From Kiloniellales bacterium (GTDB lineage: Bacteria; Pseudomonadota; Alphaproteobacteria; Kiloniellales; JAKSBE01): a stretch of DNA of 64,000 nt. Of this stretch, positions 1 to 64,000 are shown piece by piece. Position 1 is the stretch's first letter. The number at the start of each line of letters is the position of its first letter. Location: NCBI GenBank assembly GCA_030066685.1, contig JASJBF010000031.1, positions 124,001 through 188,000 of the forward strand, given 5' to 3'. Under the pieces are notes generated by a model. The model saw only the letters and a list, made by a program, of their open reading frames with translations. It was not told the DNA's origin and ran no database searches. Position numbers and translations under genes: made by a program.

Positions 1-494
1 AGCTCGCGCATTTCCCGCTCGCGGAACAAGCGCAGACCTTGGCGCCCGAGCCAGCGATTGAGGATCGCGGCAGAGGGCTTGGCCAGCGGATAGAGAACAA
101 CACCGTAAGCCTTCAGGACGGGCGCCAGCGCGGAAGCGATGCGCACCGCGTGCGTGGAGAAATAGGCCTGGGGCAGGATCTCACCGAAGATCGTGATCGC
201 GAAGGTGGAGAACAGAAACGCGGAAACGCCCGCCAGGACCGAATCGGAGAGGAGTGTGAGCAGCACGTTGACCGCCACGTTGCCCCAAAGGATCGTCGTC
301 AAGGTCAGATTGGGATCGACCCGTAACGCGAGAACCTGTGCCGCTCGGCGGTCACCGAGAGATGCCTCGATCTCGAGCCGCAAGTGGCTCACGCTGAAGA
401 CTGCAAGGTTCAGGCCGGAGAACATGGCCGCTTGGCTGAGGCAAAGCGCGATGCCCATCCATGTCAGCACGCCAAGCGTGAAGGGATCCGTCAT
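1..494 (-). CDS. CNNM/DUF21 transmembrane domain protein (CorC/HlyC family), N-terminal part
   Basis: The minus-strand frame opens with ATG at 494 and runs off the left edge with no stop, so only about 164 N-terminal residues are present. The visible part starts MTDPFTLGVLTWMGIAL and contains three or four hydrophobic segments, the motif LTTILWGNVAVNVLLT, and FGEILPQAYFSTHA. These are hallmarks of the DUF21/CNNM membrane domain that usually precedes CBS and CorC_HlyC domains; the family is linked to Mg/Co efflux. The C-terminal domains would lie outside the window. Function is inferred from the family only. Confidence 0.8.
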   Translation of the reverse strand, partial: MTDPFTLGVLTWMGIALCLSQAAMFSGLNLAVFSVSHLRLEIEASLGDRRAAQVLALRVDPNLTLTTILWGNVAVNVLLTLLSDSVLAGVSAFLFSTFAITIFGEILPQAYFSTHAVRIASALAPVLKAYGVVLYPLAKPSAAILNRWLGRQGLRLFREREMRE

Positions 495-608
495 GCGTCA
501 CGCTCCCATCTCGGGGTCTCGTCAGGCGGTCTCAGGGGCTTTGGCCGCTGCCAGATCGAGCACGAGAGTGAAATCGCCCCAGGGCTGTGCGGCGTTGTCG
601 GGCCGGCT

Positions 609-1088
609 CTAGCGGCCGTCCTTTTCGTAGGTCCCAACGAGCTCTGCTTGGTCGAGCACGTGACCCTTCATCGCCCTTTCCAACTGTGATTTTGTCGGGG
701 CGTGCAGGTCGGCGAGAACCGTATCCAGAGCGTAGAGCTTGTGAAAGTAGCGATGCCGTCCGATGGGAGGGCAGGGTCCGCCATAGCCCAGGTTCTTCCA
801 ATCGTTCTGACCCTCTTTCGTACCCGACGAAAGCTCATCAGGCCTGACCCCTTCCGGCAAACTTTCGGCTGTGGGAAGCAGGTTGTAGAGCAGCCAATGA
901 ACCCAGGTCATCTTGGGGGCCGCCGGGTCCGGGGCGTCGGGGTCATCGACGATGAGCACAAGGCTCTTGGTTCCTTGAGGGGCCCCGGACCACGCCAAGG
1001 GCGGAGATATGTCGTTGCCCTCGCAGGTGTAGCGCTTGGGTATCTCTCCGTGATCTGAGAAGGCTGGCGATGTCAGGGTCAGAGGCAT
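609..1088 (-). CDS. YbhB/YbcL family Raf-kinase-inhibitor-like (PEBP) protein
   Basis: A 159-residue phosphatidylethanolamine-binding-protein homologue. It starts MPLTLTSPAFSDHGEIPKRY and shows the family landmarks: the DDPDAP ligand-pocket loop, TWVHWLLYN, the NDWKNLGYGGPCPP segment and HRYFHKLYALD. Length matches bacterial YbhB. A start 42 bp upstream is open but would add an unrelated leader, so ATG at 1088 was chosen. The start overlaps the end of the frameshifted cytochrome gene by about 10 bp, suggesting co-transcription and translational coupling. The biological role of bacterial PEBPs is poorly defined. Confidence 0.9.
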   Translation of the reverse strand: MPLTLTSPAFSDHGEIPKRYTCEGNDISPPLAWSGAPQGTKSLVLIVDDPDAPDPAAPKMTWVHWLLYNLLPTAESLPEGVRPDELSSGTKEGQNDWKNLGYGGPCPPIGRHRYFHKLYALDTVLADLHAPTKSQLERAMKGHVLDQAELVGTYEKDGR

Positions 1089-1565
1089 GTTCGTGTTCCC
1101 GGCCAAGCGTCCAAGTACGAAAGAGAGCAATCCGGCTTCGATCCGCGTCCTCCAAACAGCAGTCGCTTAGCCTGCAAACGCTCCAGATATCTGGTCGGCG
1201 CCAGGATCCTGTCATCGGCGAGCAGTTCCCCTTCGGCGCCCAGAGAGTCTCCTGACGCCTGCAGGGCCTCGCCCCAAACCGGCATGTCCCTGGGTCTCTG
1301 CGCCGCGACCTCGCTTCGTTCGTCTATCGTGTCGAAGACCCTTCCGTAAGGAAAGAAGCCGTCGTTCTGTCGGCTCAGAAGGGTGAGATTGGGGGGCGAA
1401 GAGATCGGCCATTGGGCCGTCGCCCCTGGCTTCGAGCCCGTGGCAAACAGCGCAATTGGCACGAAAGTCCTGCAGGCCAGTCTGCTCAATATCGCCTCGT
1501 GAAATCTGGGGAATTGCTATGGCGACGAGCGCAGGTGCGAGGCCAGTGATCATCGTCCGCGTCAT
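1079..1565 (-). pseudogene. c-type cytochrome, interrupted by a frameshift
   Basis: The 5' part begins MTRTMITGLAPALVAI, an export signal, and carries the heme-attachment motif CAVCH at residues 38-42, followed by GLEARGDGPMADLFA. At the six-cytosine run (minus strand, near 1396-1401) the open frame changes. The other frame continues PNLTLLSRQNDGFFPYGRVFDTID and contains PRDMPVWG, the usual axial-Met region of small mono-heme class I cytochromes. Removing one C would restore a single protein of about 160 residues. Either a real inactivating indel or a sequencing error in the homopolymer. It precedes the PEBP gene in the same transcription unit. Confidence 0.75.
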
Positions 1566-1849
1566 TGCCGAGGCCTCCGTTGCGCGCGCCGACTGCTGAT
1601 TTGACCACTACTGAGGGGCAAGTGTCGACGCCTCGGCCATGACGTGGATCAAAGCGACGGTTTCCCTTGCCTCCGGTGGTCCGCCCCCTTTGACCGGATC
1701 CAGGCGCTGAGCAAGTTCAAAAGCTGTCGAACTCTCAGGTTGAATGACCGGTTCTGGAGGGCAGGCCATCGCAAGGCCGCAGATCGGTCGACGCGCCGCC
1801 GTCGACCCAAGGGCCGTCGACGTCGTACTGCCGATCGGGCGCGATCGGG
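1566..1849. other. Intergenic region without a supported gene
   Basis: This stretch lies upstream of the cytochrome gene and downstream of the flavoprotein gene. A minus-strand frame stays open across part of it, but it is the continuation of a frame antisense to codon structure in the flavoprotein gene. It has no plausible start or family signature. No clear terminator or repeat was seen. Confidence 0.5.
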
Positions 1850-4300
1850 CTACTCCGCGGCCAGGCGCGCCTCGGCGCGGGGCCGGGCGTTCTCGGCGTC
1901 CCAGACCGGGCCGGCCAGGACGCGCGCCCGACGGGGCGTGCCCAGGACCATGACTTCGAGCTCGGTCCCGGCGGCGGCGAAGGCCGGTCGGAGGTAGGCC
2001 CAGGCGAGGTAGGCGCCGATGCCGTAGCCGAAGCCGCCCGAGGCGATCGAGCCGATGCAGGCGTCCCCGGCCCAGACGGACTCGGCGCCGAGCGGGTCGG
2101 CCTGGGGCGCGGCGGCTGACGGTTCCTCGAGCTGCAGGCAGACCAGCCGCCACTTCTTCGGCGCGGCGCGGCTGGCCGCGGCGCCCTGGAAGCCGTCCGG
2201 CCGGGCGAATCGCAGCAGGTCGGCCTCGGCCAGGGTCACCTCGTTGGTCAGCTCGTGGCCGGACTTGTAGCCCTTCTCCATGCGCAGGGCGTTGAGCGCG
2301 GCAGAGCCGACGTGGACCAGGCCGCGCGGTTCGCCGGCGGCGACCAGCGCCTCGTAGACGGGGAGCAGGCCCGCCATCGGGACGTGCAGCTCCCAGCCCA
2401 GCTCGCCGCTGTAGGTCACCCGCAGGGCGCGGACCTTCTCGACCCCGGCGACCGCGATCTCCCGGGCCGAGAGCCAGCGGAAGGCGGCGTTGTCGAGGGC
2501 GGCGTCCGTGCAGCCGGCCAGGATGGCACGGCTCTCCGGCCCGGCGATCATCAGCACGCCGTAGTCCTCGGAGACGTTGTCGAAGGCGACGGCCTCGCCC
2601 TCGCGGCGCTGCTCCTCGAACCAGTCGAGCAGGGCCTTCTCCTTGACCGCGGCATAGACGGCGTAGAAGCGGTCCTCGGCCAGCCGGACCAGGGTGGTCT
2701 CGCCTTCCAGGCGGCCGTTGGGGTTGACCAGGTAGGTGAGGGAGACCGAGCCGACCTTCTTTGGCAGGCGGTTGGAGGAGACCCGCTCCAGGAAGGTGAC
2801 GGCCCCGGCGCCATGGACCTCGAGCTTGGCGAAGGCGGTCAGGTCGGCGAGGCCGGCCGCCGCGCGCAGGCCGCGGACCTCGGCCCCGACGACCTCGTGC
2901 AGGGCCGTACGGCGGAAGGCGTGGATGTGTTCCCGCGGCAGGCTGCCGGTCGCGTACCAGGCCGGTCGCTCCCAACCGTAGACGTCCTGATAGACGGCGC
3001 CCCGGGCTTTCAGGGTCTCGTAGAGCGGCGAGGTCTTGGAATGCGACGGGCGGCAGGCCGGGCGATCGAGCTGGGGGAAGGGGATCTCGTGGCGCAGGAG
3101 GTAGTCCTCCTTGGCCTTCTCGATGCGGTAGGTCTCGTCGATGCGGGCGCCGAAGCGGCGCGGGTCGAAGCTGGCCATGGAGATGTCGGCGGCGCCGTGG
3201 ACCATCCACTGGGCCAGGTACTTGCCGGCGCCCGGGCCCCAGGCGATGCCAACCTGGGCGCCGCAGCAGAGCCAGAGGTTCCGCAGGCCTGAGGGCCCGA
3301 GCAGCATGTTGCCGTCCGGCGGATGGGTGATGGCGCCGTGGACGACCCGCTTGATGCCCAGGTCGGCGAAGACCGGCATGCGCGCCATGGCGTTCTCGAG
3401 CCAGGGCAGGATGCGGTCGTAGTCCGGCTCGAAGAGCTCGTTCTCGGCTTCCCAGGGCGTGCCGTCGTCCCAGACGGTGGCGGCGTTCGCCTTCTCGTAG
3501 ATACCGATCAGGCCGGATTTCTGCTCCATGCGGATGTAGCCGGAGACTTGGCGGTCGTCGCGCACCACCGGGAGCTCGGTCTCAAGCGCGTGAAAGTCCG
3601 GCACCGGCTCGGTGATCAGGTAGTGGTGCAGCAGGTTGGCGATCGGCAGGTCGAGGCCGACCCACTGGCCGATCTGGCGGGCGTAGGTGCCGCCGGCGTT
3701 GACCGCGATCTCGCAGGTGATGTTGCCCTGCTCGGTCCGGACGATCCATTCGCCGCTCGGCTTTCGGGTGAGGCCGGTGACGCGGTTGCGGCGGATCACC
3801 GTGGCGCCCAGCTGCCGCGCGCCGGCCGCCATGCCGAAGGCGATGCCGGCAGGGTCGACGTGGCCGTCGTGGGGCGTGTGCAGCGCCGCCTTGATTCCTT
3901 CGAGGTTGTAGAAGGGGTGCAGCTCCCGGATCCGCTCGGGGCCGACGATCTCCATCTCATGACCGAGGCCGCGGCCGACCGACAGGGTGTAGCGCAGCCA
4001 GTCGACCTCAGCGTCCTGATAGGCGACGCGCAGGCTGCCGCAGCCGTGCCAGCTGCAGGACTGGCCGGTCTCCGCCTCCAGGCGGGGATAGAGCTCGGTG
4101 CCGTAGGCGGCCATCTTGGCCAGGCCATAGTGGGAGACCGAGTGGGTGATCTGGCCGGCCGCGTGCCAGGTCGAGCCGGAGGTCAGCTCCGCCTTTTCCA
4201 GCAGGACCACGTCGGTCCAGCCCTCTTTGCAGAGGTGGTAGGCGAGCGCGCAGCCCATGACGCCGCCACCGATGATCACGACTTTCGCCTGCGTCGTCAT
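1850..4300 (-). CDS. FAD-dependent oxidoreductase / dimethylglycine (sarcosine) dehydrogenase-like, 816 aa
   Basis: Residues about 1-390 form a DAO-type FAD domain. The dinucleotide-binding motif VIIGGGVMGCALAYHL lies near residues 8-23, and TSGSTWHAAGQ follows with His46 at the position used for covalent flavin attachment in the dimethylglycine dehydrogenase family. Residues about 430-810 are a GcvT/folate-binding aminomethyltransferase-like module (LEVHGAGAVTFLERV, GELGWELHVPM, LRMEKGYKSG). The length of about 800 fits DMGDH/SDH. It probably oxidatively demethylates an N-methyl amino acid and passes the one-carbon unit to folate. It is divergent from RpiR and a Rieske oxygenase, supporting stepwise N-demethylation of a betaine. 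The exact substrate cannot be read from the sequence. Confidence 0.88.
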   Translation of the reverse strand: MTTQAKVVIIGGGVMGCALAYHLCKEGWTDVVLLEKAELTSGSTWHAAGQITHSVSHYGLAKMAAYGTELYPRLEAETGQSCSWHGCGSLRVAYQDAEVDWLRYTLSVGRGLGHEMEIVGPERIRELHPFYNLEGIKAALHTPHDGHVDPAGIAFGMAAGARQLGATVIRRNRVTGLTRKPSGEWIVRTEQGNITCEIAVNAGGTYARQIGQWVGLDLPIANLLHHYLITEPVPDFHALETELPVVRDDRQVSGYIRMEQKSGLIGIYEKANAATVWDDGTPWEAENELFEPDYDRILPWLENAMARMPVFADLGIKRVVHGAITHPPDGNMLLGPSGLRNLWLCCGAQVGIAWGPGAGKYLAQWMVHGAADISMASFDPRRFGARIDETYRIEKAKEDYLLRHEIPFPQLDRPACRPSHSKTSPLYETLKARGAVYQDVYGWERPAWYATGSLPREHIHAFRRTALHEVVGAEVRGLRAAAGLADLTAFAKLEVHGAGAVTFLERVSSNRLPKKVGSVSLTYLVNPNGRLEGETTLVRLAEDRFYAVYAAVKEKALLDWFEEQRREGEAVAFDNVSEDYGVLMIAGPESRAILAGCTDAALDNAAFRWLSAREIAVAGVEKVRALRVTYSGELGWELHVPMAGLLPVYEALVAAGEPRGLVHVGSAALNALRMEKGYKSGHELTNEVTLAEADLLRFARPDGFQGAAASRAAPKKWRLVCLQLEEPSAAAPQADPLGAESVWAGDACIGSIASGGFGYGIGAYLAWAYLRPAFAAAGTELEVMVLGTPRRARVLAGPVWDAENARPRAEARLAAE

Positions 4301-4341
4301 GTGCCCAAGAGCATCCTTGCAATCGCGCCCGGGATAGGGTC

Positions 4342-4357
4342 TGATACATATGTATCA
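4342..4357. promoter_or_regulatory. Perfect 16-bp palindrome TGATACATATGTATCA, candidate RpiR operator
   Basis: The sequence is an exact inverted repeat in the 57-bp divergent gap between the flavoprotein gene and the RpiR gene, and ends immediately before the first possible ATG of rpiR. This position suits autoregulation plus control of the divergent demethylase gene. That RpiR is the protein that binds is an inference. Confidence 0.6.
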
Positions 4358-5287
4358 ATGTCAACTGATCTTATACAGATGCGCCAGACCCCGCAGACCG
4401 CCGAAGCCGTCGTCGCCGCGCTGACCGAGGCCTACTCGGGGCTGCCGCCGGCCTTGCAGGCCGCGGCCCGGCACATCATCGATCATCCGCGCGAGGTCGG
4501 CGTCGAGTCCATGCGCACCCTGGCGGTGAAGACCTCGGTGCACCCCAACGCCTTCGTGCGCCTGGCCCGGCAGCTCGGCTTCGAGGGCTACGACGAGATG
4601 CGCGAGCGCTTCCGGGATTTCGTGGTCGCCGACGGCCTGGGCGGATTTCGCGACCGGGCGCGCTGGCTGCAGGAGATGGCGGCCGAGGGCGGTTCGGCGG
4701 CGGTCCTGGGGGAGATGGCGGCGGCGGTCGCTGACAACCTCGAGCGTGCTTTCCAGAAGCAGGACCTGAAGGCCCTGGAGCGGGCCTGCGATCGGATCCT
4801 CAAGGCGCGGACCGTCTACGTCCTCGGGCTCGGCTCGGCCTACAACCTGGCGCACCAGTTCTGGTACGTGGCGCGCATGGCCTTCGGGCACATCGTGCCG
4901 ATCCCGCGGCACGGCTCGCAGCCGATCGACGACCTGGCGCAGGTCGGCAGGAAGGACCTGCTGGTCGCCCTGACCTTCCAGCCCTACCGCTCCGAGACCC
5001 TGGGCGGGGTGCGCCTGGCCAAGCGGCGCGGCGCGCGGGTGATCGGGATCACCGACAGCGCGACCTCGCCCCTGGCGCGCGAGGCCGACCAGGTCCTGAT
5101 CTGCCCGACCCACACGCCGCAGTTCTTCCAGTCGCAGGCCGCGGTGACCGCGCTGCTGGAGACCTTGATCGCGCTGCTGGTCGCGCGGGCCGGCGAAGAG
5201 GCCCAGGCCCGGATCGAGGCCTTCCACGCCGAGCGCCTGGCGGCCGGGAACTACGAGGAGGAGCCCCGCCTGGGCGCGCTGGGGTAG
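4358..5287 (+). CDS. RpiR family transcriptional regulator (HTH + SIS)
   Basis: Residues about 10-85 form the RpiR-type helix-turn-helix (VESMRTLAVKTSVHPNAFVRLARQLGF). Residues about 125-290 form a SIS sugar-isomerase fold that binds the effector (RTVYVLGLGSAYNLAHQF, DLLVALTFQPYRSET, GARVIGITDSATSPLA). Two ATG codons, 4358 and 4379, are possible; neither has a clear ribosome-binding site, and the first lies directly against a palindrome, so the second may be the real start. It stands first in the plus-strand cluster 4.4-11 kb and divergent from the flavoprotein, so it is the likely local regulator. RpiR proteins usually sense sugar phosphates, but members in amine/betaine loci are also known. 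Confidence 0.9.
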   Translation: MSTDLIQMRQTPQTAEAVVAALTEAYSGLPPALQAAARHIIDHPREVGVESMRTLAVKTSVHPNAFVRLARQLGFEGYDEMRERFRDFVVADGLGGFRDRARWLQEMAAEGGSAAVLGEMAAAVADNLERAFQKQDLKALERACDRILKARTVYVLGLGSAYNLAHQFWYVARMAFGHIVPIPRHGSQPIDDLAQVGRKDLLVALTFQPYRSETLGGVRLAKRRGARVIGITDSATSPLAREADQVLICPTHTPQFFQSQAAVTALLETLIALLVARAGEEAQARIEAFHAERLAAGNYEEEPRLGALG

Positions 5288-5297
5288 GGAGGGCGCG

Positions 5298-6404
5298 ATG
5301 GAGCAAGTCCTGGAGCGTTCGGTGGAGCCCGGCACAGAGGCGCCGGTCCTCGGTCTTCCCGCGCGCTACTACCGGGCGCCGGAGGTTCTCGCCCGGGCGC
5401 GCGAGCGGATCTTCTTTCGGAGCTGGCTCTTCGCCTGTCACGCGAGCCGCTTGCCTGCGCCGGGCAGCTACGTCGCCTTCTCGGTCCTCGATCAGGATCT
5501 CTTCGTGATCCGGGGCCGGGACGGAGACCTGCGCGGATTCTTCAACGTTTGCCGCCATCGCGGCCATGCGCTGGTCGAAGGCGCGGGGCGGTCGCGGGTC
5601 CTGGTCTGTCCCTACCACGCCTGGACCTACGACCTGGAGGGCCGGCTGCGCGGCGCGCCGGGCACGCGCGGCCTGGCGAACTTCGATACCGCCGGAATCT
5701 GCCTGACGGAGGTGAAGCTCGAGGTCTTTTGCGGCTTCGTCTTCGTCAACCTGGACCGCGAAGCCCGGCCCATGGGCGAGGTCTTCCCCGGCGTCGAAGG
5801 CGCAGTCCGCGCGCTCTGCCCGGACATCGACGATCGGGTCTTCGCCGAGGAGCACGAGGCGGAGGAGGCCTGCAACTGGCTGGTGGCGGTCGAGAACTAC
5901 AACGAGTGCTACCACTGCAAGGTCGTGCACAAGACCTTCGCCTCGGGTGTGGTCGATCCGCAGAGCTACAATGTCAGCGGCTTCGGCGACACCAAGTGCC
6001 TGCACCACACGGCCAAGGCGCAGTCGGGTGCGACCGCCTGGTACGACACCTCCGGCTCGGACTACGGCTCCTTCTACCTCTGGCCCGGCTTCAGCCTGCA
6101 GATCTATCCCTCGGGCCTGGTCAACACCTATCACTGGCAGCCGCTGGCGCCGGAGGCCACGCGGGTCTTCCGGGGCTGGTATTCGCGCGACGGCGCGACA
6201 GACCTCGAGCTACGCAAGGTGATCGACCTCGACCGCGATACCACCTTTGCCGAGGACCTTGCGCTGGTGAAGAGCGTGCAACGTGGTGTGGGATCGCTCG
6301 GCTATCGGCCCGGCCCGCTGGTGATCAACCCGCAGGAGGGCATCGACTCCGAGCATTCGATCGCCAAGCTGCATGACTGGCTGCGGGAGGCTGTCGATGA
6401 CTGA
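5298..6404 (+). CDS. Rieske non-heme iron oxygenase, alpha subunit (betaine demethylase-like)
   Basis: A 368-residue ring-hydroxylating-oxygenase alpha subunit. The Rieske [2Fe-2S] ligands are Cys85, His87, Cys104 and His107 (CRHRGH and CPYHAW). The catalytic domain has the mononuclear iron ligands His206 and His211 in NYNECYHCKVVH. Overall form and the start ARYY.APEVLARARERIFFRSW resemble the N-demethylating branch (glycine betaine, carnitine, stachydrine oxygenases) rather than aromatic dioxygenases. A ferredoxin-type reductase partner is not encoded beside it. It begins 10 bp after rpiR and overlaps the next gene by 8 bp, so it is in an operon. Substrate assignment to a betaine rests on context with the DMGDH-like flavoprotein. 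Confidence 0.85.
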   Translation: MEQVLERSVEPGTEAPVLGLPARYYRAPEVLARARERIFFRSWLFACHASRLPAPGSYVAFSVLDQDLFVIRGRDGDLRGFFNVCRHRGHALVEGAGRSRVLVCPYHAWTYDLEGRLRGAPGTRGLANFDTAGICLTEVKLEVFCGFVFVNLDREARPMGEVFPGVEGAVRALCPDIDDRVFAEEHEAEEACNWLVAVENYNECYHCKVVHKTFASGVVDPQSYNVSGFGDTKCLHHTAKAQSGATAWYDTSGSDYGSFYLWPGFSLQIYPSGLVNTYHWQPLAPEATRVFRGWYSRDGATDLELRKVIDLDRDTTFAEDLALVKSVQRGVGSLGYRPGPLVINPQEGIDSEHSIAKLHDWLREAVDD

Positions 6405-7494
6405 GATCCCCAAGACCATGCGCGCCGTTTTGCTGACCGGGCATGGCGGGCTCGACGTGCTGGAGTACCGAGAGGACTGGCCGGTTCCGGAGCCCGATGC
6501 GAACGAGGTCCTGATCGAGGTGGGGGCCTGCGGGCTCAACAACACCGACGTCAACACCCGCACCGGCTGGTATTCGAAAAGCGTGACCGAAGCGACCAGC
6601 GGCGGGGTCCTGGAAGAGGCGGCTGCGGAGGACGCCGGATGGGGCGGCGCGCTCAGCCTGCCGCGGATCCAAGGGGCCGACGTCTGCGGCCGGGTGGTCG
6701 CGGTCGGCGGCCCGGCGGGGGCCGACCTGGTCGGCAAGCGGGTCCTGGTCGACACCTGGCTGCGGGACTGGGAGCATCCGCTCGATCTGAACAAGTGCGG
6801 CTACTTCGGGTCGGAGGCCGACGGCGGCTTCGCGGACTACACGAAGGTCGATGCCCGCAACGTCCATCCCGTGGAAAGCGATCTTTCGGATGCGGAACTG
6901 GCGACCTTCGCGACCTCCTACGTCACCGCCGAGAACATGCTCAACCGCGCCCAAGTCGGCGAGGGCGACAGCGTGCTGATTCCCGGCGCCTCGGGCGGGG
7001 TCGGCTCGGCATTGATCCAGCTCGCCAAGCGGCGGGGCGCGCGGACCATTGCCATGTGCGCCGAGTCCAAGGCGGAGGCCGTGGCCGCGATCGGCCCGGA
7101 TGCCGTCCTGCCGCGGGCGCCGGAAAGCCTGAAGTCGGCGCTCCGGGATGCGATCGGCCAGGACAAGGTGACCGTCGTCGCCGACGTCGTCGGGGGCGAC
7201 CTCTGGCCGCAGCTGATCGACGTGCTGGCGCGCGGCGGCCGCTACACGGTCTCCGGCGCCATCGCCGGGCCGATGGTCGAACTCGATTTGAGGACCCTCT
7301 ACCTGAACGACCTGACCTTCACGGGCGCGACCATCGTGCCGCCGGGCGTCTTCGCCGATTTGGTCGGCTACATCGAGCGCGGCGAGATCCGGCCCCTGCT
7401 GGCCGAGACCTATCCCTTGGCCGAGCTGGTCAAAGCGCAGGAGGCCTTCATCGCCAAGCGCCACGTCGGCAACATCGTCGTCACCATGGCCTGA
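6397..7494 (+). CDS. MDR/quinone-reductase-like oxidoreductase (zinc-binding alcohol dehydrogenase superfamily)
   Basis: A 365-residue medium-chain dehydrogenase/reductase. The GroES-like N-terminal domain runs to about residue 180 (EVLIEVGACGLNNTDVN, IQGADVCGRVVAVGG). A Rossmann domain follows with the nucleotide motif GASGGVGSALIQLAKRRGA near residues 195-215. ATG 6397 was chosen over an earlier ATG because it overlaps the Rieske stop by 8 bp (ATGACTGA), the operon pattern repeated in this cluster. Classical catalytic zinc ligands are not obvious, so it may be zinc-independent. Its role may be oxidation of a pathway alcohol or aldehyde; the substrate is unknown. Confidence 0.82.
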   Translation: MTEIPKTMRAVLLTGHGGLDVLEYREDWPVPEPDANEVLIEVGACGLNNTDVNTRTGWYSKSVTEATSGGVLEEAAAEDAGWGGALSLPRIQGADVCGRVVAVGGPAGADLVGKRVLVDTWLRDWEHPLDLNKCGYFGSEADGGFADYTKVDARNVHPVESDLSDAELATFATSYVTAENMLNRAQVGEGDSVLIPGASGGVGSALIQLAKRRGARTIAMCAESKAEAVAAIGPDAVLPRAPESLKSALRDAIGQDKVTVVADVVGGDLWPQLIDVLARGGRYTVSGAIAGPMVELDLRTLYLNDLTFTGATIVPPGVFADLVGYIERGEIRPLLAETYPLAELVKAQEAFIAKRHVGNIVVTMA

Positions 7495-7498
7495 GCCC

Positions 7499-8617
7499 TT
7501 GCGCATCACCCGCATCACCGCCTGGCAGAAGACCCTGCCCCTGGAGAAGCCCTACTGGCTTTCGGGCGGGCGGCTGAAGTTCGAGGCGCTCGATTCGACT
7601 ATTTTGCGGATCGACACGGACGCTGGGCTGTCCGGATGGGGCGAAGGCTGCCCCTGGGGCCACAGCTATCTGCCCGCCTTCGGCGGCGGCATCCGCGCGG
7701 CCTTGGAGCTCCTGGCCCCGGCGCTGATCGGACGCGACCCGCGCGACATCGATTGCCTGAACCGGGCCATGGATATGGTCTTGCCGGGTCATCCCTACGC
7801 CAAGTCGGCGCTCGACCTGGCGCTCTGGGACCTGCTCGGCCAGGACGCCGGGCTGCCGCTCTACACGCTGTTCGGCGGGGCGGAGGGCGAGAGCGTTGCG
7901 CTCAACAGCTCGATCTCGACCGGCACGCCGGAAGAGATGGTGGCGCTGATCGAGGCGGCGCGGGGCCAGGGCTACCGGACTCACTCCGCCAAGATCGGCG
8001 GCAACGACCCGACGCTGGACATCGCCCGAATCGAGGCGATCGAGGCCGCGCGGCAGCCGGACGAGCAGATCACCTATGACGCCAACCGGGCCTGGACCCC
8101 GGCGCTCGCGATCGAGGTCATGAACGCGGTCGCGGCCCGGGGCTGGTTCGAGCAGCCCTGCGAGACCCTGGACCAGTGCCTGCAGGTCCGGCGCTTGACG
8201 CGACAGCCGATCATGCTGGACGAATGCCTGCAAAGCTATCAGGACCATCTCGACGCCTGGCGGGCGCGGGCCTGCGAGGGCGTCAAGATCAAGCCCAACC
8301 GCGTGGGCGGACTGACCAAGGCGCGCCGGCTGCGCGACTTCGGGGTTTCGGTCGGCTGGCGTCTGCACATCGAGGACGTCGGCGGCACGGTGCTCGCCGA
8401 TACGGCGGCGCTGCACCTGGCACTTTCCACGCCCGCCGAGAACCGTTTGGCCTCCTGGCTCTGCCATCCGCATCTCGCCGAGGATGAGGCGCCGGGGCAG
8501 GGCGCGCGGAACAGCGACGGCACGGCGGTCGTGCCGGAGACGCCCGGGATCGGCGTGGTTCCGGACCCGGATTGGCTCGGCGAGCCCCTGGTCAGCTACG
8601 AGAGGCCGGGGCCGTGA
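7499..8617 (+). CDS. Mandelate racemase/muconate lactonizing (enolase superfamily) enzyme 1
   Basis: A 372-residue enolase-superfamily protein with a TTG start 5 bp after the previous stop. The capping domain includes GLSGWGEG and HPYAKSALDLALWDL. The barrel carries metal ligands Asp194 (TYDANRAW), Glu218 (FEQPCE) and Asp241 (MLDEC), and candidate catalytic lysines Lys165 (SAKIGG) and Lys265 (VKIKPN). Only one lysine of the usual KxK pair on strand two is present, a pattern shared with proline-betaine epimerases and cis-3-hydroxyproline dehydratases of the MLE branch. It is a paralogue of the next gene. Likely epimerises or dehydrates an amino- or sugar-acid; activity is inference. Confidence 0.85.
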   Translation: MRITRITAWQKTLPLEKPYWLSGGRLKFEALDSTILRIDTDAGLSGWGEGCPWGHSYLPAFGGGIRAALELLAPALIGRDPRDIDCLNRAMDMVLPGHPYAKSALDLALWDLLGQDAGLPLYTLFGGAEGESVALNSSISTGTPEEMVALIEAARGQGYRTHSAKIGGNDPTLDIARIEAIEAARQPDEQITYDANRAWTPALAIEVMNAVAARGWFEQPCETLDQCLQVRRLTRQPIMLDECLQSYQDHLDAWRARACEGVKIKPNRVGGLTKARRLRDFGVSVGWRLHIEDVGGTVLADTAALHLALSTPAENRLASWLCHPHLAEDEAPGQGARNSDGTAVVPETPGIGVVPDPDWLGEPLVSYERPGP

Positions 8618-9717
8618 AGATCACGCGGATCGCCCTCTACAGCGTGCCGCTGACCAGCCACGCGGCCTACTACATGTCCGACGGCAAGGTTTGCGACACG
8701 GTGGAGAGCATCGTTCTGCGCCTCGACAGCGACGAGGGCCTGACCGGCTGGGGCGAGGTCTGCCCGATCCCGCGCTATCTGCCGGCCTACGCGCGCGGCG
8801 TGGCGCCGGCGATCGCCGAGCTGGCGCCCCTGCTGCTGAGCGCCGATCCGGTCGGGCCGGAGGCGGTCCTGCAGCGCTGCGAGGCCCAGCTTCCGGGCCA
8901 TCGCTACGCCAAGTCTGTGCTGGATCTGGCCCTTTGGGACCTGACCGCCAAGGCGGCGGGCCTGCCGCTCTACAAGCTGCTTGGCGGGCGCCGCATGGAG
9001 AGCGCGCCGCTCTACCATTCGATCACCTGCGTCGCCCCCGCCGAGATGGCGGCGATTGCCGAGGCCGCCTACGGCGAGGGGATCCGGCAGTTCCAGGTCA
9101 AGGTCGGCGCCGACGACGACTGGGAGGCCGATGTCGCCCGGATCCGGGCCGTCCGCGAGGCGGTCGGGCCGGGACCGCTGGTCTATGCCGACTGGAACGC
9201 CGGCGCCAGCAAGCTGACCGCGCTCCGTGTCTCGCAGGCCCTGGGCGACCTGGACGTCATGCTTGAGCAGCCCTGCGAGAGCCTGGAGGCCTGCGCCGAG
9301 GTGCGGCGGACGACCGGACGGCCCATGAAGCTCGACGAGAGCGCCCACGACACCGAGTCCTTGCTCAAGGCCCAGGCGCTGGGCTGTGCCGACGTGGTCG
9401 CCGTGAAGCTCTCGAAGTTCGGCGGCCTGAGCGCGGCCCGCCGGGCGCGCGACCTCTGCCTGCACTTCAAGATCATGATGGTGGTCGAGGACACCTGGGG
9501 CTCCGACATCGCAACGGCGGCGGCGGCGCATCTCGCGGTCGCCACGCCGCCGCGCTATCTGCTCAACGTCTGCGATCTCTCCGGCTACGTCGCGCCGCGG
9601 ATCGCGCCCGACGGGCCGGAGCGCAAGGACGGCAGGCTCGCGCCCTCGGAGCGGCCGGGGCTCGGCGTGACCCCGGAGGCAGACGTGCTCGGCGACGCCG
9701 TCGCCGTCTTCGAATGA
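8614..9717 (+). CDS. Enolase-superfamily enzyme 2, (hydroxy)proline-betaine epimerase / cis-3-hydroxyproline dehydratase-like
   Basis: GTG start at 8614 shares GTGA with the stop of the preceding paralogue; 367 residues. Metal ligands are Asp193 (YADWNAG), Glu218 (LEQPCES) and Asp241 (KLDES). Candidate acid/base lysines are Lys163 (FQVKVGAD) and Lys265 (VAVKLSKFGG). The EDTWGSDI segment and the SERPGLGVTP C-terminus recall the hydroxyproline-betaine 2-epimerase and cis-3-hydroxy-L-proline dehydratase group of the enolase superfamily. Neighbouring Rieske and DMGDH-like demethylases fit a hydroxyproline-betaine or proline-betaine route. Whether it epimerises or dehydrates cannot be decided from sequence alone. 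Confidence 0.85.
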   Translation: MKITRIALYSVPLTSHAAYYMSDGKVCDTVESIVLRLDSDEGLTGWGEVCPIPRYLPAYARGVAPAIAELAPLLLSADPVGPEAVLQRCEAQLPGHRYAKSVLDLALWDLTAKAAGLPLYKLLGGRRMESAPLYHSITCVAPAEMAAIAEAAYGEGIRQFQVKVGADDDWEADVARIRAVREAVGPGPLVYADWNAGASKLTALRVSQALGDLDVMLEQPCESLEACAEVRRTTGRPMKLDESAHDTESLLKAQALGCADVVAVKLSKFGGLSAARRARDLCLHFKIMMVVEDTWGSDIATAAAAHLAVATPPRYLLNVCDLSGYVAPRIAPDGPERKDGRLAPSERPGLGVTPEADVLGDAVAVFE

Positions 9718-9731
9718 AAGGAACGGGTGCC

Positions 9732-11030
9732 ATGGACGCCAGACTGGAATGGAGCAACGACGCGCTCTTCGCGCTGGCGGAGGGCGTGCTGCCCGGCGCC
9801 GGCCTAGGCGGCTACGCGCTGCCGGAGGACATCCGCTTCGTCTTCGCCGAGGGCGCGGGCGCGCGGCTGCGGGATGTCGAGGGGCGGGAGTACATCGACT
9901 ACGTCGGCGGCGCGGGCGCGCTGATCCTGGGCCATTCCCATCCGGCCGTGGTCGCGGCGGCGCAAGAGCAGGTCGCCCGCGGCCTGCACATGTTCGGCAC
10001 CTTGAACGAACCGGCGATTCGCCTGGCCGCGCGCCTGGTCGAGGACATCCCCTGCGCCGAGAAGATCGTCTACGCGACCACCGGCTCCGAGGCCACCGCC
10101 TACGCCCTGCGCCTGGCGCGGGCCTTCACCGGGCGCGACCTGGTCCTGAAGTTCGAGGGCGCCTACCACGGCAACCACGACTACGCCCTGACCTCGACCT
10201 TCCCCACGGCCCTGGGCAACGACCCGCACGGCCAGGACGACACCGCCGGCCGCCCGGCGGGTACGCGCTCGACCGTGCTGGTCGCGCCCTACAACGACGC
10301 CGAGGCCGTCGAGCGGATCGTCAAGGACCACCGCCAGGAGCTGGCGGCGATCATCGTCGAGCCGGTGCAGCGGATCATCCCAGCGCGGCCCGCCTTCCTC
10401 CAGGCCCTGCGCCGGATCTGCGACGAGAACGGGGTGCTGCTGATCTTCGACGAGGTGGTGACCGGCTTCCGCCTGGCCTACGGCGGCGCACAGGTGCACT
10501 ACGGCGTGACCCCGGACCTGGCGAGCTTCGGCAAGGTCGTGGGCGCGGGTGGGCCGTTGTCCTGCGTCGCCGGGCGCGCCGAGATCCTCGATCTCTGCGA
10601 TCCGCGCCGGAAGGGGGAGCCGAACTACGTCTATTTCAACGGCACCCTGCACGGCAATCCCGTGGCCGCGGCGGCGACCCTGGCCCTGCTCGACGAGCTC
10701 GCGAAGCCGGGGACCTACGCGCGCCTCAACGCCTTCGCCGATGCGGCCTGCCGGGCCTGCCAGGAGGTCCTCGACCGCCACGGCCTGCCGGCGATCGCCG
10801 AGAACACCGGCTCCCTCTGGCAGATCCTTTTCACGCGCAGGCGGCCGGAGACCCAGGCCGATATCATGGCGAGCGATTCCGCGGTCGCGCGCCGCTTGGA
10901 CGCCGAATGCATGAAGCGGGGGATCTACGCCCTGCCGGGGGTGCGGCGCTTCTTCTCGACCGCGCACGGCGAGGCCGAGCTGGAGGAGACCCTGCGGATT
11001 CTAGACTCCGCCTGCGCTGCGGTCGCATAG
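9732..11030 (+). CDS. Class III PLP aminotransferase (glutamate-1-semialdehyde aminomutase-like)
   Basis: A 432-residue fold-type I PLP enzyme. It shows the class III landmarks TTGSEATAYALRLARAFTGR, FEGAYHGNHDY, LLIFDEVVTGFR and the Schiff-base lysine Lys268 in ASFGKVVGAGGP. Start 9732 has a good ribosome-binding site (AAGGAAC, 8 bp spacing) and was preferred to the ATG at 9714 that overlaps the upstream stop. It is similar to GSA aminomutases but sits in a catabolic operon rather than with heme genes, so it more likely transaminates an omega- or beta-amino intermediate or a semialdehyde. Last gene of the plus-strand unit; its end is convergent with the hydroxyacid dehydrogenase. Confidence 0.88.
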   Translation: MDARLEWSNDALFALAEGVLPGAGLGGYALPEDIRFVFAEGAGARLRDVEGREYIDYVGGAGALILGHSHPAVVAAAQEQVARGLHMFGTLNEPAIRLAARLVEDIPCAEKIVYATTGSEATAYALRLARAFTGRDLVLKFEGAYHGNHDYALTSTFPTALGNDPHGQDDTAGRPAGTRSTVLVAPYNDAEAVERIVKDHRQELAAIIVEPVQRIIPARPAFLQALRRICDENGVLLIFDEVVTGFRLAYGGAQVHYGVTPDLASFGKVVGAGGPLSCVAGRAEILDLCDPRRKGEPNYVYFNGTLHGNPVAAAATLALLDELAKPGTYARLNAFADAACRACQEVLDRHGLPAIAENTGSLWQILFTRRRPETQADIMASDSAVARRLDAECMKRGIYALPGVRRFFSTAHGEAELEETLRILDSACAAVA

Positions 11031-11054
11031 CGCCATCGCCCCGGTGGCGACACC

Positions 11055-12089
11055 TTACGGTGCGAAGCGCCGCAGCTTCTCCTGCCAGCCCGAGCTTTCG
11101 ATGACCGCGCGGTTGACGATGCCGCGCGGGACCTGGCCGGACTTGACGTCGAGGACCGCTCGGACATCCGCGGCGCCGTTGCCGGCGAAGCACTGATCCG
11201 TCCAGCACAGTGCGTGGGGCGTGAGGATCACGTTGTCGAGGTCGAGGATCGGGTCGTCCGGGTCCGGCGGCTCCTGCGCCAGGACGTCGAGGCCGGCGCC
11301 GGCAATACGGCCCTCGGCCAGGACGGCGGTCAGCGCGGCCTGGTCGACGATCGGCCCGCGCGCCGTGTTGATCAGGTAGGCGCCGGGCTTCATCAGGGCC
11401 AGGCGCTCGGCGTTGACCAGGTGGTGCGTGGCCTCCGTGAGCGGGCAGTTGACCGCCAGCACGTCGGCGCGGCGAAAGAGGTCCTCGAGGCCGACCAGCT
11501 CGATGCCGAGCTCCCGGGCGACGGCGGGATCGGCGTAGGGGTCGTGGGCCAGGAAATCCATGTCCAAGGGCTTGGCCAGCCGGAAGAGCTCGGCGCCGAT
11601 GTTGCCGATGCCGATCGAGCCGAGGGTGAGGCCGACCAGCCCGACGCCCATGTGGTCGGAGCGCTGGCCCCAGGTCTCAGGCCCGCCGCGGGTCAGGCGG
11701 TCCTTGACCATGAGCTTGCCGGTCAGCGCCAGCATCAGGGTCAGGATCGAGACCGCGACCGGGCGGCGCACGCCGTCGGGGGTGATAACCAGGGCGACGT
11801 CCTTGGCCGTGCAGGCCTCGACGTCGACGGTGTCGTAGCCGACCCCGAAGCGGGCGACCACGGCCAGGCGCGATCCGCCCGAGAGCGTCTGCGCGGTGAC
11901 CCGGGGCATCAGCAGAATCAGGGCGTCGACCTCGGCGACCTGCTCGGGCGCGATCTCGCGGCAGGGCTCGAGGACGATCACCTCGACGTCCTCACGGTCG
12001 CGCAGGGGCGCTAGATCGAACATCGGATAGGCGGGCTGTCCCGCCGCATCGAAGAAATCACCGCTCAGGGCGACGCGGAAAGCGGACAT
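11055..12089 (-). CDS. D-2-hydroxyacid dehydrogenase (NAD(P)-dependent)
   Basis: A 344-residue D-isomer-specific 2-hydroxyacid dehydrogenase. The Rossmann motif GSIGIGNIG lies at residues 157-165. The catalytic triad is Arg244 (NTARGPIVD), Glu273 (AQEPPDPDDP) and His292 (LTPHALCW). A strong ribosome-binding site (GAGGGAG) precedes ATG 12089. It is the last gene of the minus-strand sugar-acid operon, 12 bp after the HpaI-type aldolase. Reduction of an aldolase product such as hydroxypyruvate, glyoxylate or another 2-oxoacid would fit, but the substrate is inferred from position. Confidence 0.88.
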   Translation of the reverse strand: MSAFRVALSGDFFDAAGQPAYPMFDLAPLRDREDVEVIVLEPCREIAPEQVAEVDALILLMPRVTAQTLSGGSRLAVVARFGVGYDTVDVEACTAKDVALVITPDGVRRPVAVSILTLMLALTGKLMVKDRLTRGGPETWGQRSDHMGVGLVGLTLGSIGIGNIGAELFRLAKPLDMDFLAHDPYADPAVARELGIELVGLEDLFRRADVLAVNCPLTEATHHLVNAERLALMKPGAYLINTARGPIVDQAALTAVLAEGRIAGAGLDVLAQEPPDPDDPILDLDNVILTPHALCWTDQCFAGNGAADVRAVLDVKSGQVPRGIVNRAVIESSGWQEKLRRFAP

Positions 12090-12101
12090 GGTGTGGCTCC
12101 C

Positions 12102-12878
12102 TCAGGCGCAGGCCTCGCGCAGGTCCTTGAGCGCGCCGGCCAGGGCGTCGCCCAGAACCCAGGCGTCGGCCGAATAGGCGATGAAGTCGAAGCCCTGCTT
12201 GTAGAGCTCGCTGCCGCTGGCGACGTCCGGCACCAGGCGGCCGAGGGACTTGCCGGCCTTGCGGCCGGCGGCGATCACGGTCTCGATCGCGCCGGTGAAG
12301 TCCGGATGGTCGAACTGCCCGGGGATGCCCAGCGAACAGCTCAGGTCGAAGTGGCCGACCCAGAGGCAGTCGACCCCGTCGATGGCGGCGATGGCCTCGG
12401 CGTTCTCGACGCCCTCGGCGGTCTCGATCTGGGCGAAGAGGGTGGTGCGGGCGTTCTGCGCGGCCAGCTTCTCGTCGGTCGGGCCGGCGGTGTAGGCGTC
12501 CAGCGCGGCGCGCAGGATCACCCCGCGGCCGCCGCGCGGCGTGTACTTCATGCTCTGGACGATCTGCTCCGCCTCCTCGGGCGTCGAGACCATGGGCAGC
12601 ATCACGCCCTCGGCGCCGGCATCGCAGGCCCGGGCGATGTCCTTGTAGTCCTTGGAGGGCACCCGGACGATGGTCGGCAGGTCGGCGGCCTGGAAGAAGC
12701 GCAGCATGCGCTTGGTGGTCTCGATGCCGAAGCCGCTGTGCTCGGTGTCGAAGATCACGAACTCGCAGCCCGCGTTCTTGCAGATGTGCCCCATGCCGGG
12801 GGTGTCGAACTCGAAGATGAAATGCCCGGCCTTGAGGGCGCGGGTTTGCGCCATGGCCTTGAGTCTCGCTTCGGTCAT
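12102..12878 (-). CDS. HpcH/HpaI family class II aldolase
   Basis: A 258-residue metal-dependent 2-oxoacid aldolase. The family residues are visible: His47 in FDTEHSGFG, Arg72 in IVRVPSKDY, and metal ligands Glu152 (QIETAEGV) and Asp178 (VGHFDLS). It resembles 2-keto-3-deoxy sugar-acid and 4-hydroxy-2-oxoheptanedioate aldolases, which cleave a C-C bond to give pyruvate or another 2-oxoacid plus an aldehyde. AGGAGGGC precedes the ATG. It lies between the lactonase-like protein and the hydroxyacid dehydrogenase, consistent with sugar-acid breakdown. Confidence 0.9.
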   Translation of the reverse strand: MTEARLKAMAQTRALKAGHFIFEFDTPGMGHICKNAGCEFVIFDTEHSGFGIETTKRMLRFFQAADLPTIVRVPSKDYKDIARACDAGAEGVMLPMVSTPEEAEQIVQSMKYTPRGGRGVILRAALDAYTAGPTDEKLAAQNARTTLFAQIETAEGVENAEAIAAIDGVDCLWVGHFDLSCSLGIPGQFDHPDFTGAIETVIAAGRKAGKSLGRLVPDVASGSELYKQGFDFIAYSADAWVLGDALAGALKDLREACA

Positions 12879-12907
12879 CCTGCCCTCCTAAGGCTGAGTG
12901 ATGTGAA

Positions 12908-14863
12908 TCATTCGGCGGCTTGAATGCGGGCCACGGCATAGGGGCCGAGGTCGAGCGACGAGCCCGAGGCCCAGTGCAGCGCCTTGTCGAAGCCCTCCGG
13001 ATCGGCGGCGCAGGCCTCGAAGCTCGCCTCGTCGAGGATCGAGACCGCCGCCGCGTCGAGGTCGGCGCCCTCGATCTCGACGCGCCGGGTCTCGCCGCCC
13101 AGGTTGGCCAGCCAGAGCTGCGCCCGGCCGCCGATCTGGAAGGCCAGGGCCTGCAGGTCGCGGGGCGCCGAGACTTCGGTGGCCAGGCGCTTCGCGCCCG
13201 AGGCGGCGTAGACGCCCCGCATCACGTGGAACGCCGGGTAGAGGCCGCCGGCCTCGTCGTACCAGGGTTGCCGGTAGCCCATCTCGTGGTGGACCAGGCC
13301 GAACTCGCCGAGCGGCGCGCCGAGGATCACCTCGTCGACGCCGCCCTCGGCCATGCGTGACGCGTAGCCCAGATGCCAGGCGGCGCCGAGCAGGCCGCGC
13401 TGCCGGGGATCGGCGCGGGTCATGGTCATGCGCGCGGCCTCGGGGTTCTCCGGCGGCTCGTTGCCGAAGGGGCTGGTCCGCGAGCCGATGCCGCCCGGGC
13501 CGATGCGATAGGTCTTATCGCCGAAGAGCGCGCGGCCCGAGGCGACGACGTAGGGCAGGGCCTCCAGGGTCTCGGTCACCGAGCGGTCGTCGGCGGCGTG
13601 GACGATGGCGCAGGTGCCGTGGCAGACGAAGTCGAGCGCCGCGACGGGCGGCGGCTTGCGGTTCAGCTCGGTGAAGTAGACGAAGTTGCCGCCGCCGATC
13701 CTGGCGCCGGGGAAGGCGTGCCGCGCCGCGGCGAAGAGGTCGTCGAAGTCCTTGCTGTCCGGAAAGATACTGCCCGGCATGACGAAGCCGAGGTCGCCGG
13801 ACGGGGTGACCGCGACCGAGGCCGGCTCGAGGCCCGCCGCCTCGACCCAGCCGGCCACCGCGGCCAGCTCCTCCTCGGGCGGGGCATTGCCGGGGACCAC
13901 GACCTCCAGCGCGGGCTCGGCGCCCAGGCCCTCGGCCAGGGCCTTGAAGGCGCGCAGGGCTTCGTCGGTGCCGTCCTGCCGTGCATCCAGATAGAGGCTC
14001 AAGAAGGGCGGTGCCAGCGGCGTCAGACTGTCCAGCCTCTTCAAGGCTGCCGGGGCGTGCCGGGCTTCGAGCGCCATGCCGAAGCGCGGCACCCGGCCTG
14101 CGGTGCTGCCGAGCGTGACCGACACGGCGTCGCCGCCGCCGCCGCTCTTAACCGCCGGCGCCGCACCCTCGAAGGCGAGGGTGACCGACTGGGTCAGGGC
14201 CTCGCCGGCCGGCAGGGTGTAGGGGAAGGGCAGGCCGAGCGGCCGGACGTAGGTCTTGTAGGAGGCGTCGGTCCAGTTGCGCTGGTCCTCCATCTCGAAG
14301 GTGTCGCCGTTCATGGTGCAGACCACGCGCAGGCCGGGCGCGACCTGATGGGTCAGGGCGCGGATGTCCATGATCGGTTGCTTGGGATCGATCTCGGCCG
14401 GGAAGACCGTGTCGATCACCGCACCGCCGACCTCGGTCACCTCGACCGGCGCGCCGCTGACCCCGGCGACCGGATGGAGCACGACGAAGCCGGTGCGGTT
14501 GGTGAGGAAGTCGGTCTCGGGCTTGCCCTCGGCCTCGAAGCTGAGGCTGCCGTCGGCGGCGCCGGTGATCCGGGCGCGGTAGGTGAAGGCCTGTTCGCCG
14601 TCGGAGCAGGTGGCGCGGTAGGTGACGGTGAAGCTGTCGTCCGACTCCGCGACCTCGAAGTCTTCGATCCGTGGGTCGAAGGTGCCCCAGTACTGGTCGC
14701 GGACCACGTAGGAGATGGCGCGGATCGCTTCCAAGCCGCCGAAGCGGATGTAGCGCAGGTTGCCGGCGTCGAGCTCTACGGTCAGCGGGCCGGCGCTCAG
14801 CAGGCGGGTCTCGGCGGGCGGTGCCTCGGTACCGAAGAGCTTCACGGCGCGGCTCGGGGTCAT
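12908..14863 (-). CDS. D-apionate lactonase-like protein (ApnL-type), 651 aa
   Basis: No signal peptide. Three regions can be recognised: a beta-rich N-terminus (to about 235), a TIM-barrel-like middle (about 255-540) and a short beta-rich C-terminus (about 570-651). Segments such as IMDIRALTHQVAPGLRVVC, FEMEDQRNWTDASYKTYVRP, GGGNFVYFTELNRK and CAIVHAADDRSVTETLEALP resemble, from memory, the D-apionate lactonase family that hydrolyses D-apionolactone. The gene follows a sugar ABC transporter and precedes an aldolase, which fits lactone opening early in sugar-acid catabolism. The other known apionate enzymes (RuBisCO-like protein, kinase) are absent, so the substrate may be a related lactone. 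Family assignment is moderately sure, substrate is not. Confidence 0.6.
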   Translation of the reverse strand: MTPSRAVKLFGTEAPPAETRLLSAGPLTVELDAGNLRYIRFGGLEAIRAISYVVRDQYWGTFDPRIEDFEVAESDDSFTVTYRATCSDGEQAFTYRARITGAADGSLSFEAEGKPETDFLTNRTGFVVLHPVAGVSGAPVEVTEVGGAVIDTVFPAEIDPKQPIMDIRALTHQVAPGLRVVCTMNGDTFEMEDQRNWTDASYKTYVRPLGLPFPYTLPAGEALTQSVTLAFEGAAPAVKSGGGGDAVSVTLGSTAGRVPRFGMALEARHAPAALKRLDSLTPLAPPFLSLYLDARQDGTDEALRAFKALAEGLGAEPALEVVVPGNAPPEEELAAVAGWVEAAGLEPASVAVTPSGDLGFVMPGSIFPDSKDFDDLFAAARHAFPGARIGGGNFVYFTELNRKPPPVAALDFVCHGTCAIVHAADDRSVTETLEALPYVVASGRALFGDKTYRIGPGGIGSRTSPFGNEPPENPEAARMTMTRADPRQRGLLGAAWHLGYASRMAEGGVDEVILGAPLGEFGLVHHEMGYRQPWYDEAGGLYPAFHVMRGVYAASGAKRLATEVSAPRDLQALAFQIGGRAQLWLANLGGETRRVEIEGADLDAAAVSILDEASFEACAADPEGFDKALHWASGSSLDLGPYAVARIQAAE

Positions 14864-14887
14864 GGTGGCTCCTCCCTTGCTCTGTCT

Positions 14888-16003
14888 TCAGGTCCCGGAG
14901 TGCGAGACGACCCGCTCGCTCTCCGGATCGATGATCACGACGCGGTTCATGTCGAAGGTCAGGTCAAGCTGCTCACCCGGGCCTTCGACGTCGTGGACCT
15001 CCAGCTCGGCGACCACCTCGACCTCGTCGAGCAGGAAGGTGCCGTAGGTCCGTGAGCCGGTCGGCTGGACCAGGTCGATGGTCGCTTGCAGCGGCGCCAG
15101 CCCAGGCCGGAGCTCGCCGTTGCGCCGTCGCGCGATGTGCTCGGGCCGGACCCCGAAGAGGACCGCCTGGCCGGCCCGCTCCGTCAGCGCGGGCCGCCGC
15201 GCGGCCGGCAGGGGCAGTACCCGGCCATCGGCGAAAAACACGGCAAGAGCCTCGCCCTCCACGTCCAGCCGGGCGGGCACGAAGTTCATCGCCGGCGAGC
15301 CCAGGAAGCCCGCGACGAAGCGGGTCGCCGGGCGCTCGAAGAGCTCCAGGGGCGTGCCCTGCTGCTCGATCAGGCCGTCCTTCAGGAGCACGATCCGGTC
15401 GGCCAGGGTCATGGCCTCGATCTGGTCGTGGGTGACGTAGACCATGGTCTTGCCGATGTCCTGGTGCAGGCGCTTGATCTCGCTGCGCATCTCGTCGCGC
15501 AGCTGGGCGTCCAGGTTGGACAGCGGCTCGTCGAAGAGGAACAGCCGGGCGTCGCGCACGATGGCCCGGCCGATCGCGACCCGCTGGCGCTGCCCGCCCG
15601 AGAGCTCCCGGGGCAGGCGTTCCAGCAGGCCCGAGATGTCGAGCAGGGCGGCGGCCTCGCGCACCCGGGTCTCGACCTCCGCGGCGGGTGCCCTGCGGGC
15701 GCGCAGGCCGAAGGCGATGTTCTCGAAGACGCTCATGTAGGGGTAAAGCGCGTAATTCTGGAACACCATGGCTACGTTGCGGTCGCGGGGGCGCATGTCG
15801 TTGACCACCTCGCCGTCGATCGCGATCTCGCCGGCGTCGGCCTCCTCCAGCCCGGCGATGCAGCGCAGCAGGGTCGACTTGCCGCAGCCCGAGGGCCCGA
15901 CCAGGACCGTGAACTCGCCCTCGGGGATGTCCAGGTCGACGCCGCGCACGGCATGGACCTTGCCGTAGAACTTCTGCAGCGCGGTGATGGTGAGGCGTCC
16001 CAT
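14888..16003 (-). CDS. Sugar ABC transporter ATP-binding protein (UgpC/MalK type)
   Basis: A 371-residue ATPase. Walker A GPSGCGKS is at residues 36-43, signature LSGGQ at 134-138, and Walker B LFLFDEP at about 154-160. A C-terminal TOBE/OB extension of about 130 residues (RPEHIARRR) is typical of MalK/UgpC of carbohydrate importers. It is 3 bp downstream of the MalG-type permease and 24 bp upstream of the lactonase-like gene, so all are one transcription unit. It energises uptake across the inner membrane. Confidence 0.93.
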
Positions 16004-16006
16004 CCT

Positions 16007-16888
16007 TTAGCCCTTCACTGCGCCCATGGTGATGCCGCGCACCAGGTAGCGCTGCAGGAAGGCGACGGCGACGAAGACCGGAGCCGCGCCGAGCACGCTC
16101 ATGGCCGCGATCTTGGCCCAGAAGTTGGACTGGGCGCCGAAGTAGTGGGTGACCTGAACCGGATAGGTCGTCACCTCGCTGCGGGTCATGACCAGGGCGA
16201 AGATGAAGTCGTTCCAGGCGAAGACGAAGGTGAAGACCGCCGTCGCGAAGAGCCCGGTCCTGGCCATGGGGAAGATGACCCGGACCAGCACCTGCCAGCG
16301 GGTGCAGCCGTCGACCAGGGCGCTCTCCTCCAGCTCGCGCGGAATATCCTCGATGTAGCCGCGCATCATCCAGATCACGTAGGGCAGGTTGAAGGCGGTG
16401 TAGAGCAGGATCAGGCCGTGGTAGGTGTCGACCCAGCCGAGCCAGACGTAGAGCAGGAAGAGCGGAAAGACGATGGCGATCGGCGGGATCATGCGCTGGG
16501 AGATGATCCAGACCGCCAGGTTGTCGCCGCCGGTGCGGAAGCGCGCCAGGCTGTAGGCGCAGAGCGTGCCCAGGAACATCGCGAGCGCGGTGCTGACCCC
16601 GGCGACGAAAAGGCTGTTCCAGACCGTGACCGCATCGCCGTCGCGGAACAGCACCGCGAAGTTGTCGAACTGGATGCTCGCGGGATACCAGACCGGGGGC
16701 GAGGAGAAGATCTCCTCCGGAGTCTTGAAGGAGATCATGAACAGCCAGTAGATCGGGAAGAGGAAGAGGGCGGTCAGCGCCAGCACGGCGGCGTAGCGCA
16801 GGGCGAGGCGGCCCACCTTCCTGCGGCCTAGCCGGATCCGCGGCGCCGCGACAACGACCGCGGGCTTGCGCTGCGTCGCGACGCTCAT
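16007..16888 (-). CDS. Carbohydrate ABC transporter permease (MalG type)
   Basis: A 293-residue inner-membrane permease starting MSVATQRKPAVVVAAP, with about six membrane segments. The EAA loop ELEESALVDGCTRWQVLVRV contacts the ATPase, and the typical C-terminus RYLVRGITMGAVKG is present. The start at 16888 overlaps the stop of the MalF-type gene by 4 bp (ATGA). A larger open frame upstream is antisense-type noise inside malF. It pairs with the adjacent permease to form the channel. Confidence 0.93.
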   Translation of the reverse strand: MSVATQRKPAVVVAAPRIRLGRRKVGRLALRYAAVLALTALFLFPIYWLFMISFKTPEEIFSSPPVWYPASIQFDNFAVLFRDGDAVTVWNSLFVAGVSTALAMFLGTLCAYSLARFRTGGDNLAVWIISQRMIPPIAIVFPLFLLYVWLGWVDTYHGLILLYTAFNLPYVIWMMRGYIEDIPRELEESALVDGCTRWQVLVRVIFPMARTGLFATAVFTFVFAWNDFIFALVMTRSEVTTYPVQVTHYFGAQSNFWAKIAAMSVLGAAPVFVAVAFLQRYLVRGITMGAVKG

Positions 16889-17796
16889 CGGGCGATCTCC
16901 ATGCGCCGGAGCGCGAGGACCACGGCGAGGGTCAGCAGCAGGATCACCAGGAAGGCGATGGCGCCGGTGTAGCTGGTCTCGAACTGCCGGAAGCCCTGGA
17001 CGTAGGTGTAGATCGAGATGGTCTCGGTCCGGGTGCCCGGGCCGCCCTGGGTCAGGGCCCAGATCACGTCGAAGATCCGGAAGAGGTCGAGGCCGCGGAT
17101 CAGCAGCGCGATGGCCATGACCGGCCAGATCGCCGGCAGGATGATCTTGAAGAAGGTCCGGCCGAAGGAGGCGCCGTCGATCTCGGCGGCCTCCAGCAGG
17201 CTCCTGTCGACGTTGGACAGCGCCGCCAGGAGGATCAGGAACATGAAGGGGGTCCATTGCCAGATCTCGGCGATGAAGATCGCCGGGTAGACGAACTCGG
17301 CCTTGATGGTCCAGAGGATCGGCATGGGCTCGCCGGCGAGCCAGCCGAGCACCTGGTTGATCGGCCCATAGCGGTTGTCGAAGAGCAGGCGCCAGGTCGC
17401 GCCGGCGACCACCGGGGCGATCATGGTCGGCAGCACCAGGAGCGCGACGAAGACCTGTCGGCCGGGCAGGCGGTCGAGGAACAGCAGGGCCATCAGCAGG
17501 CCGAAGACCAGCTCGATCGGCAGGGCAACGGCCGTGATCAGCAGGGTGTGGCCCAGGGCCTCCCAAAGGCGCGTGTCCTTGAAGAGCGCGCTGTAATGAA
17601 TCAGGCCGTGGAAGGAGGTGTCCTCCTCCAGCATGGTGATGTTCTGGAAGCTGACCGCCAGTGAGTAGATCAGCGGAAAGATGCCGATGAAGAGCAGCAG
17701 CAGTATTGCCGGCGCGACGATCAGGTACTTGAAGCGCCGGTCGGCGAAGAGGCTGACCCGTTCGCCGAGGCTTCGGTCCGACGCGGCGGTGGTCAT
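16885..17796 (-). CDS. Carbohydrate ABC transporter permease (MalF type)
   Basis: A 303-residue permease with an N-terminal cytoplasmic tail and six predicted membrane segments (YLIVAPAILLLLFIGIFPLI and others). The EAA-like loop LLEAAEIDGASFGRTFFKI is present. It overlaps the following MalG gene by 4 bp. It is separated from the binding-protein gene by a 313-bp gap filled by a large palindromic repeat. Confidence 0.93.
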   Translation of the reverse strand: MTTAASDRSLGERVSLFADRRFKYLIVAPAILLLLFIGIFPLIYSLAVSFQNITMLEEDTSFHGLIHYSALFKDTRLWEALGHTLLITAVALPIELVFGLLMALLFLDRLPGRQVFVALLVLPTMIAPVVAGATWRLLFDNRYGPINQVLGWLAGEPMPILWTIKAEFVYPAIFIAEIWQWTPFMFLILLAALSNVDRSLLEAAEIDGASFGRTFFKIILPAIWPVMAIALLIRGLDLFRIFDVIWALTQGGPGTRTETISIYTYVQGFRQFETSYTGAIAFLVILLLTLAVVLALRRMEIAR

Positions 17797-17867
17797 CGAA
17801 GGGCTTTCCCGGACGGGCTTACCCTACGACGATCCAATTCAGCGCTCGGTAGGTGCTGTCCGTATTC

Positions 17868-17998
17868 TTCCTCCCCCTTGATGGGGGAGGACAAAGGAGG
17901 GGGTGGCGGCCGATAGGCCGCGAGACGGATGACCGGGGTCGAGCCCTTTACCGACATTACCCCCCCACCCCAACCCTCCCCCACAAGGGGGGAGGGGG
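17868..17998. repeat. G/C-rich palindromic intergenic element between binding-protein and permease genes
   Basis: The left end (from 17869) reads CCTCCCCCTTGATGGGGGAGG, a small hairpin, and the right end contains CCCTCCCCCACAAGGGGGG. The two halves are imperfect reverse complements of each other over about 40 bp on each side, so the whole could fold into one long stem. The remaining parts of the 17797-18109 gap show no gene. It lies inside the operon after the substrate-binding protein gene and may reduce read-through or stabilise upstream mRNA; that role is inference. Confidence 0.65.
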
Positions 17999-18109
17999 CT
18001 TCGGAGCCAAGCCGCGACGAAGGGTGGGGACCTGCAAACCGAGTCATCTGAGCAAGCTCTCGCGCAGGGCGATGGAGGCGGCGCGAGTGCCGCCTCCGGC
18101 CTTCAGGCC

Positions 18110-19552
18110 TCACTTCGGATAGGCGTTGGGCTTGCTGGCCCAGTCGGCATAGGCCGCCTTCTGCTTTTCGACCCCGATCTTCTCGGTCAGGCTGTCCCAC
18201 TGTGCCGCGGTGTCGTCGAGGATCGCCTTGGCATCCTCGCCGGCCCAGAGCCGTGTGATGGACTGGCGCAGGGCCTCCTCGTACTTGTCGATCTGCAGGA
18301 TCGAGAGATCGAGAAGGCCGGTGTCGGCACCTTCGCGCAGGGTCTTGAGGTAGTCCGGCGCGTCCTGCCAGCGCGAGAGGTACTCCTTGTTCGTGAAGTG
18401 CGACTCCCGGAAAGGATCGCGCAGGGCGTAGGGCAGTTGCACCCGCTGAAGGCTGACCTCTTCGCTGTTGAGCCATTGTATGAAGAGGTAGGCGGCCTCC
18501 TTGTTCTTGCTCTTCGAGGAGACCGAGAGCGAGAAGCCGGCGGCGAGCTGCGGCGTGCCGCCGGGCGGCAGCGCATAGCCGACCTTGTCGGCGATTTTCG
18601 ACTTGGGCACCCAGGACAGGGCCTCCTCCTCGACGCCGTAACCGGCGGCCCAGCGGCCGAAGGGCGGCCAGGAGATGGTCATGGCAATGTCGCCGGCCAG
18701 AAAGGAGCTCAGCGCCTCGCCGAAGCCCCAGGACTCGACACCCGGCGGCATGAATTTGTTGTCGTTGCGCATGCCTTCGTAGACCTTGACTCCGATCTCG
18801 TTGTTGATCTGGGCTTTCATGGTCTCGGGATCGAAGAAGCGGCCGCCCTCGACCCGGTAGCGCTCCTCGAAGAGCCAGATGCCGTAGGCGGGACCCCGGA
18901 ACTGGCCGGCGCCGTAGATCTCGGGCGCGTACTTGTCGGTGATGAACTGGCCGATGTCGGCGTATTGCTGCCAGGTCGCCGGTGCGGCCAGGTCGTAGCC
19001 GTACTTCGCCTTGAAGGCGGCCTGGTTCTCGGCGTCCTCGAAGAGGTCCTTGCGGTAGTAGAGGACGAAGAGGTCGCCGTCGTCCGGGAAGCCGTAGATC
19101 TTGCCGTCGACGGTCATCTGGTTGTCGCGGTAGGTCGGCGCGATCTTCTGCAGCTCCTCGCGGAAGCCGTACTTGTCGACATAGGGGTCGAGCTCCTCCA
19201 GCGCACCCGCCTTGACCAGGTCGGGCATCCAGCTCGGGATCACGTTGAGCGCGTCGTAGGCGCCGGTGCCGGCCCGGTGCTCCTGCAGGATCTTGGTGAA
19301 CATCTCGGCGGTCGGCACCTCGATCACCTTGACCTTGATGCCGGTCAGCTCCTCCCACCTCGGGCCGGAGAAGTTCAGCGGGTCCAGCGACTGCAGGCCG
19401 GCTTCCCAAACGATGGAGATCTCGCCTCCGGAATACTGCTTGGCGGCCTCGACTGCGCGCTCGGCGGCGGATTGCGCCCAAGCCGAACTGCCGGCGGAAA
19501 AGATGATCGCCGCCGCGGCGGCGAGCGACAGCAGCGCCCTCGTCCCTGTCAT
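18110..19552 (-). CDS. Extracellular solute-binding protein of sugar ABC transporter
   Basis: A 480-residue family 1-type periplasmic binding protein. A signal peptide covers about residues 1-27 (hydrophobic core then SSAWAQSA). Typical features include TGIKVKVIEVPTAEMFTKI, DALNVIPSWMPDLVKAGALEELD and GDIAMTISWPPFGRW. GGGAGG precedes the ATG. First gene of the seven-gene minus-strand operon and divergent from the FadR-type regulator. It captures the sugar or sugar-acid/lactone in the periplasm; the ligand is not deducible. Confidence 0.92.
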   Translation of the reverse strand: MTGTRALLSLAAAAAIIFSAGSSAWAQSAAERAVEAAKQYSGGEISIVWEAGLQSLDPLNFSGPRWEELTGIKVKVIEVPTAEMFTKILQEHRAGTGAYDALNVIPSWMPDLVKAGALEELDPYVDKYGFREELQKIAPTYRDNQMTVDGKIYGFPDDGDLFVLYYRKDLFEDAENQAAFKAKYGYDLAAPATWQQYADIGQFITDKYAPEIYGAGQFRGPAYGIWLFEERYRVEGGRFFDPETMKAQINNEIGVKVYEGMRNDNKFMPPGVESWGFGEALSSFLAGDIAMTISWPPFGRWAAGYGVEEEALSWVPKSKIADKVGYALPPGGTPQLAAGFSLSVSSKSKNKEAAYLFIQWLNSEEVSLQRVQLPYALRDPFRESHFTNKEYLSRWQDAPDYLKTLREGADTGLLDLSILQIDKYEEALRQSITRLWAGEDAKAILDDTAAQWDSLTEKIGVEKQKAAYADWASKPNAYPK

Positions 19553-19649
19553 GGCTTCCTCCCTGTTGCGCGGCCCGGTTTTCCGGGCTTTCAGGCGGCC
19601 CGCCTGACCCCGGACAGCAAGCCGCCCGGCGCGAGCCGATCATTTTGCT

Positions 19650-19702
19650 TTGACCAACGTGCGAGTCATCATCACGTTGACTCATCATACCAACAGGGTC
19701 AA
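19650..19702. promoter_or_regulatory. Candidate GntR operator region between the sugar operon and its regulator
   Basis: The divergent gap contains a direct repeat, GAGTCATCAT at 19663-19672 and GACTCATCAT at 19679-19688, spaced 16 bp. It is flanked by an inverted pair TTGACC (19650-19655) and GGTCAA (19697-19702). Such symmetry next to a FadR-type gene suggests binding sites controlling both directions. There is no experimental anchor. Confidence 0.4.
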
Positions 19703-19747
19703 TCGGCCGACGGTGGCCGGCGAGGTGAGGGCCAAAGGAAGAAGGTC

Positions 19748-20500
19748 GTGAAGAAGGCAGTGGACATCGCGACGACGGATTTCGCGCCGATCCCGCGCCG
19801 CAAGCTCTACCAGGAGGTCGTCGATCGCCTGGTGGCGCAGATCTCCGGCGGCGCCTTCGCGCCCGGCGATCAGCTGCCCTCGGAGCGCGAGCTGATGAAG
19901 CTTTTCGGCGTCGGCCGGCCGGCGATCCGCGAGGCGCTGCAGACCCTGGACCGCATGGGCATCATCACGGTCTCCCACGGCGAGCGGGCCCGGGTCACGG
20001 CGCCCGACGCCGGAGCGGTCATTGAACAGATCGCGGCGACCGCGCGGCACATGCTGCTGACCTCGCCCCAGACCCTGGACCACCTCAAGGAAGCCCGGCT
20101 GTTCTTCGAGGTCGGCATGGTGCGCATTGCGGCCGTCAAGGCCGAAGAGGCCGACCTCGCGCGCCTGCGCCGTCGCCTCGAGGACCACCGGCAGGCCCTT
20201 CGGGACCTGGACCGCTTTCTCGAGATGGACAAGCGTTTCCACCGCGAGATCGCCGCGATCAGCGGCAACCCGATCTACGCCGCGGTCAGCCAAGCGGTCT
20301 TCGAATGGCTGGAGGAGTTCTACGTCGAACTCGTGCGCCTGCCGGGCGCCGAGCAGATCACCCTGACCGAGCACCAGGCGATCTTCGATGCCATTGCCGC
20401 CCACGATCCCGACGCGGCGGCCGAGGCCATGACCCGGCACCTGACCCGCGCCAACGAGCTCTACCGCCAGTTCGAGTGCAGTCTCGCCAGGAAACCGTAA
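19748..20500 (+). CDS. GntR family regulator, FadR subfamily
   Basis: GTG start at 19748 with ribosome-binding site AAAGGAAG; 250 residues. The winged helix spans about 15-85 (GDQLPSERELMKLFGVGRPAIREALQTLDRMGIITV). The all-helical FCD effector domain has the usual metal-binding histidines in MDKRFHREI, TEHQAI and MTRHLT. Divergent from the sugar-acid ABC operon, which it most likely represses in absence of a sugar-acid inducer. FCD-type regulators typically respond to sugar acids or other small carboxylates, in keeping with the lactonase/aldolase genes. Confidence 0.9.
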   Translation: MKKAVDIATTDFAPIPRRKLYQEVVDRLVAQISGGAFAPGDQLPSERELMKLFGVGRPAIREALQTLDRMGIITVSHGERARVTAPDAGAVIEQIAATARHMLLTSPQTLDHLKEARLFFEVGMVRIAAVKAEEADLARLRRRLEDHRQALRDLDRFLEMDKRFHREIAAISGNPIYAAVSQAVFEWLEEFYVELVRLPGAEQITLTEHQAIFDAIAAHDPDAAAEAMTRHLTRANELYRQFECSLARKP

Positions 20501-20727
20501 GGCGACGCCGACCCCGACCCCTCACTACGGATACGAACCTGCTCTGACGTCGGGCGGGGCAGGATTCAGCGTTCCAAGACCCCTGGCCAAGCGGAAAGGT
20601 TGCGCCTCGCCGCATGGTGAAGTGTTTCTCTTGGCCTCGCTGTTCCATCCCTATATCGTCCATACCTAAAATAAGGGATGGGAACGCTCCGGACAGAAAG
20701 GCTGCGCTTAGTTTATGGGGGGAGTCT

Positions 20728-21579
20728 ATGCTCCGGAGACGTCCGATCGCGATTGCCGTTGCGCTCCTGGCCTTGGTAATTGGCGCAGAGGCGATGGCAC
20801 AAACACCGGGCGGCGGCGACGGCAGTGTCGCGCGGGATGCCGCGGTATCAAATGCCTGGGGCTGGACGCTCGGGCTCGGGGCGGGCATCGCGCCGGACTA
20901 CGAAGGTTCCGAAGACTACGATTTCGTCCCTATCCCGCTCGCCAGGGCGCAGAAGGGCTATCGCTTCGGCCAGTTGCTCGGCCTCAAGGTCGAGTCCAAC
21001 CTCGTCAACCACCCGAACTGGCGGGTCGGGCCGAGCCTGAACTACCGCCAGGGCTACAACGACGTCAGCAATAAGCGGGTCGACAACCTCACGGACCGCG
21101 GGAGCTCTTTCGAGGTCGGCCTGAAGGGTGGCTTCGTCTTCGAGCTTGCGCAGCTCTTCCTGCCGGACCCGACCATCGACCTCTCCCTCGAGTTCCTGCA
21201 CGACGTTTCGAGCGGCCACGAAGGCTGGGTGCTGACGCCGAGCGTCACCTACGGGGCACCGCTGTCCGAAAGCTGGAATCTCTCGCTCGGGGGCGAGGCA
21301 ACCTACGCCTCCGGCAACTACATGAGCCACTACTTCAGCGTCAACGCCTCGGAAGCCGCGGGCAGCGGACTGGACAACGAGGACGCGGACGCCGACTTCA
21401 AGGACGTCGCCTTCAATGTCGGGCTCAACTACGAGATAACCGAGCGCTGGGGCCTCAACATCCTCGGTCAGTACAAGCGCATGCTCGGCGATGCCTCCGA
21501 CAGTCCGGTGGTCGACGACGAAGGCGAGGACAACCAGTTTTTCGGCGGCGTCATCGTGTCATTCAGCTGGGGTGGTTAG
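20728..21579 (+). CDS. MipA/OmpV family outer-membrane protein
   Basis: A 283-residue outer-membrane beta-barrel with signal peptide MLRRRPIAIAVALLALVIG then AEAMAQ. Features of the MipA/OmpV family are APDYEGSEDYDFVPIPLARAQ, PNWRVGPSLNYRQGYND and a C-terminal strand ending FFGGVIVSFSWGG with aromatic/Gly termination. The start at 20728 has GGGGGGAG upstream; an earlier ATG at 20614 would give an unlikely leader. Members act as scaffolds for murein enzymes or as adhesin/porin-like proteins. Monocistronic. Confidence 0.85.
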   Translation: MLRRRPIAIAVALLALVIGAEAMAQTPGGGDGSVARDAAVSNAWGWTLGLGAGIAPDYEGSEDYDFVPIPLARAQKGYRFGQLLGLKVESNLVNHPNWRVGPSLNYRQGYNDVSNKRVDNLTDRGSSFEVGLKGGFVFELAQLFLPDPTIDLSLEFLHDVSSGHEGWVLTPSVTYGAPLSESWNLSLGGEATYASGNYMSHYFSVNASEAAGSGLDNEDADADFKDVAFNVGLNYEITERWGLNILGQYKRMLGDASDSPVVDDEGEDNQFFGGVIVSFSWGG

Positions 21580-21630
21580 TGACGACGGCCAGACGCCGAG
21601 CGCCCTCGGGCCTTCGGACGCCGGGAGTCC

Positions 21631-21924
21631 TCAGGATCCCCGGTCGTCGCTCACGACGCAGTCGTAGATATAGAGCGTGACCGCCCGCTGCTTCATGGCC
21701 GAGTAGGTGTTCAACTGGGCGCGCCGGCCATAGGTGGCGCAATGCCGCCGAGCGTAGCTCTCAGCGCCGCGCAGGCTGCCGGCCCGCAAGGTCACGGATT
21801 TGCGGCCGCCGGCGACGACCTTGGGTTCTTCGAAGGGCTCGATGAAGCCGCATCCGACGAGGAGCACCGCGGCCGCGAGAAGGAGAAGGCCCGCGGGTAA
21901 GACTGCAGCGACCCTCAAGGCCAT
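21631..21924 (-). CDS. Small hypothetical lipoprotein
   Basis: A 97-residue protein with a long hydrophobic N-terminus ending in LLVGC, a credible lipobox with the Cys near residue 24. The rest is short and basic with two further cysteines (HCATYG, YDCVVS). ATG 21924 was chosen because it puts the signal at the N-terminus; a start at 22014 would add 30 residues in front of it. No family recognised. Convergent with the MipA gene. Confidence 0.55.
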   Translation of the reverse strand: MALRVAAVLPAGLLLLAAAVLLVGCGFIEPFEEPKVVAGGRKSVTLRAGSLRGAESYARRHCATYGRRAQLNTYSAMKQRAVTLYIYDCVVSDDRGS

Positions 21925-22483
21925 CGCCTTGGCAGATGAGCCCGACGCACCACTGTCAACTCTCCAAGAATCGATCCCGGACCAAAGTCTCGTCGGAAAG
22001 AGACGATTTGACAATTGTACAGCTGTCGATCGCCGGCGCCGAACCGTTCCGCCTGCCGTCGGGCCTTCGCGACCCTTTGGCCCGCTCCTGTTTTTTGCGC
22101 CATGGAAGGGAAATGGCCATGCTCTGCGGTCTCTCGCTGGCGGCCTGGATCGACGGCTTAACGTCGCGCGAGCCGGACGGCGACCTGCCGGCTTGATCAG
22201 CTTTGGATGCCCTCGGAAGACTGCTGCATTCTTAGGTATAATGATATACGCTATTGTTCGTAGGCTTGCCCTCCTCCGCTGAGCTTGGCGTTGGTGTCAA
22301 GCAGGCACCGGCCGAGTGTTCAGACTGGGCGCCTTCAGAAAATGCGGACATAGACAGGCAGTCGGCTCCGGTTCGATGAGACGGCGCGCGATGCCGACCT
22401 CGCTCAAACATTGTCGACCTGTGCCGATCGATTTGCTCGGCCGATGAACCCGTGGGCCAGATTGCCGCAACGGGAGAGGAACT
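21925..22483. other. 559-bp gap upstream of the large secreted protein gene
   Basis: No supported gene. The segment is clearly less GC-rich than its surroundings, particularly 21990-22030 and 22230-22260, and presumably holds the divergent promoters of the lipoprotein and the 724-residue protein. Short open frames in it have no start signals or recognisable motifs. Confidence 0.45.
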
Positions 22484-24658
22484 ATGATTGCTCTAAGGTC
22501 TTGCTTGCGAAGCTTTGCAGCAGCGTATGCCGCAGCTTTGATTTCAATTGTCCCGGCAGCGAATGCGTTGGCTGATGTTATCATTGAAAACGGGCTGATT
22601 TTTCGGGAGTTTCGTGTCAATCCCCCCTTGAACTTCACTCAAGGACCCGACCTGCTGGTTCTCAGGGCCGATGTCAGGGACAGTGATACGGGCCAACGGC
22701 CCGCCGGGGCTATCGCAAGTGTGAGGAACCTCGAAACGGGGGAGAGCTTCACCATGCTCAGAGGCGGGTCGGTGAGGTTCTTCCGGCTCGTCCCCTACAA
22801 GACTGATAGGGCGGAAGGCACTTGGGTCGTCGAGGTGAGCAGCGACGTCGGCTCGGCGGCGGCCTTGCTGCCTCGATTTGGGATCGGACCGGGAACCGGG
22901 AGCATTCCAGGTGTGAGCGGCCTGACGGCAACATCAGGCTCGCAGCCGACCTTGACCTGGACGCTTCCCGCAGATCTTCCCCTGCTCAATGACGGCAACA
23001 TCGATCGGATCCGCCTGCGCCTCAATGACTCCAATTCGGTGCGGATCCTTGACGAGGCCGTCGATGACTCGTCACTCACGACCACTTCGGCAACAGTGGC
23101 GCCGGGTGTGATCACGCACAACGGAGCCTTCGTTAGCGAGGTGTTGATTGAAGGTTTCGCGCCCTACGACCGTTCAATCGCTTACGAGACATTCGTGGTC
23201 GAGGAAGACTTGACCGGTGGCGTCGGTGTCGATGGTAACGCCTTCTTGCTTCAGGACAACCGAGAGGAAAACAGTGTTCGGTTTCAGGCCGGCCAACGTC
23301 TCAGTGTGTCGGCGAACCTCTTTCCTTCCGACAACACCTTTGCCTACGCGGAAAACGACGGAGTCATCATTCCATTGTCTCAAGTCCGTGAAGCCGATCG
23401 GAGTTTTGAGTTTGCAGCCAGCGTCGCCGTGCAGCCCAGCCTGACCGATCCCTGGTCTGTCGTTCTTTGGAATGGGGGTGAGCGGAGGTCTTTGAGCAGC
23501 AACAACGTCGGGATTCTCGACTTTCTTCCCTTTGTCCGTGAAGTTCGGATGATCCCCGACTTTCTCACGCCCACCTTCGAGTGGGAGCTCCCGACAGGCA
23601 ATACAGTGCCCTTCGACGCCGTGCAGATCGGTCTTTTCGACGACGTGACCGACGAGCGTCTCAGCGTTTTTGGCTCCAACCAGGACGAGCTTTTTGCGAC
23701 GCTGCCCGCGGGCACCATCAGCTACAAGTTTGATCCAGGGCAACTTGAGGAAGGCCGGAAGTACGCTGTGAGGGTGCTCTTGACCGACTTCGACTCATCT
23801 GGATTCACCGTCAACCGCTCGCTCTCCTTCTTCAACTTCACGCCGGTTTTGGAGGCGTCGAACGAGCCGCTCTACCTGCCGAACGAAGACGAGAGCGGCA
23901 GGTTCTCCTTCGACTTCGATGTGACGGCGACGGACTCCTTCACCACGGCGGTGCCCGCCAATACGAAACCGCCGATTGCGGTGGGCTACGAGTACGCCGT
24001 CGGCGAGGGCGATCCGAATTTCGCCTCGGTCACGCTGCCCCCGGAGGGCGGGGAAAGCTACGACGTCGTTCCCTTCGACGACGCCGGGAATTCGCTTCCC
24101 ACCGAGCCGCTCGCGGCGAATGAGCGTTTGGACTTCACGATGGAAGTTGACCCCGCCGGTGTCGAGCGCTTTGTCGTCCTGGGCGTCGATGAGCCGGATG
24201 GGCAAGGCCAGGGAGACGCGACTCTGTTCGAAACGACCCTGAGCTTCACCCAGGACGGCCAATTCACGGGGACCATCATTCCGATAACGGTGTCTGCTAC
24301 GACGACGGTCCAGCTGGTCGAAGCCCTGCAGAACGATCTGGACGCCTTGGTGGACGGCGGCGAACTCGACGAGGAGGAGGGCAAGAAACTAACGCGCATC
24401 CTGGATCTATTCCTGGTCGCCTTTGCCCGGGACCGGATCGAAAAGGGCTGTCGGCTGCTCGACCGCTTTGTCGGTCGCGTCGAGGACCTTGTTGAGGACG
24501 GCGAGCTGAGCCCGGAGGATGGAAACCCGGTTCCGCTGGTCCAGCAGGCAGAGGCGGTCCGGAGCAGCCTCGGTCCGGGCGCTTGCGATGCCGGACCTGG
24601 GGGCGAGGATGATGACGATGACGATGACGATGACGGCGACGGCGATGACGACGATTGA
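22484..24658 (+). CDS. Large secreted protein of unknown function with poly-Asp C-terminal tail, 724 aa
   Basis: Signal peptide at residues 1-30 (SFAAAYAAALISIVPAANALA). Ribosome-binding site GGGAGAGGAAC precedes the ATG. The body (about 31-600) is beta-rich and looks like repeated immunoglobulin-like or fibronectin-like modules (PTLTWTLPADLPLLNDG and PTFEWELPTGNTVPFDA occur at equivalent places). Residues about 607-705 are helical (LDALVDGGELDEEEGKK, KGCRLLDRFVGRVEDLV, DGELSPEDG) and resemble the FIMAH-type C-terminal domain of exported proteins. The end is almost pure Asp/Gly, encoded by a GATGAC repeat. Probably surface or extracellular; an acidic tail could bind calcium. Base composition is lower in GC than its neighbours. 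No function can be assigned. Confidence 0.75.
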   Translation: MIALRSCLRSFAAAYAAALISIVPAANALADVIIENGLIFREFRVNPPLNFTQGPDLLVLRADVRDSDTGQRPAGAIASVRNLETGESFTMLRGGSVRFFRLVPYKTDRAEGTWVVEVSSDVGSAAALLPRFGIGPGTGSIPGVSGLTATSGSQPTLTWTLPADLPLLNDGNIDRIRLRLNDSNSVRILDEAVDDSSLTTTSATVAPGVITHNGAFVSEVLIEGFAPYDRSIAYETFVVEEDLTGGVGVDGNAFLLQDNREENSVRFQAGQRLSVSANLFPSDNTFAYAENDGVIIPLSQVREADRSFEFAASVAVQPSLTDPWSVVLWNGGERRSLSSNNVGILDFLPFVREVRMIPDFLTPTFEWELPTGNTVPFDAVQIGLFDDVTDERLSVFGSNQDELFATLPAGTISYKFDPGQLEEGRKYAVRVLLTDFDSSGFTVNRSLSFFNFTPVLEASNEPLYLPNEDESGRFSFDFDVTATDSFTTAVPANTKPPIAVGYEYAVGEGDPNFASVTLPPEGGESYDVVPFDDAGNSLPTEPLAANERLDFTMEVDPAGVERFVVLGVDEPDGQGQGDATLFETTLSFTQDGQFTGTIIPITVSATTTVQLVEALQNDLDALVDGGELDEEEGKKLTRILDLFLVAFARDRIEKGCRLLDRFVGRVEDLVEDGELSPEDGNPVPLVQQAEAVRSSLGPGACDAGPGGEDDDDDDDDDGDGDDDD

Positions 24659-24749
24659 GGCTTGAAACGCGTCTCGTCTCGTTCGCCGACCGTTGTCCGG
24701 GGTCCAAGGCCGCCTTCCGGGCTGATGTCGGACGCGGCCCGTCACCGCC

Positions 24750-24815
24750 TCATACCAGGCCCTTGACCCCGTCGATGAAGTGGCGGGCGCCGAGGTCGGC
24801 GTCTACGACTTCATG
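24750..24815 (-). pseudogene. Remnant of a TetR-family regulator C-terminus
   Basis: Minus-strand translation ends ADLGARHFIDGVKGLV, nearly identical to the end of the TetR regulator 0.6 kb away (ADLATRLFINGVKGLA). At DNA level 24755-24802 and 25393-25440 match at 41 of 48 positions. The upstream FRDGHEV also aligns with FRKDGPL of the intact protein. No intact reading frame for the rest of a regulator is present, so this looks like a decayed duplicate or leftover of a recombination. The rest of the gap 24659-24981 shows no gene. Confidence 0.55.
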
Positions 24816-24981
24816 GCCATCCCGGAAGGCTTGGAGATCCTGCGCGGCCTCGACCCTTGCCCCGTCGACGCCCGCGGCCGGCAACTCCGGCTCCGACCGC
24901 ATCGCGACGGCCATTCCATCCCCGCCGAATGGGTCGCCACGGGCCATGACTGGATGCTGAGCTTCCCGGAGCGAGTCCGGG

Positions 24982-25269
24982 TCAATCGGAGCTCTCTTCG
25001 GCTGCGGCCGCTTCGCCCTGTTTCTCCGCCGCCTTGGCCTTCTCTCCGCAGTCGGCCGAGCGCGTCTTGTCAGCGCGCAGTTCCAGCGGCACCTTGCAGT
25101 CGTTCACCCGCTGCGGGTCAAAGGCCTTGCCCGCTTGGCGCTCCTTGGCTGTCTTGGGCGGAGGCGCGGAAGCGCCGGCCTCCTCTGCAACCACTGGTTC
25201 TTCAGGAGGACCAGCCAATATGAGCGCCGCGAGGAGAAGGCTTCCATAGGTCCCGAGCCGTCGCTTCAT
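24982..25269 (-). CDS. Small exported protein of unknown function
   Basis: A 95-residue product starting MKRRLGTYGSLLLAALILAG, an N-terminal export signal, followed by a low-complexity Ala/Pro/Glu/Lys-rich segment with two cysteines (NDCKVPLEL, SADCGEKAK). An upstream ATG at 25299 would add ten residues; 25269 gives the better signal peptide. No known family. Lies between the TetR remnant and the intact TetR gene. Confidence 0.5.
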   Translation of the reverse strand: MKRRLGTYGSLLLAALILAGPPEEPVVAEEAGASAPPPKTAKERQAGKAFDPQRVNDCKVPLELRADKTRSADCGEKAKAAEKQGEAAAAEESSD

Positions 25270-25387
25270 AGTGTCCACCGCCGATGCCGGCGACTTCACC
25301 CCTTCACAAGTGCGGCGCCAGTTGTCATGTGCTTACGATCTCAGACCAGCCATCTTAAGTCTGTTTGGCGATCCGCAATAGCTTGCC

Positions 25388-25984
25388 CTATGCCAATCCC
25401 TTCACCCCGTTGATGAAGAGGCGGGTGGCGAGGTCGGCGTAGTCTTCGAGGCCGAGCGGGCCGTCCTTGCGGAACCAGGTGAAGTGCCAGTTGAGCATGC
25501 CGAGCAGGGACATGGTCACCGGCTTGATCAGGCTTGGTTCCTTGCCGAGTGCGGGATTGAGGGCAGCCACCGCGGCGGCGAAGACCGCGACGATCTCGCG
25601 CTCCAGGGCACGGATCCGACCCTGCTGCGCGGGCGCCAGGACGCCGAGCTCGCTGAGCAGGACCTTGTGCTTGGCGTCGGAGTCCCGATAGGCCTCGAGC
25701 AGGGCGAAGACCAGGGCGCGGAGGCGGGCCTCGGGGTCCGGGCCGGGCCGGTCGGCGGCCTGCACGGCGTCGCGCAGCATGCGGATGTGGTCGTGCAGGA
25801 TGTCGAAGAGGATCGCCTCCTTGCTCTCGTAGTAGTGATAGATCCAGGCCTTGGAGGCGTTGCACTCGCGCGACAGGGTCGAGATCGAGGTCCGGGCGAA
25901 GCCGTGGCGGGCGAAGAGCCCGGCGGCCCGGTCCAGGATTTCCTGCCGGCGCTCGTCGTAGGCTTCGGAGCGGACCCGCGCCAT
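25388..25984 (-). CDS. paaR: TetR family regulator, PaaR-like (phenylacetate)
   Basis: A 198-residue TetR protein. The DNA-binding domain covers residues about 8-60 (ILDRAAGLFARHGFARTSISTLSRECNASKAWIYHYYESKEAIL), followed by a helical ligand domain (NWHFTWFRKDGPLGLEDYAD). It sits downstream of paaK in the same orientation at the edge of the paa cluster, so it is probably the phenylacetyl-CoA-responsive repressor. The 14-bp palindrome between paaG and paaN is the probable target. The gene symbol follows context, not biochemical proof. Confidence 0.8.
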   Translation of the reverse strand: MARVRSEAYDERRQEILDRAAGLFARHGFARTSISTLSRECNASKAWIYHYYESKEAILFDILHDHIRMLRDAVQAADRPGPDPEARLRALVFALLEAYRDSDAKHKVLLSELGVLAPAQQGRIRALEREIVAVFAAAVAALNPALGKEPSLIKPVTMSLLGMLNWHFTWFRKDGPLGLEDYADLATRLFINGVKGLA

Positions 25985-26030
25985 GGGCTAGCGTGCCTCA
26001 GCGGCAGTGGAGTGCCGAAGGTGGCGAGGG

Positions 26031-26178
26031 CGGTGTTCCCCCCTCACCCGGCGAGGGCTTCGCCCCTGCCACCCTCTCCCTCCAGGGGAGAGGGTGTTAG
26101 GCGCGGAGCCGCGTCGACGCCAACCCTCTCCCGGGGGAGAGGGTGGCCGCGTAGCGGCCGGGTGAGGGGGGAACACCG
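26031..26178. repeat. 148-bp palindromic intergenic element with 22-bp perfect terminal inverted repeats
   Basis: The ends, 26031-26052 and 26157-26178, are exact reverse complements (left end CGGTGTTCCCCCCTCACCCG). Internally there is a second pair, CACCCTCTCCC and GGGAGAGGGTG, and further small stems. No open frame. It lies between paaK and the TetR gene. Form is that of a short nonautonomous palindromic element (MITE- or REP-like) of alphaproteobacterial intergenic DNA; there is no obvious target-site duplication. Confidence 0.75.
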
Positions 26179-26211
26179 GCGTAGTGTCATAAAGTTGAGC
26201 TTCTCGTGTCA

Positions 26212-27522
26212 CTACGACTGGCCCCTCAGGTCGATGACGCGGCGGGCCTTGCCGACGGAGCGTTCGACCTGGCCCGGGTCGGTGACCTTGATCCGGGCGG
26301 TCACGCCGACCAGGCTTTTGATGTGCTGGGCCAGCTCCTTGGCCTGGGCGTCGCGGCCGTCGCCTTCGGGCAGGTCGGCGCGGGCCTCGACCAGGATAAT
26401 CATCTCGTCCATGCGGCCCTCGCGGCGCAGCTCGATCTGGTAGTGCGGAGCCAGGCCCTCGCACTTCAGGATCATCTCCTCGATCTGGGTCGGGAAGACG
26501 TTGACCCCGCGCACGATCATCATGTCGTCGCTGCGGCCGGTGACCTTCTCCATGCGCCGCAGGCTCCGCGCCGTGCCAGGCAGGAGGCGGGTCAGGTCGC
26601 GGGTCCGGTAGCGGACCACCGGCATGGCCTCCTTGGTCAGCGATGTAAAGACCAGCTCGCCGATCTCGCCGTCGGGCAGGACCTCGCCGGTCACCGGATC
26701 GATGATCTCGGGATAGAAGTGATCCTCCCAGACGTGCAGGCCGTCCTTGGTCTCGACGCATTCGTTGGCGACTCCGGGGCCCATGACCTCCGAGAGGCCG
26801 TAGATGTCGACCGCGTGCATGTCGAAGGTCTGCTCGATCTCGCGGCGCATCGACTCGGTCCAGGGCTCGGCACCGAAGATCCCGACCTTGAGGGAGGAGG
26901 CGCGGGGGTCGAAGCCCTGGTTCCGGAACTCGTCCAGGATCGAGAGCATGTAGGAGGGGGTCACCATGATGACCTCGGGCGCGAAGTCCCGGATCAGCTG
27001 GACCTGGCGCTCGGTCATGCCGCCGGAAACCGGGATCACGGTGCAGCCCAGTTTCTCGGCGCCGTAGTGGGCGCCGAGACCGCCGGTGAAGAGGCCGTAG
27101 CCGTAGGCGACGTGGACCTTGTCGCCGCGCCGGCCGCCCGAGGCGCGGATCGAGCGCGCCACCACCTGGGCCCAGACCTCGACGTCGTTCCGAGTGTAGC
27201 CGACCACCGTCGGCTTGCCCGTGGTGCCGGAGGAGGCGTGGATGCGCACCACCTGCTCGCGCGGGACCGCGAACATGCCGAAGGGATAGTTGACGCGCAA
27301 GTCGTCCTTGGTGGTAAAGGGGAAGGCCGCCAAGTCTTCGAGCGATTTCAGATCGTCCGGGTGTACCCCCTTGACGTCGAACGCTTTCTTGTAGTGCGGC
27401 ACGTGGTCGTAGGCGCGCCTCAGGCTGGCCTGCATGCGCTCCAGCTGCAGCGCGGCGATCTCGTCCCGCGAGGCCTTCTCGATGTGCTCCAGGTCCGCCC
27501 GTTGCGGCGTCAGATCCTCCAT
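26212..27522 (-). CDS. paaK: Phenylacetate-CoA ligase
   Basis: A 436-residue adenylate-forming enzyme that activates phenylacetate to phenylacetyl-CoA in the cytoplasm, the first step of the aerobic paa pathway. The AMP-binding motif SSGTTGKPTVVGYTRND is at about residues 95-112. Further PaaK marks are YGLFTGGLGAHYGAEK, VDIYGLSEVMGPGVA, YRTRDLTRLLPG and MMIVRGVNVFPTQIEE. Length matches PaaK. It stands with paaJ, paaI and paaG on the minus strand, separated from paaJ by 203 bp containing an interspersed repeat. Confidence 0.95.
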   Translation of the reverse strand: MEDLTPQRADLEHIEKASRDEIAALQLERMQASLRRAYDHVPHYKKAFDVKGVHPDDLKSLEDLAAFPFTTKDDLRVNYPFGMFAVPREQVVRIHASSGTTGKPTVVGYTRNDVEVWAQVVARSIRASGGRRGDKVHVAYGYGLFTGGLGAHYGAEKLGCTVIPVSGGMTERQVQLIRDFAPEVIMVTPSYMLSILDEFRNQGFDPRASSLKVGIFGAEPWTESMRREIEQTFDMHAVDIYGLSEVMGPGVANECVETKDGLHVWEDHFYPEIIDPVTGEVLPDGEIGELVFTSLTKEAMPVVRYRTRDLTRLLPGTARSLRRMEKVTGRSDDMMIVRGVNVFPTQIEEMILKCEGLAPHYQIELRREGRMDEMIILVEARADLPEGDGRDAQAKELAQHIKSLVGVTARIKVTDPGQVERSVGKARRVIDLRGQS

Positions 27523-27600
27523 GGCGCTCTCCCTCGTAATCCGTCCCAGTTGGATGGCTCCTTTTCAGCCTTCATGTCCCGCAGGTGGCCTTCGCAACCC

Positions 27601-27677
27601 TGTCATCACCGGACTTGATCCGGTGATCCATGGCGCAGGCGTCTCGATGGATACCCGGGTCAAGCCCGGGGATGACA
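27601..27677. repeat. Interspersed palindromic repeat, copy A
   Basis: Begins TGTCATCACCGGACTTGATC and ends CGGGTCAAGCCCGGGGATGACA. It has nested CCGG-TTGA-CCGG type stems and the linker ATCCATGGCGCAG that recurs in the copies at 29.4 and 34.2 kb. Located between paaK and paaJ. No coding content. Confidence 0.75.
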
Positions 27678-27725
27678 GCGAGACGGTGGTTGACGTCAGT
27701 GCGACGACGGATGGCTCGCATTGCC

Positions 27726-28928
27726 TCACGCCCGCTCCAGCAGGAGCGCGATGCCCTGGCCGACGCCAATGCACATGGTGCAAAGGGCGTGCCGGGCATC
27801 GCGTTCCCTGAGCTCGAGGGCCGCGGTCAGGGCCAGGCGGGCGCCGCTCATGCCCAGTGGGTGGCCGAGGGCGATGGCGCCGCCGTTGGGGTTCACGTGC
27901 TCGGCGTCGTCGGGCAGGCCGAGCTGACGCAGCACGCCGAGGGCCTGGGCGGCGAAGGCCTCGTTGAGTTCGATGACCTCTATCTCCTGGAGCTTGACCC
28001 CCACCCGCTCCAGCAGCTTTTTGGTCGCGGGCGCCGGGCCCATGCCCATGATCCGCGGCGGCACGCCGGCGGTGGCCATGGCGGTCACCTTGGCGATGGG
28101 CTCGAGGCCGTGTTTCTCGGCCGCCTCGGGCGAGGCGATCAGCAGCGCGGCGGCGCCGTCGTTGACCCCCGAGGCGTTGCCCGCGGTGACGCAGCCGCCC
28201 TCGCGGAAGGGCGCCTTGAGGGCCGCCAGCTTCTCCAGGCTGGTCGCCCGTGGATGCTCGTCGCGCTCGACCAGGATCGGATCGCCGCGGCGCTGCGGGA
28301 TCGAGACGGGCACGATCTCCTGGGCCAGGCGGCCGTTCTCCTGGGCCGCCGCAGCGCGCGCCTGGGAGCGCAGGGCGAAGGCGTCCTGGTCCTCGCGGCC
28401 GATCTGGAACTCCTCGGCGACGTTCTCGGCGGTCTCGGGCATGGAATCGATGCCGTACCGGGCCTTGATCGCCTTGTTGACGAAGCGCCAGCCGATGGTG
28501 GTGTCGAAGATCTCGGCCTTGCGGGAGAAGGGCTGGTCGGCCTTGCCCATGACGAAGGGCGCGCGGCTCATGGACTCGACGCCGCCGGCCACTATCACCT
28601 CGGCCTCGCCGCACTTGATCGCCCGGGCCGCGCTGCCGACCGCATCGAGGCCGGAGCCGCAGAGCCGGTTGAAGGTCGCCCCCGCCACGCTGTCGGGCAG
28701 GCCGGCCAGGAGTCCCGCCATGCGCGCGACGTTGCGGTTGTCCTCGCCGGCCTGATTGGCGCAGCCGAGCAGGACGTCGTCGACCGCCTCGCCGGCAACC
28801 TGAGGGACCTTCTCCATAAGCGACTTGATGGCGTGGCCGGCCAGGTCGTCCGGCCGCACCGCGGAGAGGGCGCCGCCGTAGCGGCCGATCGGCGTGCGCA
28901 CGCCGGCGCAGATGTAGGCCTCGCGCAT
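27726..28928 (-). CDS. paaJ: 3-oxoadipyl-CoA/3-oxo-5,6-didehydrosuberyl-CoA thiolase
   Basis: A 400-residue thiolase that cleaves the last paa intermediates to acetyl-CoA and succinyl-CoA. The acylated cysteine is Cys90 in [16 protein letters not shown]. The C-terminal catalytic motifs are [19 protein letters not shown] and [33 protein letters not shown] at the start matches PcaF/PaaJ-type thiolases. Its ATG overlaps the stop of paaI by one base. An upstream extension of the frame is antisense noise within paaI. Confidence 0.93.
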
Positions 28929-29380
28929 CAGGTCGTTTCCTCCTCTGCCAGCTCCGGGACCAGGTGGCCCTTGATGGTCCGCGAATGGCCGCGGAACTCG
29001 GCGATCGGCACGCCGTCCTGGTTGTCGACGCGGATGTCGTAGATGCCGCTGCGGCCGTTGAGACTGCGCTCCTCGGCGCGGGCGGTCAGGCGGTCGCCCA
29101 GCCTCGCGGGCGCCAGGAAGGTGACGCTGCAGTGCTGGGCCACGGTCACCCTGTTGTAGGCGTTGCAGGCGAAGGCGAAAGCGGAATCGGCCAGGGTGAA
29201 GATCAGTCCGCCATGGCAAATCTCGTGGCCGTTGATCATGCTGTCGGTGACGGTCATCGACAGGGTCGCGGTCCCGGGCCCGACCGCGTCGAGGCTCATG
29301 CCCAGCGCCTGGGAGGCCCGGTCGTCGCGCCACATGGCCTCGGCGCAGCGCCGGGCGAGCTCCTCGGGGGGGACGGTCAT
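28928..29380 (-). CDS. paaI: Hydroxyphenylacetyl-CoA thioesterase
   Basis: A 150-residue hot-dog thioesterase. The features VTDSMINGHEICHGGLIFTLADSAFAFACN, with the catalytic Asp in ADSAF, are diagnostic of PaaI. It releases stalled or dead-end ring-hydroxylated CoA esters of the phenylacetate pathway. It overlaps paaJ by one base, so they are coupled. AGGAAC lies upstream of the ATG. Confidence 0.93.
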   Translation of the reverse strand: MTVPPEELARRCAEAMWRDDRASQALGMSLDAVGPGTATLSMTVTDSMINGHEICHGGLIFTLADSAFAFACNAYNRVTVAQHCSVTFLAPARLGDRLTARAEERSLNGRSGIYDIRVDNQDGVPIAEFRGHSRTIKGHLVPELAEEETT

Positions 29381-29423
29381 GAGGGTTCCTGCCGAGTTCG
29401 CTGACCCTCGACATCCACTCCTC

Positions 29424-29521
29424 TGTCATCCCCGGGGCGCGTACGCGCGGCGCTTCGCGCGACCCGGGGATCCATCGAGCTAGCGGCACCATGGATGCCC
29501 GGATCAAGTCCGGGCATTACA
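29424..29521. repeat. Interspersed palindromic repeat, copy B
   Basis: Starts TGTCATCCCCGGGGCGCG and ends ATGCCCGGATCAAGTCCGGGCATTACA. It is longer than copies A and C because of an inserted GTACGCGCGGCGCTTCGCGC stem. Lies between paaI and paaG. No gene. Confidence 0.75.
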
Positions 29522-29575
29522 GCGAAGTAAGGGACAGACGAGCGTGGGAAACCGGACATCCGCATTGTATGCCCC

Positions 29576-30373
29576 CTATCGTCCCTGGAACACCGGGGCG
29601 CGCTTCTCCATGAAGGCGGCGACGCCCTCGCGGTAGTCGGCGCTGCGGCCGGCCTCGCGCTGCAGGTCGCGCTCGAGGTCGAGCTGGGCATCGAGATCGT
29701 TGTCGAGGGAGGCCTGGATCGCCTGCTTGATCTTGGCCAGGCCGGCGGTCGGCTGGGTCGCCAGGTGGCGGGCCAGCTTCTGCGCCTCGTCCATCAGGGC
29801 CTCGTCGTCGACGGCGCGCCAGACCAGGCCCCAGGCTGCGGCCTGCTCGGCGGTCAGCGTCTCGCCGAGCAGCGCCAGGCCCTTGGCCCGGGCCTCGCCG
29901 ACCAAGCGCGGGAGGCTGTAGGTGCCGCCGCTGTCCGGGACCAGGCCGAGGCGGCAGAAGGCCTGGACGAACTTCGCCGACCTGGCCGCCAGGACGATGT
30001 CGCAGGCCAGGGCGATATTGGCGCCGGCGCCGGCGGCGACCCCGTTGACCGCGCAGATCACCGGCAAGGGCAAGTCCCTGAGCTTGCGAATCAAGGGGTT
30101 GTAGAAGGTCTCTAAGGTGTGGCCGAGGTCCAGCTCGACGTCGCCGGTGACGTTGCGGTCGCCCAGGTCCTGACCGGCGCAAAAGCCGCGGCCGGCGCCG
30201 GTCAGAAGCAGGGCGCGGACGCTTTCCTCGGCCTCGGCCCGTTCAAGCGCGGCACGCAGGGCCAGGTGCATATCCTCGTTGAAGGCATTGAGCTTGTCCG
30301 GGCGGTTGAGGGTGATGACGGCAACGCCGTCGCCGATCTCGCTGAGGATGCTTTCGCTGGTCTCGTCCGTCAT
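29576..30373 (-). CDS. paaG: Epoxyphenylacetyl-CoA isomerase (enoyl-CoA hydratase family)
   Basis: A 265-residue crotonase-fold protein. It shows ITLNRPDKLNAFNEDMHLALRAAL, the oxyanion-hole segment GAGRGFCAGQDLGDR, and LVPDSGGTYSLPRLVGEARA. PaaG converts the ring 1,2-epoxide of phenylacetyl-CoA to the oxepin-CoA. The FCAGQDL and PDSGGT motifs are characteristic. First gene of the minus-strand paa unit; divergent from paaN across a 205-bp regulatory gap. Confidence 0.92.
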   Translation of the reverse strand: MTDETSESILSEIGDGVAVITLNRPDKLNAFNEDMHLALRAALERAEAEESVRALLLTGAGRGFCAGQDLGDRNVTGDVELDLGHTLETFYNPLIRKLRDLPLPVICAVNGVAAGAGANIALACDIVLAARSAKFVQAFCRLGLVPDSGGTYSLPRLVGEARAKGLALLGETLTAEQAAAWGLVWRAVDDEALMDEAQKLARHLATQPTAGLAKIKQAIQASLDNDLDAQLDLERDLQREAGRSADYREGVAAFMEKRAPVFQGR

Positions 30374-30460
30374 GGGCAGGTCCCTTCGCGCGCCTCACCT
30401 CGCTCGCGTCACGCTTTCTCGGTCTTGCCAGGGCGATTGCGTGACAAAGATCTTGAAATG

Positions 30461-30474
30461 ACCGACCGGTCGGT
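30461..30474. promoter_or_regulatory. Perfect palindrome ACCGACCGGTCGGT, candidate PaaR operator
   Basis: A 14-bp exact inverted repeat in the paaG-paaN divergent gap, 87 bp before paaG and 104 bp before paaN, next to the AT-rich TTAATTATT. Such ACCG...CGGT palindromes are typical TetR-family targets, and a TetR gene closes the same cluster. Binding by that protein is inferred. Confidence 0.7.
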
Positions 30475-30578
30475 TAATTATTCTCGGGCAGCGGGAAGCT
30501 GTCAATCGGCCAAATACACTTCCCTGCCGCGGCCCTCGCGGGTTTCCTTGGGCGCGCGATGCTCATAAAGGAAGACTG

Positions 30579-32252
30579 ATGACCGCATTCTACGATACGC
30601 ACCGCGAGCTTCTGGAACAGGCGCTCGAAGCCATTGCAACGCGCGGCTACTGGAGCGCCTATCCCGAATCGCCCAGCAAGCGCGTCTATGGCGAGACCGC
30701 GCCGCAGGACGGGGAGGCCGCCTTCAAGGCCCTTCTGGAAAAGCCCTTCGAGCTGGATCAGCCGGGCGCGGCGGCACGGGTCGGCGCCGAGCGCTCGCCC
30801 TACGGTTTCGACCTCGGCATCACCTATCCCAAGGCGTCGGTCGAAGAACTCATCTCCGCGTCGCGGGCGGCGGCGCCGGGCTGGGGCGCGGCGACGCCCG
30901 AAGACCGCGCCGGGGTCTGCCTCGAGATCCTGCAGCGGGTGAACCGGCGCAGCTTCGAGATGGCCCATGCGGTGATGCATACCACCGGGCAGTCCTTCGT
31001 CATGGCCTTCCAGGCCGGCGGTCCGCATGCCCAGGATCGCGGGCTCGAGGCGGTGGCCTACGCCTACCAGGAGATGGCGCGGGTGCCGCGGGCCGTGCTC
31101 TGGGAGAAGCCCCAGGGCAAGCACGACCCGCTGCGCCTGGACAAGAGCTACCGGATCCTGCCGCGCGGCATCGGTCTGGTGATCGGCTGCTCGACCTTCC
31201 CGACCTGGAACGGCTACCCCGGGCTCTTCGCCAGCCTGGCGACCGGCAACACGGTCATCGTCAAGCCGCACCCCGGCGCCATTCTGCCCCTGGCCATAAC
31301 CGTGAAGATCGCCCGCGAAGTGCTTGAAGAGGCTGGCTTCGATCCCGACGCCGTCCTTCTGGCCGCGGACAGCGCCGAGGCGCCGGTGACCAAGGACCTG
31401 GTGACCCATTCGGCGGTCGCGATCGTCGACTTCACCGGCAGCCCGGCCTTCGGCGACTGGGTCAAGGCCAACGCCGCCGGCGCCCAGGTCTATGCCGAGC
31501 AGGCCGGGGTCAACTCGGTGGTCATCGATTCCACCGACAACTTCAAGGGCCTCTGCCAGAACCTGGCCTTCTCGCTCAGCCTCTATTCCGGCCAGATGTG
31601 CACGGCTCCGCAGAACCTCTACGTGCCCGAAGGCGGGATCGAGACCGAGGACGGCCACAAGTCCTTCGACGAGGTCGCCCAGGGCCTGGCTACCGCGGTC
31701 GACAAGCTGCTGGGCGACCCGGAGCGGGCGGCCGGCGTGCTGGGCGCGGTCCAGAACCCGGCGACCCTGGAGCGGGTGCAGAAGCTCGCGGCCGAGGCCG
31801 GAGCGGCGCTGCTCCGGGCACCGCAGGCGAGCGAAGTCCCCGGCTTCGCCGAGGCGCGGACCCAGAGCCCGGCCCTAATCAAGGCCGAGGCGGGGCGGGG
31901 CGGCGCCTTCACCCAGGAGTGCTTCGGCCCGGTCGCCTTCGTCATCGCCACAAAGGATACGAATCAGTCCATCGCCGAAGCTGCGGGCCTGGCGGCGGAG
32001 AAGGGGGCCATCACTGCCGCGGCCTATTCGGCCGACGACGCCGTCCTCGACAAGGCCGCGGAGGCCTTCGGCAACGCCGGGGTGTCGCTGTCCTGCAACC
32101 TGACCGGCGGCATCTTCGTCAACCAGTCGGCGGCCTTCAGCGACTACCACGTCAGCGGCGCCAACCCGGCGGGCAACGCCTGCCTGACCGACGCTGCCTT
32201 CGTCGCCAACCGCTTCCGGGTGGTGGCGCAGCGCCGGCCCCACGCCGCCTGA
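30579..32252 (+). CDS. paaN: Phenylacetic acid degradation protein PaaN (aldehyde dehydrogenase family)
   Basis: A 557-residue ALDH-superfamily protein of the PaaN type. N-terminal FYDTHRELLEQALEAIATRGYWSAYPESPSK is characteristic. The catalytic Cys341 is in YSGQMCTAPQN, and the nucleotide-binding region includes PRGIGLVIGCSTFPTWNGYPGL. PaaN-like proteins are thought to oxidise the ring-opened semialdehyde where a fused PaaZ is absent; no paaZ is seen here. Followed 15 bp later by paaY, so plus-strand paaNY forms a unit. Confidence 0.92.
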   Translation: MTAFYDTHRELLEQALEAIATRGYWSAYPESPSKRVYGETAPQDGEAAFKALLEKPFELDQPGAAARVGAERSPYGFDLGITYPKASVEELISASRAAAPGWGAATPEDRAGVCLEILQRVNRRSFEMAHAVMHTTGQSFVMAFQAGGPHAQDRGLEAVAYAYQEMARVPRAVLWEKPQGKHDPLRLDKSYRILPRGIGLVIGCSTFPTWNGYPGLFASLATGNTVIVKPHPGAILPLAITVKIAREVLEEAGFDPDAVLLAADSAEAPVTKDLVTHSAVAIVDFTGSPAFGDWVKANAAGAQVYAEQAGVNSVVIDSTDNFKGLCQNLAFSLSLYSGQMCTAPQNLYVPEGGIETEDGHKSFDEVAQGLATAVDKLLGDPERAAGVLGAVQNPATLERVQKLAAEAGAALLRAPQASEVPGFAEARTQSPALIKAEAGRGGAFTQECFGPVAFVIATKDTNQSIAEAAGLAAEKGAITAAAYSADDAVLDKAAEAFGNAGVSLSCNLTGGIFVNQSAAFSDYHVSGANPAGNACLTDAAFVANRFRVVAQRRPHAA

Positions 32253-32267
32253 CCGGGACGCGGTTCC

Positions 32268-32882
32268 GTGGCCCGCGTCTATGCCCTCGACGGACTGACC
32301 CCGGTCATCGATCCCAGCAGCTTCGTCCATCCGACGGCGGTGCTGATCGGCGACGTGATCGTCGGGCGCGGCTGTTATGTCGGGCCGGGCGCGGTGCTGC
32401 GCGGCGACATCGGCCGCCTGGTCATGGGCGACGGCAGCAACCTGCAGGACAACTGCATCGTGCATTGCTTTCCCGGCCGCGATAGCGTGATCGAGGCCGA
32501 CGGCCACGTCGCCCACGGCGCCGTGCTGCACGGCTGCACGGTCAAGCGCAACGCCATGGTCGGGATGAACGCGGTGGTGATGGACGGCGCGGTGATCGGC
32601 GAGGACAGCTTCGTCGGCGCCCTGGCCTTCGTGAAGGCCGGCTTCGAGGTGCCACCGCGCCATCTGGTCGCCGGGGTGCCGGCCAAGGTGGTCCGCGAAT
32701 TGAGCGACGAGGAGATCGGGTGGAAGGCGCGGGGAACCAAGGAATATCAGGAGATTGCCCGGCGCTGCTTGACCGGTTTGAAAGAAGTGCAGCCGCTCGA
32801 GGCGCCGGAGGCCGACCGTCCGCGCTTCGACGCGGGCGATCTCTTGCCCTTGATCGAGACCAAGCTGGGCGAGGGGTCTTGA
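32268..32882 (+). CDS. paaY: Gamma-carbonic-anhydrase-like thioesterase PaaY
   Basis: A 204-residue left-handed beta-helix protein with hexapeptide repeats ([17 protein letters not shown] and onward). Putative zinc-binding histidines lie around residues 66, 80-83 and 88 ([20 protein letters not shown]). GTG start at 32268. PaaY is an accessory thioesterase of the phenylacetate pathway. The C-terminus ([21 protein letters not shown]) matches PaaY rather than the shorter general gamma-CA. Confidence 0.9.
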
Positions 32883-32962
32883 AGGGGTCCGGCAGCAGCG
32901 CCGGGCCGGACGAGGCGAACGCGGCAGGCATGACCGCGAAAGGTCAGACAAGGAGGGAGCGA

Positions 32963-34120
32963 ATGTTGAAGAAGCGCAACTTGACGGGGACGCTCGCCGC
33001 GGCGGCGGTGGTCGCCACGGCGATGGCCGGCCCGGGCGCGGCCTGGGCCGAGATCAAGATCGGCTCGGTGCTGGCGGTGACCGGCCCGGCGTCCTTCCTC
33101 GGCGACCCCGAGGAGAAGACGCTGAAGATGTACGTCGAGAAGATCAACGCCGAGGGTGGCGTGCTCGGCGAGAAGCTGGAGCTGGTGATCTACGACGACG
33201 GCGGCGACGCCAAGAAGTCCCGGACCTTCGCGACCCGCCTGATCGAGGAGGACAAGGTCGTCGCCATGGTCGGCGGCTCCACCACCGGGGCGACCATGGC
33301 CATGGTTCCGCTCTTCGAGGAGGCCGAGATCCCCTTCATCTCGCTGGGCGGCGCCGTGGTCATCATCGAGCCGGTGAAGGACTTTGTGTTCAAGACCCCG
33401 CACACCGACCGCATGGCCTGCGAGAAGATCTTCGAGGACATGAAGGCCCGGGGGATCAGCAAGATCGGCATGATCTCGGGCACCGGCGGCTTCGGCAAGT
33501 CGATGCGCGGCCAGTGCCTGGACGTGGCGGGCAGCTACGGCATCGAGGTGGTCGCCGACGAGACCTACGGCCCCAAGGACAGCGACATGACGCCGCAGCT
33601 GACCAACATCAAGAACGCGGCCGGCCTGCAGGCCGTGGTCAACCCCGGCTTCGGCCAGGGCCCGGCGATCGTGACCCGCAACTACGCCCAGCTCGGCATC
33701 TCCGTGCCGCTGTACCAGAGCCACGGTGTCGCTTCGAAGTCCTACATCGAGCTGGCCGGCAAGGCGGCCGAGGGCGTGCGCCTGCCGGCCGCGGCGCTTC
33801 TGGTCGCGGAGAAGCTGCCGGACAGCGACCCGCAGAAGCCGGTGGTGGCCGGCTACAAGAAGGCCTTCGAGGAAAGGTGGAACCAGCCGGTCTCGACCTT
33901 CGGCGGCCACGCCTACGACGGGCTCTTCCTGCTGGTCGAGGCGATGAAGCGCGCCGGTTCCACCGACGGCAAGGCTGTGCGCGACGAGCTGCGCAAGACC
34001 AAGGGCTTCATGGGCACGGCCGGGCTGGTCAATATGTCGGAGAGCGACCACCTGGGGCTCGACCTCAGCGCCTTCCGCATGCTGGAAATCCGCAACGGCG
34101 ACTGGACCCTGGTGGAATAG
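32963..34120 (+). CDS. Branched-chain-amino-acid-type ABC substrate-binding protein (Liv/aromatic acid)
   Basis: A 385-residue periplasmic binding protein of the peripla_BP_6 class. The signal peptide is about residues 1-30 (AAAAVVATAMAGPGAAWA). Family markers are IKIGSVLAVTGPASFLGDPEEKTLKMYVEKINAEGG and DDGGDAKKSRTFATRLIEED. AGGAGGGAG precedes ATG 32963. It directly follows paaY and heads livHMGF-type genes. In other bacteria Liv-type systems next to paa or aromatic genes import aromatic acids, so phenylacetate is a likely ligand; this is inference from position. Confidence 0.9.
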   Translation: MLKKRNLTGTLAAAAVVATAMAGPGAAWAEIKIGSVLAVTGPASFLGDPEEKTLKMYVEKINAEGGVLGEKLELVIYDDGGDAKKSRTFATRLIEEDKVVAMVGGSTTGATMAMVPLFEEAEIPFISLGGAVVIIEPVKDFVFKTPHTDRMACEKIFEDMKARGISKIGMISGTGGFGKSMRGQCLDVAGSYGIEVVADETYGPKDSDMTPQLTNIKNAAGLQAVVNPGFGQGPAIVTRNYAQLGISVPLYQSHGVASKSYIELAGKAAEGVRLPAAALLVAEKLPDSDPQKPVVAGYKKAFEERWNQPVSTFGGHAYDGLFLLVEAMKRAGSTDGKAVRDELRKTKGFMGTAGLVNMSESDHLGLDLSAFRMLEIRNGDWTLVE

Positions 34121-34137
34121 CGGACGCGGACGGCACG

Positions 34138-34171
34138 GGCCGGCATCCTGTCTCGGAGATGCCGGCCTTTT
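34138..34171 (+). terminator. Rho-independent terminator after the binding-protein gene
   Basis: A perfect 10-bp stem GGCCGGCATC / GATGCCGGCC with a 10-nt loop is followed by TTTT. It begins 18 bp after the stop codon. It lies upstream of the permease genes, so it probably lets most transcripts end after the binding protein. Confidence 0.85.
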
Positions 34172-34195
34172 CCGCCTTCCCGTCACCTTCTCAGC

Positions 34196-34271
34196 TGTCA
34201 TGCCCGGGCTTGACCCGGGCATCCATGGCGCAGCGGCACGATGGATTGCCGGGTCAAGCCCGGCAATGACA
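34196..34271. repeat. Interspersed palindromic repeat, copy C
   Basis: Starts TGTCATGCCCGGGCTTGACC and ends GCCGGGTCAAGCCCGGCAATGACA, with internal ATCCATGGCGCAGCGGCACGATGGAT. It is the most symmetrical of the three copies. Located between the terminator and livH. Confidence 0.8.
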
Positions 34272-34322
34272 GAGTGAGGGGGAGCAGGGCGGCTTCCCAA
34301 CCCTCAGGCAGATCCCCGATCG

Positions 34323-35195
34323 ATGTCCGAGTTCCTGCAGTTCGCCTTTTCCGGAATCACCGTCGGCGCGGTTTACGCCATGGTCGCGCTGGGCTTCACC
34401 ATCATCTACAACGCCTCGGACGTGGTGAACTTCGCCCAGGGCGAGTTCGTCATGCTCGGCGGGATGTCGACGGTATTCCTCTCGGCCTTCGGGCTGCCGC
34501 TGCCCCTGGCGGCGCTGCTGGCGATCGTGATCGCGGCGCTGACCGGGGTCGCGCTCAACAAGCTGGTGATCGAGCCGGCCCGGGACGCCTCGGTGGTCAC
34601 CCTGATCATCATCACCATCGGCGCCTCGATCTTCCTGCGCGGCATCGCCCAGGTGATCTTCGACAAGCAGTTCCACCGCCTGCCGTCTTTCTCGGGCGAC
34701 GATCCCATCGCGGTCCTGGGGGCCAGCCTGACCCCGCAGAGCCTCTGGGTCCTGGGCGGGGCGGCGGTGATCGTCGTGCTGCTCTACCTCTTCTTCAACC
34801 GGACGCTCTTCGGCAAGTCGATCCTGGCGACCTCGCACAACCGCCTGGCGGCGCAGCTGGTCGGGGTCAACGTCCGCTTCGTGCTCCTGATCAGCTTCGG
34901 GCTCTCGGCGGCCATCGGCGCGGTGGCCGGGATCCTGGTCACGCCGATCACGCTCACCAGCTACGACGTCGGCACCATGCTGGCGCTCAAGGGCTTCGCG
35001 GCCGCGATGCTGGGCGGCATGGGCAACCCCATCGGCGCCGTGGTCGGCGGCCTGCTGGTCGGCCTCGCCGAGGCCCTGGGCGCCGGCTACCTCAGTTCCG
35101 AGTACAAGGACGCCGTCGCCTTCGTGATCATCCTCGCCGTCCTCTTCTTCCTGCCCCGCGGCCTCTTCGGCAAGGCGGGGACAGAGCGGGTCTAG
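34323..35195 (+). CDS. Branched-chain-type ABC transporter permease (LivH)
   Basis: A 290-residue permease with about eight membrane helices. It starts MSEFLQFAFSGITVGAVYAM and has the LivH markers IIYNASDVVNFAQGEFVMLGG and AAMLGGMGNPIGAVVGGLLVGLAEALG. It forms the channel with LivM. There is no strong ribosome-binding site at the ATG. It follows the terminator and repeat and lies 2 bp from livM. Confidence 0.92.
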   Translation: MSEFLQFAFSGITVGAVYAMVALGFTIIYNASDVVNFAQGEFVMLGGMSTVFLSAFGLPLPLAALLAIVIAALTGVALNKLVIEPARDASVVTLIIITIGASIFLRGIAQVIFDKQFHRLPSFSGDDPIAVLGASLTPQSLWVLGGAAVIVVLLYLFFNRTLFGKSILATSHNRLAAQLVGVNVRFVLLISFGLSAAIGAVAGILVTPITLTSYDVGTMLALKGFAAAMLGGMGNPIGAVVGGLLVGLAEALGAGYLSSEYKDAVAFVIILAVLFFLPRGLFGKAGTERV

Positions 35196-35197
35196 CG

Positions 35198-36160
35198 ATG
35201 CCCGCCTGGCTCAAGGATCCGCGGCGGGGCGGGCTGCTGTTGCTGGCGCTGATCATCGCGCTGCTGCCGCTGGTCCTGCCGAACCGCTTCTACTACGACG
35301 TGGCGATCCTGATCGGGATCAACGCCATCGCGGTGGTCGGCCTCAACCTGCTGATCGGCTATGCCGGGCAGATCAGCCTGGGACACGCCGGCTTCTTCGG
35401 CATTGGCGCCTATGCGGTCGCCGTGCTGCCGGCGGAGCTGGGCATTCCCTCCTGGCTGGCCTTCCTGATCGGGATCGCCTTCGTCGCCCTGCTGGCCTTC
35501 GTTGTCGGCCGGCCGATCCTGCGCCTCAAGGGGCACTACCTGGCGGTCGCGACCCTGGGCATGGGCATCCTGATCTTCATGGTGGTGACCAACGAATCGC
35601 AGTGGACCGGCGGCCCGGACGGCATGCCGGTGGCGCGACTGATGCTTTTCGGGTTCCGGGTCTCGGGCGCCCAGACCTGGTACTGGATCACCGGCGCGGC
35701 GCTCCTGCTCGGCGTCTGGTTCGCGCTCAACCTGATCGACAGCCCCTCGGGCCGGGCGCTCAGGGCACTCCACGACAGCGAGGTGGCGGCCCAGGTCGCC
35801 GGGATCGACGTCGCCAGCTACAAGCTCTTCGCCTTCGTGGTCTCGGCGATCTACGCCTGCATCGCCGGCTCGATCAGCGCCTTCTACACCGGCTTCGTGA
35901 CCCCGGACGGTGCCGGCTTCCTGCACTCCATCGAGTTGGTCTCCATGGTCGTGCTCGGCGGCATGGCCTCGACCTTCGGCGGCATTATCGGGGCCGCGCT
36001 GCTGACCGCGCTGCCGCAGTTCCTGACCGTGTTCCAGGAGTACGAGCACGCCCTGCTCGGCCTGGTGATCATGGTCTGCATGATCTTCCTGCGCCGCGGC
36101 ATCCTGCCGAGCCTGGCCGCGGTCGTGCTGCGCGGCGCGGGACAGGGAGGCCGGGCGTGA
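35198..36160 (+). CDS. Branched-chain-type ABC transporter permease (LivM)
   Basis: A 320-residue permease. The start is MPAWLKDPRRGGLLLLAL at 35198; a longer frame upstream is noise inside livH. LivM landmarks are GLNLLIGYAGQISLGHAGFFGIGAYA, HDSEVAAQVAGIDVASYKLFAFVVSA and VVLGGMASTFGGIIGAALL. It overlaps livG by GTGA. Confidence 0.92.
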   Translation: MPAWLKDPRRGGLLLLALIIALLPLVLPNRFYYDVAILIGINAIAVVGLNLLIGYAGQISLGHAGFFGIGAYAVAVLPAELGIPSWLAFLIGIAFVALLAFVVGRPILRLKGHYLAVATLGMGILIFMVVTNESQWTGGPDGMPVARLMLFGFRVSGAQTWYWITGAALLLGVWFALNLIDSPSGRALRALHDSEVAAQVAGIDVASYKLFAFVVSAIYACIAGSISAFYTGFVTPDGAGFLHSIELVSMVVLGGMASTFGGIIGAALLTALPQFLTVFQEYEHALLGLVIMVCMIFLRRGILPSLAAVVLRGAGQGGRA

Positions 36161-36945
36161 GCCATCTCCAGGTCGAGAACCTCTCGATCGCCTTCGGCGG
36201 TGTGCACGCGATCGAGGACCTGTCCTTCGACATTCGGGCGGCGACGATCCATTCGATCATCGGCCCCAACGGCGCCGGCAAGACGACCCTCTTCAACTTG
36301 ATCACCGGCCTCTACCGGCCGAGCGCCGGCCGCATCCGCTTCGAGGAGGAGGACGTCACCGGACAGCCGCCGCACCGGCTGGCGGCCAAGGGCATGTCGC
36401 GGACCTTTCAGAACCTGCAGATCTTCTTTCGCATGACCGCCCTGGAGAACGTTATGGTCGGTCGGCACCTGCGCGAGCCGAAGAACCCGATCGCGCACGT
36501 CCTGCGCCTGCCCGCGCAGCGGCGCAGCGAGGCCGCCTGCCGCGCGCGGTCCCGGGAGCTGCTGGACTTCGTCGGCCTCTCCGCCTACGCCGGCGAGGCG
36601 GCCGGCTCCATGCCCTACGGCGCCCTGAAGCGCCTCGAGATCGCCCGGGCCCTCGCCGCCGAGCCCAAGATGCTGCTGCTCGACGAGCCGGCCGCCGGCT
36701 GCAACCCGGCCGAAACCCGCGAGATCGACGACCTGATCCAGAAGATCGCCGAGCAGGGCGTGACCGTGGTCCTGGTCGAGCACGACATGCACCTGGTGAT
36801 GAACATCTCCAACCACATCCTGGTGCTGGACTACGGCCGCAAGCTGGCCGAAGGGACGGCCGCCGAGGTCCGCGCCAATCCGGAGGTGATTGCGGCCTAC
36901 CTCGGCGCCCAGGGCCAGGAGGAGTTCGATCGTGCTCAGGGTTGA
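36157..36945 (+). CDS. Branched-chain-type ABC transporter ATP-binding protein (LivG)
   Basis: GTG start overlapping the livM stop; 262 residues. Walker A GPNGAGKTT is near residue 37. The LivG-specific signature region is MPYGALKRLEIARAL, Walker B is MLLLDEPAAG, and NPAETREIDDLI follows. The segment FEEEDVTGQPPHRLAAKGMSRTFQNLQIF is typical of LivG. Its end overlaps livF by 14 bp. Confidence 0.92.
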   Translation: MSHLQVENLSIAFGGVHAIEDLSFDIRAATIHSIIGPNGAGKTTLFNLITGLYRPSAGRIRFEEEDVTGQPPHRLAAKGMSRTFQNLQIFFRMTALENVMVGRHLREPKNPIAHVLRLPAQRRSEAACRARSRELLDFVGLSAYAGEAAGSMPYGALKRLEIARALAAEPKMLLLDEPAAGCNPAETREIDDLIQKIAEQGVTVVLVEHDMHLVMNISNHILVLDYGRKLAEGTAAEVRANPEVIAAYLGAQGQEEFDRAQG

Positions 36946-37633
36946 GGGTCTGACCAGCCACTACGGCCGCATCCAAGCGCTCAAGGGCATCGACCTGGAG
37001 ATCGCCCAGGGCGAGCTGGTCGCCCTGGTCGGCGGCAACGGTGCCGGCAAGACCACCCTGCTGCGCACGCTCTCGGGCGTGCAGCCGGCGAGCGGCGGCC
37101 GCGTCACGTTCCGCGATCGCGACATAACCCGGGCCAGCCCGGCGGCGCGGGTCGGGCAGGGGATCTGTCAGGTCCCCGAGGGCCGGCAGGTCTGGGGCCC
37201 GATCTCGGTCGAGGACAATCTCAAGCTCGGCACCGCAAAGCGCCGTGGTCCCGACATCGCCGCCGACCTGGAGCGCATGTACGCGATGTTCCCAGTGCTG
37301 AAGGAGAAGCGCGGCCAGGCCGCCGGCACGCTGTCGGGCGGCCAGCAGCAGATGCTGGCGCTCTGCCGGGCCCTGATGGCCAATCCGGAGCTGCTGCTGC
37401 TCGACGAGCCGAGCATGGGGCTTGCTCCCTTGCTGGTCGACCAAATTCTGGAGGCGGTCCTGGCCTTGAAGTCCAGGGGCGTAACCGTCTTCCTGGTCGA
37501 GCAGAACGCCTTCGCTGCGCTCAAGATCGCCGACCGCGGCTACGTCATCGAGACCGGCAGGATCGTACTTTGCGACAGCGGCCGGGCCCTGCTCGACAAC
37601 GACCGGGTCAAGGAAGCCTACCTCGGGATCTAG
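36932..37633 (+). CDS. Branched-chain-type ABC transporter ATP-binding protein (LivF)
   Basis: GTG start at 36932 with AGGAGGAG inside the end of livG; 233 residues. Walker A is GGNGAGKTT, signature LSGGQQQ, Walker B LLLDEPSMGLAP, and PEGRQVWGPISVEDNL is the LivF-type Q-loop neighbourhood. It completes the importer that follows the paa genes. Conservation is high, so the assignment is safe; the substrate is not. Confidence 0.92.
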   Translation: MLRVEGLTSHYGRIQALKGIDLEIAQGELVALVGGNGAGKTTLLRTLSGVQPASGGRVTFRDRDITRASPAARVGQGICQVPEGRQVWGPISVEDNLKLGTAKRRGPDIAADLERMYAMFPVLKEKRGQAAGTLSGGQQQMLALCRALMANPELLLLDEPSMGLAPLLVDQILEAVLALKSRGVTVFLVEQNAFAALKIADRGYVIETGRIVLCDSGRALLDNDRVKEAYLGI

Positions 37634-37819
37634 CGCCACACGGTGCGGAAGCAAGGCCGTGGACTCCCAAGGCCCCGGATCGAAGCCCACCCTATTATGG
37701 AGATCCTACGGATCGCATATCCGCTTCGGTCGCTATCAATTCGATGCGAATCTAGGTATTGATTCCCTTGCGACTTGACTGGTTAACTCTGAGATTGTTC
37801 GCAGGCCAAGGAGTAAAGA

Positions 37820-38107
37820 ATGCCAAAAAAGAAAACTAAGATAGACGAGGCTGCATTGACCAAGGGCGAACTGCGCAAGCTCAACGCCCTGAGAAAGTCC
37901 ATCGGTGAAGAGCTCGCGAACGAAGCCTTCACCAAGTGGTATGCGGATCAGTCCGGTGGCGAAGACACCTCCGATCCCAACATTGAGCTGATCGAGAACG
38001 CGCTCAGTCCTTTGATGGACAAGATCCGTATTCCGCGCGGCGGTGCCTATGCCGTCCGTCGCGGCCGCGGTCGCTTTATTGTTGAGGCCGTGAGCCTCAA
38101 GTCCTAG
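37820..38107 (+). CDS. Conserved-looking small hypothetical protein, 95 aa
   Basis: Starts MPKKKTKIDEAALTKGELRK with AAGGAG 8 bp upstream. It is a charged, soluble protein whose middle is helical (GELRKLNALRKSIGEELANEAFTKW) and whose end is basic and Gly/Arg-rich (RGGAYAVRRGRGRFIVEAV). The lower GC of the region and good initiation signal support a real gene. I do not recognise the family. Confidence 0.6.
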   Translation: MPKKKTKIDEAALTKGELRKLNALRKSIGEELANEAFTKWYADQSGGEDTSDPNIELIENALSPLMDKIRIPRGGAYAVRRGRGRFIVEAVSLKS

Positions 38108-38466
38108 GAAGCTCGTTCCGCGGCTCGGTCGTCGTCGTGCCTCGGCGCCTGATGGAATGAGACAGCGGCAGGGAGTCGCGTTTCGGCGGCGCCCCGTGCG
38201 GCAGTGCCTTGGCTTCGCGATCCCTTCCCCTGCTGCGACCCGATCGTGGGTGATCCCGTCCTTTCAATTGCCCGACCCCAGCGCGAGACAGCGCCCGGTT
38301 CCCCGTTCCCGACGCTTCGGGGCGAGACGCTGTTCTGGCAGTCGCGACATCTCCGCCGGGCGGCGTGACCCTCGGTGCATTCCCGCCTATGCTATTGCGC
38401 GCTCCGGATCTCCCCGGCTGCAGCCTTGATCTCAGAACCGCGAAACACGCTTTGGAGCCCTCGGTC
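38108..38466. other. 359-bp gap, no supported gene
   Basis: Open frames here lack starts with ribosome-binding sites and have arginine-rich, low-plausibility translations. No repeat or terminator of good quality was seen. It presumably holds the promoter of the YciI gene. Confidence 0.4.
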
Positions 38467-38763
38467 ATGCCCTATGTGATCATCACCGTCGACAAGCCGA
38501 ACAGCCTTGGTCTGCGCAACCAGACGCGCGTGGAGCACCTGGCCTATCTGGAAGCCAACAAGGACAAGCTGCTGGCTGCCGGCGCGAAGATCGATGACGA
38601 GGGCGAGGGCGGCTACGGCGGAGTGATCCTGGTCGACACCGAGGATCGCGCCGAGGCCGAAGCCTTTATTCACAACGATCCCTTCACCAAGGCCGGACTC
38701 TTCGCCGGAATCGAAGTGGTCCGCTGGCGCAAGGCCTTCTTCAACTTCGAGAAACTGGTTTAG
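38467..38763 (+). CDS. YciI family protein
   Basis: A 98-residue small alpha/beta-barrel protein. It begins MPYVIITVDKPNSLGLRNQT and has the YciI-like RVEHLAYLEANKDKLLAAGA with the conserved His, then DTEDRAEAEAFIHNDPFTKAGLF. The family is related to muconolactone isomerase-type folds and mostly of unknown catalytic role. An upstream frame extension was ignored because homology begins at ATG 38467. Confidence 0.9.
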   Translation: MPYVIITVDKPNSLGLRNQTRVEHLAYLEANKDKLLAAGAKIDDEGEGGYGGVILVDTEDRAEAEAFIHNDPFTKAGLFAGIEVVRWRKAFFNFEKLV

Positions 38764-38767
38764 GCGC

Positions 38768-39184
38768 TCAATCCCAGCCGATCGGCTCGTAGCCGAGGTC
38801 CCGGAGGCACGTGTCGACGAAGCGCTTGTGGATCTGGCTCGGCTCCCGAGACCTGAAAAGACCCCGCAGGAACCCGCCGGTCGCGCCGGTGGCCGCACCC
38901 ACGGCCGCACCCCGCCCGGCCCGGCCGAGAACCGCGCCGCCCGCCGCGCCCACGGCCGCACCGCCGCCGCCGCCGATCGCCGTGCTCCCGGCCACCTTGC
39001 CGGCGGCGCCGTCCCTAGCCGAGGCGCCATAGGCTTCGGCCCGGGCCCGACATTCGTCGATGTCGCGTTCCGCCGTCGCCTTGCCGACGCGTTCCAGGTG
39101 AGCGTTGGGGTAAAGCACGGGTTCCGGCGAAGAACACCCGACGGAGAAGAGCGCCAAGAGGACAACCGGAATTGGCCTTGTCAT
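38768..39184 (-). CDS. Glycine-zipper lipoprotein
   Basis: A 138-residue protein with signal MTRPIPVVLLALFSVGC, the lipobox Cys at about residue 17. The central stretch GGGGGAAVGAAGGAVLGRAGRGAAVG is a glycine zipper of the kind in outer-membrane lipoproteins. The C-terminus IHKRFVDTCLRDLGYEPIGWD is a common ending of such lipoproteins. Convergent with the YciI gene. Role unknown, probably envelope-related. Confidence 0.8.
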   Translation of the reverse strand: MTRPIPVVLLALFSVGCSSPEPVLYPNAHLERVGKATAERDIDECRARAEAYGASARDGAAGKVAGSTAIGGGGGAAVGAAGGAVLGRAGRGAAVGAATGATGGFLRGLFRSREPSQIHKRFVDTCLRDLGYEPIGWD

Positions 39185-39312
39185 CACGACTCCGGGGCAG
39201 TCTCGTTCAGCACAAGTTTCGCTCGAACCCGGGCCTCGCCGTCGGCGCCTCCGCGCAACGCGACCCGAAGGCTGCAGAACACGCGGCCTCGCCACTTGCC
39301 GCCGTCGGCGCC

Positions 39313-39699
39313 TCAGTTGCCCGTCACGGCGATGTAGTCGGGATCCTGCTGTGCGTCGCGCTCGAAGCTCAGGAACTCGTAGTAGCCGCAGCGCTTGCGT
39401 CCCGGATAGTCGCGGCAGGTCTGGGGACGGGCCTCGTAGATTCCGCAGCGCCGGGCGCCATGGTCGAAGAAGGTGCAGATCGTGCCGAAGATCTCATCCT
39501 CCTTATGGCGCAGGATACGGGGGCTCTTGCCGTTCCCTTCTTCGCTGCCGTCCTTCTCGGTGAACCGCTTCTTGGCGTCCTTCCTGGTCATTCCGAAGTG
39601 GCGGGCGAGACGCTCGAGATCCCCGTTCTCGAGCTGAATTCTGGGATAGGAGCAGCAGTAGCTGGGGCACTTCTCGCAGTCGTAACGCTTCTTCGCCAA
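39313..39699 (-). CDS. YkgJ family cysteine cluster protein
   Basis: A Zn/Fe-type cysteine-cluster protein. It has CEKCPSYCCSYP near the N-terminus, then CTFFDHGARRCGIYEARPQTCRDYPGRKRCGYYEFL, the typical CxxC...C...YxxRPxxCRxYP pattern. TTG at 39699 with GGAAGG upstream was chosen (128 aa). An ATG at 39798 is open but would add an Arg/Ala-rich leader unlike the family. Function of the family is unknown, possibly metal binding or an oxygenase-like maturation role. Confidence 0.85.
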   Translation of the reverse strand: MAKKRYDCEKCPSYCCSYPRIQLENGDLERLARHFGMTRKDAKKRFTEKDGSEEGNGKSPRILRHKEDEIFGTICTFFDHGARRCGIYEARPQTCRDYPGRKRCGYYEFLSFERDAQQDPDYIAVTGN

Positions 39700-39794
39700 G
39701 ACTTCTGCCTTCCTTCCGGATCGGGCCGCGGGGTCGTGCGGAAGATCCGCGGCGCCCCGCGCCCTGTCAAGGGGAAACGCCCGGCAGCGGGAGG

Positions 39795-40652
39795 TCACCC
39801 GGCGGCCAAAGGCAGGCAGATATCGGTCAGCAGTTCGGTCGGCGGCGTATCGCGGGGGTTATTGAGGTACTCCTCGAAGCAGGGCGCATCGGCCGGCTCA
39901 CGACCGGAGGCGACCAGCCACTCGCCGAAGAGCCAGCCATAGGCCGCCGGCAAGTCGGCATAGGGCCCCTTGTGGCGCAGGACCGCATAGGCGCCGCCGG
40001 CGATCACGGTCCGTTCCAGCGGGGCCTCTATTGGGAAATCGGCCTCGGTGATGATGCCGGCCCGCGCGCGCAGCTCCGCCTCGGGCACCGCGTCGGGGTC
40101 GTCGTAGTAGATGCCGACTGAGCGGATGTCCGGTCCAAGAAGACCCCGGGTCGCAAGCCAGCCGAAGAGGGTCTCGAAGGCCTTGCCGATCTTCGTATAG
40201 GAACCGCGGTGCGGGATCGTGATGGCGGTGGCCTGCGGAAAGGTCTTGAGGGTGACGTCGTACATCGTGGCGGATCCTACCTTCGTTTGGGGCCGAAACT
40301 GGGTGTGGCTGCCGCGCTTGCGGTACTGCGCGGGCGGCAGGCCGAAGACGGAGCGAAAGGCCCGGGCGAAGGACTGCAGGCTCTTGTAGCCGGAGGCTTC
40401 GGCGATCTCCCGCACCGGCATCGAGGTGTTGGCCAGCTGGCCGGCGGCCCGCTGCAGACGCAGCCGCTTGACGGTCGCTGCGGCGGTTTCGCCGTGGACC
40501 GCCAGGTAGATCCGGTGCCAGTGATAGGGCGACAGGCAGGCGACCTCGGCCAGCTTCCGGAGGTCGAGCGCCTCGTCCAAATGGTCGTGGATGTAGGCGG
40601 TCACCCGGTCGAGGCGGTCCTGGTAGTCGATCAGCTTGCTCGTGCTGGGCAT
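39795..40652 (-). CDS. AraC family regulator with GyrI-like effector domain
   Basis: A 285-residue protein. The AraC HTH is at residues about 10-110 (LRKLAEVACLSPYHWHRIYLAVHGE, IAEASGYKSLQSFARAFRSVFGLPPAQYRKRG). The C-terminal GyrI-like/SOUL-fold domain (TFPQATAITIPHRGSYTKIGKAFETL) is found in Rob/BmrR-type sensors of lipophilic compounds. The upstream extension to 40868 is arginine-rich noise. It likely regulates a nearby or unlinked efflux/stress gene. Confidence 0.88.
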   Translation of the reverse strand: MPSTSKLIDYQDRLDRVTAYIHDHLDEALDLRKLAEVACLSPYHWHRIYLAVHGETAAATVKRLRLQRAAGQLANTSMPVREIAEASGYKSLQSFARAFRSVFGLPPAQYRKRGSHTQFRPQTKVGSATMYDVTLKTFPQATAITIPHRGSYTKIGKAFETLFGWLATRGLLGPDIRSVGIYYDDPDAVPEAELRARAGIITEADFPIEAPLERTVIAGGAYAVLRHKGPYADLPAAYGWLFGEWLVASGREPADAPCFEEYLNNPRDTPPTELLTDICLPLAAG

Positions 40653-40738
40653 TGATGCGGCGTCCCTTCGCTTCGGTGGTTGCACCAAAGCACAGGTCGA
40701 TTTGACAAATCTTGCGGACTTGGGCCGACGGCGCTCGG

Positions 40739-41575
40739 CTATTCCAGCGCGCCCAGCGCCTCGAGCTCGCGCCAGGCGCGGACCACGTACTCGCTCTTGA
40801 GGCTGTGGCCGCCCGGGTGCAGGCAGAGCTCCAGCGCGCGGCCCTCGGGATTCATGCGGCGCTCGCACTTGAGGTCCAACACCTCGTAGGCCTCGGCGGC
40901 GCCGAAGTCGCCGGCCTCGCCGAAGAGCGACAAGGCTCTGTAGACATCGCCCTGGTGGGTCTTCTGGATCGGCCGGCCGCGCAGGGGCACGATCTTGTCG
41001 TCGGTGCCGTGGGTGTGCAGCAGGTGCACCGGCGGGCTGGGGCAGCTCTGCGGGATCGGCGCCCAGAAGGTGCCGGCGATCGGGGCGAAACCGGCGAAGC
41101 TGCCGCCCCTCTGGCAGGCCAGGTTCCAGACCATCATGCCGCCCGCCGAGAAGCCCGTGGCCATGATCCGCCTGGGATCGATGGCGAAGCGCGCGGTGAT
41201 CTCCTCGAGCAGGCGGTCGAAGAATGCGAAGTCGTCGGTGTATTCCCGCGGTGCGTTGGGGATCGACCAGTCGTCACCCAGGGACTTGGGCGCGACCAGC
41301 GCCAGCCCGAGCTTGGAGACCGCCTTGCCGAGCGCCTTGTTGCGCATGATCGCGGCGGCGGTCCCGCGATATCCGTGCATGTACATGATGGCGCCGACCG
41401 GGCTGCTGCCATCGTGCCCGGCCGGCATGCGGATCCGGTAGGTCCGCTCGCCGAGGCGGCAGTCGCTGTCAGGGCCGCAGGCCGCCGCGCCTCCGGGGCC
41501 GAGGCCGGCGAGGAGTCCCGCGAGAACCGCCGGCAGAAGGCGGGGCGCGGCGCGCGCGGACCCGCAAAGCCTCAT
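40739..41575 (-). CDS. Secreted alpha/beta hydrolase, PHB-depolymerase/LpqC-like
   Basis: A 278-residue protein with an export signal (MRLCGSARAAPRLLPAVLAG). The nucleophile elbow is MATGFSAGGMMVWNLAC with Ser143. The oxyanion region is MYMHGYRG, the acid region HTHGTDDKIVPLRG and the catalytic His is in LHPGGHSLK. The pattern is that of extracellular polyhydroxybutyrate depolymerase/feruloyl esterase-like hydrolases. It overlaps the next gene by 4 bp. Substrate not determined. Confidence 0.82.
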   Translation of the reverse strand: MRLCGSARAAPRLLPAVLAGLLAGLGPGGAAACGPDSDCRLGERTYRIRMPAGHDGSSPVGAIMYMHGYRGTAAAIMRNKALGKAVSKLGLALVAPKSLGDDWSIPNAPREYTDDFAFFDRLLEEITARFAIDPRRIMATGFSAGGMMVWNLACQRGGSFAGFAPIAGTFWAPIPQSCPSPPVHLLHTHGTDDKIVPLRGRPIQKTHQGDVYRALSLFGEAGDFGAAEAYEVLDLKCERRMNPEGRALELCLHPGGHSLKSEYVVRAWRELEALGALE

Positions 41576-41973
41576 CTGATCGCCTCGTCGAGGCCGATGT
41601 CCCGCCGGGCCGTGGATATGGTCACGGTGAAGCCGGCGATGACGTCGATCAGGGTCATCAGGGTCAGGAACAGGAAGGTCGTGGTGCCGAAGGCCGGAAA
41701 GAGGATCAATTCGATCAGGCAGAACACGAAGAGGCCGACCGACAACAGGTGATCGACGATCGAGGCGGTGCCGGTCCGAGTCGCCTTGAAAATCTCGACG
41801 AAAAGCAGAATCAGGCCGAGAATCACTAGGAGGTCGCCGAGGGACAACGGCAAGGCGGTCCCGGAGGGCAGGGTGAGGGACAGCGTCGGGGTGTCAATCG
41901 GCGCGCCGGCGGTCAGCGCCACCGCGTTGTAGAGGCCGACCGCGAGGATCAGCAGCGGGATCGAAAGCAGCAT
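41572..41973 (-). CDS. Hypothetical membrane protein, 133 aa
   Basis: Four hydrophobic segments: LLSIPLLILAVGLYNAVAL, LLVILGLILLFVEIFKA, LLSVGLFVFCLIELILF and TFLFLTLMTLIDVIAGFTVTI. The length and TRTGTASIVDHL loop are common in uncharacterised alphaproteobacterial inner-membrane proteins. Transcribed before, and overlapping by 4 bp, the hydrolase gene. No known function. Confidence 0.75.
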   Translation of the reverse strand: MLLSIPLLILAVGLYNAVALTAGAPIDTPTLSLTLPSGTALPLSLGDLLVILGLILLFVEIFKATRTGTASIVDHLLSVGLFVFCLIELILFPAFGTTTFLFLTLMTLIDVIAGFTVTISTARRDIGLDEAIR

Positions 41974-42114
41974 CGGCCATCCTTCGGCTTGTCGACGGGC
42001 GGCGACAGCCTAGCGTCTTCGGTTAGAAAATCTACCGCTTGGGAAAGTCGACCGTCTGGATATGGCAGCCACCGGGCGGCACCAGGGCCAGAAAACCTTG
42101 CCCGCCCCCCCCCC

Positions 42115-42142
42115 AAAAAAGTGGCCGCCTAAGTGGCGGCCA
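42115..42142 (-). terminator. Rho-independent terminator of the xylulokinase/SDR unit
   Basis: On the minus strand an 8-bp perfect stem TGGCCGCC / GGCGGCCA with loop ACTTA is followed by CTTTTTTGGG. It lies about 150 bp past the stop of the kinase gene. The rest of the gap 41974-42288 has an unusual run of ten C (42105-42114) right beside the terminator and no gene. Confidence 0.85.
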
Positions 42143-42288
42143 AAGGGGATAGACCAGACTGCAAGAACCGGATGATGTCGAAAGCGCGGTGAAGGCGAAG
42201 TGGTAAAACCCACATACCAGGGTTGAAGCGCGATGGCAGGGAGTCGCGCAAAAGTAGCTCTTTTGGGGTATTTTATAGGTAAAAAGAA

Positions 42289-43812
42289 CTATGTTGTTTC
42301 CCGGGAGCCTTCTCCCAGGGCGTGATTAATCTCGGTGAGCTTTCGGCGGGCGTCGTCGTAGAGGGAGAAGAGCCGGGCATAGGTGGCCTGGCCCTGGGGG
42401 TCCGGGTTGGCCGCGGCGACGACCGTTGCGCAACGGGCGGCGTCCCGTGGCGAGGCGAAGACCCCGACGCCGAGGCCGGCGACCAGGGCGGCGCCGAAGG
42501 AGGCGTCGCCGTTGCCGGGCTGCAGAATCGGCAGTCCGGTGGTGTCGGCGATGATCTGGCGCCAGGTCGCGCTACGGGCGCCGCCGCCGAGCAGGCGCAG
42601 GGCGCCGAACTCGGCGCCCGAGAGGCGCCTGGCCTCGCGCAGTACGTCGGTCAGGGCCAGAGCGATGCCTTCGTAGCAGGCGCGGGCGAAGTGCGCGCGC
42701 TCGTGCGCGAGCGTCAGCCCCAGGAAGTCGCCGCGCAGCTTCGGATCCCAGTGCGGCGCCCGCTCGCCCTGCAGATAGGGATGGAAAAGCAGGCCCTCCG
42801 AGCCCGGCGGGACCGCGGCGGCGAGGCGGTCCATCTCGGCGAAGGCGGTCTCGGGATCGAGGTCGGCGAAGAAGCGATCGCGGACCCAACGGTGCGCCGT
42901 GGCGCAGGCGTTGATGCCCGAGGCCATGTACCACATGCCCTCGACGATGTGCGGGTAGCAGGAGACCGGCGGATGCACCTCGGGGCGGTCGACCGCGAGG
43001 AAGACGACGCCTGCGGTCGCCAGCTTGATCGCGCCTTCGCCGGGCGTCACCGCGCCGCAGCCGAAGAGCTCGACCGTGGTGTCGTTGGAGCCCACGACCA
43101 CGGGCGTGCCGGCGGCGAGGCCCGTGGCCCGGGCCGCCGCCTCGGTGATCCGCCCGGCGATGTCCTGCGGGCGGGCCACCGGGGGCAGGGTGCTCGTGGG
43201 CCAATCGATCAGAGCGCAGAGCTCGGGCGACCAGTCCCGCGTCGTCGCGTCGGCCATCAGGGCGCCGACGACGTCGGAGAAGTCGGTGGTCCAGTCGCCG
43301 GTCAGGCGGCTGCGCAGGTGGTCCTTGGCGATGTAGAGACGGGCGGTCCTGTCCGTGACCTCCGGCTCGTGCCGCTTAAGCCAGGCGAGTTGAGCCAGGG
43401 TCCAGGTCGGGTTGGCCCGGTTCAGCGAGCGCTCGACGATCTCCGCGCCAGCCCGATCGTGTAGGTCCTTGGCCTCGGCGGCGCTGCGCTGGTCGTTCCA
43501 GAGAATCGCCGGGCGCAGCACCTTGCCGTCCGAATCGGTCAGCACCGCGATGTGGGCGCCCGCCGAGATCCCGACCGCTGCAACGTCGCTGGCTTCAACC
43601 TTGCCGGCGGCCAGGGCCGCGGGCAGGGCGCCGCACAGTGCCGTCCACCAGTCCTCGGGATCCTGCTCCGACCAGCCGGGCTTGGGATTCCGGGTCGCGA
43701 CGGGCTTGCTGGCCTCGCCGATCGGGCCGCCGGACTCGTCGAGGATCGTGGCCTTGAGGCTGCCGGCCCCGAGGTCGATGCCGAGCAGGTAGGTCCGTTT
43801 CTTGCACGCCAT
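42289..43812 (-). CDS. FGGY-family carbohydrate kinase, xylulokinase-like
   Basis: A 507-residue sugar kinase. The N-terminal phosphate loop is YLLGIDLGAGSLKATILDESG, GWSEQDPEDWW and ILWNDQRS follow, the second domain has VGSNDTTVELFGCGAVTPGEG, and the C-terminal RLLGGGARSATWRQIIADTTGLPI closes the FGGY signature. The start MACKKRTYLLGID at 43812 was preferred to an ATG 36 bp upstream. The length and motifs fit D-xylulose kinase or a related polyol/ketose kinase. It is 7 bp after an SDR dehydrogenase that could supply the ketose. Confidence 0.88.
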   Translation of the reverse strand: MACKKRTYLLGIDLGAGSLKATILDESGGPIGEASKPVATRNPKPGWSEQDPEDWWTALCGALPAALAAGKVEASDVAAVGISAGAHIAVLTDSDGKVLRPAILWNDQRSAAEAKDLHDRAGAEIVERSLNRANPTWTLAQLAWLKRHEPEVTDRTARLYIAKDHLRSRLTGDWTTDFSDVVGALMADATTRDWSPELCALIDWPTSTLPPVARPQDIAGRITEAAARATGLAAGTPVVVGSNDTTVELFGCGAVTPGEGAIKLATAGVVFLAVDRPEVHPPVSCYPHIVEGMWYMASGINACATAHRWVRDRFFADLDPETAFAEMDRLAAAVPPGSEGLLFHPYLQGERAPHWDPKLRGDFLGLTLAHERAHFARACYEGIALALTDVLREARRLSGAEFGALRLLGGGARSATWRQIIADTTGLPILQPGNGDASFGAALVAGLGVGVFASPRDAARCATVVAAANPDPQGQATYARLFSLYDDARRKLTEINHALGEGSRETT

Positions 43813-43819
43813 GCCTGGC

Positions 43820-44593
43820 CTATTCCGCGGTGACGTAGGCCGAGGCAATGCCGCCGTCGACCAGCCAGCCGGCGCCGGTGACGTAGCTGGCCGCGTCGGA
43901 GACCAGGAAGAGCGCGACCTCGGCGACCTCCTCGGGCTTAGCGAAGCGGCCCATCGGCATGTGGACCCGGCGCCGCTCCAGCTTCTCCGGCGTGTCGAAG
44001 AGCGCGTCGGTCATTGCCGTGCCGACCGGGCCCGGGCAGAGCGCGTTGGCGCGGATCCCGGCACGGCCGTACTGCACGGCGATCTCCCGGGTCAGGGCCA
44101 GTACGCCGCCCTTGCTGGCGGTGTAGGCGAGCTGCGGCTCGGCGGCCCCCATGTAGGCGACCAGGGAGGACATGTTGAGGATCGCGCCGCCGCCGCTGCG
44201 CCTAAGGGCCGGGATCTCATGGCGGCAGCATAGAAAGACCCCGGTCAGGTTGACCGCCAGGGTCTTGTGCCAGATCTCGAGCGGCGTGTCCTCCGGGCCC
44301 CGGTCCTCGGCCAGCATGATTCCGGCGTTGTTGAAGGCGATGTCGAGGCCGCCCAGCGCCCCCTCCGCGGCCGCGACCATGGCCTGGGCCGAGGCCTCGT
44401 CGGAGACGTCAACTTGAATCTCTGTCGCTTCCCCGCCCGCGGCCCGGATCTCGGCGGCGACCGCCTCGACGGCCGCCAGGTCGAGGTCGGCCAGCGCGAG
44501 CGCGGCGCCTTCGCGCGCGAAACGCCGCGCCGACTCCTGCCCGATGCCGGCGCCGGCCCCGGTGATCAGGGCCCGTTTGCCTTGCAAGCGCAT
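43820..44593 (-). CDS. Short-chain dehydrogenase/reductase
   Basis: A 257-residue SDR with Rossmann motif TGAGAGIG (residues about 11-18), NNAG, Ser-Tyr-Lys active site (NMSSLV, YTASKGG) and the C-terminal VTGAGWLVDGG. GGGAGGC is upstream of ATG 44593. The long open frame further upstream is antisense noise from the ligase gene. Together with the FGGY kinase it may oxidise a polyol and phosphorylate the ketose. Divergent from the ligase gene. Confidence 0.9.
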   Translation of the reverse strand: MRLQGKRALITGAGAGIGQESARRFAREGAALALADLDLAAVEAVAAEIRAAGGEATEIQVDVSDEASAQAMVAAAEGALGGLDIAFNNAGIMLAEDRGPEDTPLEIWHKTLAVNLTGVFLCCRHEIPALRRSGGGAILNMSSLVAYMGAAEPQLAYTASKGGVLALTREIAVQYGRAGIRANALCPGPVGTAMTDALFDTPEKLERRRVHMPMGRFAKPEEVAEVALFLVSDAASYVTGAGWLVDGGIASAYVTAE

Positions 44594-44653
44594 GTCGCCT
44601 CCCGGGTTTTCCTCGAAGCTATCTTGCGCGACTTGGCGCTTGCAACATATTGT

Positions 44654-44667
44654 TTGGCACATGCCAA
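44654..44667. promoter_or_regulatory. Inverted repeat TTGGCA-CA-TGCCAA in divergent promoter region
   Basis: A 14-bp near-palindrome with perfect 6-bp arms lies 59 bp upstream of the ligase gene and 61 bp upstream of the SDR gene, next to an AT-rich AACATATTGTT. It is a likely site for a LacI-like or other dimeric regulator acting both ways. No regulator gene is adjacent. Confidence 0.5.
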
Positions 44668-44725
44668 CCTGGGCGCGCAGCGGCGCGCCGCAAGGAAAAA
44701 GAAACCGCAGGGCAGGGAGGGGACC

Positions 44726-46054
44726 ATGGCCGGCGATCAGGTCACGACGATGATGGCGGCGTTGAAGAAGATGCAGGCGCGTTACCTGCGCTTCGAGCTG
44801 CCGGATCTCCACGGTACCAGCCGGACCAAGGTGGTCCCGATCGACAAGGTCGAGGCCTATGCCCGCAAAGGGCTGAACTTCTATGGCGGCACCATTGGCC
44901 TCGACAGCGCCTCCGGCGTGATCGGCGGCACCGGCGTCGCCGAGGAGGTCGCCTACCGCGACCAGAGTCTGATCCCCGATCCTTCGAGCCTGCGCCCGGT
45001 GCCCTGGCTGCCCAGCACGGCCAAGGTGGTCTGCGATGCCCAGTGGGGCCCCGGCGCGCCGATCAAGGCGACGCCGCGCAGCGTGCTGCGCGGCCTGCTC
45101 GAGGCGGCCGCCGAGCTGGGCTACGACGTCATGATGGGCCACGAGTTCGAGTTCTACCTGCTGGACCCCGAGACCAGGCAGCCGCTGTTCGGCGGGGTGC
45201 ATATCTTCAACGCGACCCGGAACCAGTACCTGCCCTTCCTGGACGGCCTGCTCGACACCCTGCAGGCGGCCGGGATCGACGTCATCACCCACAACTGCGA
45301 ATACTCGCCCTCGCAGTACGAGATCAACTTCGGCCCCGGCATCGGCTTAGAGGGCGCGGACAAGGCCTTCACCTTCAAGAACGCGATTAAGGAGCTGGCC
45401 CACCGCAACGGCCTGCTGGCCACCTTCATGTCCAAGCCGGCCAGCGACATGGCCGGCTGCGGCTGCCACGTCCACGTCAGCCTGATCAACCGAAAGACCA
45501 GGAAACCGGTCTTCTACAAGAAGGGCGTGCCCGACGGCCTGAACGACGAAGTCCGGGCCTTCACCCGCGGCATCCTGGATCACGCCAAGGCGATCCAGGC
45601 CCTGATCGGGCCGACGCCGAACTGCTACCACCGCCTGAAGCCGCACACCTTCGCGCCCTCCAACATCTCCTGGGGGATCGAGGACCGGACCGCCATGGTC
45701 CGGATCAAGGACCCGGGCGAGGCCAACTGCCACATCGAGATGCGCGCCGCCTCGGGCCTCTCGAACCCCTACCTCTCGGTCGCCGCGGTGATCGCCGCCG
45801 GCCTGCTCGGTCTGAAGGGCAAGGGCAAGCTGCCGGCCCAGTCCAAGGGCCCCTCGGAAGACGATCCCAAGCACGAGAAGCTGGCTGGCAGCCTGGAAGA
45901 GGCGCTGGACGCCCTGGAGGCGGACAAGCCCCTGCGAAAGCTGTTGGGCGAGGACTTCATCCAGCTCTTCATGGCGGTGAAGCGCGCCGAACTGGCCCGC
46001 TTCCGCAGCCACGTCACAGACTGGGAACGCAACGAGTACCTCGAGGTCTACTGA
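44726..46054 (+). CDS. Glutamine-synthetase-like ligase (type I fold, GlnT/PuuA-like)
   Basis: A 442-residue glutamine-synthetase superfamily enzyme. The metal/ATP-site motif MGHEFEFYLLDPE (about residue 137), ITHNCEYSPSQYEINFGPG, and the ammonium-site neighbourhood ACGCHVHVSL / FAPSNISWGIEDRTAMVRI are visible. GGGAGGGG precedes the ATG. It is shorter than GlnA and lies away from glnB/ntr genes. It therefore more likely ligates glutamate (or another acid) to an amine in a catabolic or assimilatory branch, such as gamma-glutamyl-amide formation. Which amine is unknown; the divergent kinase/SDR gives no direct clue. Confidence 0.88.
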   Translation: MAGDQVTTMMAALKKMQARYLRFELPDLHGTSRTKVVPIDKVEAYARKGLNFYGGTIGLDSASGVIGGTGVAEEVAYRDQSLIPDPSSLRPVPWLPSTAKVVCDAQWGPGAPIKATPRSVLRGLLEAAAELGYDVMMGHEFEFYLLDPETRQPLFGGVHIFNATRNQYLPFLDGLLDTLQAAGIDVITHNCEYSPSQYEINFGPGIGLEGADKAFTFKNAIKELAHRNGLLATFMSKPASDMAGCGCHVHVSLINRKTRKPVFYKKGVPDGLNDEVRAFTRGILDHAKAIQALIGPTPNCYHRLKPHTFAPSNISWGIEDRTAMVRIKDPGEANCHIEMRAASGLSNPYLSVAAVIAAGLLGLKGKGKLPAQSKGPSEDDPKHEKLAGSLEEALDALEADKPLRKLLGEDFIQLFMAVKRAELARFRSHVTDWERNEYLEVY

Positions 46055-46147
46055 GCGGCCGGAACAGCACGCCACCTCGCGACCACTCTTTCGCCGCAGT
46101 GCCCGGACAGGCTGCCTCGCCGGAATGCAAAGGAAGGCCTGTTCGAA

Positions 46148-47023
46148 ATGAGCAAGCGATTTGGCGTCCGTGCCATCTGCATCGCCGCTGGCGCTGCAGC
46201 CTGTGCCGGGCCGCCGGCCGTCTACGGGCCCTGCCGCTTCGACACGGCGTCGATGAGCTTTGCCGGGGACGCACAGGCGCAGGCCCGCTGCCTGCTGCGT
46301 CCGGTCGGGGTCTGGAAAGAGCTGGGTCCGGTCCACGACCGTCTGCCCGAGGTGCTGGAGCGGACAGTCGATGCCCCGCTGCCGCTCGGCAAGGCGGCAT
46401 TTCGGGCCTATCTGGCGCGGCAGGGCCTGTCGGAGAGCGAGCTCGGCGGATCCCTGGACAGCCGGCTGTCGCGGTCGCAGGACGATGCGCTCTGGGGCGC
46501 GCCGGCGCGCTACTTCGTGCTGCACGATACCAGTGCGCCCTATTTCGGGGCCGCGCCCTTCCCGGTGGCGCTCGACCGGGACCCGCGGGTCAACCGGCTG
46601 GACGGCTACCGCAGCGCCGAGCCGGTGGCGCATGTCTTCATCAACCGCCGGGGCGAGGTCTATCTCGGGCACGACTTCCTGGAGCCCTGGCGGGCGACCA
46701 AGCTGGAGCTCAACCGGCACGTCGGCGAGCCCGCAAAGGGCCTCTTCCTCCATGTCGAGCTGGTGCAGCCCCGCCGGCGCCATCCCGACGGCGACCCGGA
46801 CAACGACGCCCTGGCGCCCGACCCAGGGTTTTCACGCCTCCAGTACCGCCGCTTGGCGGAGCTCTACCTCGCGGCCTCCCTGCGCGCCGACCGCGGACTG
46901 ATCCCGGCCTTCCACGCGGTGCTGGACAAGGGCTTCGAGGACGGCCACGACGATCCGCAGAACTTCGACCTCGGCGCTTGGGCCGCCGAGATCGAGGCTG
47001 TGCTGCGCGAGGCCGGCCCTTGA
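46148..47023 (+). CDS. Exported protein with N-acetylmuramoyl-L-alanine amidase-like fold
   Basis: A 291-residue protein with a weak export signal or lipobox at the N-terminus (IAAGAAACAGP). The middle resembles an Amidase_2/peptidoglycan-recognition domain: YFVLHDTSAPYF, HVFINRRGEVYLGHD, FLHVELVQPRRR and HDDPQNFDLGAWAAEI, giving possible metal-binding histidines. The match is pattern-based and distant. It probably acts on or binds cell wall material; not certain. Transcribed independently after the ligase gene. Confidence 0.55.
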   Translation: MSKRFGVRAICIAAGAAACAGPPAVYGPCRFDTASMSFAGDAQAQARCLLRPVGVWKELGPVHDRLPEVLERTVDAPLPLGKAAFRAYLARQGLSESELGGSLDSRLSRSQDDALWGAPARYFVLHDTSAPYFGAAPFPVALDRDPRVNRLDGYRSAEPVAHVFINRRGEVYLGHDFLEPWRATKLELNRHVGEPAKGLFLHVELVQPRRRHPDGDPDNDALAPDPGFSRLQYRRLAELYLAASLRADRGLIPAFHAVLDKGFEDGHDDPQNFDLGAWAAEIEAVLREAGP

Positions 47024-47045
47024 GGGCTGAGGCCGGTATTGACGA

Positions 47046-47222
47046 TCAGGACTGGTCGGTCAGGCGCCCGGTTTGCGCGATTTCGACCATGGTCTCCAGG
47101 CGCACGAGACGCTTGTCGATGTCGATGGTGCGCGCGGAAAGGGTCTCGGTGGCGGCGTTGAGGCGCGTGACCTCGTCGGTCAGCTTCAAGACGTCCAAGA
47201 GGATGTCCTTCCAGCTCGCCAT
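47046..47222 (-). CDS. 58-aa helical protein coupled to a ribbon-helix-helix-like gene
   Basis: Reads MASWKDILLDVLKLTDEVTR and on through SARTIDIDKRLVRLETMVEIA; it is almost entirely helical with heptad-like Leu/Ile spacing, probably a coiled-coil. Its ATG overlaps the stop of the upstream gene (TGATG), so it is translationally coupled to it. The two short genes look like a compact pair. Function not known. Confidence 0.6.
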   Translation of the reverse strand: MASWKDILLDVLKLTDEVTRLNAATETLSARTIDIDKRLVRLETMVEIAQTGRLTDQS

Positions 47223-47443
47223 CAGACCCCTCTTTTGCTGAGAGCTTGCAGGGTCTTGCTGACGGCGAAGTTGGCCCGGCGCGTCGAGGCAATCGCTTCC
47301 TGAAGACGTTCCGCGACCAAGGCCATGAGGTCAAGAGAGTCCAAGGTCTCGGCATCCTGGGAGTCGAAGGATTCAATCGCTTGGCGCAGGATTTCGGAAG
47401 CCGAGGTGCCGCGTTCGGCCGCTATGCGTTCAAGGCGTTTCAC
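47222..47443 (-). CDS. Ribbon-helix-helix-like small DNA-binding protein, possibly N-terminally truncated
   Basis: Using GTG 47443 it gives a 73-residue protein, KRLERIAAERGTSASEILRQAI, which is the helix-turn-helix half of a CopG/Arc ribbon-helix-helix protein. The N-terminal beta strand is missing from this start. Codons upstream in frame continue family-like (LIFPAT) but are closed by an in-frame TAG at 47465-47467, four codons after an ATG at 47479. The gene may be mutated, or may start at a non-standard codon. The pair with the coiled-coil gene resembles a small regulatory or antitoxin-type module. Confidence 0.55.
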   Translation of the reverse strand: MKRLERIAAERGTSASEILRQAIESFDSQDAETLDSLDLMALVAERLQEAIASTRRANFAVSKTLQALSKRGV

Positions 47444-47535
47444 GGTTGCCGGAAAGATAAGGAACTACTTCCCAAGCATTTTCTCGACGACCGCCAAGGG
47501 ACACCTCCGAGATCGAGCCGCTATCAATCATGCGC

Positions 47536-47554
47536 ATACACATCAGTATACACA
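47536..47554. promoter_or_regulatory. Tandem ATACACA repeats upstream of the RHH-like gene
   Basis: ATACACA occurs at 47536-47542 and again at 47548-47554, 12 bp apart, about 95 bp before the RHH-like start. RHH proteins commonly bind tandem short repeats one helical turn apart, so this could be its operator. Short sites of this length also occur by chance. Confidence 0.3.
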
Positions 47555-47588
47555 CTCTGGGTGAAACTATTAACGCTGCGGGCCGCGC

Positions 47589-48077
47589 CTATTCCGCCGC
47601 CAGGCTGCCGCTGCGGCCAGGGAGTTCGCCGCGGATGACGTAGGCCAGGGTGCGAACGACCTGCTCGGGGGTTGCGCAGACGGCGAGGGCGGCGGCATCG
47701 ACCTCCTTCAGGGCGTGGTTCAACGCGGGATCGTGGAGCGTGATCAGGGCCTTGCCCTGGGCCGCTGCCACACCGGCGTCGAAGGCGGCGTTCCATTGCC
47801 GGTACTTGTCGCCGAAACGGACCACCACGACGTCGGCCTCGCCGATCAGGGTTCGGGTCCGGATGGCGTTCATCGCCGCGCCCTTGCGGTCGTGCCAGAA
47901 GGTCTTGTCCTCAGCGCCCAGGATCACGGCGCCGCAGTCGTCGCTGTCCGCGTGGACGCAGACCGGCGCGTCCATGCGGACCGGGAGGCCGGCCTCGCGA
48001 ACGCCCTCGGCGATCCGGGCCCGCCAGTCGCTGTGGATTTCTCCGGAAAGGTAGACCTTCCACTCACGCGCGCTCAT
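47589..48077 (-). CDS. YtoQ family protein
   Basis: A 162-residue protein beginning MSAREWKVYLSGEIHSDWRARI. It contains ADVVVVRFGDKYRQWNAAFDAGVAAAQGKALITLHDP, the diagnostic segment of the YtoQ family, a nucleoside 2-deoxyribosyltransferase-like fold. The family has no firm function. The upstream frame extension is noise. Separate from the RHH pair. Confidence 0.88.
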   Translation of the reverse strand: MSAREWKVYLSGEIHSDWRARIAEGVREAGLPVRMDAPVCVHADSDDCGAVILGAEDKTFWHDRKGAAMNAIRTRTLIGEADVVVVRFGDKYRQWNAAFDAGVAAAQGKALITLHDPALNHALKEVDAAALAVCATPEQVVRTLAYVIRGELPGRSGSLAAE

Positions 48078-48151
48078 GACCTTGTTGTCTCCCTTTGAAA
48101 GCCGATTAAGTCGAGCAAGACCTAATCGCAGCGCCGCCGCCGCGCAAGCGG

Positions 48152-48625
48152 CTAGGCCGGCAGAGACATCCGAACGATCTCTATCGGCGGCGTTTCGGCG
48201 CTGCCATGCGAGGAAAAGCCCTTGCCGGTCGCGACGAAGCCTCGCTGCTCGTAGAAGGACACGGCGTTGAGCAAGGATTCCAGGACGACGGCCCCCTCGT
48301 GGCCCTCGCGGGCCAGGCGGACCCCGATCCGCAGCAGCCGGCTGCCGATTCCACGGCCGGCCGCCTTGGGCAGGACGAAGAGGCGGGTGATCTCGCCGGG
48401 CCCGGCGTCGACGTAGCCGACGACCTCGTTGCCCAAGTCGGCGACCCGGATGCGCCCGGCCTGAACTCCTTCGCGGTAGGTCTCCGGGCTGCAACCCTGC
48501 ATCCAGGCCGCGACTTGCGCCGGGGCGTAGTGCCCCTTGGCCAGGCCGGCGAAGGAGTCCCGGGTGATCTCGCAGATCGCCGCCAGATCGGCGGCGCGGC
48601 CGGGTCGGATCAGCAGGTCCGTCAT
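48152..48625 (-). CDS. GNAT family N-acetyltransferase
   Basis: A 157-residue GNAT protein starting MTDLLIRPGRAADLAAICEI. The acetyl-CoA loop is RLFVLPKAAGRGIGSRLLRIGVRLA, and the C-terminal part is NAVSFYEQRGFVATGKG. ATG 48625 was preferred to 48658 because homology begins there. Acceptor substrate unknown. Confidence 0.88.
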   Translation of the reverse strand: MTDLLIRPGRAADLAAICEITRDSFAGLAKGHYAPAQVAAWMQGCSPETYREGVQAGRIRVADLGNEVVGYVDAGPGEITRLFVLPKAAGRGIGSRLLRIGVRLAREGHEGAVVLESLLNAVSFYEQRGFVATGKGFSSHGSAETPPIEIVRMSLPA

Positions 48626-48747
48626 CGACAGCGGATCCCGGGTCGAAGGGCTGCGCATTCGGGCTATCCTCTGCGCAGGTGCTTGAGAAGCCCTGAGGAG
48701 TCTGGGCCCGTTCCGGCACCAGGTCCAGCGCGCGGGGGAGGATAGGC

Positions 48748-49392
48748 ATGCTCACGCTTTGGGGTCGGCGCAGCGCCTTCAACGTGCAGAAGGTGGCCTG
48801 GCTGATCGGCGAGCTGGGGCTCGCCCATCGGCAGGTCGAGGTCGGCGGCGCCTTCGGCGGTCTGGACGATCCAAAGTTCCTAGCTCGGAACCCCCATGGC
48901 CGGGTGCCGGTGATCGACGACGGCGGCAGGGTGGTCTGGGAGTCCCACAGCATCCTGCGCTATCTGGCCGCCCGCCATGGCAGCGAGGCGCTCTGGCCGC
49001 ACGATCCCGGCCTCCGTTCCCTGGCCGATCGCTGGATGGACTGGGCCCAGACCACCCTGCAGCCGGACTTCATGGATCTCTTCTGGGGCTTCTACCGCAC
49101 GCCCGCGGCCCAGCGCGACTGGGGGGCGATCCGGGCAGCCAAGGCGCGCCTGGAGGCCCACTACCGCGTGCTGGATCGGGAGCTCGCCGAGCGGGACCAT
49201 TTGGCCGGTCCGGACTTCACCCTGGCCGACATACCTGCGGGTACGACGCTTTACCGCTACTTCGCGCTGGAGATCGACCGGCCAATGCTACCAGGCCTAG
49301 CGGCTTGGTACCGCCGGCTCTGCCAACGTCCGGCCTACCAGACCCATGTCATGCAACCTTTTGATGAGCTGCTGGGCCGACTCGACTACTGA
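48748..49392 (+). CDS. Glutathione S-transferase family protein
   Basis: A 214-residue GST. The thioredoxin-fold N-domain includes RRSAFNVQKVAWLIGELGL and the glutathione-binding NPHGRVPVIDDGGRVVWESHSILRYLA. The helical C-domain contains LAGPDFTLADIPAGTTLYRYF. GGGGGAGG precedes the ATG. Typical of proteobacterial theta/beta-like GSTs of detoxification; specific substrate unknown. Confidence 0.92.
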   Translation: MLTLWGRRSAFNVQKVAWLIGELGLAHRQVEVGGAFGGLDDPKFLARNPHGRVPVIDDGGRVVWESHSILRYLAARHGSEALWPHDPGLRSLADRWMDWAQTTLQPDFMDLFWGFYRTPAAQRDWGAIRAAKARLEAHYRVLDRELAERDHLAGPDFTLADIPAGTTLYRYFALEIDRPMLPGLAAWYRRLCQRPAYQTHVMQPFDELLGRLDY

Positions 49393-49821
49393 AACCAGGC
49401 TGTGGATAACCTTGTCCCCGGTGTCTTGCAGCCCTGAATTTTTTCCTTCGATCTAACGAGACCGTCGGAAAAACCCCTTTATCCATCTGTTTTAAGGCCG
49501 ATATATCGCAGGCATATTTTGTGCTCGCGTCGGGAATAAACCTTATGTACCATTGTTTATAGAGTGAAGTTCGTCGCCGGACAGATTCTTTTTGGGGTGT
49601 TTGGTCAGGGTATTGTCCGGTACCGGACTGGCGAAGGGCGCTTCCAGGAGGGAGGCGCCCTTTCGCTTGTCCGGGCGTGATCGCAGATCCCGAGAGCCGC
49701 ATTGCCCGAAAGGCGAGAGCCACCGCTCACCGCTGTCAAACCATCTTCGCCCGATAGGCCGGCTTTGCCATATGACTGGCGTTGTTCGACCAGACGTGAA
49801 GGCGTCTGATCGGGAAGTGCG
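49393..49821. other. 429-bp AT-rich gap with hairpins, candidate small transcript
   Basis: No protein gene. 49430-49570 is markedly AT-rich, including TTTATAGAG-type stretches that could be a promoter. It is followed by the perfect palindrome GTCCGGTACCGGAC (49615-49628) and then a terminator-like hairpin. The order promoter-like/hairpin/terminator allows a small RNA of about 100-150 nt, but no known RNA family is recognised. Confidence 0.4.
49631..49666 (+). terminator. Long-stem terminator-like hairpin
   Basis: GCGAAGGGCGCTTCC and the later GGAGGCGCCCTTTCGC pair over about 15 bp with one G-T pair and one bulged T, loop AGGAG. It may end transcription of the GST gene or of a small RNA, or work in both directions against the DeoR gene. 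The T-tract is short, so rho-independence is not certain. Confidence 0.6.
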
Positions 49822-50613
49822 TTAGGCGGCCAGGGTTACCTTCACCCCGGCGGCGGCCAGGGCCTCGGCCAGGGCCGCCGGCGGGGGCCGGTCGGTGATC
49901 ACGTCGGTCAGGCTGTCCAGGGGCGCCACCACCTCCAGCAGCGGAACCTGAAACTTGGCGTGGTCGACCAGGAAGACCCGCCGGGCGGCCCGCTCGAACA
50001 TCGTCCGCTTGATCCAGGCCGCGTTGGAATCGACGTCGGTGATGCCGCCGCTGGTCAGGCCGCCGGCGCTGGTCAGCGCCACGTTGGCGTGGAAGCGACG
50101 CAGGAAGTCGCAGGCGTCCTGGCCGTAGACCCCGTCCTCCCGCGCCGCATAGCTGCCCGGGCAGAGGATGACCCGGATCCGGTCCCGGGATCCGAGGCTG
50201 TGGGCGATCTCGAGGCCGTTGGTGATCACTGTGATCTCGGGCTGCGCCAGGGCGAGCTGGCGGGCCAGGTGAAGGGTGGTGGCGCCGGAATCGATCATCA
50301 CCACGTCGCCTGGCGAGACCATCGCCGCCGCGACCCGGGCGATGCGCTCGCGCTCCGTCACCATGGCGGTGCTGCGCTCGTGGACCGCCGGCTCGCGGCC
50401 CATGGGTGCCGCCGCCCCGCCGTAGGTCCGTGCCACCAGTCCGCGGCTCGAGAGGTCGTCGATGTCCCGCCGCACAGTCTCGGTCGAGACCCCGAAGACC
50501 TGGGCCAGGTGCGAGATGCGCACGGTCGGGTTGGAGCGCAGCTCGGCGATGATCCGCTCGTGTCGCTGGGCCTTGACCAGGCGCCCGCCGCGGCGCTGCT
50601 CGGGGCCGCTCAT
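49822..50613 (-). CDS. DeoR/GlpR family transcriptional regulator
   Basis: A 263-residue DeoR-type protein. The HTH is at residues about 18-60 (RHERIIAELRSNPTVRISHLAQVFGVSTETVRRDIDDLSSRGLV). The sugar-phosphate-sensing DeoRC domain has MIDSGATTLHLARQL and VFLVDHAKF. The start shares ATGA with the stop of the upstream TIM-barrel gene, so both come from one mRNA. It is divergent from the polyamine-type ABC operon. Two inverted repeats upstream of the TIM-barrel gene are candidate targets. Confidence 0.9.
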   Translation of the reverse strand: MSGPEQRRGGRLVKAQRHERIIAELRSNPTVRISHLAQVFGVSTETVRRDIDDLSSRGLVARTYGGAAAPMGREPAVHERSTAMVTERERIARVAAAMVSPGDVVMIDSGATTLHLARQLALAQPEITVITNGLEIAHSLGSRDRIRVILCPGSYAAREDGVYGQDACDFLRRFHANVALTSAGGLTSGGITDVDSNAAWIKRTMFERAARRVFLVDHAKFQVPLLEVVAPLDSLTDVITDRPPPAALAEALAAAGVKVTLAA

Positions 50614-51275
50614 GCGCAGGCGGCCACGATGTCTTGGATCTGGGAGTTCAGCGCTCCCTTGCGCGGCGAGAAGGAGCCGTCGAAGGCGGCCGAGCCGATG
50701 GTGAAGGCGTCGGCACCGGCGTCGCCCAGCTCCCGGATCCGCTCCGGCGAGTTCACGCTGCCGGCGACCACCAGCCAGCCCCTGGTTGCCCCGCGCGCGG
50801 CCCGCACCAACTCGAGGGGATCGGCGTCGGTCGCCCGGTAGGCCAGCAGGTCGACGCCGGCGCAGCCGATCTCCTCGAAATGTCGGCAGTGCGCGGCGAT
50901 GTCCTGGGGCGAGCCGCCGAGCTCGGTGGGATGGCCGAGCGGCCTGCCGGGAAAGGGGAAGTACTCGATGCCGCTGCCGTCCAGGACCTCGAGAATGGCT
51001 TCGGCCTGGGTCCCGCCCATGACCCGGTCGACACCGATGTCGAGCGCCGCCCGGGCCGAGGTCAGGCAGGCGGCCTCGCTCTCGCTGACGACCTCCAGGT
51101 AACTGGTCGCGCCGCTGTCCTTGATCCGGCGGTTGAGCTCCTTCAGCGTCGGCCGATCGGCGCCAATGTCCTTGAAGCCGATGTGGCGCAGGCCCGCGTG
51201 CCGGATCTGCTCGAAGACCTCCAGACAGTCCTCGACCGTCTGGTCGGCCCGGGTCAGCATGAAGATGAACTCCAT
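50610..51275 (-). CDS. TIM-barrel protein of unassigned function
   Basis: A 221-residue protein, no signal. It reads like a (beta/alpha)8 barrel with a C-terminal phosphate-binding pattern: GWLVVAGSVNSPERIRELGDAGADAFTIGSAAFDG. Earlier strands are MEFIFMLTRADQTVEDCLEVF, HIGFKDIG, SYLEVVSESEAAC, DRVMGG and GVDLLAYRATD. The closest look-alikes are HisA/HisF-type and ribulose-phosphate-epimerase-type barrels, but catalytic residues of those are not evident. Coupled to the DeoR gene (ATGA overlap) and divergent from the transporter/dioxygenase operon, so it probably acts on a phosphorylated or ring intermediate of that pathway. Function unknown. Confidence 0.7.
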   Translation of the reverse strand: MEFIFMLTRADQTVEDCLEVFEQIRHAGLRHIGFKDIGADRPTLKELNRRIKDSGATSYLEVVSESEAACLTSARAALDIGVDRVMGGTQAEAILEVLDGSGIEYFPFPGRPLGHPTELGGSPQDIAAHCRHFEEIGCAGVDLLAYRATDADPLELVRAARGATRGWLVVAGSVNSPERIRELGDAGADAFTIGSAAFDGSFSPRKGALNSQIQDIVAACA

Positions 51276-51387
51276 CGCTCGGCTTCCCTGTGTCCCCGGA
51301 CGCGGTCCCGCCTTTGCGGACCCGCAGTCGCGGATCGTGGCTTTGCGTTCTTGTTGCGCCAGTTATCGCAGATAAATGTGGTAGACA

Positions 51388-51424
51388 CAACAATCCGTGT
51401 TGGAATCACCACGTAAATCGTGGT
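51388..51424. promoter_or_regulatory. Two identically built inverted repeats 21 bp apart (candidate DeoR operators)
   Basis: CAACA-ATCCG-TGTTG at 51388-51402 and ACCACG-TAAAT-CGTGGT at 51408-51424 both have perfect arms and a 5-bp spacer. Their centres are 21 bp apart, two helical turns. They lie in the divergent gap between the TIM-barrel/DeoR unit and the ABC operon, 104 bp before the binding-protein start. Control of both directions by DeoR is inferred. Confidence 0.6.
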
Positions 51425-51528
51425 ACTTTCATCACAAGCAAAAGGCAGGCTTGCGCTTCGTTCTGGCGGGCGCAGGATAGCTGTCAAAGGTCCGCAAGCG
51501 ACCTCAGTTGAGCAGGGAGACCGACACC

Positions 51529-52665
51529 ATGAATTTCGACCGACGGGACTTTCTCGGCCTGTCCGTGGCCGGCGGCGCCTTGGCATTGGCCGGCCCCTTG
51601 GCTCGCAACGCCAGGGCGGCGCGCGAGAAGGAGCTGAACATCCTTTGCTGGGAGGGCTACAACTCCGACGAGGTGCTGGATCCCTTCCGGCGCCAGACCG
51701 GCGCCAAGGTCTCGGCGGAAAGCGGGACCTCGGATCCCGACATGATCAACAAGCTGCGCGCCGGCGAGGTCAACGTCTGGGACGTGATCAACGTCAACCA
51801 GCCCTGGGCGCGCGAGCAGATGTGGCCGGAAAAGCTGATCAAGCCGCTCACCAAGGAGCGCTTCGAGCCCTTCTTCGGCGACATGATGGCGCCCTTCGAC
51901 AAGGGCTACAAGTGGTCCTACGCCGACAGCGGGGAGCTGATCGGCATCGTCCAGCGCTTCGGCCCCTTCAACTTCGTGGTCAACACCGACAAGGTGAGCC
52001 GCGCCACGGCCGAGGACGAGGGCTTCGACCTCTTCAACGAGGCCTCCAACGCCAAGAAGTATGGCATCCTCACCTACGACAATTGGAACATCTATCACAT
52101 GTGCGTCGGCGCCGGGGTCGACCCCTTCGCCAAGCACAGCCAGGCCGAGATCGACGCCTTCGAGAAGATCGCGCGGGCCTGGTTCAAGGGCGCCAAGCTG
52201 CTGACCGACGACCTGGTGGCCATGAACCTGGCCCTGATCAACGGCGAGATCGACTTCTACCTGACCGGCGGCACCTACACCGCCTCCCCGGCCCGCCTGG
52301 ACGGCGCCACCAACATCCGCGGAATCACGCCCAAGCGCGGCCCGATGAACGGCAAGGGCGGTATCGTCTGGGTCGAGGTCACCTCGGTGGTGAACAACCC
52401 GCAGGTCTCGCCGTTGGCCGAGGACTTCTTGGCCTACGTGCAGGAGCCCGAGGCCTGCCACGCGGTGGCCTTCGCGGAAGGCACCTACAACCCGGTAACA
52501 CAGATGGGCAATCCCAAGGTCTTCGAGCGCTTCAGCAAGGACGAACTGGACGCCATCCAGTGGGACAGCCTGGAAGAGGAGATGGCCAACTCGGTCGACT
52601 ACCAGATCAACCCCGACTACGAGGTCATGGACAAGATCTACAACGCGGCCAAGCGTGAAGCCTAG
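51529..52665 (+). CDS. Polyamine-type ABC transporter substrate-binding protein (PotD/PotF-like)
   Basis: A 378-residue periplasmic binding protein with a Tat signal (FDRRDFLGLSVAGGALALAG). Mature part: LNILCWEGYNSDEVLDPFRRQTGAKVSAESGTSD, then DVINVNQPWARE. These are features of spermidine/putrescine-type SBP_bac_8 proteins. Start 51529 has AGGGAG upstream. Polyamine-type systems often import opines or other cationic/amino compounds, so the exact ligand is open. A strong hairpin follows the gene before the ATPase. Confidence 0.9.
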   Translation: MNFDRRDFLGLSVAGGALALAGPLARNARAAREKELNILCWEGYNSDEVLDPFRRQTGAKVSAESGTSDPDMINKLRAGEVNVWDVINVNQPWAREQMWPEKLIKPLTKERFEPFFGDMMAPFDKGYKWSYADSGELIGIVQRFGPFNFVVNTDKVSRATAEDEGFDLFNEASNAKKYGILTYDNWNIYHMCVGAGVDPFAKHSQAEIDAFEKIARAWFKGAKLLTDDLVAMNLALINGEIDFYLTGGTYTASPARLDGATNIRGITPKRGPMNGKGGIVWVEVTSVVNNPQVSPLAEDFLAYVQEPEACHAVAFAEGTYNPVTQMGNPKVFERFSKDELDAIQWDSLEEEMANSVDYQINPDYEVMDKIYNAAKREA

Positions 52666-52690
52666 ACCGGTTTGATCGGGGGGACGGCAG

Positions 52691-52717
52691 GGGAGGGCCG
52701 CCTATGGCGGCCTTCCC
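52691..52717 (+). terminator. Intercistronic hairpin after the binding-protein gene
   Basis: GGGAGGGCCGCC / GGCGGCCTTCCC pairs over 12 bp with one G-T pair and a 3-nt loop (TAT), 25 bp after the stop of the binding-protein gene and 33 bp before the ATPase gene. No long U-tract follows, so it is more likely an mRNA-stabilising or partial-termination element than a full terminator. Confidence 0.65.
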
Positions 52718-52750
52718 TTCATTTCGCGGCGGCGGGGAGAAAGCCTAGCG

Positions 52751-53806
52751 ATGCCTGAGCCTATCCTGCGGCTCGTCGGCGTGAAGAAGCGCTTCGGCAG
52801 CTTCGAGGCGGTGCGGGACATCGACCTCGACATCGTCGAGGGCGAGTTCTTCACCATCGTCGGCCCCTCGGGCTCCGGCAAGACCACCCTGATCCGCATG
52901 CTGGCCGGGCTCGAGGCGCCGAGCGAAGGCGACATCCTGCTGCGCGGCGCGCGGATCAATGAGCTCTCCGCCAACCAGCGCCCGACCTGCATGGTCTTCC
53001 AGTCCCTGGCCCTGTTTCCCCACAAGACGGTCGGTCAGAACATCGAGTTTCCCTTGAAGATGCGCGGCGTCGACCCGGAAGCGCGCCGGACCCGCTGCCA
53101 TCAGCTGATGGACCAGCTACGCCTGCCGCGCGACTTCTACGGCAAGTCGGTCAAGCAGTGCTCCGGCGGCGAGCGCCAGCGGGTCGCCCTGGCCCGGGCC
53201 CTGGCCTTCGACCCCGAGATCCTGTTCTTCGACGAGCCGCTCTCGGCCATCGACTTCCGGCTGCGCAAGATGCTGGAGAAGGAACTGAAGGACATCCACA
53301 AGGACACCGGCAAGACCTTCGTCTACATCACCCACTCCCTGGAGGAGGCCATGGTGATGTCCGACCGCATCGGCATCATGCGGGCCGGCAGCCTGGTCCA
53401 GGTCGGGGCGCCGGACGAGATCTACAGCCGGCCGGCCAGCCGCTTCGTCTCGGAGTTCATGGGCGAGGTCAACGTCCTGGAGGTCGAGGCGAACGGGCAA
53501 GGGCTCTACTGCGCCGGCCTTCAGACCGTCCTCCAGGCCCCGGCGGCGGAGGGCTTCGAGAGCGGATTCCTGGTGATCCGGCCGGAATACCTGCGCTTCC
53601 TCGGCGAGGGCGAGAGCGCCGACAACCGGGTCGAGGGCGTGCTCTACAACGAATACGCCCTGGGTTCGCGGATCCAGTACCAGGTCCGGGTCGGCGGCCA
53701 GGTCTTCATCGTCGAGAAGCTGCGCGAGCAACGCTACCGCGGCGACCTGGACGACCGGGTCACCATCGGCTGGGACGCACGCGACAGCGTGCTGGCGCCG
53801 GAATGA
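52751..53806 (+). CDS. Polyamine-type ABC transporter ATP-binding protein (PotA-like)
   Basis: A 351-residue ATPase. Walker A GPSGSGKTT is at residues 38-46, signature CSGGERQRVALARAL, Walker B ILFFDEPLSA, and a C-terminal TOBE domain (FLVIRPEYLRFLGEGE). It overlaps the next permease gene by 4 bp (ATGA). It energises the importer. Confidence 0.93.
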   Translation: MPEPILRLVGVKKRFGSFEAVRDIDLDIVEGEFFTIVGPSGSGKTTLIRMLAGLEAPSEGDILLRGARINELSANQRPTCMVFQSLALFPHKTVGQNIEFPLKMRGVDPEARRTRCHQLMDQLRLPRDFYGKSVKQCSGGERQRVALARALAFDPEILFFDEPLSAIDFRLRKMLEKELKDIHKDTGKTFVYITHSLEEAMVMSDRIGIMRAGSLVQVGAPDEIYSRPASRFVSEFMGEVNVLEVEANGQGLYCAGLQTVLQAPAAEGFESGFLVIRPEYLRFLGEGESADNRVEGVLYNEYALGSRIQYQVRVGGQVFIVEKLREQRYRGDLDDRVTIGWDARDSVLAPE

Positions 53807-54714
53807 CCGCCCTTGGCCAGGACCTGTCGGTCTCCGCCGCGCCGCCGCGCCGCGGCGCCTGGCCGGCCTGGCTGCGCAGCCCGGGCGTGCTCTGCGCCCT
53901 GCCGATGCTGGTCTTCCTGGCGCTCAGCTTCGCCGCGCCCCTGCTGACCGTGCTCGGCTACAGCTTCCTGCCGCCGCGGACCTTCGACTTCGGCCAGGGA
54001 CTGACCCTTGAGAACTACGCCGACGTCCTGGCCGAGAGCTACTACTTGTCCTTCGCCAAGTCCCTCGGCCTGGCCCTGGCGACCGTGGCCCTGCTGCTCC
54101 TGGTCTCTTGGCCGATCGCCTACGGCATGGCCAAGATTTTCGGGGCTTGGGCCAATTGGCTCACCCTTTTTCTCGTCATTCCGCTCTTCGTTTCTGAAAA
54201 CATTCGGCTCTTTGGCTGGGTTCTCTTCCTGATCAAGGGCGGGGTGCTGCTCGGCGGCCTGGAGACCTGGCTGGGCATCGAGTCAGACGGCCTGATCTAC
54301 AACGTCGGCGCCATCATCCTGGGCCTGGTCTACGTCTATCTGCCCTTCATGCTTTTCCCGATGGTCCTGGGCATCTCGATGATTCCCCAGGACGCGACCG
54401 AGGCCGCCGAGGACCTGGGCGCCTCGCGCTGGCAGGTCTTCCGCGAGATCGAGCTGCCGCTGGCCATGCCGGGCCTCCTGATCGGTTGCCTGCTGACTTT
54501 CATCCTTTCGTTGGGGTCCCTGGCCGAGTCCAAGATCCTAGGCGGCCAGGCGGTGATCATGATCGCCGACGAGATCGAGACCGCCTTCACTTTCGGCCAG
54601 AACTGGCCCCTGGGCTCGGCGCTCTCGGTGATCCTGATCGTTTTCTCCGGGACCCTGGTGATCACCCTGCTGCGCTGGCTCGACCTCGACCGCATCCTGG
54701 GGCGCCGGACATGA
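53803..54714 (+). CDS. Polyamine-type ABC transporter permease (PotB-like)
   Basis: A 303-residue inner-membrane permease starting MTALGQDLSVSAAPPRRG. Six membrane helices and the EAA loop EAAEDLGASRWQVFREIELPLAMPG are visible. It overlaps the ATPase stop and the following permease start by ATGA each. It forms the channel with the next gene product. Confidence 0.92.
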   Translation: MTALGQDLSVSAAPPRRGAWPAWLRSPGVLCALPMLVFLALSFAAPLLTVLGYSFLPPRTFDFGQGLTLENYADVLAESYYLSFAKSLGLALATVALLLLVSWPIAYGMAKIFGAWANWLTLFLVIPLFVSENIRLFGWVLFLIKGGVLLGGLETWLGIESDGLIYNVGAIILGLVYVYLPFMLFPMVLGISMIPQDATEAAEDLGASRWQVFREIELPLAMPGLLIGCLLTFILSLGSLAESKILGGQAVIMIADEIETAFTFGQNWPLGSALSVILIVFSGTLVITLLRWLDLDRILGRRT

Positions 54715-55517
54715 CCCGGCGTCAAGCCAAGCGGCTGACCCACGGCCTGATCGCGGTCTGGACCGCCGCGATCCTGATCTTCCTCTACCTGCCGATCCTT
54801 TGCGTCGGCCTGGCCTCCTTCTCCAAGGCCCGCTACTTCCGCTTCCCGATCCTGCGCTACGACACCACCTGGTACGAGAAGGCCTTCTCCTCGCTCAGCG
54901 TGCGCGAACTGGTCTCCACCTCGCTGACCATCGCGCTGCTGGTCGCCCTGACCTCGGTCCTGCTGGCCTTCTTCGGCGCCCTGGCCTTTGCCCGCTTCGA
55001 CTGGCGCGGCCGGCGGCTCTACCAGCGGATCATCCTGCTGCCGATCTTCTTCCCCCAGGCGGTCCTGGGCCTGGCCCTGCTGATCTGGTTCTCCTCGGTC
55101 GGGATCATCCCGGACTGGCGCACGGCGGTGATCGCCCACCTGGTGTGGATCACGCCGATCGTCACCCTCGTGATCTCGATCCAGGCCTACAGCTTCGATC
55201 CGGCCCTGGAGGAGGCGGCCTTCGACCTGGGCGCGAGCCGCTGGCAGACCCTGAAGGAGGTCACCCTGCCGGTCCTGGCGCCGGGCGTGATCTCCGGCGC
55301 GCTCTTCGCCTTCCTCTTGTCCTGGGGCAACTTTCCGCTGTCGCTCTTTACCACCGGCGCCGACCAGACCGTGCCGGAGTGGCTCTACGCCAAGATGGTC
55401 TCGGGCTATACGCCCCTCGTGCCGACTCTGGGGGCCTTGACGACCACCGGGGCGGCGCTGATCCTGCTCCTCGGTTACACCGTGTTCATGCTGACCAGAC
55501 GGGTGCGCGGCGCATGA
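54711..55517 (+). CDS. Polyamine-type ABC transporter permease (PotC-like)
   Basis: A 268-residue permease starting MTRRQAKRLTHGLIAV. EAA loop LEEAAFDLGASRWQTLKEVTLPVLAPG. The longer open frame starting upstream is noise inside potB. It overlaps the dioxygenase gene by 4 bp, binding the enzyme tightly to the transporter operon. Confidence 0.92.
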   Translation: MTRRQAKRLTHGLIAVWTAAILIFLYLPILCVGLASFSKARYFRFPILRYDTTWYEKAFSSLSVRELVSTSLTIALLVALTSVLLAFFGALAFARFDWRGRRLYQRIILLPIFFPQAVLGLALLIWFSSVGIIPDWRTAVIAHLVWITPIVTLVISIQAYSFDPALEEAAFDLGASRWQTLKEVTLPVLAPGVISGALFAFLLSWGNFPLSLFTTGADQTVPEWLYAKMVSGYTPLVPTLGALTTTGAALILLLGYTVFMLTRRVRGA

Positions 55518-56551
55518 CACCGCGGGAGAAGATCCAGCTGGCCCGAAGCCTGCGCGGCAAGAGGCTGGCCCTGGAGGCGGTCCCGGTCGTCGACTTCGGA
55601 CCTTTCCTCGCCGGCGATCTCCGGGCGCGCCGGCGGGTGGCCGAGGAGATCGGCCGGGCCTGCCGCGACATCGGCTTCTTCTACCTGAAGAACCACGGCA
55701 TTCCCGAGGCCCTGGTCGCGGCCAGCTTCGCCGCGGCCAAGCGCTTCTTCGACCAGCCGGCGGCGCGCAAGCGGGAGATCGCGATCGAGAACTCCGCCTG
55801 CCACCGCGGCTACTTCTCGGTCGGCGGCGAGAACCTCGATCCGGAAAAGCAGACCAAAGACGGGGACCTTAAGGAGGGAATCAAGATCGGCCGCGACCTC
55901 GGCCCGGCCCATCCGCGGGTCAGGCAGGGCTTGCCGCTGCATGGCCCGAACCAGTGGCCCGGCGGCCTCCCGGGCTGGCAGGAGGCGATGCAACGCTACT
56001 TCGATGCCCTGGAGGCTCTCGGGCGGCAGATCATGCGGGCCTTCGCGCTCGCCCTCGGCCTTGCGGAAGAGCACTTCACGCCGCTGCTGAGCGAGCCCAT
56101 GACCACCCTGGGCCCGCTGCATTACCCGCCGCAGGGCGGGCGGATCACCGAGAAGCGGATCGGTGCCGGGGCCCACACCGACTTCGGCTGCCTGACCATC
56201 CTGGCCCAGGACCCGGTCGGCGGCCTGCAGGTCCGCAACGCCGCCGGCACGTGGATCGACGCGCCGCCGATCCCCGGGACCTTCGTGGTCAACATCGGTG
56301 ACATGATGGCGCGCTGGACCAACGACCGCTTCGCCTCGACCTATCACCGGGTGATCAACGCCTCGGGCCGGGAGCGCTATTCCATGCCCTTCTTCTTCGA
56401 CCCGAACTTCGAAGCCGAGGTCGCGGTGCTGCCGACCTGCTGCGGCCCAGACGATCCGCCGAAGTACCCGCCGACGACCGGGGGCCAGCACCTGCTGGAC
56501 AAGATCAACGAGACCTTCGAGTACCATCGGGAGAGGCCCCAGCCTCGCTGA
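55514..56551 (+). CDS. 2-oxoglutarate/Fe(II)-dependent dioxygenase (isopenicillin N synthase-like)
   Basis: A 345-residue oxygenase of the DIOX_N plus 2OG-Fe(II) class. The N-terminal PVVDFGPFL and GFFYLKNHGIPEALVAA are typical. Iron ligands are His221, Asp223 (GAHTDFGCLTIL) and His278 (STYHRVIN). The 2-oxoglutarate-binding Arg288 and Ser290 (RERYSMPFFF) are present. Last gene of the ABC operon with a 4-bp overlap. It probably hydroxylates, or by hydroxylation demethylates or deaminates, the imported compound in the cytoplasm. The substrate is unknown. Confidence 0.9.
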   Translation: MTPREKIQLARSLRGKRLALEAVPVVDFGPFLAGDLRARRRVAEEIGRACRDIGFFYLKNHGIPEALVAASFAAAKRFFDQPAARKREIAIENSACHRGYFSVGGENLDPEKQTKDGDLKEGIKIGRDLGPAHPRVRQGLPLHGPNQWPGGLPGWQEAMQRYFDALEALGRQIMRAFALALGLAEEHFTPLLSEPMTTLGPLHYPPQGGRITEKRIGAGAHTDFGCLTILAQDPVGGLQVRNAAGTWIDAPPIPGTFVVNIGDMMARWTNDRFASTYHRVINASGRERYSMPFFFDPNFEAEVAVLPTCCGPDDPPKYPPTTGGQHLLDKINETFEYHRERPQPR

Positions 56552-56728
56552 CGCCGCGCAGCGGCAGGACCCGATCGCGGCGGGAATCGTCTCTGGGGAC
56601 TTGACCGGACCTGGGCATCGGAGCGAGGTTTCTGGCCGGTCGGCCGCCGGCACCCCGGTGCCCCGGATGTCGGCCGACGGCAACAGTGTGATCGCGAGGC
56701 CGCGCAGCCTCGCCGCAGGGGGCAGATC

Positions 56729-57160
56729 TTGGCTCAAAAGGAGGTTCGCGGCGTCGTCCCGGTCAATCCAAAGCTGCTGCAGCGCGGCAGCCCTTCCGAT
56801 TATCACGAGTTCATCTTCCAGTGGCTCTGCTACGAGCTCGAGCTCCTGGGCGCCGAAGGGGCGCTGACGCCGGAGCGCCGGGCCGCCGCCAAGCGCCTGG
56901 TCGCCTATGTGGAGCGCCTCTCCAGCCGGCACGTCGGCTTTGGCATCGTCCTAGCGACCCGGCGCTACCTGCCGCACGCCCGCTTCGACTGGCTACGCTT
57001 CGAGAAGGAATTCCGCAAGATCGTCCTGCGATCCCTCGACGACCTCAACGCTAAGAAGAGCCGTCTCCTGCGTGACGGCAATCCGGACGATTTCGTCTTC
57101 CACGCGGTGCGGGTGCTGCTCGACGAGGCGACCCGCGAAGCCGTGGTTGCCTGGGAGTAG
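56729..57160 (+). CDS. Hypothetical protein, 143 aa
   Basis: TTG start at 56729 after CAGGGGG; 143 residues, soluble and helical (PSDYHEFIFQWLCYELELLGAEGALTPERRAAAKRLVAYVERLSSRH, then FEKEFRKIVLRSLDDLNAKKS). No domain recognised. It lies alone between the dioxygenase operon and the convergent lipoprotein gene. Confidence 0.55.
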   Translation: MAQKEVRGVVPVNPKLLQRGSPSDYHEFIFQWLCYELELLGAEGALTPERRAAAKRLVAYVERLSSRHVGFGIVLATRRYLPHARFDWLRFEKEFRKIVLRSLDDLNAKKSRLLRDGNPDDFVFHAVRVLLDEATREAVVAWE

Positions 57161-57185
57161 CGCGCGCCGTGGCGGCTCGATGGTG

Positions 57186-57614
57186 TCAGCTGTCCTGGTC
57201 GTCGGGCCAGTCGCGCATGCGCGCCGTCTTCGGCTTCGGCGCGGCCCAGCCCTCGCAATGCCGCAGTTCGTGCTCGAGCAGCTCCTCGTCGCCCTTCGGA
57301 ACCGCGACGATGCACCAGGGCCGCTGGCCGGCCCTCAGCTCGTGGTCCCTCGGCACCACCGAACAGGCGTGGTAGGGCGACAAGGTCACCACCGAGAAGA
57401 CCGCGGAGACCGGGGAGCGCGTGCTCGCCAGCTCAAGGCACTTGCCCCAGGCGGTCACGGAATACTCGTAGAGCGTGATGTCCATGTTGTTTCGGTCGCG
57501 CGGCTCGGCGATACCGGAGATCAGGCGAGCCCTCGGCCCTTCCGTCAGGGGCATTGGTGCGACGCAGGCCGTCAGCGCGATCAGACCGGCCATCGCGAAG
57601 GCAGTCAGGCTCAT
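57186..57614 (-). CDS. Hypothetical lipoprotein with HELRHCEGW motif
   Basis: A 142-residue protein starting MSLTAFAMAGLIALTAC, lipobox Cys at about residue 17. The later segment LEHELRHCEGWAAP is a short HExxH-like sequence (HELRH) as in small zinc-dependent peptidase-like proteins; a metal role is possible but unproven. The upstream ATG 57701 adds an unlikely 29-residue leader. Convergent with the preceding gene. Confidence 0.65.
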   Translation of the reverse strand: MSLTAFAMAGLIALTACVAPMPLTEGPRARLISGIAEPRDRNNMDITLYEYSVTAWGKCLELASTRSPVSAVFSVVTLSPYHACSVVPRDHELRAGQRPWCIVAVPKGDEELLEHELRHCEGWAAPKPKTARMRDWPDDQDS

Positions 57615-58267
57615 GGTTGCAGCGCGGCGGCGCTCTGGAACCACTTGGTCGGAACGGTCGGTCTGTGTCGAGGACTCTCCCTGGATCGAATGGTCTGCCA
57701 TCTCGTAGTCGTCCCTTCGGTCGCGTCGATCGAACAGCGGAGGACGACAAAGCCGTAGCTGGCTCGGCTTCGTCGTTGCCGGCCGAATGTTGGAAGGAGG
57801 ATGGTAAACAAGTCTTTTACGCGCCCTTGACGCTAAGGGATTACCACCTCAGCGACGCGATCCTGCTTGTACGATCTCGGTGAGGATAGCGTGTCGAAGA
57901 AGTGTCGTTGGCCCAGCGGGATAGCCGCCGAAGGCGCTCTCAAGGCCGCGGCGCGCCGACTCGATTCAGGTTTGGGCCGCGTTTCCTGCACCATCAGAGC
58001 GTTGGAAGTCCTGGCATTTCAATTCATGAGGGCTGTGTCGGGTCGCTCGACGGTTGTACAGGCAGCCCCTGTGGGCGGTAGCGGAACGCGGCTCGGATGA
58101 TCACAGAAAACAAAGAAACTGGGCCAAGTTTACCCTAAAGGAACTACCTCTGACGCGAATTATCCTTTGATTAAAAATCCTTAACGGATTGCTAGGGCGG
58201 ATAGATATTGTTCTCGGGGATCTTTCTCCTAAAATGACGCGCGTTGGGTCGCCCACCGGAGGTTGTC
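57615..58267. other. 653-bp gap upstream of the TAXI protein gene
   Basis: No supported gene. 58110-58210 is strongly AT-rich (for example TTGATTAAAAATCCTTAACG) and is the likely promoter region of the TAXI gene. Short open frames in 57700-58100 have no ribosome-binding site or motif. Confidence 0.45.
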
Positions 58268-59413
58268 GTGAATCTTTCCCGAGTCGTTACCGTCGCCACC
58301 AAGGTCCTTGGCATTCTCGCCCTATCCGCTCTTCTGACGCCCCAGGGCATGGCGCAAAACAGTCTGACCGAAGCCAAGCAGGAACGGAACCGAAGCACGG
58401 TCAGCGTCATAGGTGGCGGCATCTCCGGCACCTACATCCGCTTCGCCACGGACTTGGCTAACGTCTTGGACGACACCGAGACCAACCAGCTTCGGGTCTT
58501 GCCGATTGTCGGGCGGGGCGGCGGTCAAAACGTGCTCGACGTGCTGTTCCTGAAGGGTGTCGACATGGGGATCACCCAGCAGGACCATCTGACCTTCTTC
58601 AAGCAGGAGAATCCGGCGGTCTACGGCAGTGTCGACCGCTACGTGCACTACATCACGAAGCTCTACAACGCCGAGTTCCACCTGGTGGCGCGCAAGGAGT
58701 TCAAGAAACTCGACGACCTGCGCGGCAAGACGGTCAATTTCTGGAAGCCCTGGAGCGCCACCGACATCGGGGGCCGGACGGTCTTCAAGCTGATGGGTAT
58801 CGACGCCAACATCATCAACATCGACACCCAGCTGGCGCTGGAGAAGATGAAGACGGGCGAGGTCGCCGCCACTAGCCTGCTCGCCGGCGCGCCGGTCAAG
58901 GGCTATAAGGACCTCCTTTCCGAACAGGGCCTGCATTTCATCGGCGTCGACCCCAGCGACCCCAGGTACAGCAGGCTCCTGGAAGTCTACCTTCCGGCCT
59001 CGCTCAAGCACGAGGACTATCCAGGGCTGATTCCCCAGGGCGAGGCGGTGCCGACCGTGGCCAGCGGTGCGGTTCTGGCGGTCTACAACTGGCCGGAGAA
59101 CACGGCCCAGTACCGCAAGCTGTCGCGTTTCGTGAAGAAGTTCTTCGACAACTTCGAGAAGTTCCGCAAGGAGCCGCGGCATCCGAAATGGCGCGACATC
59201 AACCTGGCGGCGGAGGTGCCCGGCTGGACGCGGTTCAAGCCGGCGGAGGAGTGGCTGGCCACGAACACCAAGGCGCCGACCAGCGAGCTTAAGACCGCCT
59301 TCAACCGCTTCCTGGCCAGCTTTCAGCAGTCTTCCGGCGTGCAGAACATCTCGGACCAGCAAAGGGAGCAGCTCTTCGAGGAGTTCGTGCGCTGGTACAA
59401 CACTCAGCGCTAG
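58268..59413 (+). CDS. TAXI family (TRAP-type) solute-binding protein
   Basis: A 381-residue periplasmic binding protein; GTG start at 58268 with GGAGG 5 bp upstream. Signal peptide about residues 1-31. TAXI landmarks are VIGGGISGTYIRFATDLANVLD, RGGGQNVLDVLFLKGVDMGITQQD and DLRGKTVNFWKPWSATDIGGRTVFKLMGID. TAXI systems normally have a fused DctM/Q permease gene adjacent; none is present within the window, so this is an orphan receptor or a sensor-type binding protein. Ligand unknown (glutamate-like or other carboxylates in the family). Confidence 0.88.
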   Translation: MNLSRVVTVATKVLGILALSALLTPQGMAQNSLTEAKQERNRSTVSVIGGGISGTYIRFATDLANVLDDTETNQLRVLPIVGRGGGQNVLDVLFLKGVDMGITQQDHLTFFKQENPAVYGSVDRYVHYITKLYNAEFHLVARKEFKKLDDLRGKTVNFWKPWSATDIGGRTVFKLMGIDANIINIDTQLALEKMKTGEVAATSLLAGAPVKGYKDLLSEQGLHFIGVDPSDPRYSRLLEVYLPASLKHEDYPGLIPQGEAVPTVASGAVLAVYNWPENTAQYRKLSRFVKKFFDNFEKFRKEPRHPKWRDINLAAEVPGWTRFKPAEEWLATNTKAPTSELKTAFNRFLASFQQSSGVQNISDQQREQLFEEFVRWYNTQR

Positions 59414-59470
59414 CGGGGCACTGGCCGCGCCTGCGAACCTTGAAACGCACGCTGCGAGCGGCCCGCTGAG

Positions 59471-60463
59471 CTAGGGATCACCGGCGAGCTTGCGTTCCCA
59501 GGCCAGCGCGTCGCGCACGATACCGTCGAGGTCTTCGTGGCGGGCCTGCCAGCCGAGCTGCTGGCGGATCATCGAGGCGTCGGCGACGATCTCGGCGACG
59601 TCGCCGGGCCGCCGCGGACCGCTCCGGACGTTCAGGGCGAAGCCCGCGACGCGTTCCACCGACTCCAGGACCCGCTTGACCGAGTAGCCGCGGCCGTAGC
59701 CGCAGTTCAGGGTCAGGTTCCGGCCGTTCTCCTCGAGGTCCCGAAGGGCCGCCAGGTGGGCGTCCGCCAGATCCGTCACATGGATGTAGTCGCGCACGCA
59801 GGTGCCGTCCGGCGTCTCGTAGTCTTCGCCGAAGATCTCCATGGAGGGCCGCTTGCCTGCCGCCACCTCGCAGGCGACCTTGATCAGGTGGGTGGCGCCG
59901 GGGGTCGACTGGCCGCTTCGTCCCTTGGGATCGGCGCCGGCGACGTTGAAATAGCGCAGCGCGGCATAGGACAGATCGTGGGCGGCGGCAACGTCGCGCA
60001 GGATCCACTCTGTCATCAGCTTCGAGGTCCCATAGGGACTGGCCGGCAGGGTCGGCGCGGACTCCGGGACCGGCCCGTCTCCGACGCTGCCGTAGACCGC
60101 CGCGGTCGAGGAAAAGACGAAGCGCCCCACGCCGGCTTCGACGCAGCATTGGATCAGGCCGCGGCTCTTGCAGGTGTTCTGCAGGTAGTACTTCAGGGGA
60201 TCGGCGACGGATTCCGGGACCACGATGGAACCGGCGAAATGCATGACGGCGCCGACACCGCGGTCTCGAACCGTCTTTGCAACCAACTGCGGGTCGCCGA
60301 TGTCCCCCTCGACGAAGGCGGCCGCCGGGGCCACGGCATCGCGACGGCCGGTCGAAAGGTCGTCGACGACCACGACAGGGTAGCCGGCCTCCAGCAAGGC
60401 GAGGACCACGTGGCTGCCGATGTAGCCCGCGCCGCCGGTGACCAGGACCGTATCCCGGGTCAT
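59471..60463 (-). CDS. galE: UDP-glucose 4-epimerase
   Basis: A 330-residue extended SDR. N-terminal GxxGxxG motif VTGGAGYIGSHVVLALLEAGYPVVVVDDLSTG, active-site Tyr in SPYGTSKLMTEW (YxxxK), and the substrate motifs ALRYFNVAGADP and YRDYIHVTDLADAHL-type region. Interconverts UDP-glucose and UDP-galactose for surface polysaccharide. The frame open further upstream is noise. It neighbours glycosyltransferase and flippase genes. Confidence 0.94.
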   Translation of the reverse strand: MTRDTVLVTGGAGYIGSHVVLALLEAGYPVVVVDDLSTGRRDAVAPAAAFVEGDIGDPQLVAKTVRDRGVGAVMHFAGSIVVPESVADPLKYYLQNTCKSRGLIQCCVEAGVGRFVFSSTAAVYGSVGDGPVPESAPTLPASPYGTSKLMTEWILRDVAAAHDLSYAALRYFNVAGADPKGRSGQSTPGATHLIKVACEVAAGKRPSMEIFGEDYETPDGTCVRDYIHVTDLADAHLAALRDLEENGRNLTLNCGYGRGYSVKRVLESVERVAGFALNVRSGPRRPGDVAEIVADASMIRQQLGWQARHEDLDGIVRDALAWERKLAGDP

Positions 60464-60645
60464 CGGCCGACCCTCGCCGCCCGATATCCGGCGCTCCGGA
60501 CATGACTCCTGCCGCCGGCCTCTCTCGCGTCGCGGCCGCCCGCGCCGGCAAACCCTGAGCCCGCCGGGCGAACTGAGATTTCGAAGGTCGTTGCGCGGCG
60601 CGGCGCGGCGGGAACGCAAAGGTCTTGCCGTGGTCGCATCGTCGG

Positions 60646-61590
60646 CTATCTCCTTGCTTCTCGGTCAGCGATCAGGGTCTCGAGGTGCGCCTCGACGCCG
60701 CTGTCGGCGATCACCCTCGGCCAGGTGAAGGGGCAGGGGTCGGGGACCGCGCTTTCTGCAATCTCTTCCGGCTCCGGCGCCGAGGCGAAGGTGTCCCCGG
60801 AGGTCACCGTCGCAAGGATGTTGTAGCGCCGTATCGTCGCCAAGTTCATCGGGCTGTCGTTTGCCAGGATGGGCCGCCCGAGGGCCGCATATTCGATCAA
60901 CTTCGTCGGGGTCTGAAAGCAGTGCGGACGGTGTGACGGAAAAAAGCTGATCGCGACCTTGCTCTTCATCACGAGATCGAAGGCTTCGGCTTGCGGAACC
61001 CGGCCGGTGAAGACGACGTTCTTCCGGTCCATGAACTGCCGGACGATGTTCTCGTCGGCGGGACCGATCAGCAGAAACCTTCGGCCGCGAGGATAGCGGC
61101 GGAGGAAGGACTCGATCAGCACGTCGATCTGCCGTTCCCTGGACACGGTGCCGATGTAGACGAAGTCGTAGTCGGATACCTGCGGCGCCGATCGCCTGGC
61201 ATTCTCGACCAGCGCCGAACGCACGCCCATGTCCAGGAAGAGCTCCGGCACACCGTCGGAGAATCCGATCAGGTCGCTCATGACCTCGTTCTGGATGATC
61301 CGCAGGTCTGGCTTGAAGTTGAGGAGCTTCTTCAGTCGGTCCTTGAGCGGGGCGAGCGCGCCGACGGACAGGGACCGGTAGTCGTGGATCGTCGCCAAAG
61401 CCGGTGGTGCCGGTCGGGGATAGAACCCCATGATGACCCAGAGGATGGTCCGAGCCGGGTCGCCTTGCCTCCTGTACTGGCTCAGCGAAGACTCCCGTAT
61501 CTCGTAGGTGCCGGAGAAATAGTCCCGGTAGCCGTCGATATCCGGGTAGATGGCCTTGCCATCATGTATGAAGTTTATGATGTAATCCAT
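60646..61590 (-). CDS. Glycosyltransferase, family 1-like
   Basis: A 314-residue protein, GT-B type C-terminal half: DYDFVYIGTVSRERQIDVLIESFLRRYPRGRRFLLIGPADE, VVFTGRVPQAEAF and the nucleotide-sugar site CFQTPTKLIEYAALGRPILAND. The N-terminal half (YIINFIHDGKAIYPDIDGYRDYFSG) is short and divergent. It probably transfers a sugar during assembly of an exopolysaccharide or lipopolysaccharide. Separated by 34 bp from the flippase gene. Confidence 0.85.
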   Translation of the reverse strand: MDYIINFIHDGKAIYPDIDGYRDYFSGTYEIRESSLSQYRRQGDPARTILWVIMGFYPRPAPPALATIHDYRSLSVGALAPLKDRLKKLLNFKPDLRIIQNEVMSDLIGFSDGVPELFLDMGVRSALVENARRSAPQVSDYDFVYIGTVSRERQIDVLIESFLRRYPRGRRFLLIGPADENIVRQFMDRKNVVFTGRVPQAEAFDLVMKSKVAISFFPSHRPHCFQTPTKLIEYAALGRPILANDSPMNLATIRRYNILATVTSGDTFASAPEPEEIAESAVPDPCPFTWPRVIADSGVEAHLETLIADREARR

Positions 61591-61624
61591 TGATCAGGAG
61601 CCTTTATCCGTCCTGATTTCAATC

Positions 61625-63013
61625 TTATCGCGTTTGTACGACGACTCTCCGCCGGGCCTTAAGGAGGCAGAGTACCGTCGGGTCGATGGCGAGGTGGCGG
61701 ATGGCGAAGCCCCGGATCCACATCGCCAGGGCGACCTGGCCGAGGGCGCTTCCGATCGCGGCGCCGAGCGGGCCCAGGACGGGGATCAGCAGGACCTGCG
61801 CGCCGACCATGGCCACCCGCGTGATCCCGAGAATCTTGAGGTGCTTGGTCTCGTGCCCGGTCATCGTCAGCAACACGGTGGCCGGCCCTGACAGGATCTG
61901 GATCGCGAAGCCGGCGGAAAGGACGGCGAGGATCACGTGGCCCTCCGCGAAGCCGGAGCCGAAGAGGCCGAGGATGAGGTCTCCCGCGAAGAACACGACG
62001 AGGAGGCCAAAGCCGGCAGGCAGGAACAGCAGCGCGCAGATGGTCCGGCAGATCTCCTGAACTTCATGGCGGTCGCCGGCGTGATAGGCCCTGGAGATCA
62101 TCGGCGCGGTCAGCACGTTGGTCGTTGCGAAGAAGATGATGAACATCGTGGCGACCTTGAGGGCGACGAAGTAGGTTCCGGTTTCCTCCGGGCCGTAGTA
62201 GAGCCCGAGCACGACCACGTCGGAGCTTTGGCTCAGGATGCCGAGCACCCCCAAGCCCCAAAGGCCAAGACTGACGCTGCGCCAGCCGGGGATGTCCAGC
62301 TCGGCCTCGACGCCCGGCGCCTGGCGCTGCGCTTCGCGGAGGATCTTGATCGCCTGCGGGATCAGGAGGATGAGCCACAAGGCGCCCGATATCCAGAGAA
62401 CGAGCTCGGCCGAGAGCCGCAGGCTGCTGCCGATGAGGTAGAGCAGCACGATGACCATGAAGCCGCGGTGGAAAATCTCCGTCGGCAGCATCGCGCGGGC
62501 GACGTATCCCAGGGCGCGCATCGCGGCACTCTGGAAGGCGGAAAGCGCGGCGGGGATGGTGAGGAACGCGGCGGCATAGAGGTAGCCGATGTCCAGTTCG
62601 GGCTTCGCGAGCTTGGCGAGAAACAAGGTCGAGAAGGCCAGGCAAAAGATGGCGCCGGTCCCGAGCAGGACCGTGACGTAGCTTCGGACTAGGGCGCCCT
62701 TGGCGCGGGCCGGATCCAGCTTGGCCTGAAACTGCGACCAGAAGCGCAGCAGCGCCGTGCTCTGGCCGCAGTTCGCGACGATCCCGAGAAACACGGTGAG
62801 GCTGATCGCGAAGCCGTAGCGACCGTATTCCGCTTCGTCGACGCTGCGGGCGAGCAGGATCAGGAAGAGGTAGCTGAGGATGACGGCCGTCAGCTTGATG
62901 ACCGCTGCCGTGCTGCCGTTGGTCAGGAAGTAGCGAAACAGCGAGACCGGCGCTTTCGGCGCCGCGATGAGATCGCTGTCTGCGGATACCTGCGTCATGC
63001 CTGGGTCTTTCAT
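61625..63013 (-). CDS. Polysaccharide flippase (Wzx/MATE-like)
   Basis: A 462-residue membrane protein with about 12-14 hydrophobic segments (LTAVILSYLFLILLARSVDEAEYGRYGFAISLTVFLGIVANCGQ and onward). The pattern of oligosaccharide translocases (RfbX/Wzx). ATG 63013 or the second ATG at 62998 could be the start. It flips lipid-linked repeats across the inner membrane. Context with galE, glycosyltransferase and a chain-length protein supports this. Confidence 0.85.
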   Translation of the reverse strand: MKDPGMTQVSADSDLIAAPKAPVSLFRYFLTNGSTAAVIKLTAVILSYLFLILLARSVDEAEYGRYGFAISLTVFLGIVANCGQSTALLRFWSQFQAKLDPARAKGALVRSYVTVLLGTGAIFCLAFSTLFLAKLAKPELDIGYLYAAAFLTIPAALSAFQSAAMRALGYVARAMLPTEIFHRGFMVIVLLYLIGSSLRLSAELVLWISGALWLILLIPQAIKILREAQRQAPGVEAELDIPGWRSVSLGLWGLGVLGILSQSSDVVVLGLYYGPEETGTYFVALKVATMFIIFFATTNVLTAPMISRAYHAGDRHEVQEICRTICALLFLPAGFGLLVVFFAGDLILGLFGSGFAEGHVILAVLSAGFAIQILSGPATVLLTMTGHETKHLKILGITRVAMVGAQVLLIPVLGPLGAAIGSALGQVALAMWIRGFAIRHLAIDPTVLCLLKARRRVVVQTR

Positions 63014-63093
63014 GTCATTCGCGGCCCGAGGGTGATCGGGCCTGTCGGATCTCTAGGGCAGGCCCATCCCGCAACGCCTGCGCCGGGACGCAG

Positions 63094-64000
63094 TCACGGG
63101 AACCTTGGCGTGGCAGACCTCTGACGGTCCGCCTGCGCCAAGCGTCGGCGCGGTAGGGTGACGCTCAGTACCAGCAGTGCGGCGAGGCCCAGACCTCCAA
63201 GCGAGGCCGCGGTCAGGAGAATCAGGGGCTCAAGCCCGCTCGGCTGAAGCGGAGGGACCGGTGCCTCCAGAAGGACGGCGCCGTAAGGCTGCTCGGTCTG
63301 GGACAGCATGAGCTCGCGCTCCTGGTCGGCGAGCAGCGAGATCAGGGACTCGCGATAGATGTCGATCCGTGACTGGCCCAGCCGATCCTGCAGATAGTTT
63401 ATGTTGTTGCTCAGCGAGGCGTTGCGTTCCTCGCGCATCAGGGCGCTGGTTTCCTCGAACAGCCACAAAAGGATCTGCGCCAGGTGTTCCGGATCCTTGC
63501 CCGACAGGGACACCGAGCGCATGGCGCCCCGGCTCAAGGGCGAGACATCGAGATTCTTGCGCAGATAGACCTGGACCTCCTTGGCGCGAGGCGGCTCCCA
63601 GTCGGGATATCCGAAAAGGGACCGGGCCAGGGCCTTGGCCCGAAACGCCAATCCGCCCGGGCGGTTCCAGGCCTGGCGCTCCTGGTCCCAAAGAGGTGAG
63701 AACAGGATCCGGCCGACCTGATGCTTTTGCTCCAGGATCTCGGCCACCCTGTGGGTGTGAAGCAGGACGATGAATCGCTCGAACTCCTCCGGCTGTCCGC
63801 CGCCGAAACCGCTCAGCAGCGGGCTGTCGTCCGAGAAGCTGTAGCTGTTGCCGTAGAACTGTACCTTGTTCAGGGCATCGTCGGTGATCGGCGCAACGAT
63901 CATGCTGGCCGTGTAGGTCGGGCCCTTGAAGTTGACGACCGTCAGGGCGGCCAGCAGTGCCAGGGCGCCGCCCGCCAAAAGGAAGTGCCAGTTCCGGAGC
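63094..64000 (-). CDS. Wzz/chain-length-determinant-like protein, 5' end outside the window
   Basis: The minus-strand frame is open to the right edge (reads LRNWHFLLAGGALALLAALTVVN), so the N-terminus lies outside; about 301 residues are seen. A hydrophobic segment near the visible start and another near the C-terminus (LEPLILLTAASLGGLGLAALLVLSVTL) frame a periplasmic domain with a long helical part (REERNASLSNNINYLQDRLGQSRIDIYRESLI). This is the layout of polysaccharide co-polymerases. It sits upstream of the flippase gene in the same direction and probably controls chain length. Confidence 0.8.
   Translation of the reverse strand, partial: LRNWHFLLAGGALALLAALTVVNFKGPTYTASMIVAPITDDALNKVQFYGNSYSFSDDSPLLSGFGGGQPEEFERFIVLLHTHRVAEILEQKHQVGRILFSPLWDQERQAWNRPGGLAFRAKALARSLFGYPDWEPPRAKEVQVYLRKNLDVSPLSRGAMRSVSLSGKDPEHLAQILLWLFEETSALMREERNASLSNNINYLQDRLGQSRIDIYRESLISLLADQERELMLSQTEQPYGAVLLEAPVPPLQPSGLEPLILLTAASLGGLGLAALLVLSVTLPRRRLAQADRQRSATPRFP

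Follow-up and report, generated by a model that had tools for sequence, protein, structure and literature searches.

The locus at positions 49822-56551 of the window (the whole 64,000-nucleotide stretch of Kiloniellales bacterium DNA that was analysed) raises the question of which compound its two divergent gene arms handle, and of what its TIM-barrel protein does there. The original prediction had proposed a self-contained route for importing and oxidatively opening one specific amine-like compound; its gene set was accurate, with all seven genes (7/7) in place, and its remark that nearly every junction is a 4-bp overlap holds for four of the five within-arm junctions: barrel/DeoR (50610-50613), ATPase/PotB (53803-53806), PotB/PotC (54711-54714), and PotC/dioxygenase (55514-55517). 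The sole exception is an 85-bp gap between the periplasmic binding protein (SBP) and the ATPase.

Regarding the importer, its first gene (51529-52665, plus strand) encodes the 378-residue SBP, a PotD/PotF-like protein with a twin-arginine-type start; it had no match in a Pfam domain search, and a profile match to PotD structures with an E value of 2e-8. Aromatic and acidic residues are kept at PotD-like positions (W41, Y44, D184, W281, and E283). The SBP gene is followed, on the same strand, by a PotA-like ATPase (52751-53806; Pfam ABC_tran 8e-32, plus TOBE_2) and two permeases, PotB-like (53803-54714; BPD_transp_1 4e-13) and PotC-like (54711-55517; BPD_transp_1 1.8e-15). The Pfam cut-offs were far exceeded for the ATPase and permeases, as they were for DeoR and the dioxygenase; the NCBIfam scores lay below the cut-offs for potA (288.7 vs 355.6) and PotD (23.5 vs 582), with the ATPase also under that of PhnT2, and judged by these models the likeness to PotABCD is at the superfamily level only.

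The other arm encodes a 263-residue DeoR-family regulator (49822-50613, minus strand), assigned from synteny and from the presence of both the HTH_DeoR (4.8e-16) and the DeoRC sensor (2.6e-41) domains, and the TIM barrel. The two arms are separated by 253 bp, and this divergent promoter region holds a candidate operator at 51378-51412, a dyad of the form GTGG-N6-ACAACA-N5-TGTTG-N6-ACCAC (GTGGTAGACACAACA-N5-TGTTGGAATCACCAC); its centre is identical in all seven sites examined, one from the window and six from relatives, and the whole genome holds a single copy of the core pattern.

The last gene of the importer arm (55514-56551, plus strand) encodes a 345-residue 2OG/Fe(II) dioxygenase of the isopenicillin-N-synthase-like type, with both domains (DIOX_N 2.7e-32, 2OG-FeII_Oxy 1.8e-27), the HxD...H metal triad, and the 2OG-binding arginine; H221-x-D223...H278 and R288-x-S290 are invariant in 12 orthologues. 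As for its linkage to the barrel, the two genes do co-occur in other genomes: among 63 Kiloniellales genomes, 17 had both and six the barrel alone, while two had the dioxygenase without the barrel, in one case at the end of a contig (Fisher p about 1e-8, uncorrected for phylogeny). They also remain close in several different gene orders, and their genetic coupling is thus supported; on the barrel tree, the dioxygenase label changes only four times, so shared descent explains much of this linkage. Two genomes have the pair without the importer, which in one was lost through an internal deletion; the importer is dispensable to the system, because this sister genome deleted it and retained both barrel and dioxygenase.

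Three further genes that lie 4-8 kb upstream of the interval accompany the system and are part of it. The first is a xylulokinase-like FGGY carbohydrate kinase (42289-43812, minus strand) that has both FGGY_N and FGGY_C, and is counted in because of its conserved synteny: orthologues 59-72% identical lie near the barrel at loci L146, L152, L041, and L113, and at L048 and L051 of Actinomycetota; the subfamily is found close to the barrel in Kiloniellales and directly beside it in Actinomycetota, where the order is C26-barrel-FGGY. Its substrate is not fixed, because the xylulokinase equivalog TIGR01312 was only just passed (383, cut-off 380.25); an independent-pairs test of the dioxygenase with FGGY was not significant. 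The second is a 257-residue short-chain dehydrogenase, SDR (43820-44593, minus strand; adh_short_C2 1.9e-66), which adjoins FGGY or GlnA in relatives. The third is a 442-residue glutamine-synthetase-like protein (44726-46054, plus strand; Gln-synt_C 1.3e-88), syntenic in L113, L139, L146, L147, L089, and L104; it is probably a gamma-glutamyl-amine ligase, although it scored under all NCBIfam cut-offs, the best being type III (271.7 vs 469.6), and under that of the gamma-glutamylputrescine synthetase PuuA (234 vs 650). With these genes upstream and the importer absent from two genomes, the locus cannot be called self-contained.

The barrel (50610-51275, minus strand; 221 residues) is predicted to bind phosphate, and its AlphaFold2 model has a pLDDT of 95.2. 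Its best PDB folds are KDPG aldolase, HisA, and NanE, which share with it, like the ribulose-phosphate-binding barrels, the fold and the phosphate-binding beta7-beta8 loops, but at a TM of about 0.65 and with no more than 20% identity. The Schiff-base lysine of KDPG aldolase is on beta6, whereas the conserved lysine of the window's barrel, K35, is on beta2; K35, D36, E61, H115, and D142 are invariant across 70 barrel sequences. Pfam, NCBIfam, and solved-structure profile searches detected no full-length homologue of known function, in agreement with the expectation that the protein stands outside the well-known biosynthetic families. At least 552 relatives were found, in Alphaproteobacteria, Actinomycetota, and Myxococcota, with a patchy distribution (23 of the 289 genomes of the class sample), and none in the viral contigs searched. 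A literature search, with the original DUF1537 pathway papers outside its coverage, returned no description of the family or of its gene combination.

The function class of the barrel was approached through 111 distinct barrel loci. Its operon partners there include a G1P-dehydrogenase-like protein (29), PdxA (27), a DUF1537 kinase (22), and FGGY (16), and they recur as pairs of a kinase and a dehydrogenase: DUF1537 with PdxA, FGGY with the G1P-dehydrogenase-like protein, and APH with a G3P-oxidase-like protein; one locus, L089, combines FGGY, GlpD, and G1PDH with the barrel. Fusions join the barrel to PdxA in one case (L130), to methylglyoxal synthase in more than one (in L132 one equivalog cut-off was passed, 134 vs 84), and to a cupin in other relatives. 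DUF1537 kinases have a role in C4 acid-sugar catabolism (PMC7954711), and dihydroxyacetone phosphate (DHAP) is the end point of the L-threonate route (PMC12540250). The chemistry of the kinase/dehydrogenase partners and of the PdxA and methylglyoxal synthase fusions is at the DHAP level, and these operon partners and fusions are the reason to place the barrel with triose-phosphate-like ketone phosphates. Among the nearest described systems are the DUF1537-kinase/PdxA2 pathways for the tetronates D-threonate and D-erythronate, which lead to DHAP: in Streptomyces and Rhizobiales the barrel gene comes directly after those for a DUF1537 kinase and for a PdxA homologue, to which it is fused in one case. 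To our knowledge no such TIM barrel features in the described pathways; the DUF1537 kinase and PdxA, beside the barrel in 22 relatives, are absent from the window's locus, and a G1PDH orthologue, sought as the missing step, was not found in the window's genome.

Only about 12 of the 111 loci have the dioxygenase; most relatives sit with DHAP-forming kinase/dehydrogenase modules without it, and the barrel is therefore not specific to the substrate of this locus. It might even act more broadly, as an accessory or damage-control enzyme that many unrelated pathways have recruited to deal with DHAP-like ketone phosphates or with phosphorylated side products, in which case its presence says little about the substrate of the locus. 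The very mixed contexts are in keeping with this role, as are the three different kinase/dehydrogenase modules, the variety of fusion partners (cupin, PdxA, and methylglyoxal synthase), and the occurrence of orphans. However, the tight translational coupling to DeoR, FGGY, G1PDH, or PdxA and the pathway-specific operator candidate argue for a step of the main route, and we consider the accessory role unlikely.

The reading preferred here, held tentatively though close to evenly balanced, sees in the locus a catabolic island, inducible and devoted to one polyol-like compound that bears an amine, with the barrel acting on a ketone phosphate that resembles a triose phosphate. Such a compound (an amino-alcohol or an N-substituted polyol, for instance) would be taken up by the PotD-type ABC importer, and its amine protected or activated as a gamma-glutamyl amide by the GlnA-like ligase; the dioxygenase would then hydroxylate the carbon next to the hetero-atom, freeing the carbon part, which the SDR and the FGGY kinase may convert into a phosphorylated ketose. 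Finally, the barrel would isomerise or cleave the DHAP-type ketone phosphate, delivering carbon into glycolysis, and DeoR would sense a phosphorylated intermediate, with both arms repressed from the one shared operator. The sequences themselves establish which genes are present, their conserved linkage, the fusions, and the conservation of residues and operator, whereas the substrate class, the order of the steps, the effector of DeoR, and the reaction of the barrel are inferred. Several results weigh against this reading: no gene of the window gave a direct sign of the substrate, the barrel searches gave no full-length homologue of known function, 16 of the 111 barrels lack a close same-strand neighbour and 21 more lack any named partner, shared descent accounts for much of the dioxygenase linkage, the independent-pairs test with FGGY was not significant, the genome gave no G1PDH orthologue, and the C26 hydrolase is encoded elsewhere in the genome and not at the locus. 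The evidence singles out neither betaine-lipid headgroups nor serinol.

As for the amine, the part of the original prediction that stands is that an amine-type ligand is plausible for the SBP, since it is PotD-like with its aromatic and acidic positions, and GlnA, C26, isochorismatase, GATase, N-carbamoylputrescine amidase, and aminotransferase genes recur in relatives; one specific, self-contained system is the part that falls. The preferred reading is also supported by the pAt importer locus of Agrobacterium fabrum C58, whose SBP orthologue (60% identical, annotated as PotD/PotF family) and ABC genes adjoin an isochorismatase, DeoR, an APH kinase, a class III aminotransferase, and an SDR; the SBP, ABC order, DeoR, and SDR are as in the window and the isochorismatase as in Pelagibius, but the dioxygenase and barrel are absent, the kinase is of another family, and the class III aminotransferase sets it apart. 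An alternative is polyamine catabolism proper, in which putrescine- or spermidine-like diamines would follow a gamma-glutamyl route (GlnA, C26/GATase, aminotransferase), with dioxygenase, FGGY, and barrel as passengers or serving a second compound. The PotABCD-like importer, the GlnA-like ligase of window and relatives, and the C26, isochorismatase, and GATase of relatives recall the PuuA-PuuD route with its PotFGHI/PotABCD importers, and L152 has an N-carbamoylputrescine amidase above its cut-off along with an aminotransferase. The locus differs from the Puu route in its kinase, DeoR regulator, dioxygenase, and barrel, next to which no oxidase/dehydrogenase pair of the PuuB/PuuC type was observed. 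Yet no polyamine enzyme or transporter model reached its cut-off in the window. Moreover, barrel and FGGY are linked across phyla, and dioxygenase and barrel stay together after importer loss. Phosphorylated intermediates are not known from the described polyamine routes, yet the recurring genes here include those for a kinase, a DeoR regulator, and a barrel that binds phosphate; taken together, this makes the polyamine route distinctly unlikely.

A biosynthetic role for the barrel (as HisA/HisF, GGGP synthase, or a PdxJ/PdxS-like enzyme), with its position here due to chance, is highly improbable: its His_biosynth match (PF00977) exceeds the cut-off (31 vs 23.6 bits) but covers only profile positions 49-108 of 228 (60 positions) and not the whole barrel, the matches to GGGP synthase (GGGP/PcrB, 20.3 bits vs 247) and HisA are weak, those to solved structures fall mainly in the generic phosphate-binding half and spread alike over HisA, DHOD, RPE, IMPDH, and GGGPS, the contexts are catabolic (kinase, transporter, DeoR/LysR), and the family is patchy. 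A relative on an annotated Streptomyces plasmid is named "HisA/HisF-related TIM barrel protein".

Three other assignments were set aside. MfnB, the (5-formylfuran-3-yl)methyl phosphate synthase, was considered for a possible beta2 lysine and for triose phosphates; PF04476 found nothing in the window's genome while detecting control methanogens, and the structure and sequence matches that were listed included no MfnB entry. A TPI-like active site was dropped because K35, E61, H115, and D142 are off the strands that carry it in TPI. Formaldehyde fixation of the HPS type was suggested by the genes for dioxygenase, sarcosine oxidase, and MttB that occur beside relatives; the PdxA/DUF1537 contexts do not fit it.

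In a bolder form, which we hold to be somewhat unlikely, the barrel would be a new enzyme family, probably a beta2-lysine class-I-type aldolase/isomerase, acting on DHAP or 3-amino-2-oxopropyl phosphate, serving a number of kinase-dehydrogenase pathways that are unrelated to one another across three or more phyla, and completing an undescribed oxygenase-initiated amino-polyol pathway in Kiloniellales. In conclusion, the cluster shows that the route takes in the nearby FGGY kinase, SDR, and GlnA-like ligase, which lie outside the interval, and the barrel family gains a testable function class, triose-phosphate-like ketone phosphates, with a short list of candidate substrates that can now be assayed with the purified protein.

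Regarding the gene set, the source is an alphaproteobacterial genome of ~6 Mb whose closest named relatives are Kiloniellales/Pelagibius metagenome-assembled genomes (MAGs) and isolates, and all seven genes were confirmed at their predicted positions. On the minus strand, the gene of the 221-residue TIM-barrel protein (50610-51275) overlaps that of the DeoR regulator (49822-50613) by 4 bp; on the plus strand, the periplasmic binding protein gene (SBP, 51529-52665) is followed after 85 bp by ATPase (52751-53806), PotB (53803-54714), PotC (54711-55517) and 2OG/Fe(II) dioxygenase (55514-56551) genes, with a 4-bp overlap at every joint of these four. The genes for DeoR, ATPase, permeases and dioxygenase can be assigned securely; no Pfam model matches the SBP, whose likeness to PotD is only remote. 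The original prediction took this locus for one self-contained new system: the observation is real and worth further work, but that wording is too strong, as an FGGY kinase (42289-43812), an SDR (43820-44593) and a GlnA-like protein (44726-46054) encoded outside the proposed interval travel with the cluster. Because FGGY orthologues lie near the barrel in relatives (59-72% identity) and directly at its side in two Acidimicrobiales contigs (~60%, in the order C26-barrel-FGGY), with GlnA-like and SDR genes alongside, the system was extended to 42289-56551, with an insert of unrelated genes at 46.1-49.4 kb. Orthologues (72-82%) of a branched-chain-amino-acid-type ABC importer at 32963-37633 (periplasmic protein, two permeases, two ATPases) adjoin the barrel cluster in L041 and L107, two loci of relatives.

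As for the dioxygenase, its orthologue group is found together with the close clade of barrels in 17 of the 63 genomes of the order; the barrel occurs without it in six and the reverse in two, one at a contig end. Gene order varies: the dioxygenase is last in the importer operon, followed by isochorismatase and C26 (L139), lies past DeoR adjoining a class-I GATase (L041, L152), or lies divergently to a pair of FGGY and barrel genes, with GlnA adjoining and the importer absent (L146). In a same-genus MAG, the importer is deleted down to 46 bp of PotC (95.7% identity), and dioxygenase, operator, barrel and DeoR are retained. Since dioxygenase presence changes four times on the barrel tree and an independent-pairs test of dioxygenase with FGGY was not significant, shared descent accounts for part of the linkage.

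The dyad GTGG-N6-ACAACA-N5-TGTTG between the two arms has an identical centre in the window and six relatives and is unique in the window's genome, which favours it as a candidate operator; single sites score only moderately better than shuffles (score reached by 6 to 84 of 1000). Sugar derivatives are the usual signals of DeoR regulators (PMC10580937), and sensing of a phosphorylated intermediate would fit.

The importer is PotD-like, its SBP keeping a Trp/Tyr/acidic pattern, and genes for amine handling turn up repeatedly in the neighbourhood (GlnA, C26, GATase, N-carbamoylputrescine amidase, class III aminotransferase, RidA, sarcosine oxidase); in Agrobacterium, the same importer is accompanied by kinase and class III aminotransferase genes. 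These features favour an amine as the imported substrate, and the recurring carbohydrate kinase suggests that it probably carries hydroxyl groups. Genes for N-carbamoylputrescine amidase and a class III aminotransferase near one barrel/dioxygenase cluster (L152:17373-19669) possibly mark a polyamine island.

The barrel itself is confidently predicted as a TIM barrel (AlphaFold2, mean pLDDT 95.2), with KDPG aldolase, HisA/HisF and NanE as top solved folds (TM ~0.65, identity ≤20%). The His_biosynth model matches partially, and profile matches fall mainly in the phosphate-binding beta7-beta8 half common to HisA, DHOD, RPE and GGGP synthase; K35, D36, E61, H115, P116 and D142 are kept among 70 relatives, as are the phosphate loops A171-G172, T192 and G194. 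This evidence makes it very probable that the protein is a phosphate-binding enzyme from an unassigned family. A single scan of bacterial and archaeal genomes confirmed at least 552 relatives, the best 80 being retained; the barrel is present in 32/63 genomes of the order, 23/289 of the class sample and 12/399 of the phylum sample. A distant (33%) stand-alone homologue on a 42-kb Staphylococcus warneri plasmid (L160:6992-7654) is flanked by IS257 copies, close to a PutP proline symporter gene.

Among 111 distinct loci, close same-strand partners are a G1P-dehydrogenase-like iron alcohol dehydrogenase (29), PdxA (27), DUF1537 kinase (22), DeoR (21), FGGY kinase (16) and HAD phosphatase (7), and 16 loci lack any close neighbour on the same strand; gene calls in relatives, several of them MAGs, are our own, by codon usage. 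One locus combines FGGY, GlpD and G1P dehydrogenase (L089), and another adds an APH kinase with a G3P-oxidase-like flavoprotein as a further kinase/dehydrogenase pair (L115). Fusions join the barrel to PdxA (577 residues, L130:8773-10506, adjoining a LysR gene), to a methylglyoxal-synthase domain (L132:9838-10902, L133, L134, L136, L157) and to cupins. An MttB-type trimethylamine methyltransferase gene lies immediately upstream of the L132 fusion. On Rhizobium plasmids (e.g. L158), a stand-alone barrel directly after PdxA is annotated "4-hydroxythreonine-4-phosphate dehydrogenase", which looks like carry-over from PdxA neighbours or fusions. In L115 and L122, gene pairs for PhyH-type dioxygenases lie upstream of the barrel gene, and SoxBDA genes for sarcosine oxidase are close by; here, barrels of this family are coupled to a different family of 2OG oxygenases.

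Dihydroxyacetone phosphate (DHAP) is made by glycerol-phosphate dehydrogenases and consumed by methylglyoxal synthase. For C4 acid sugars, DUF1537 routes end at DHAP (PMC12540250; PMC7954711). Together, these partners and fusions point to a DHAP-like ketone phosphate, or an amino analogue made by PdxA, as the common denominator of the barrel contexts. The novelty lies in the barrel family and in how consistently it is tied to chemistry of a triose-phosphate-like kind.
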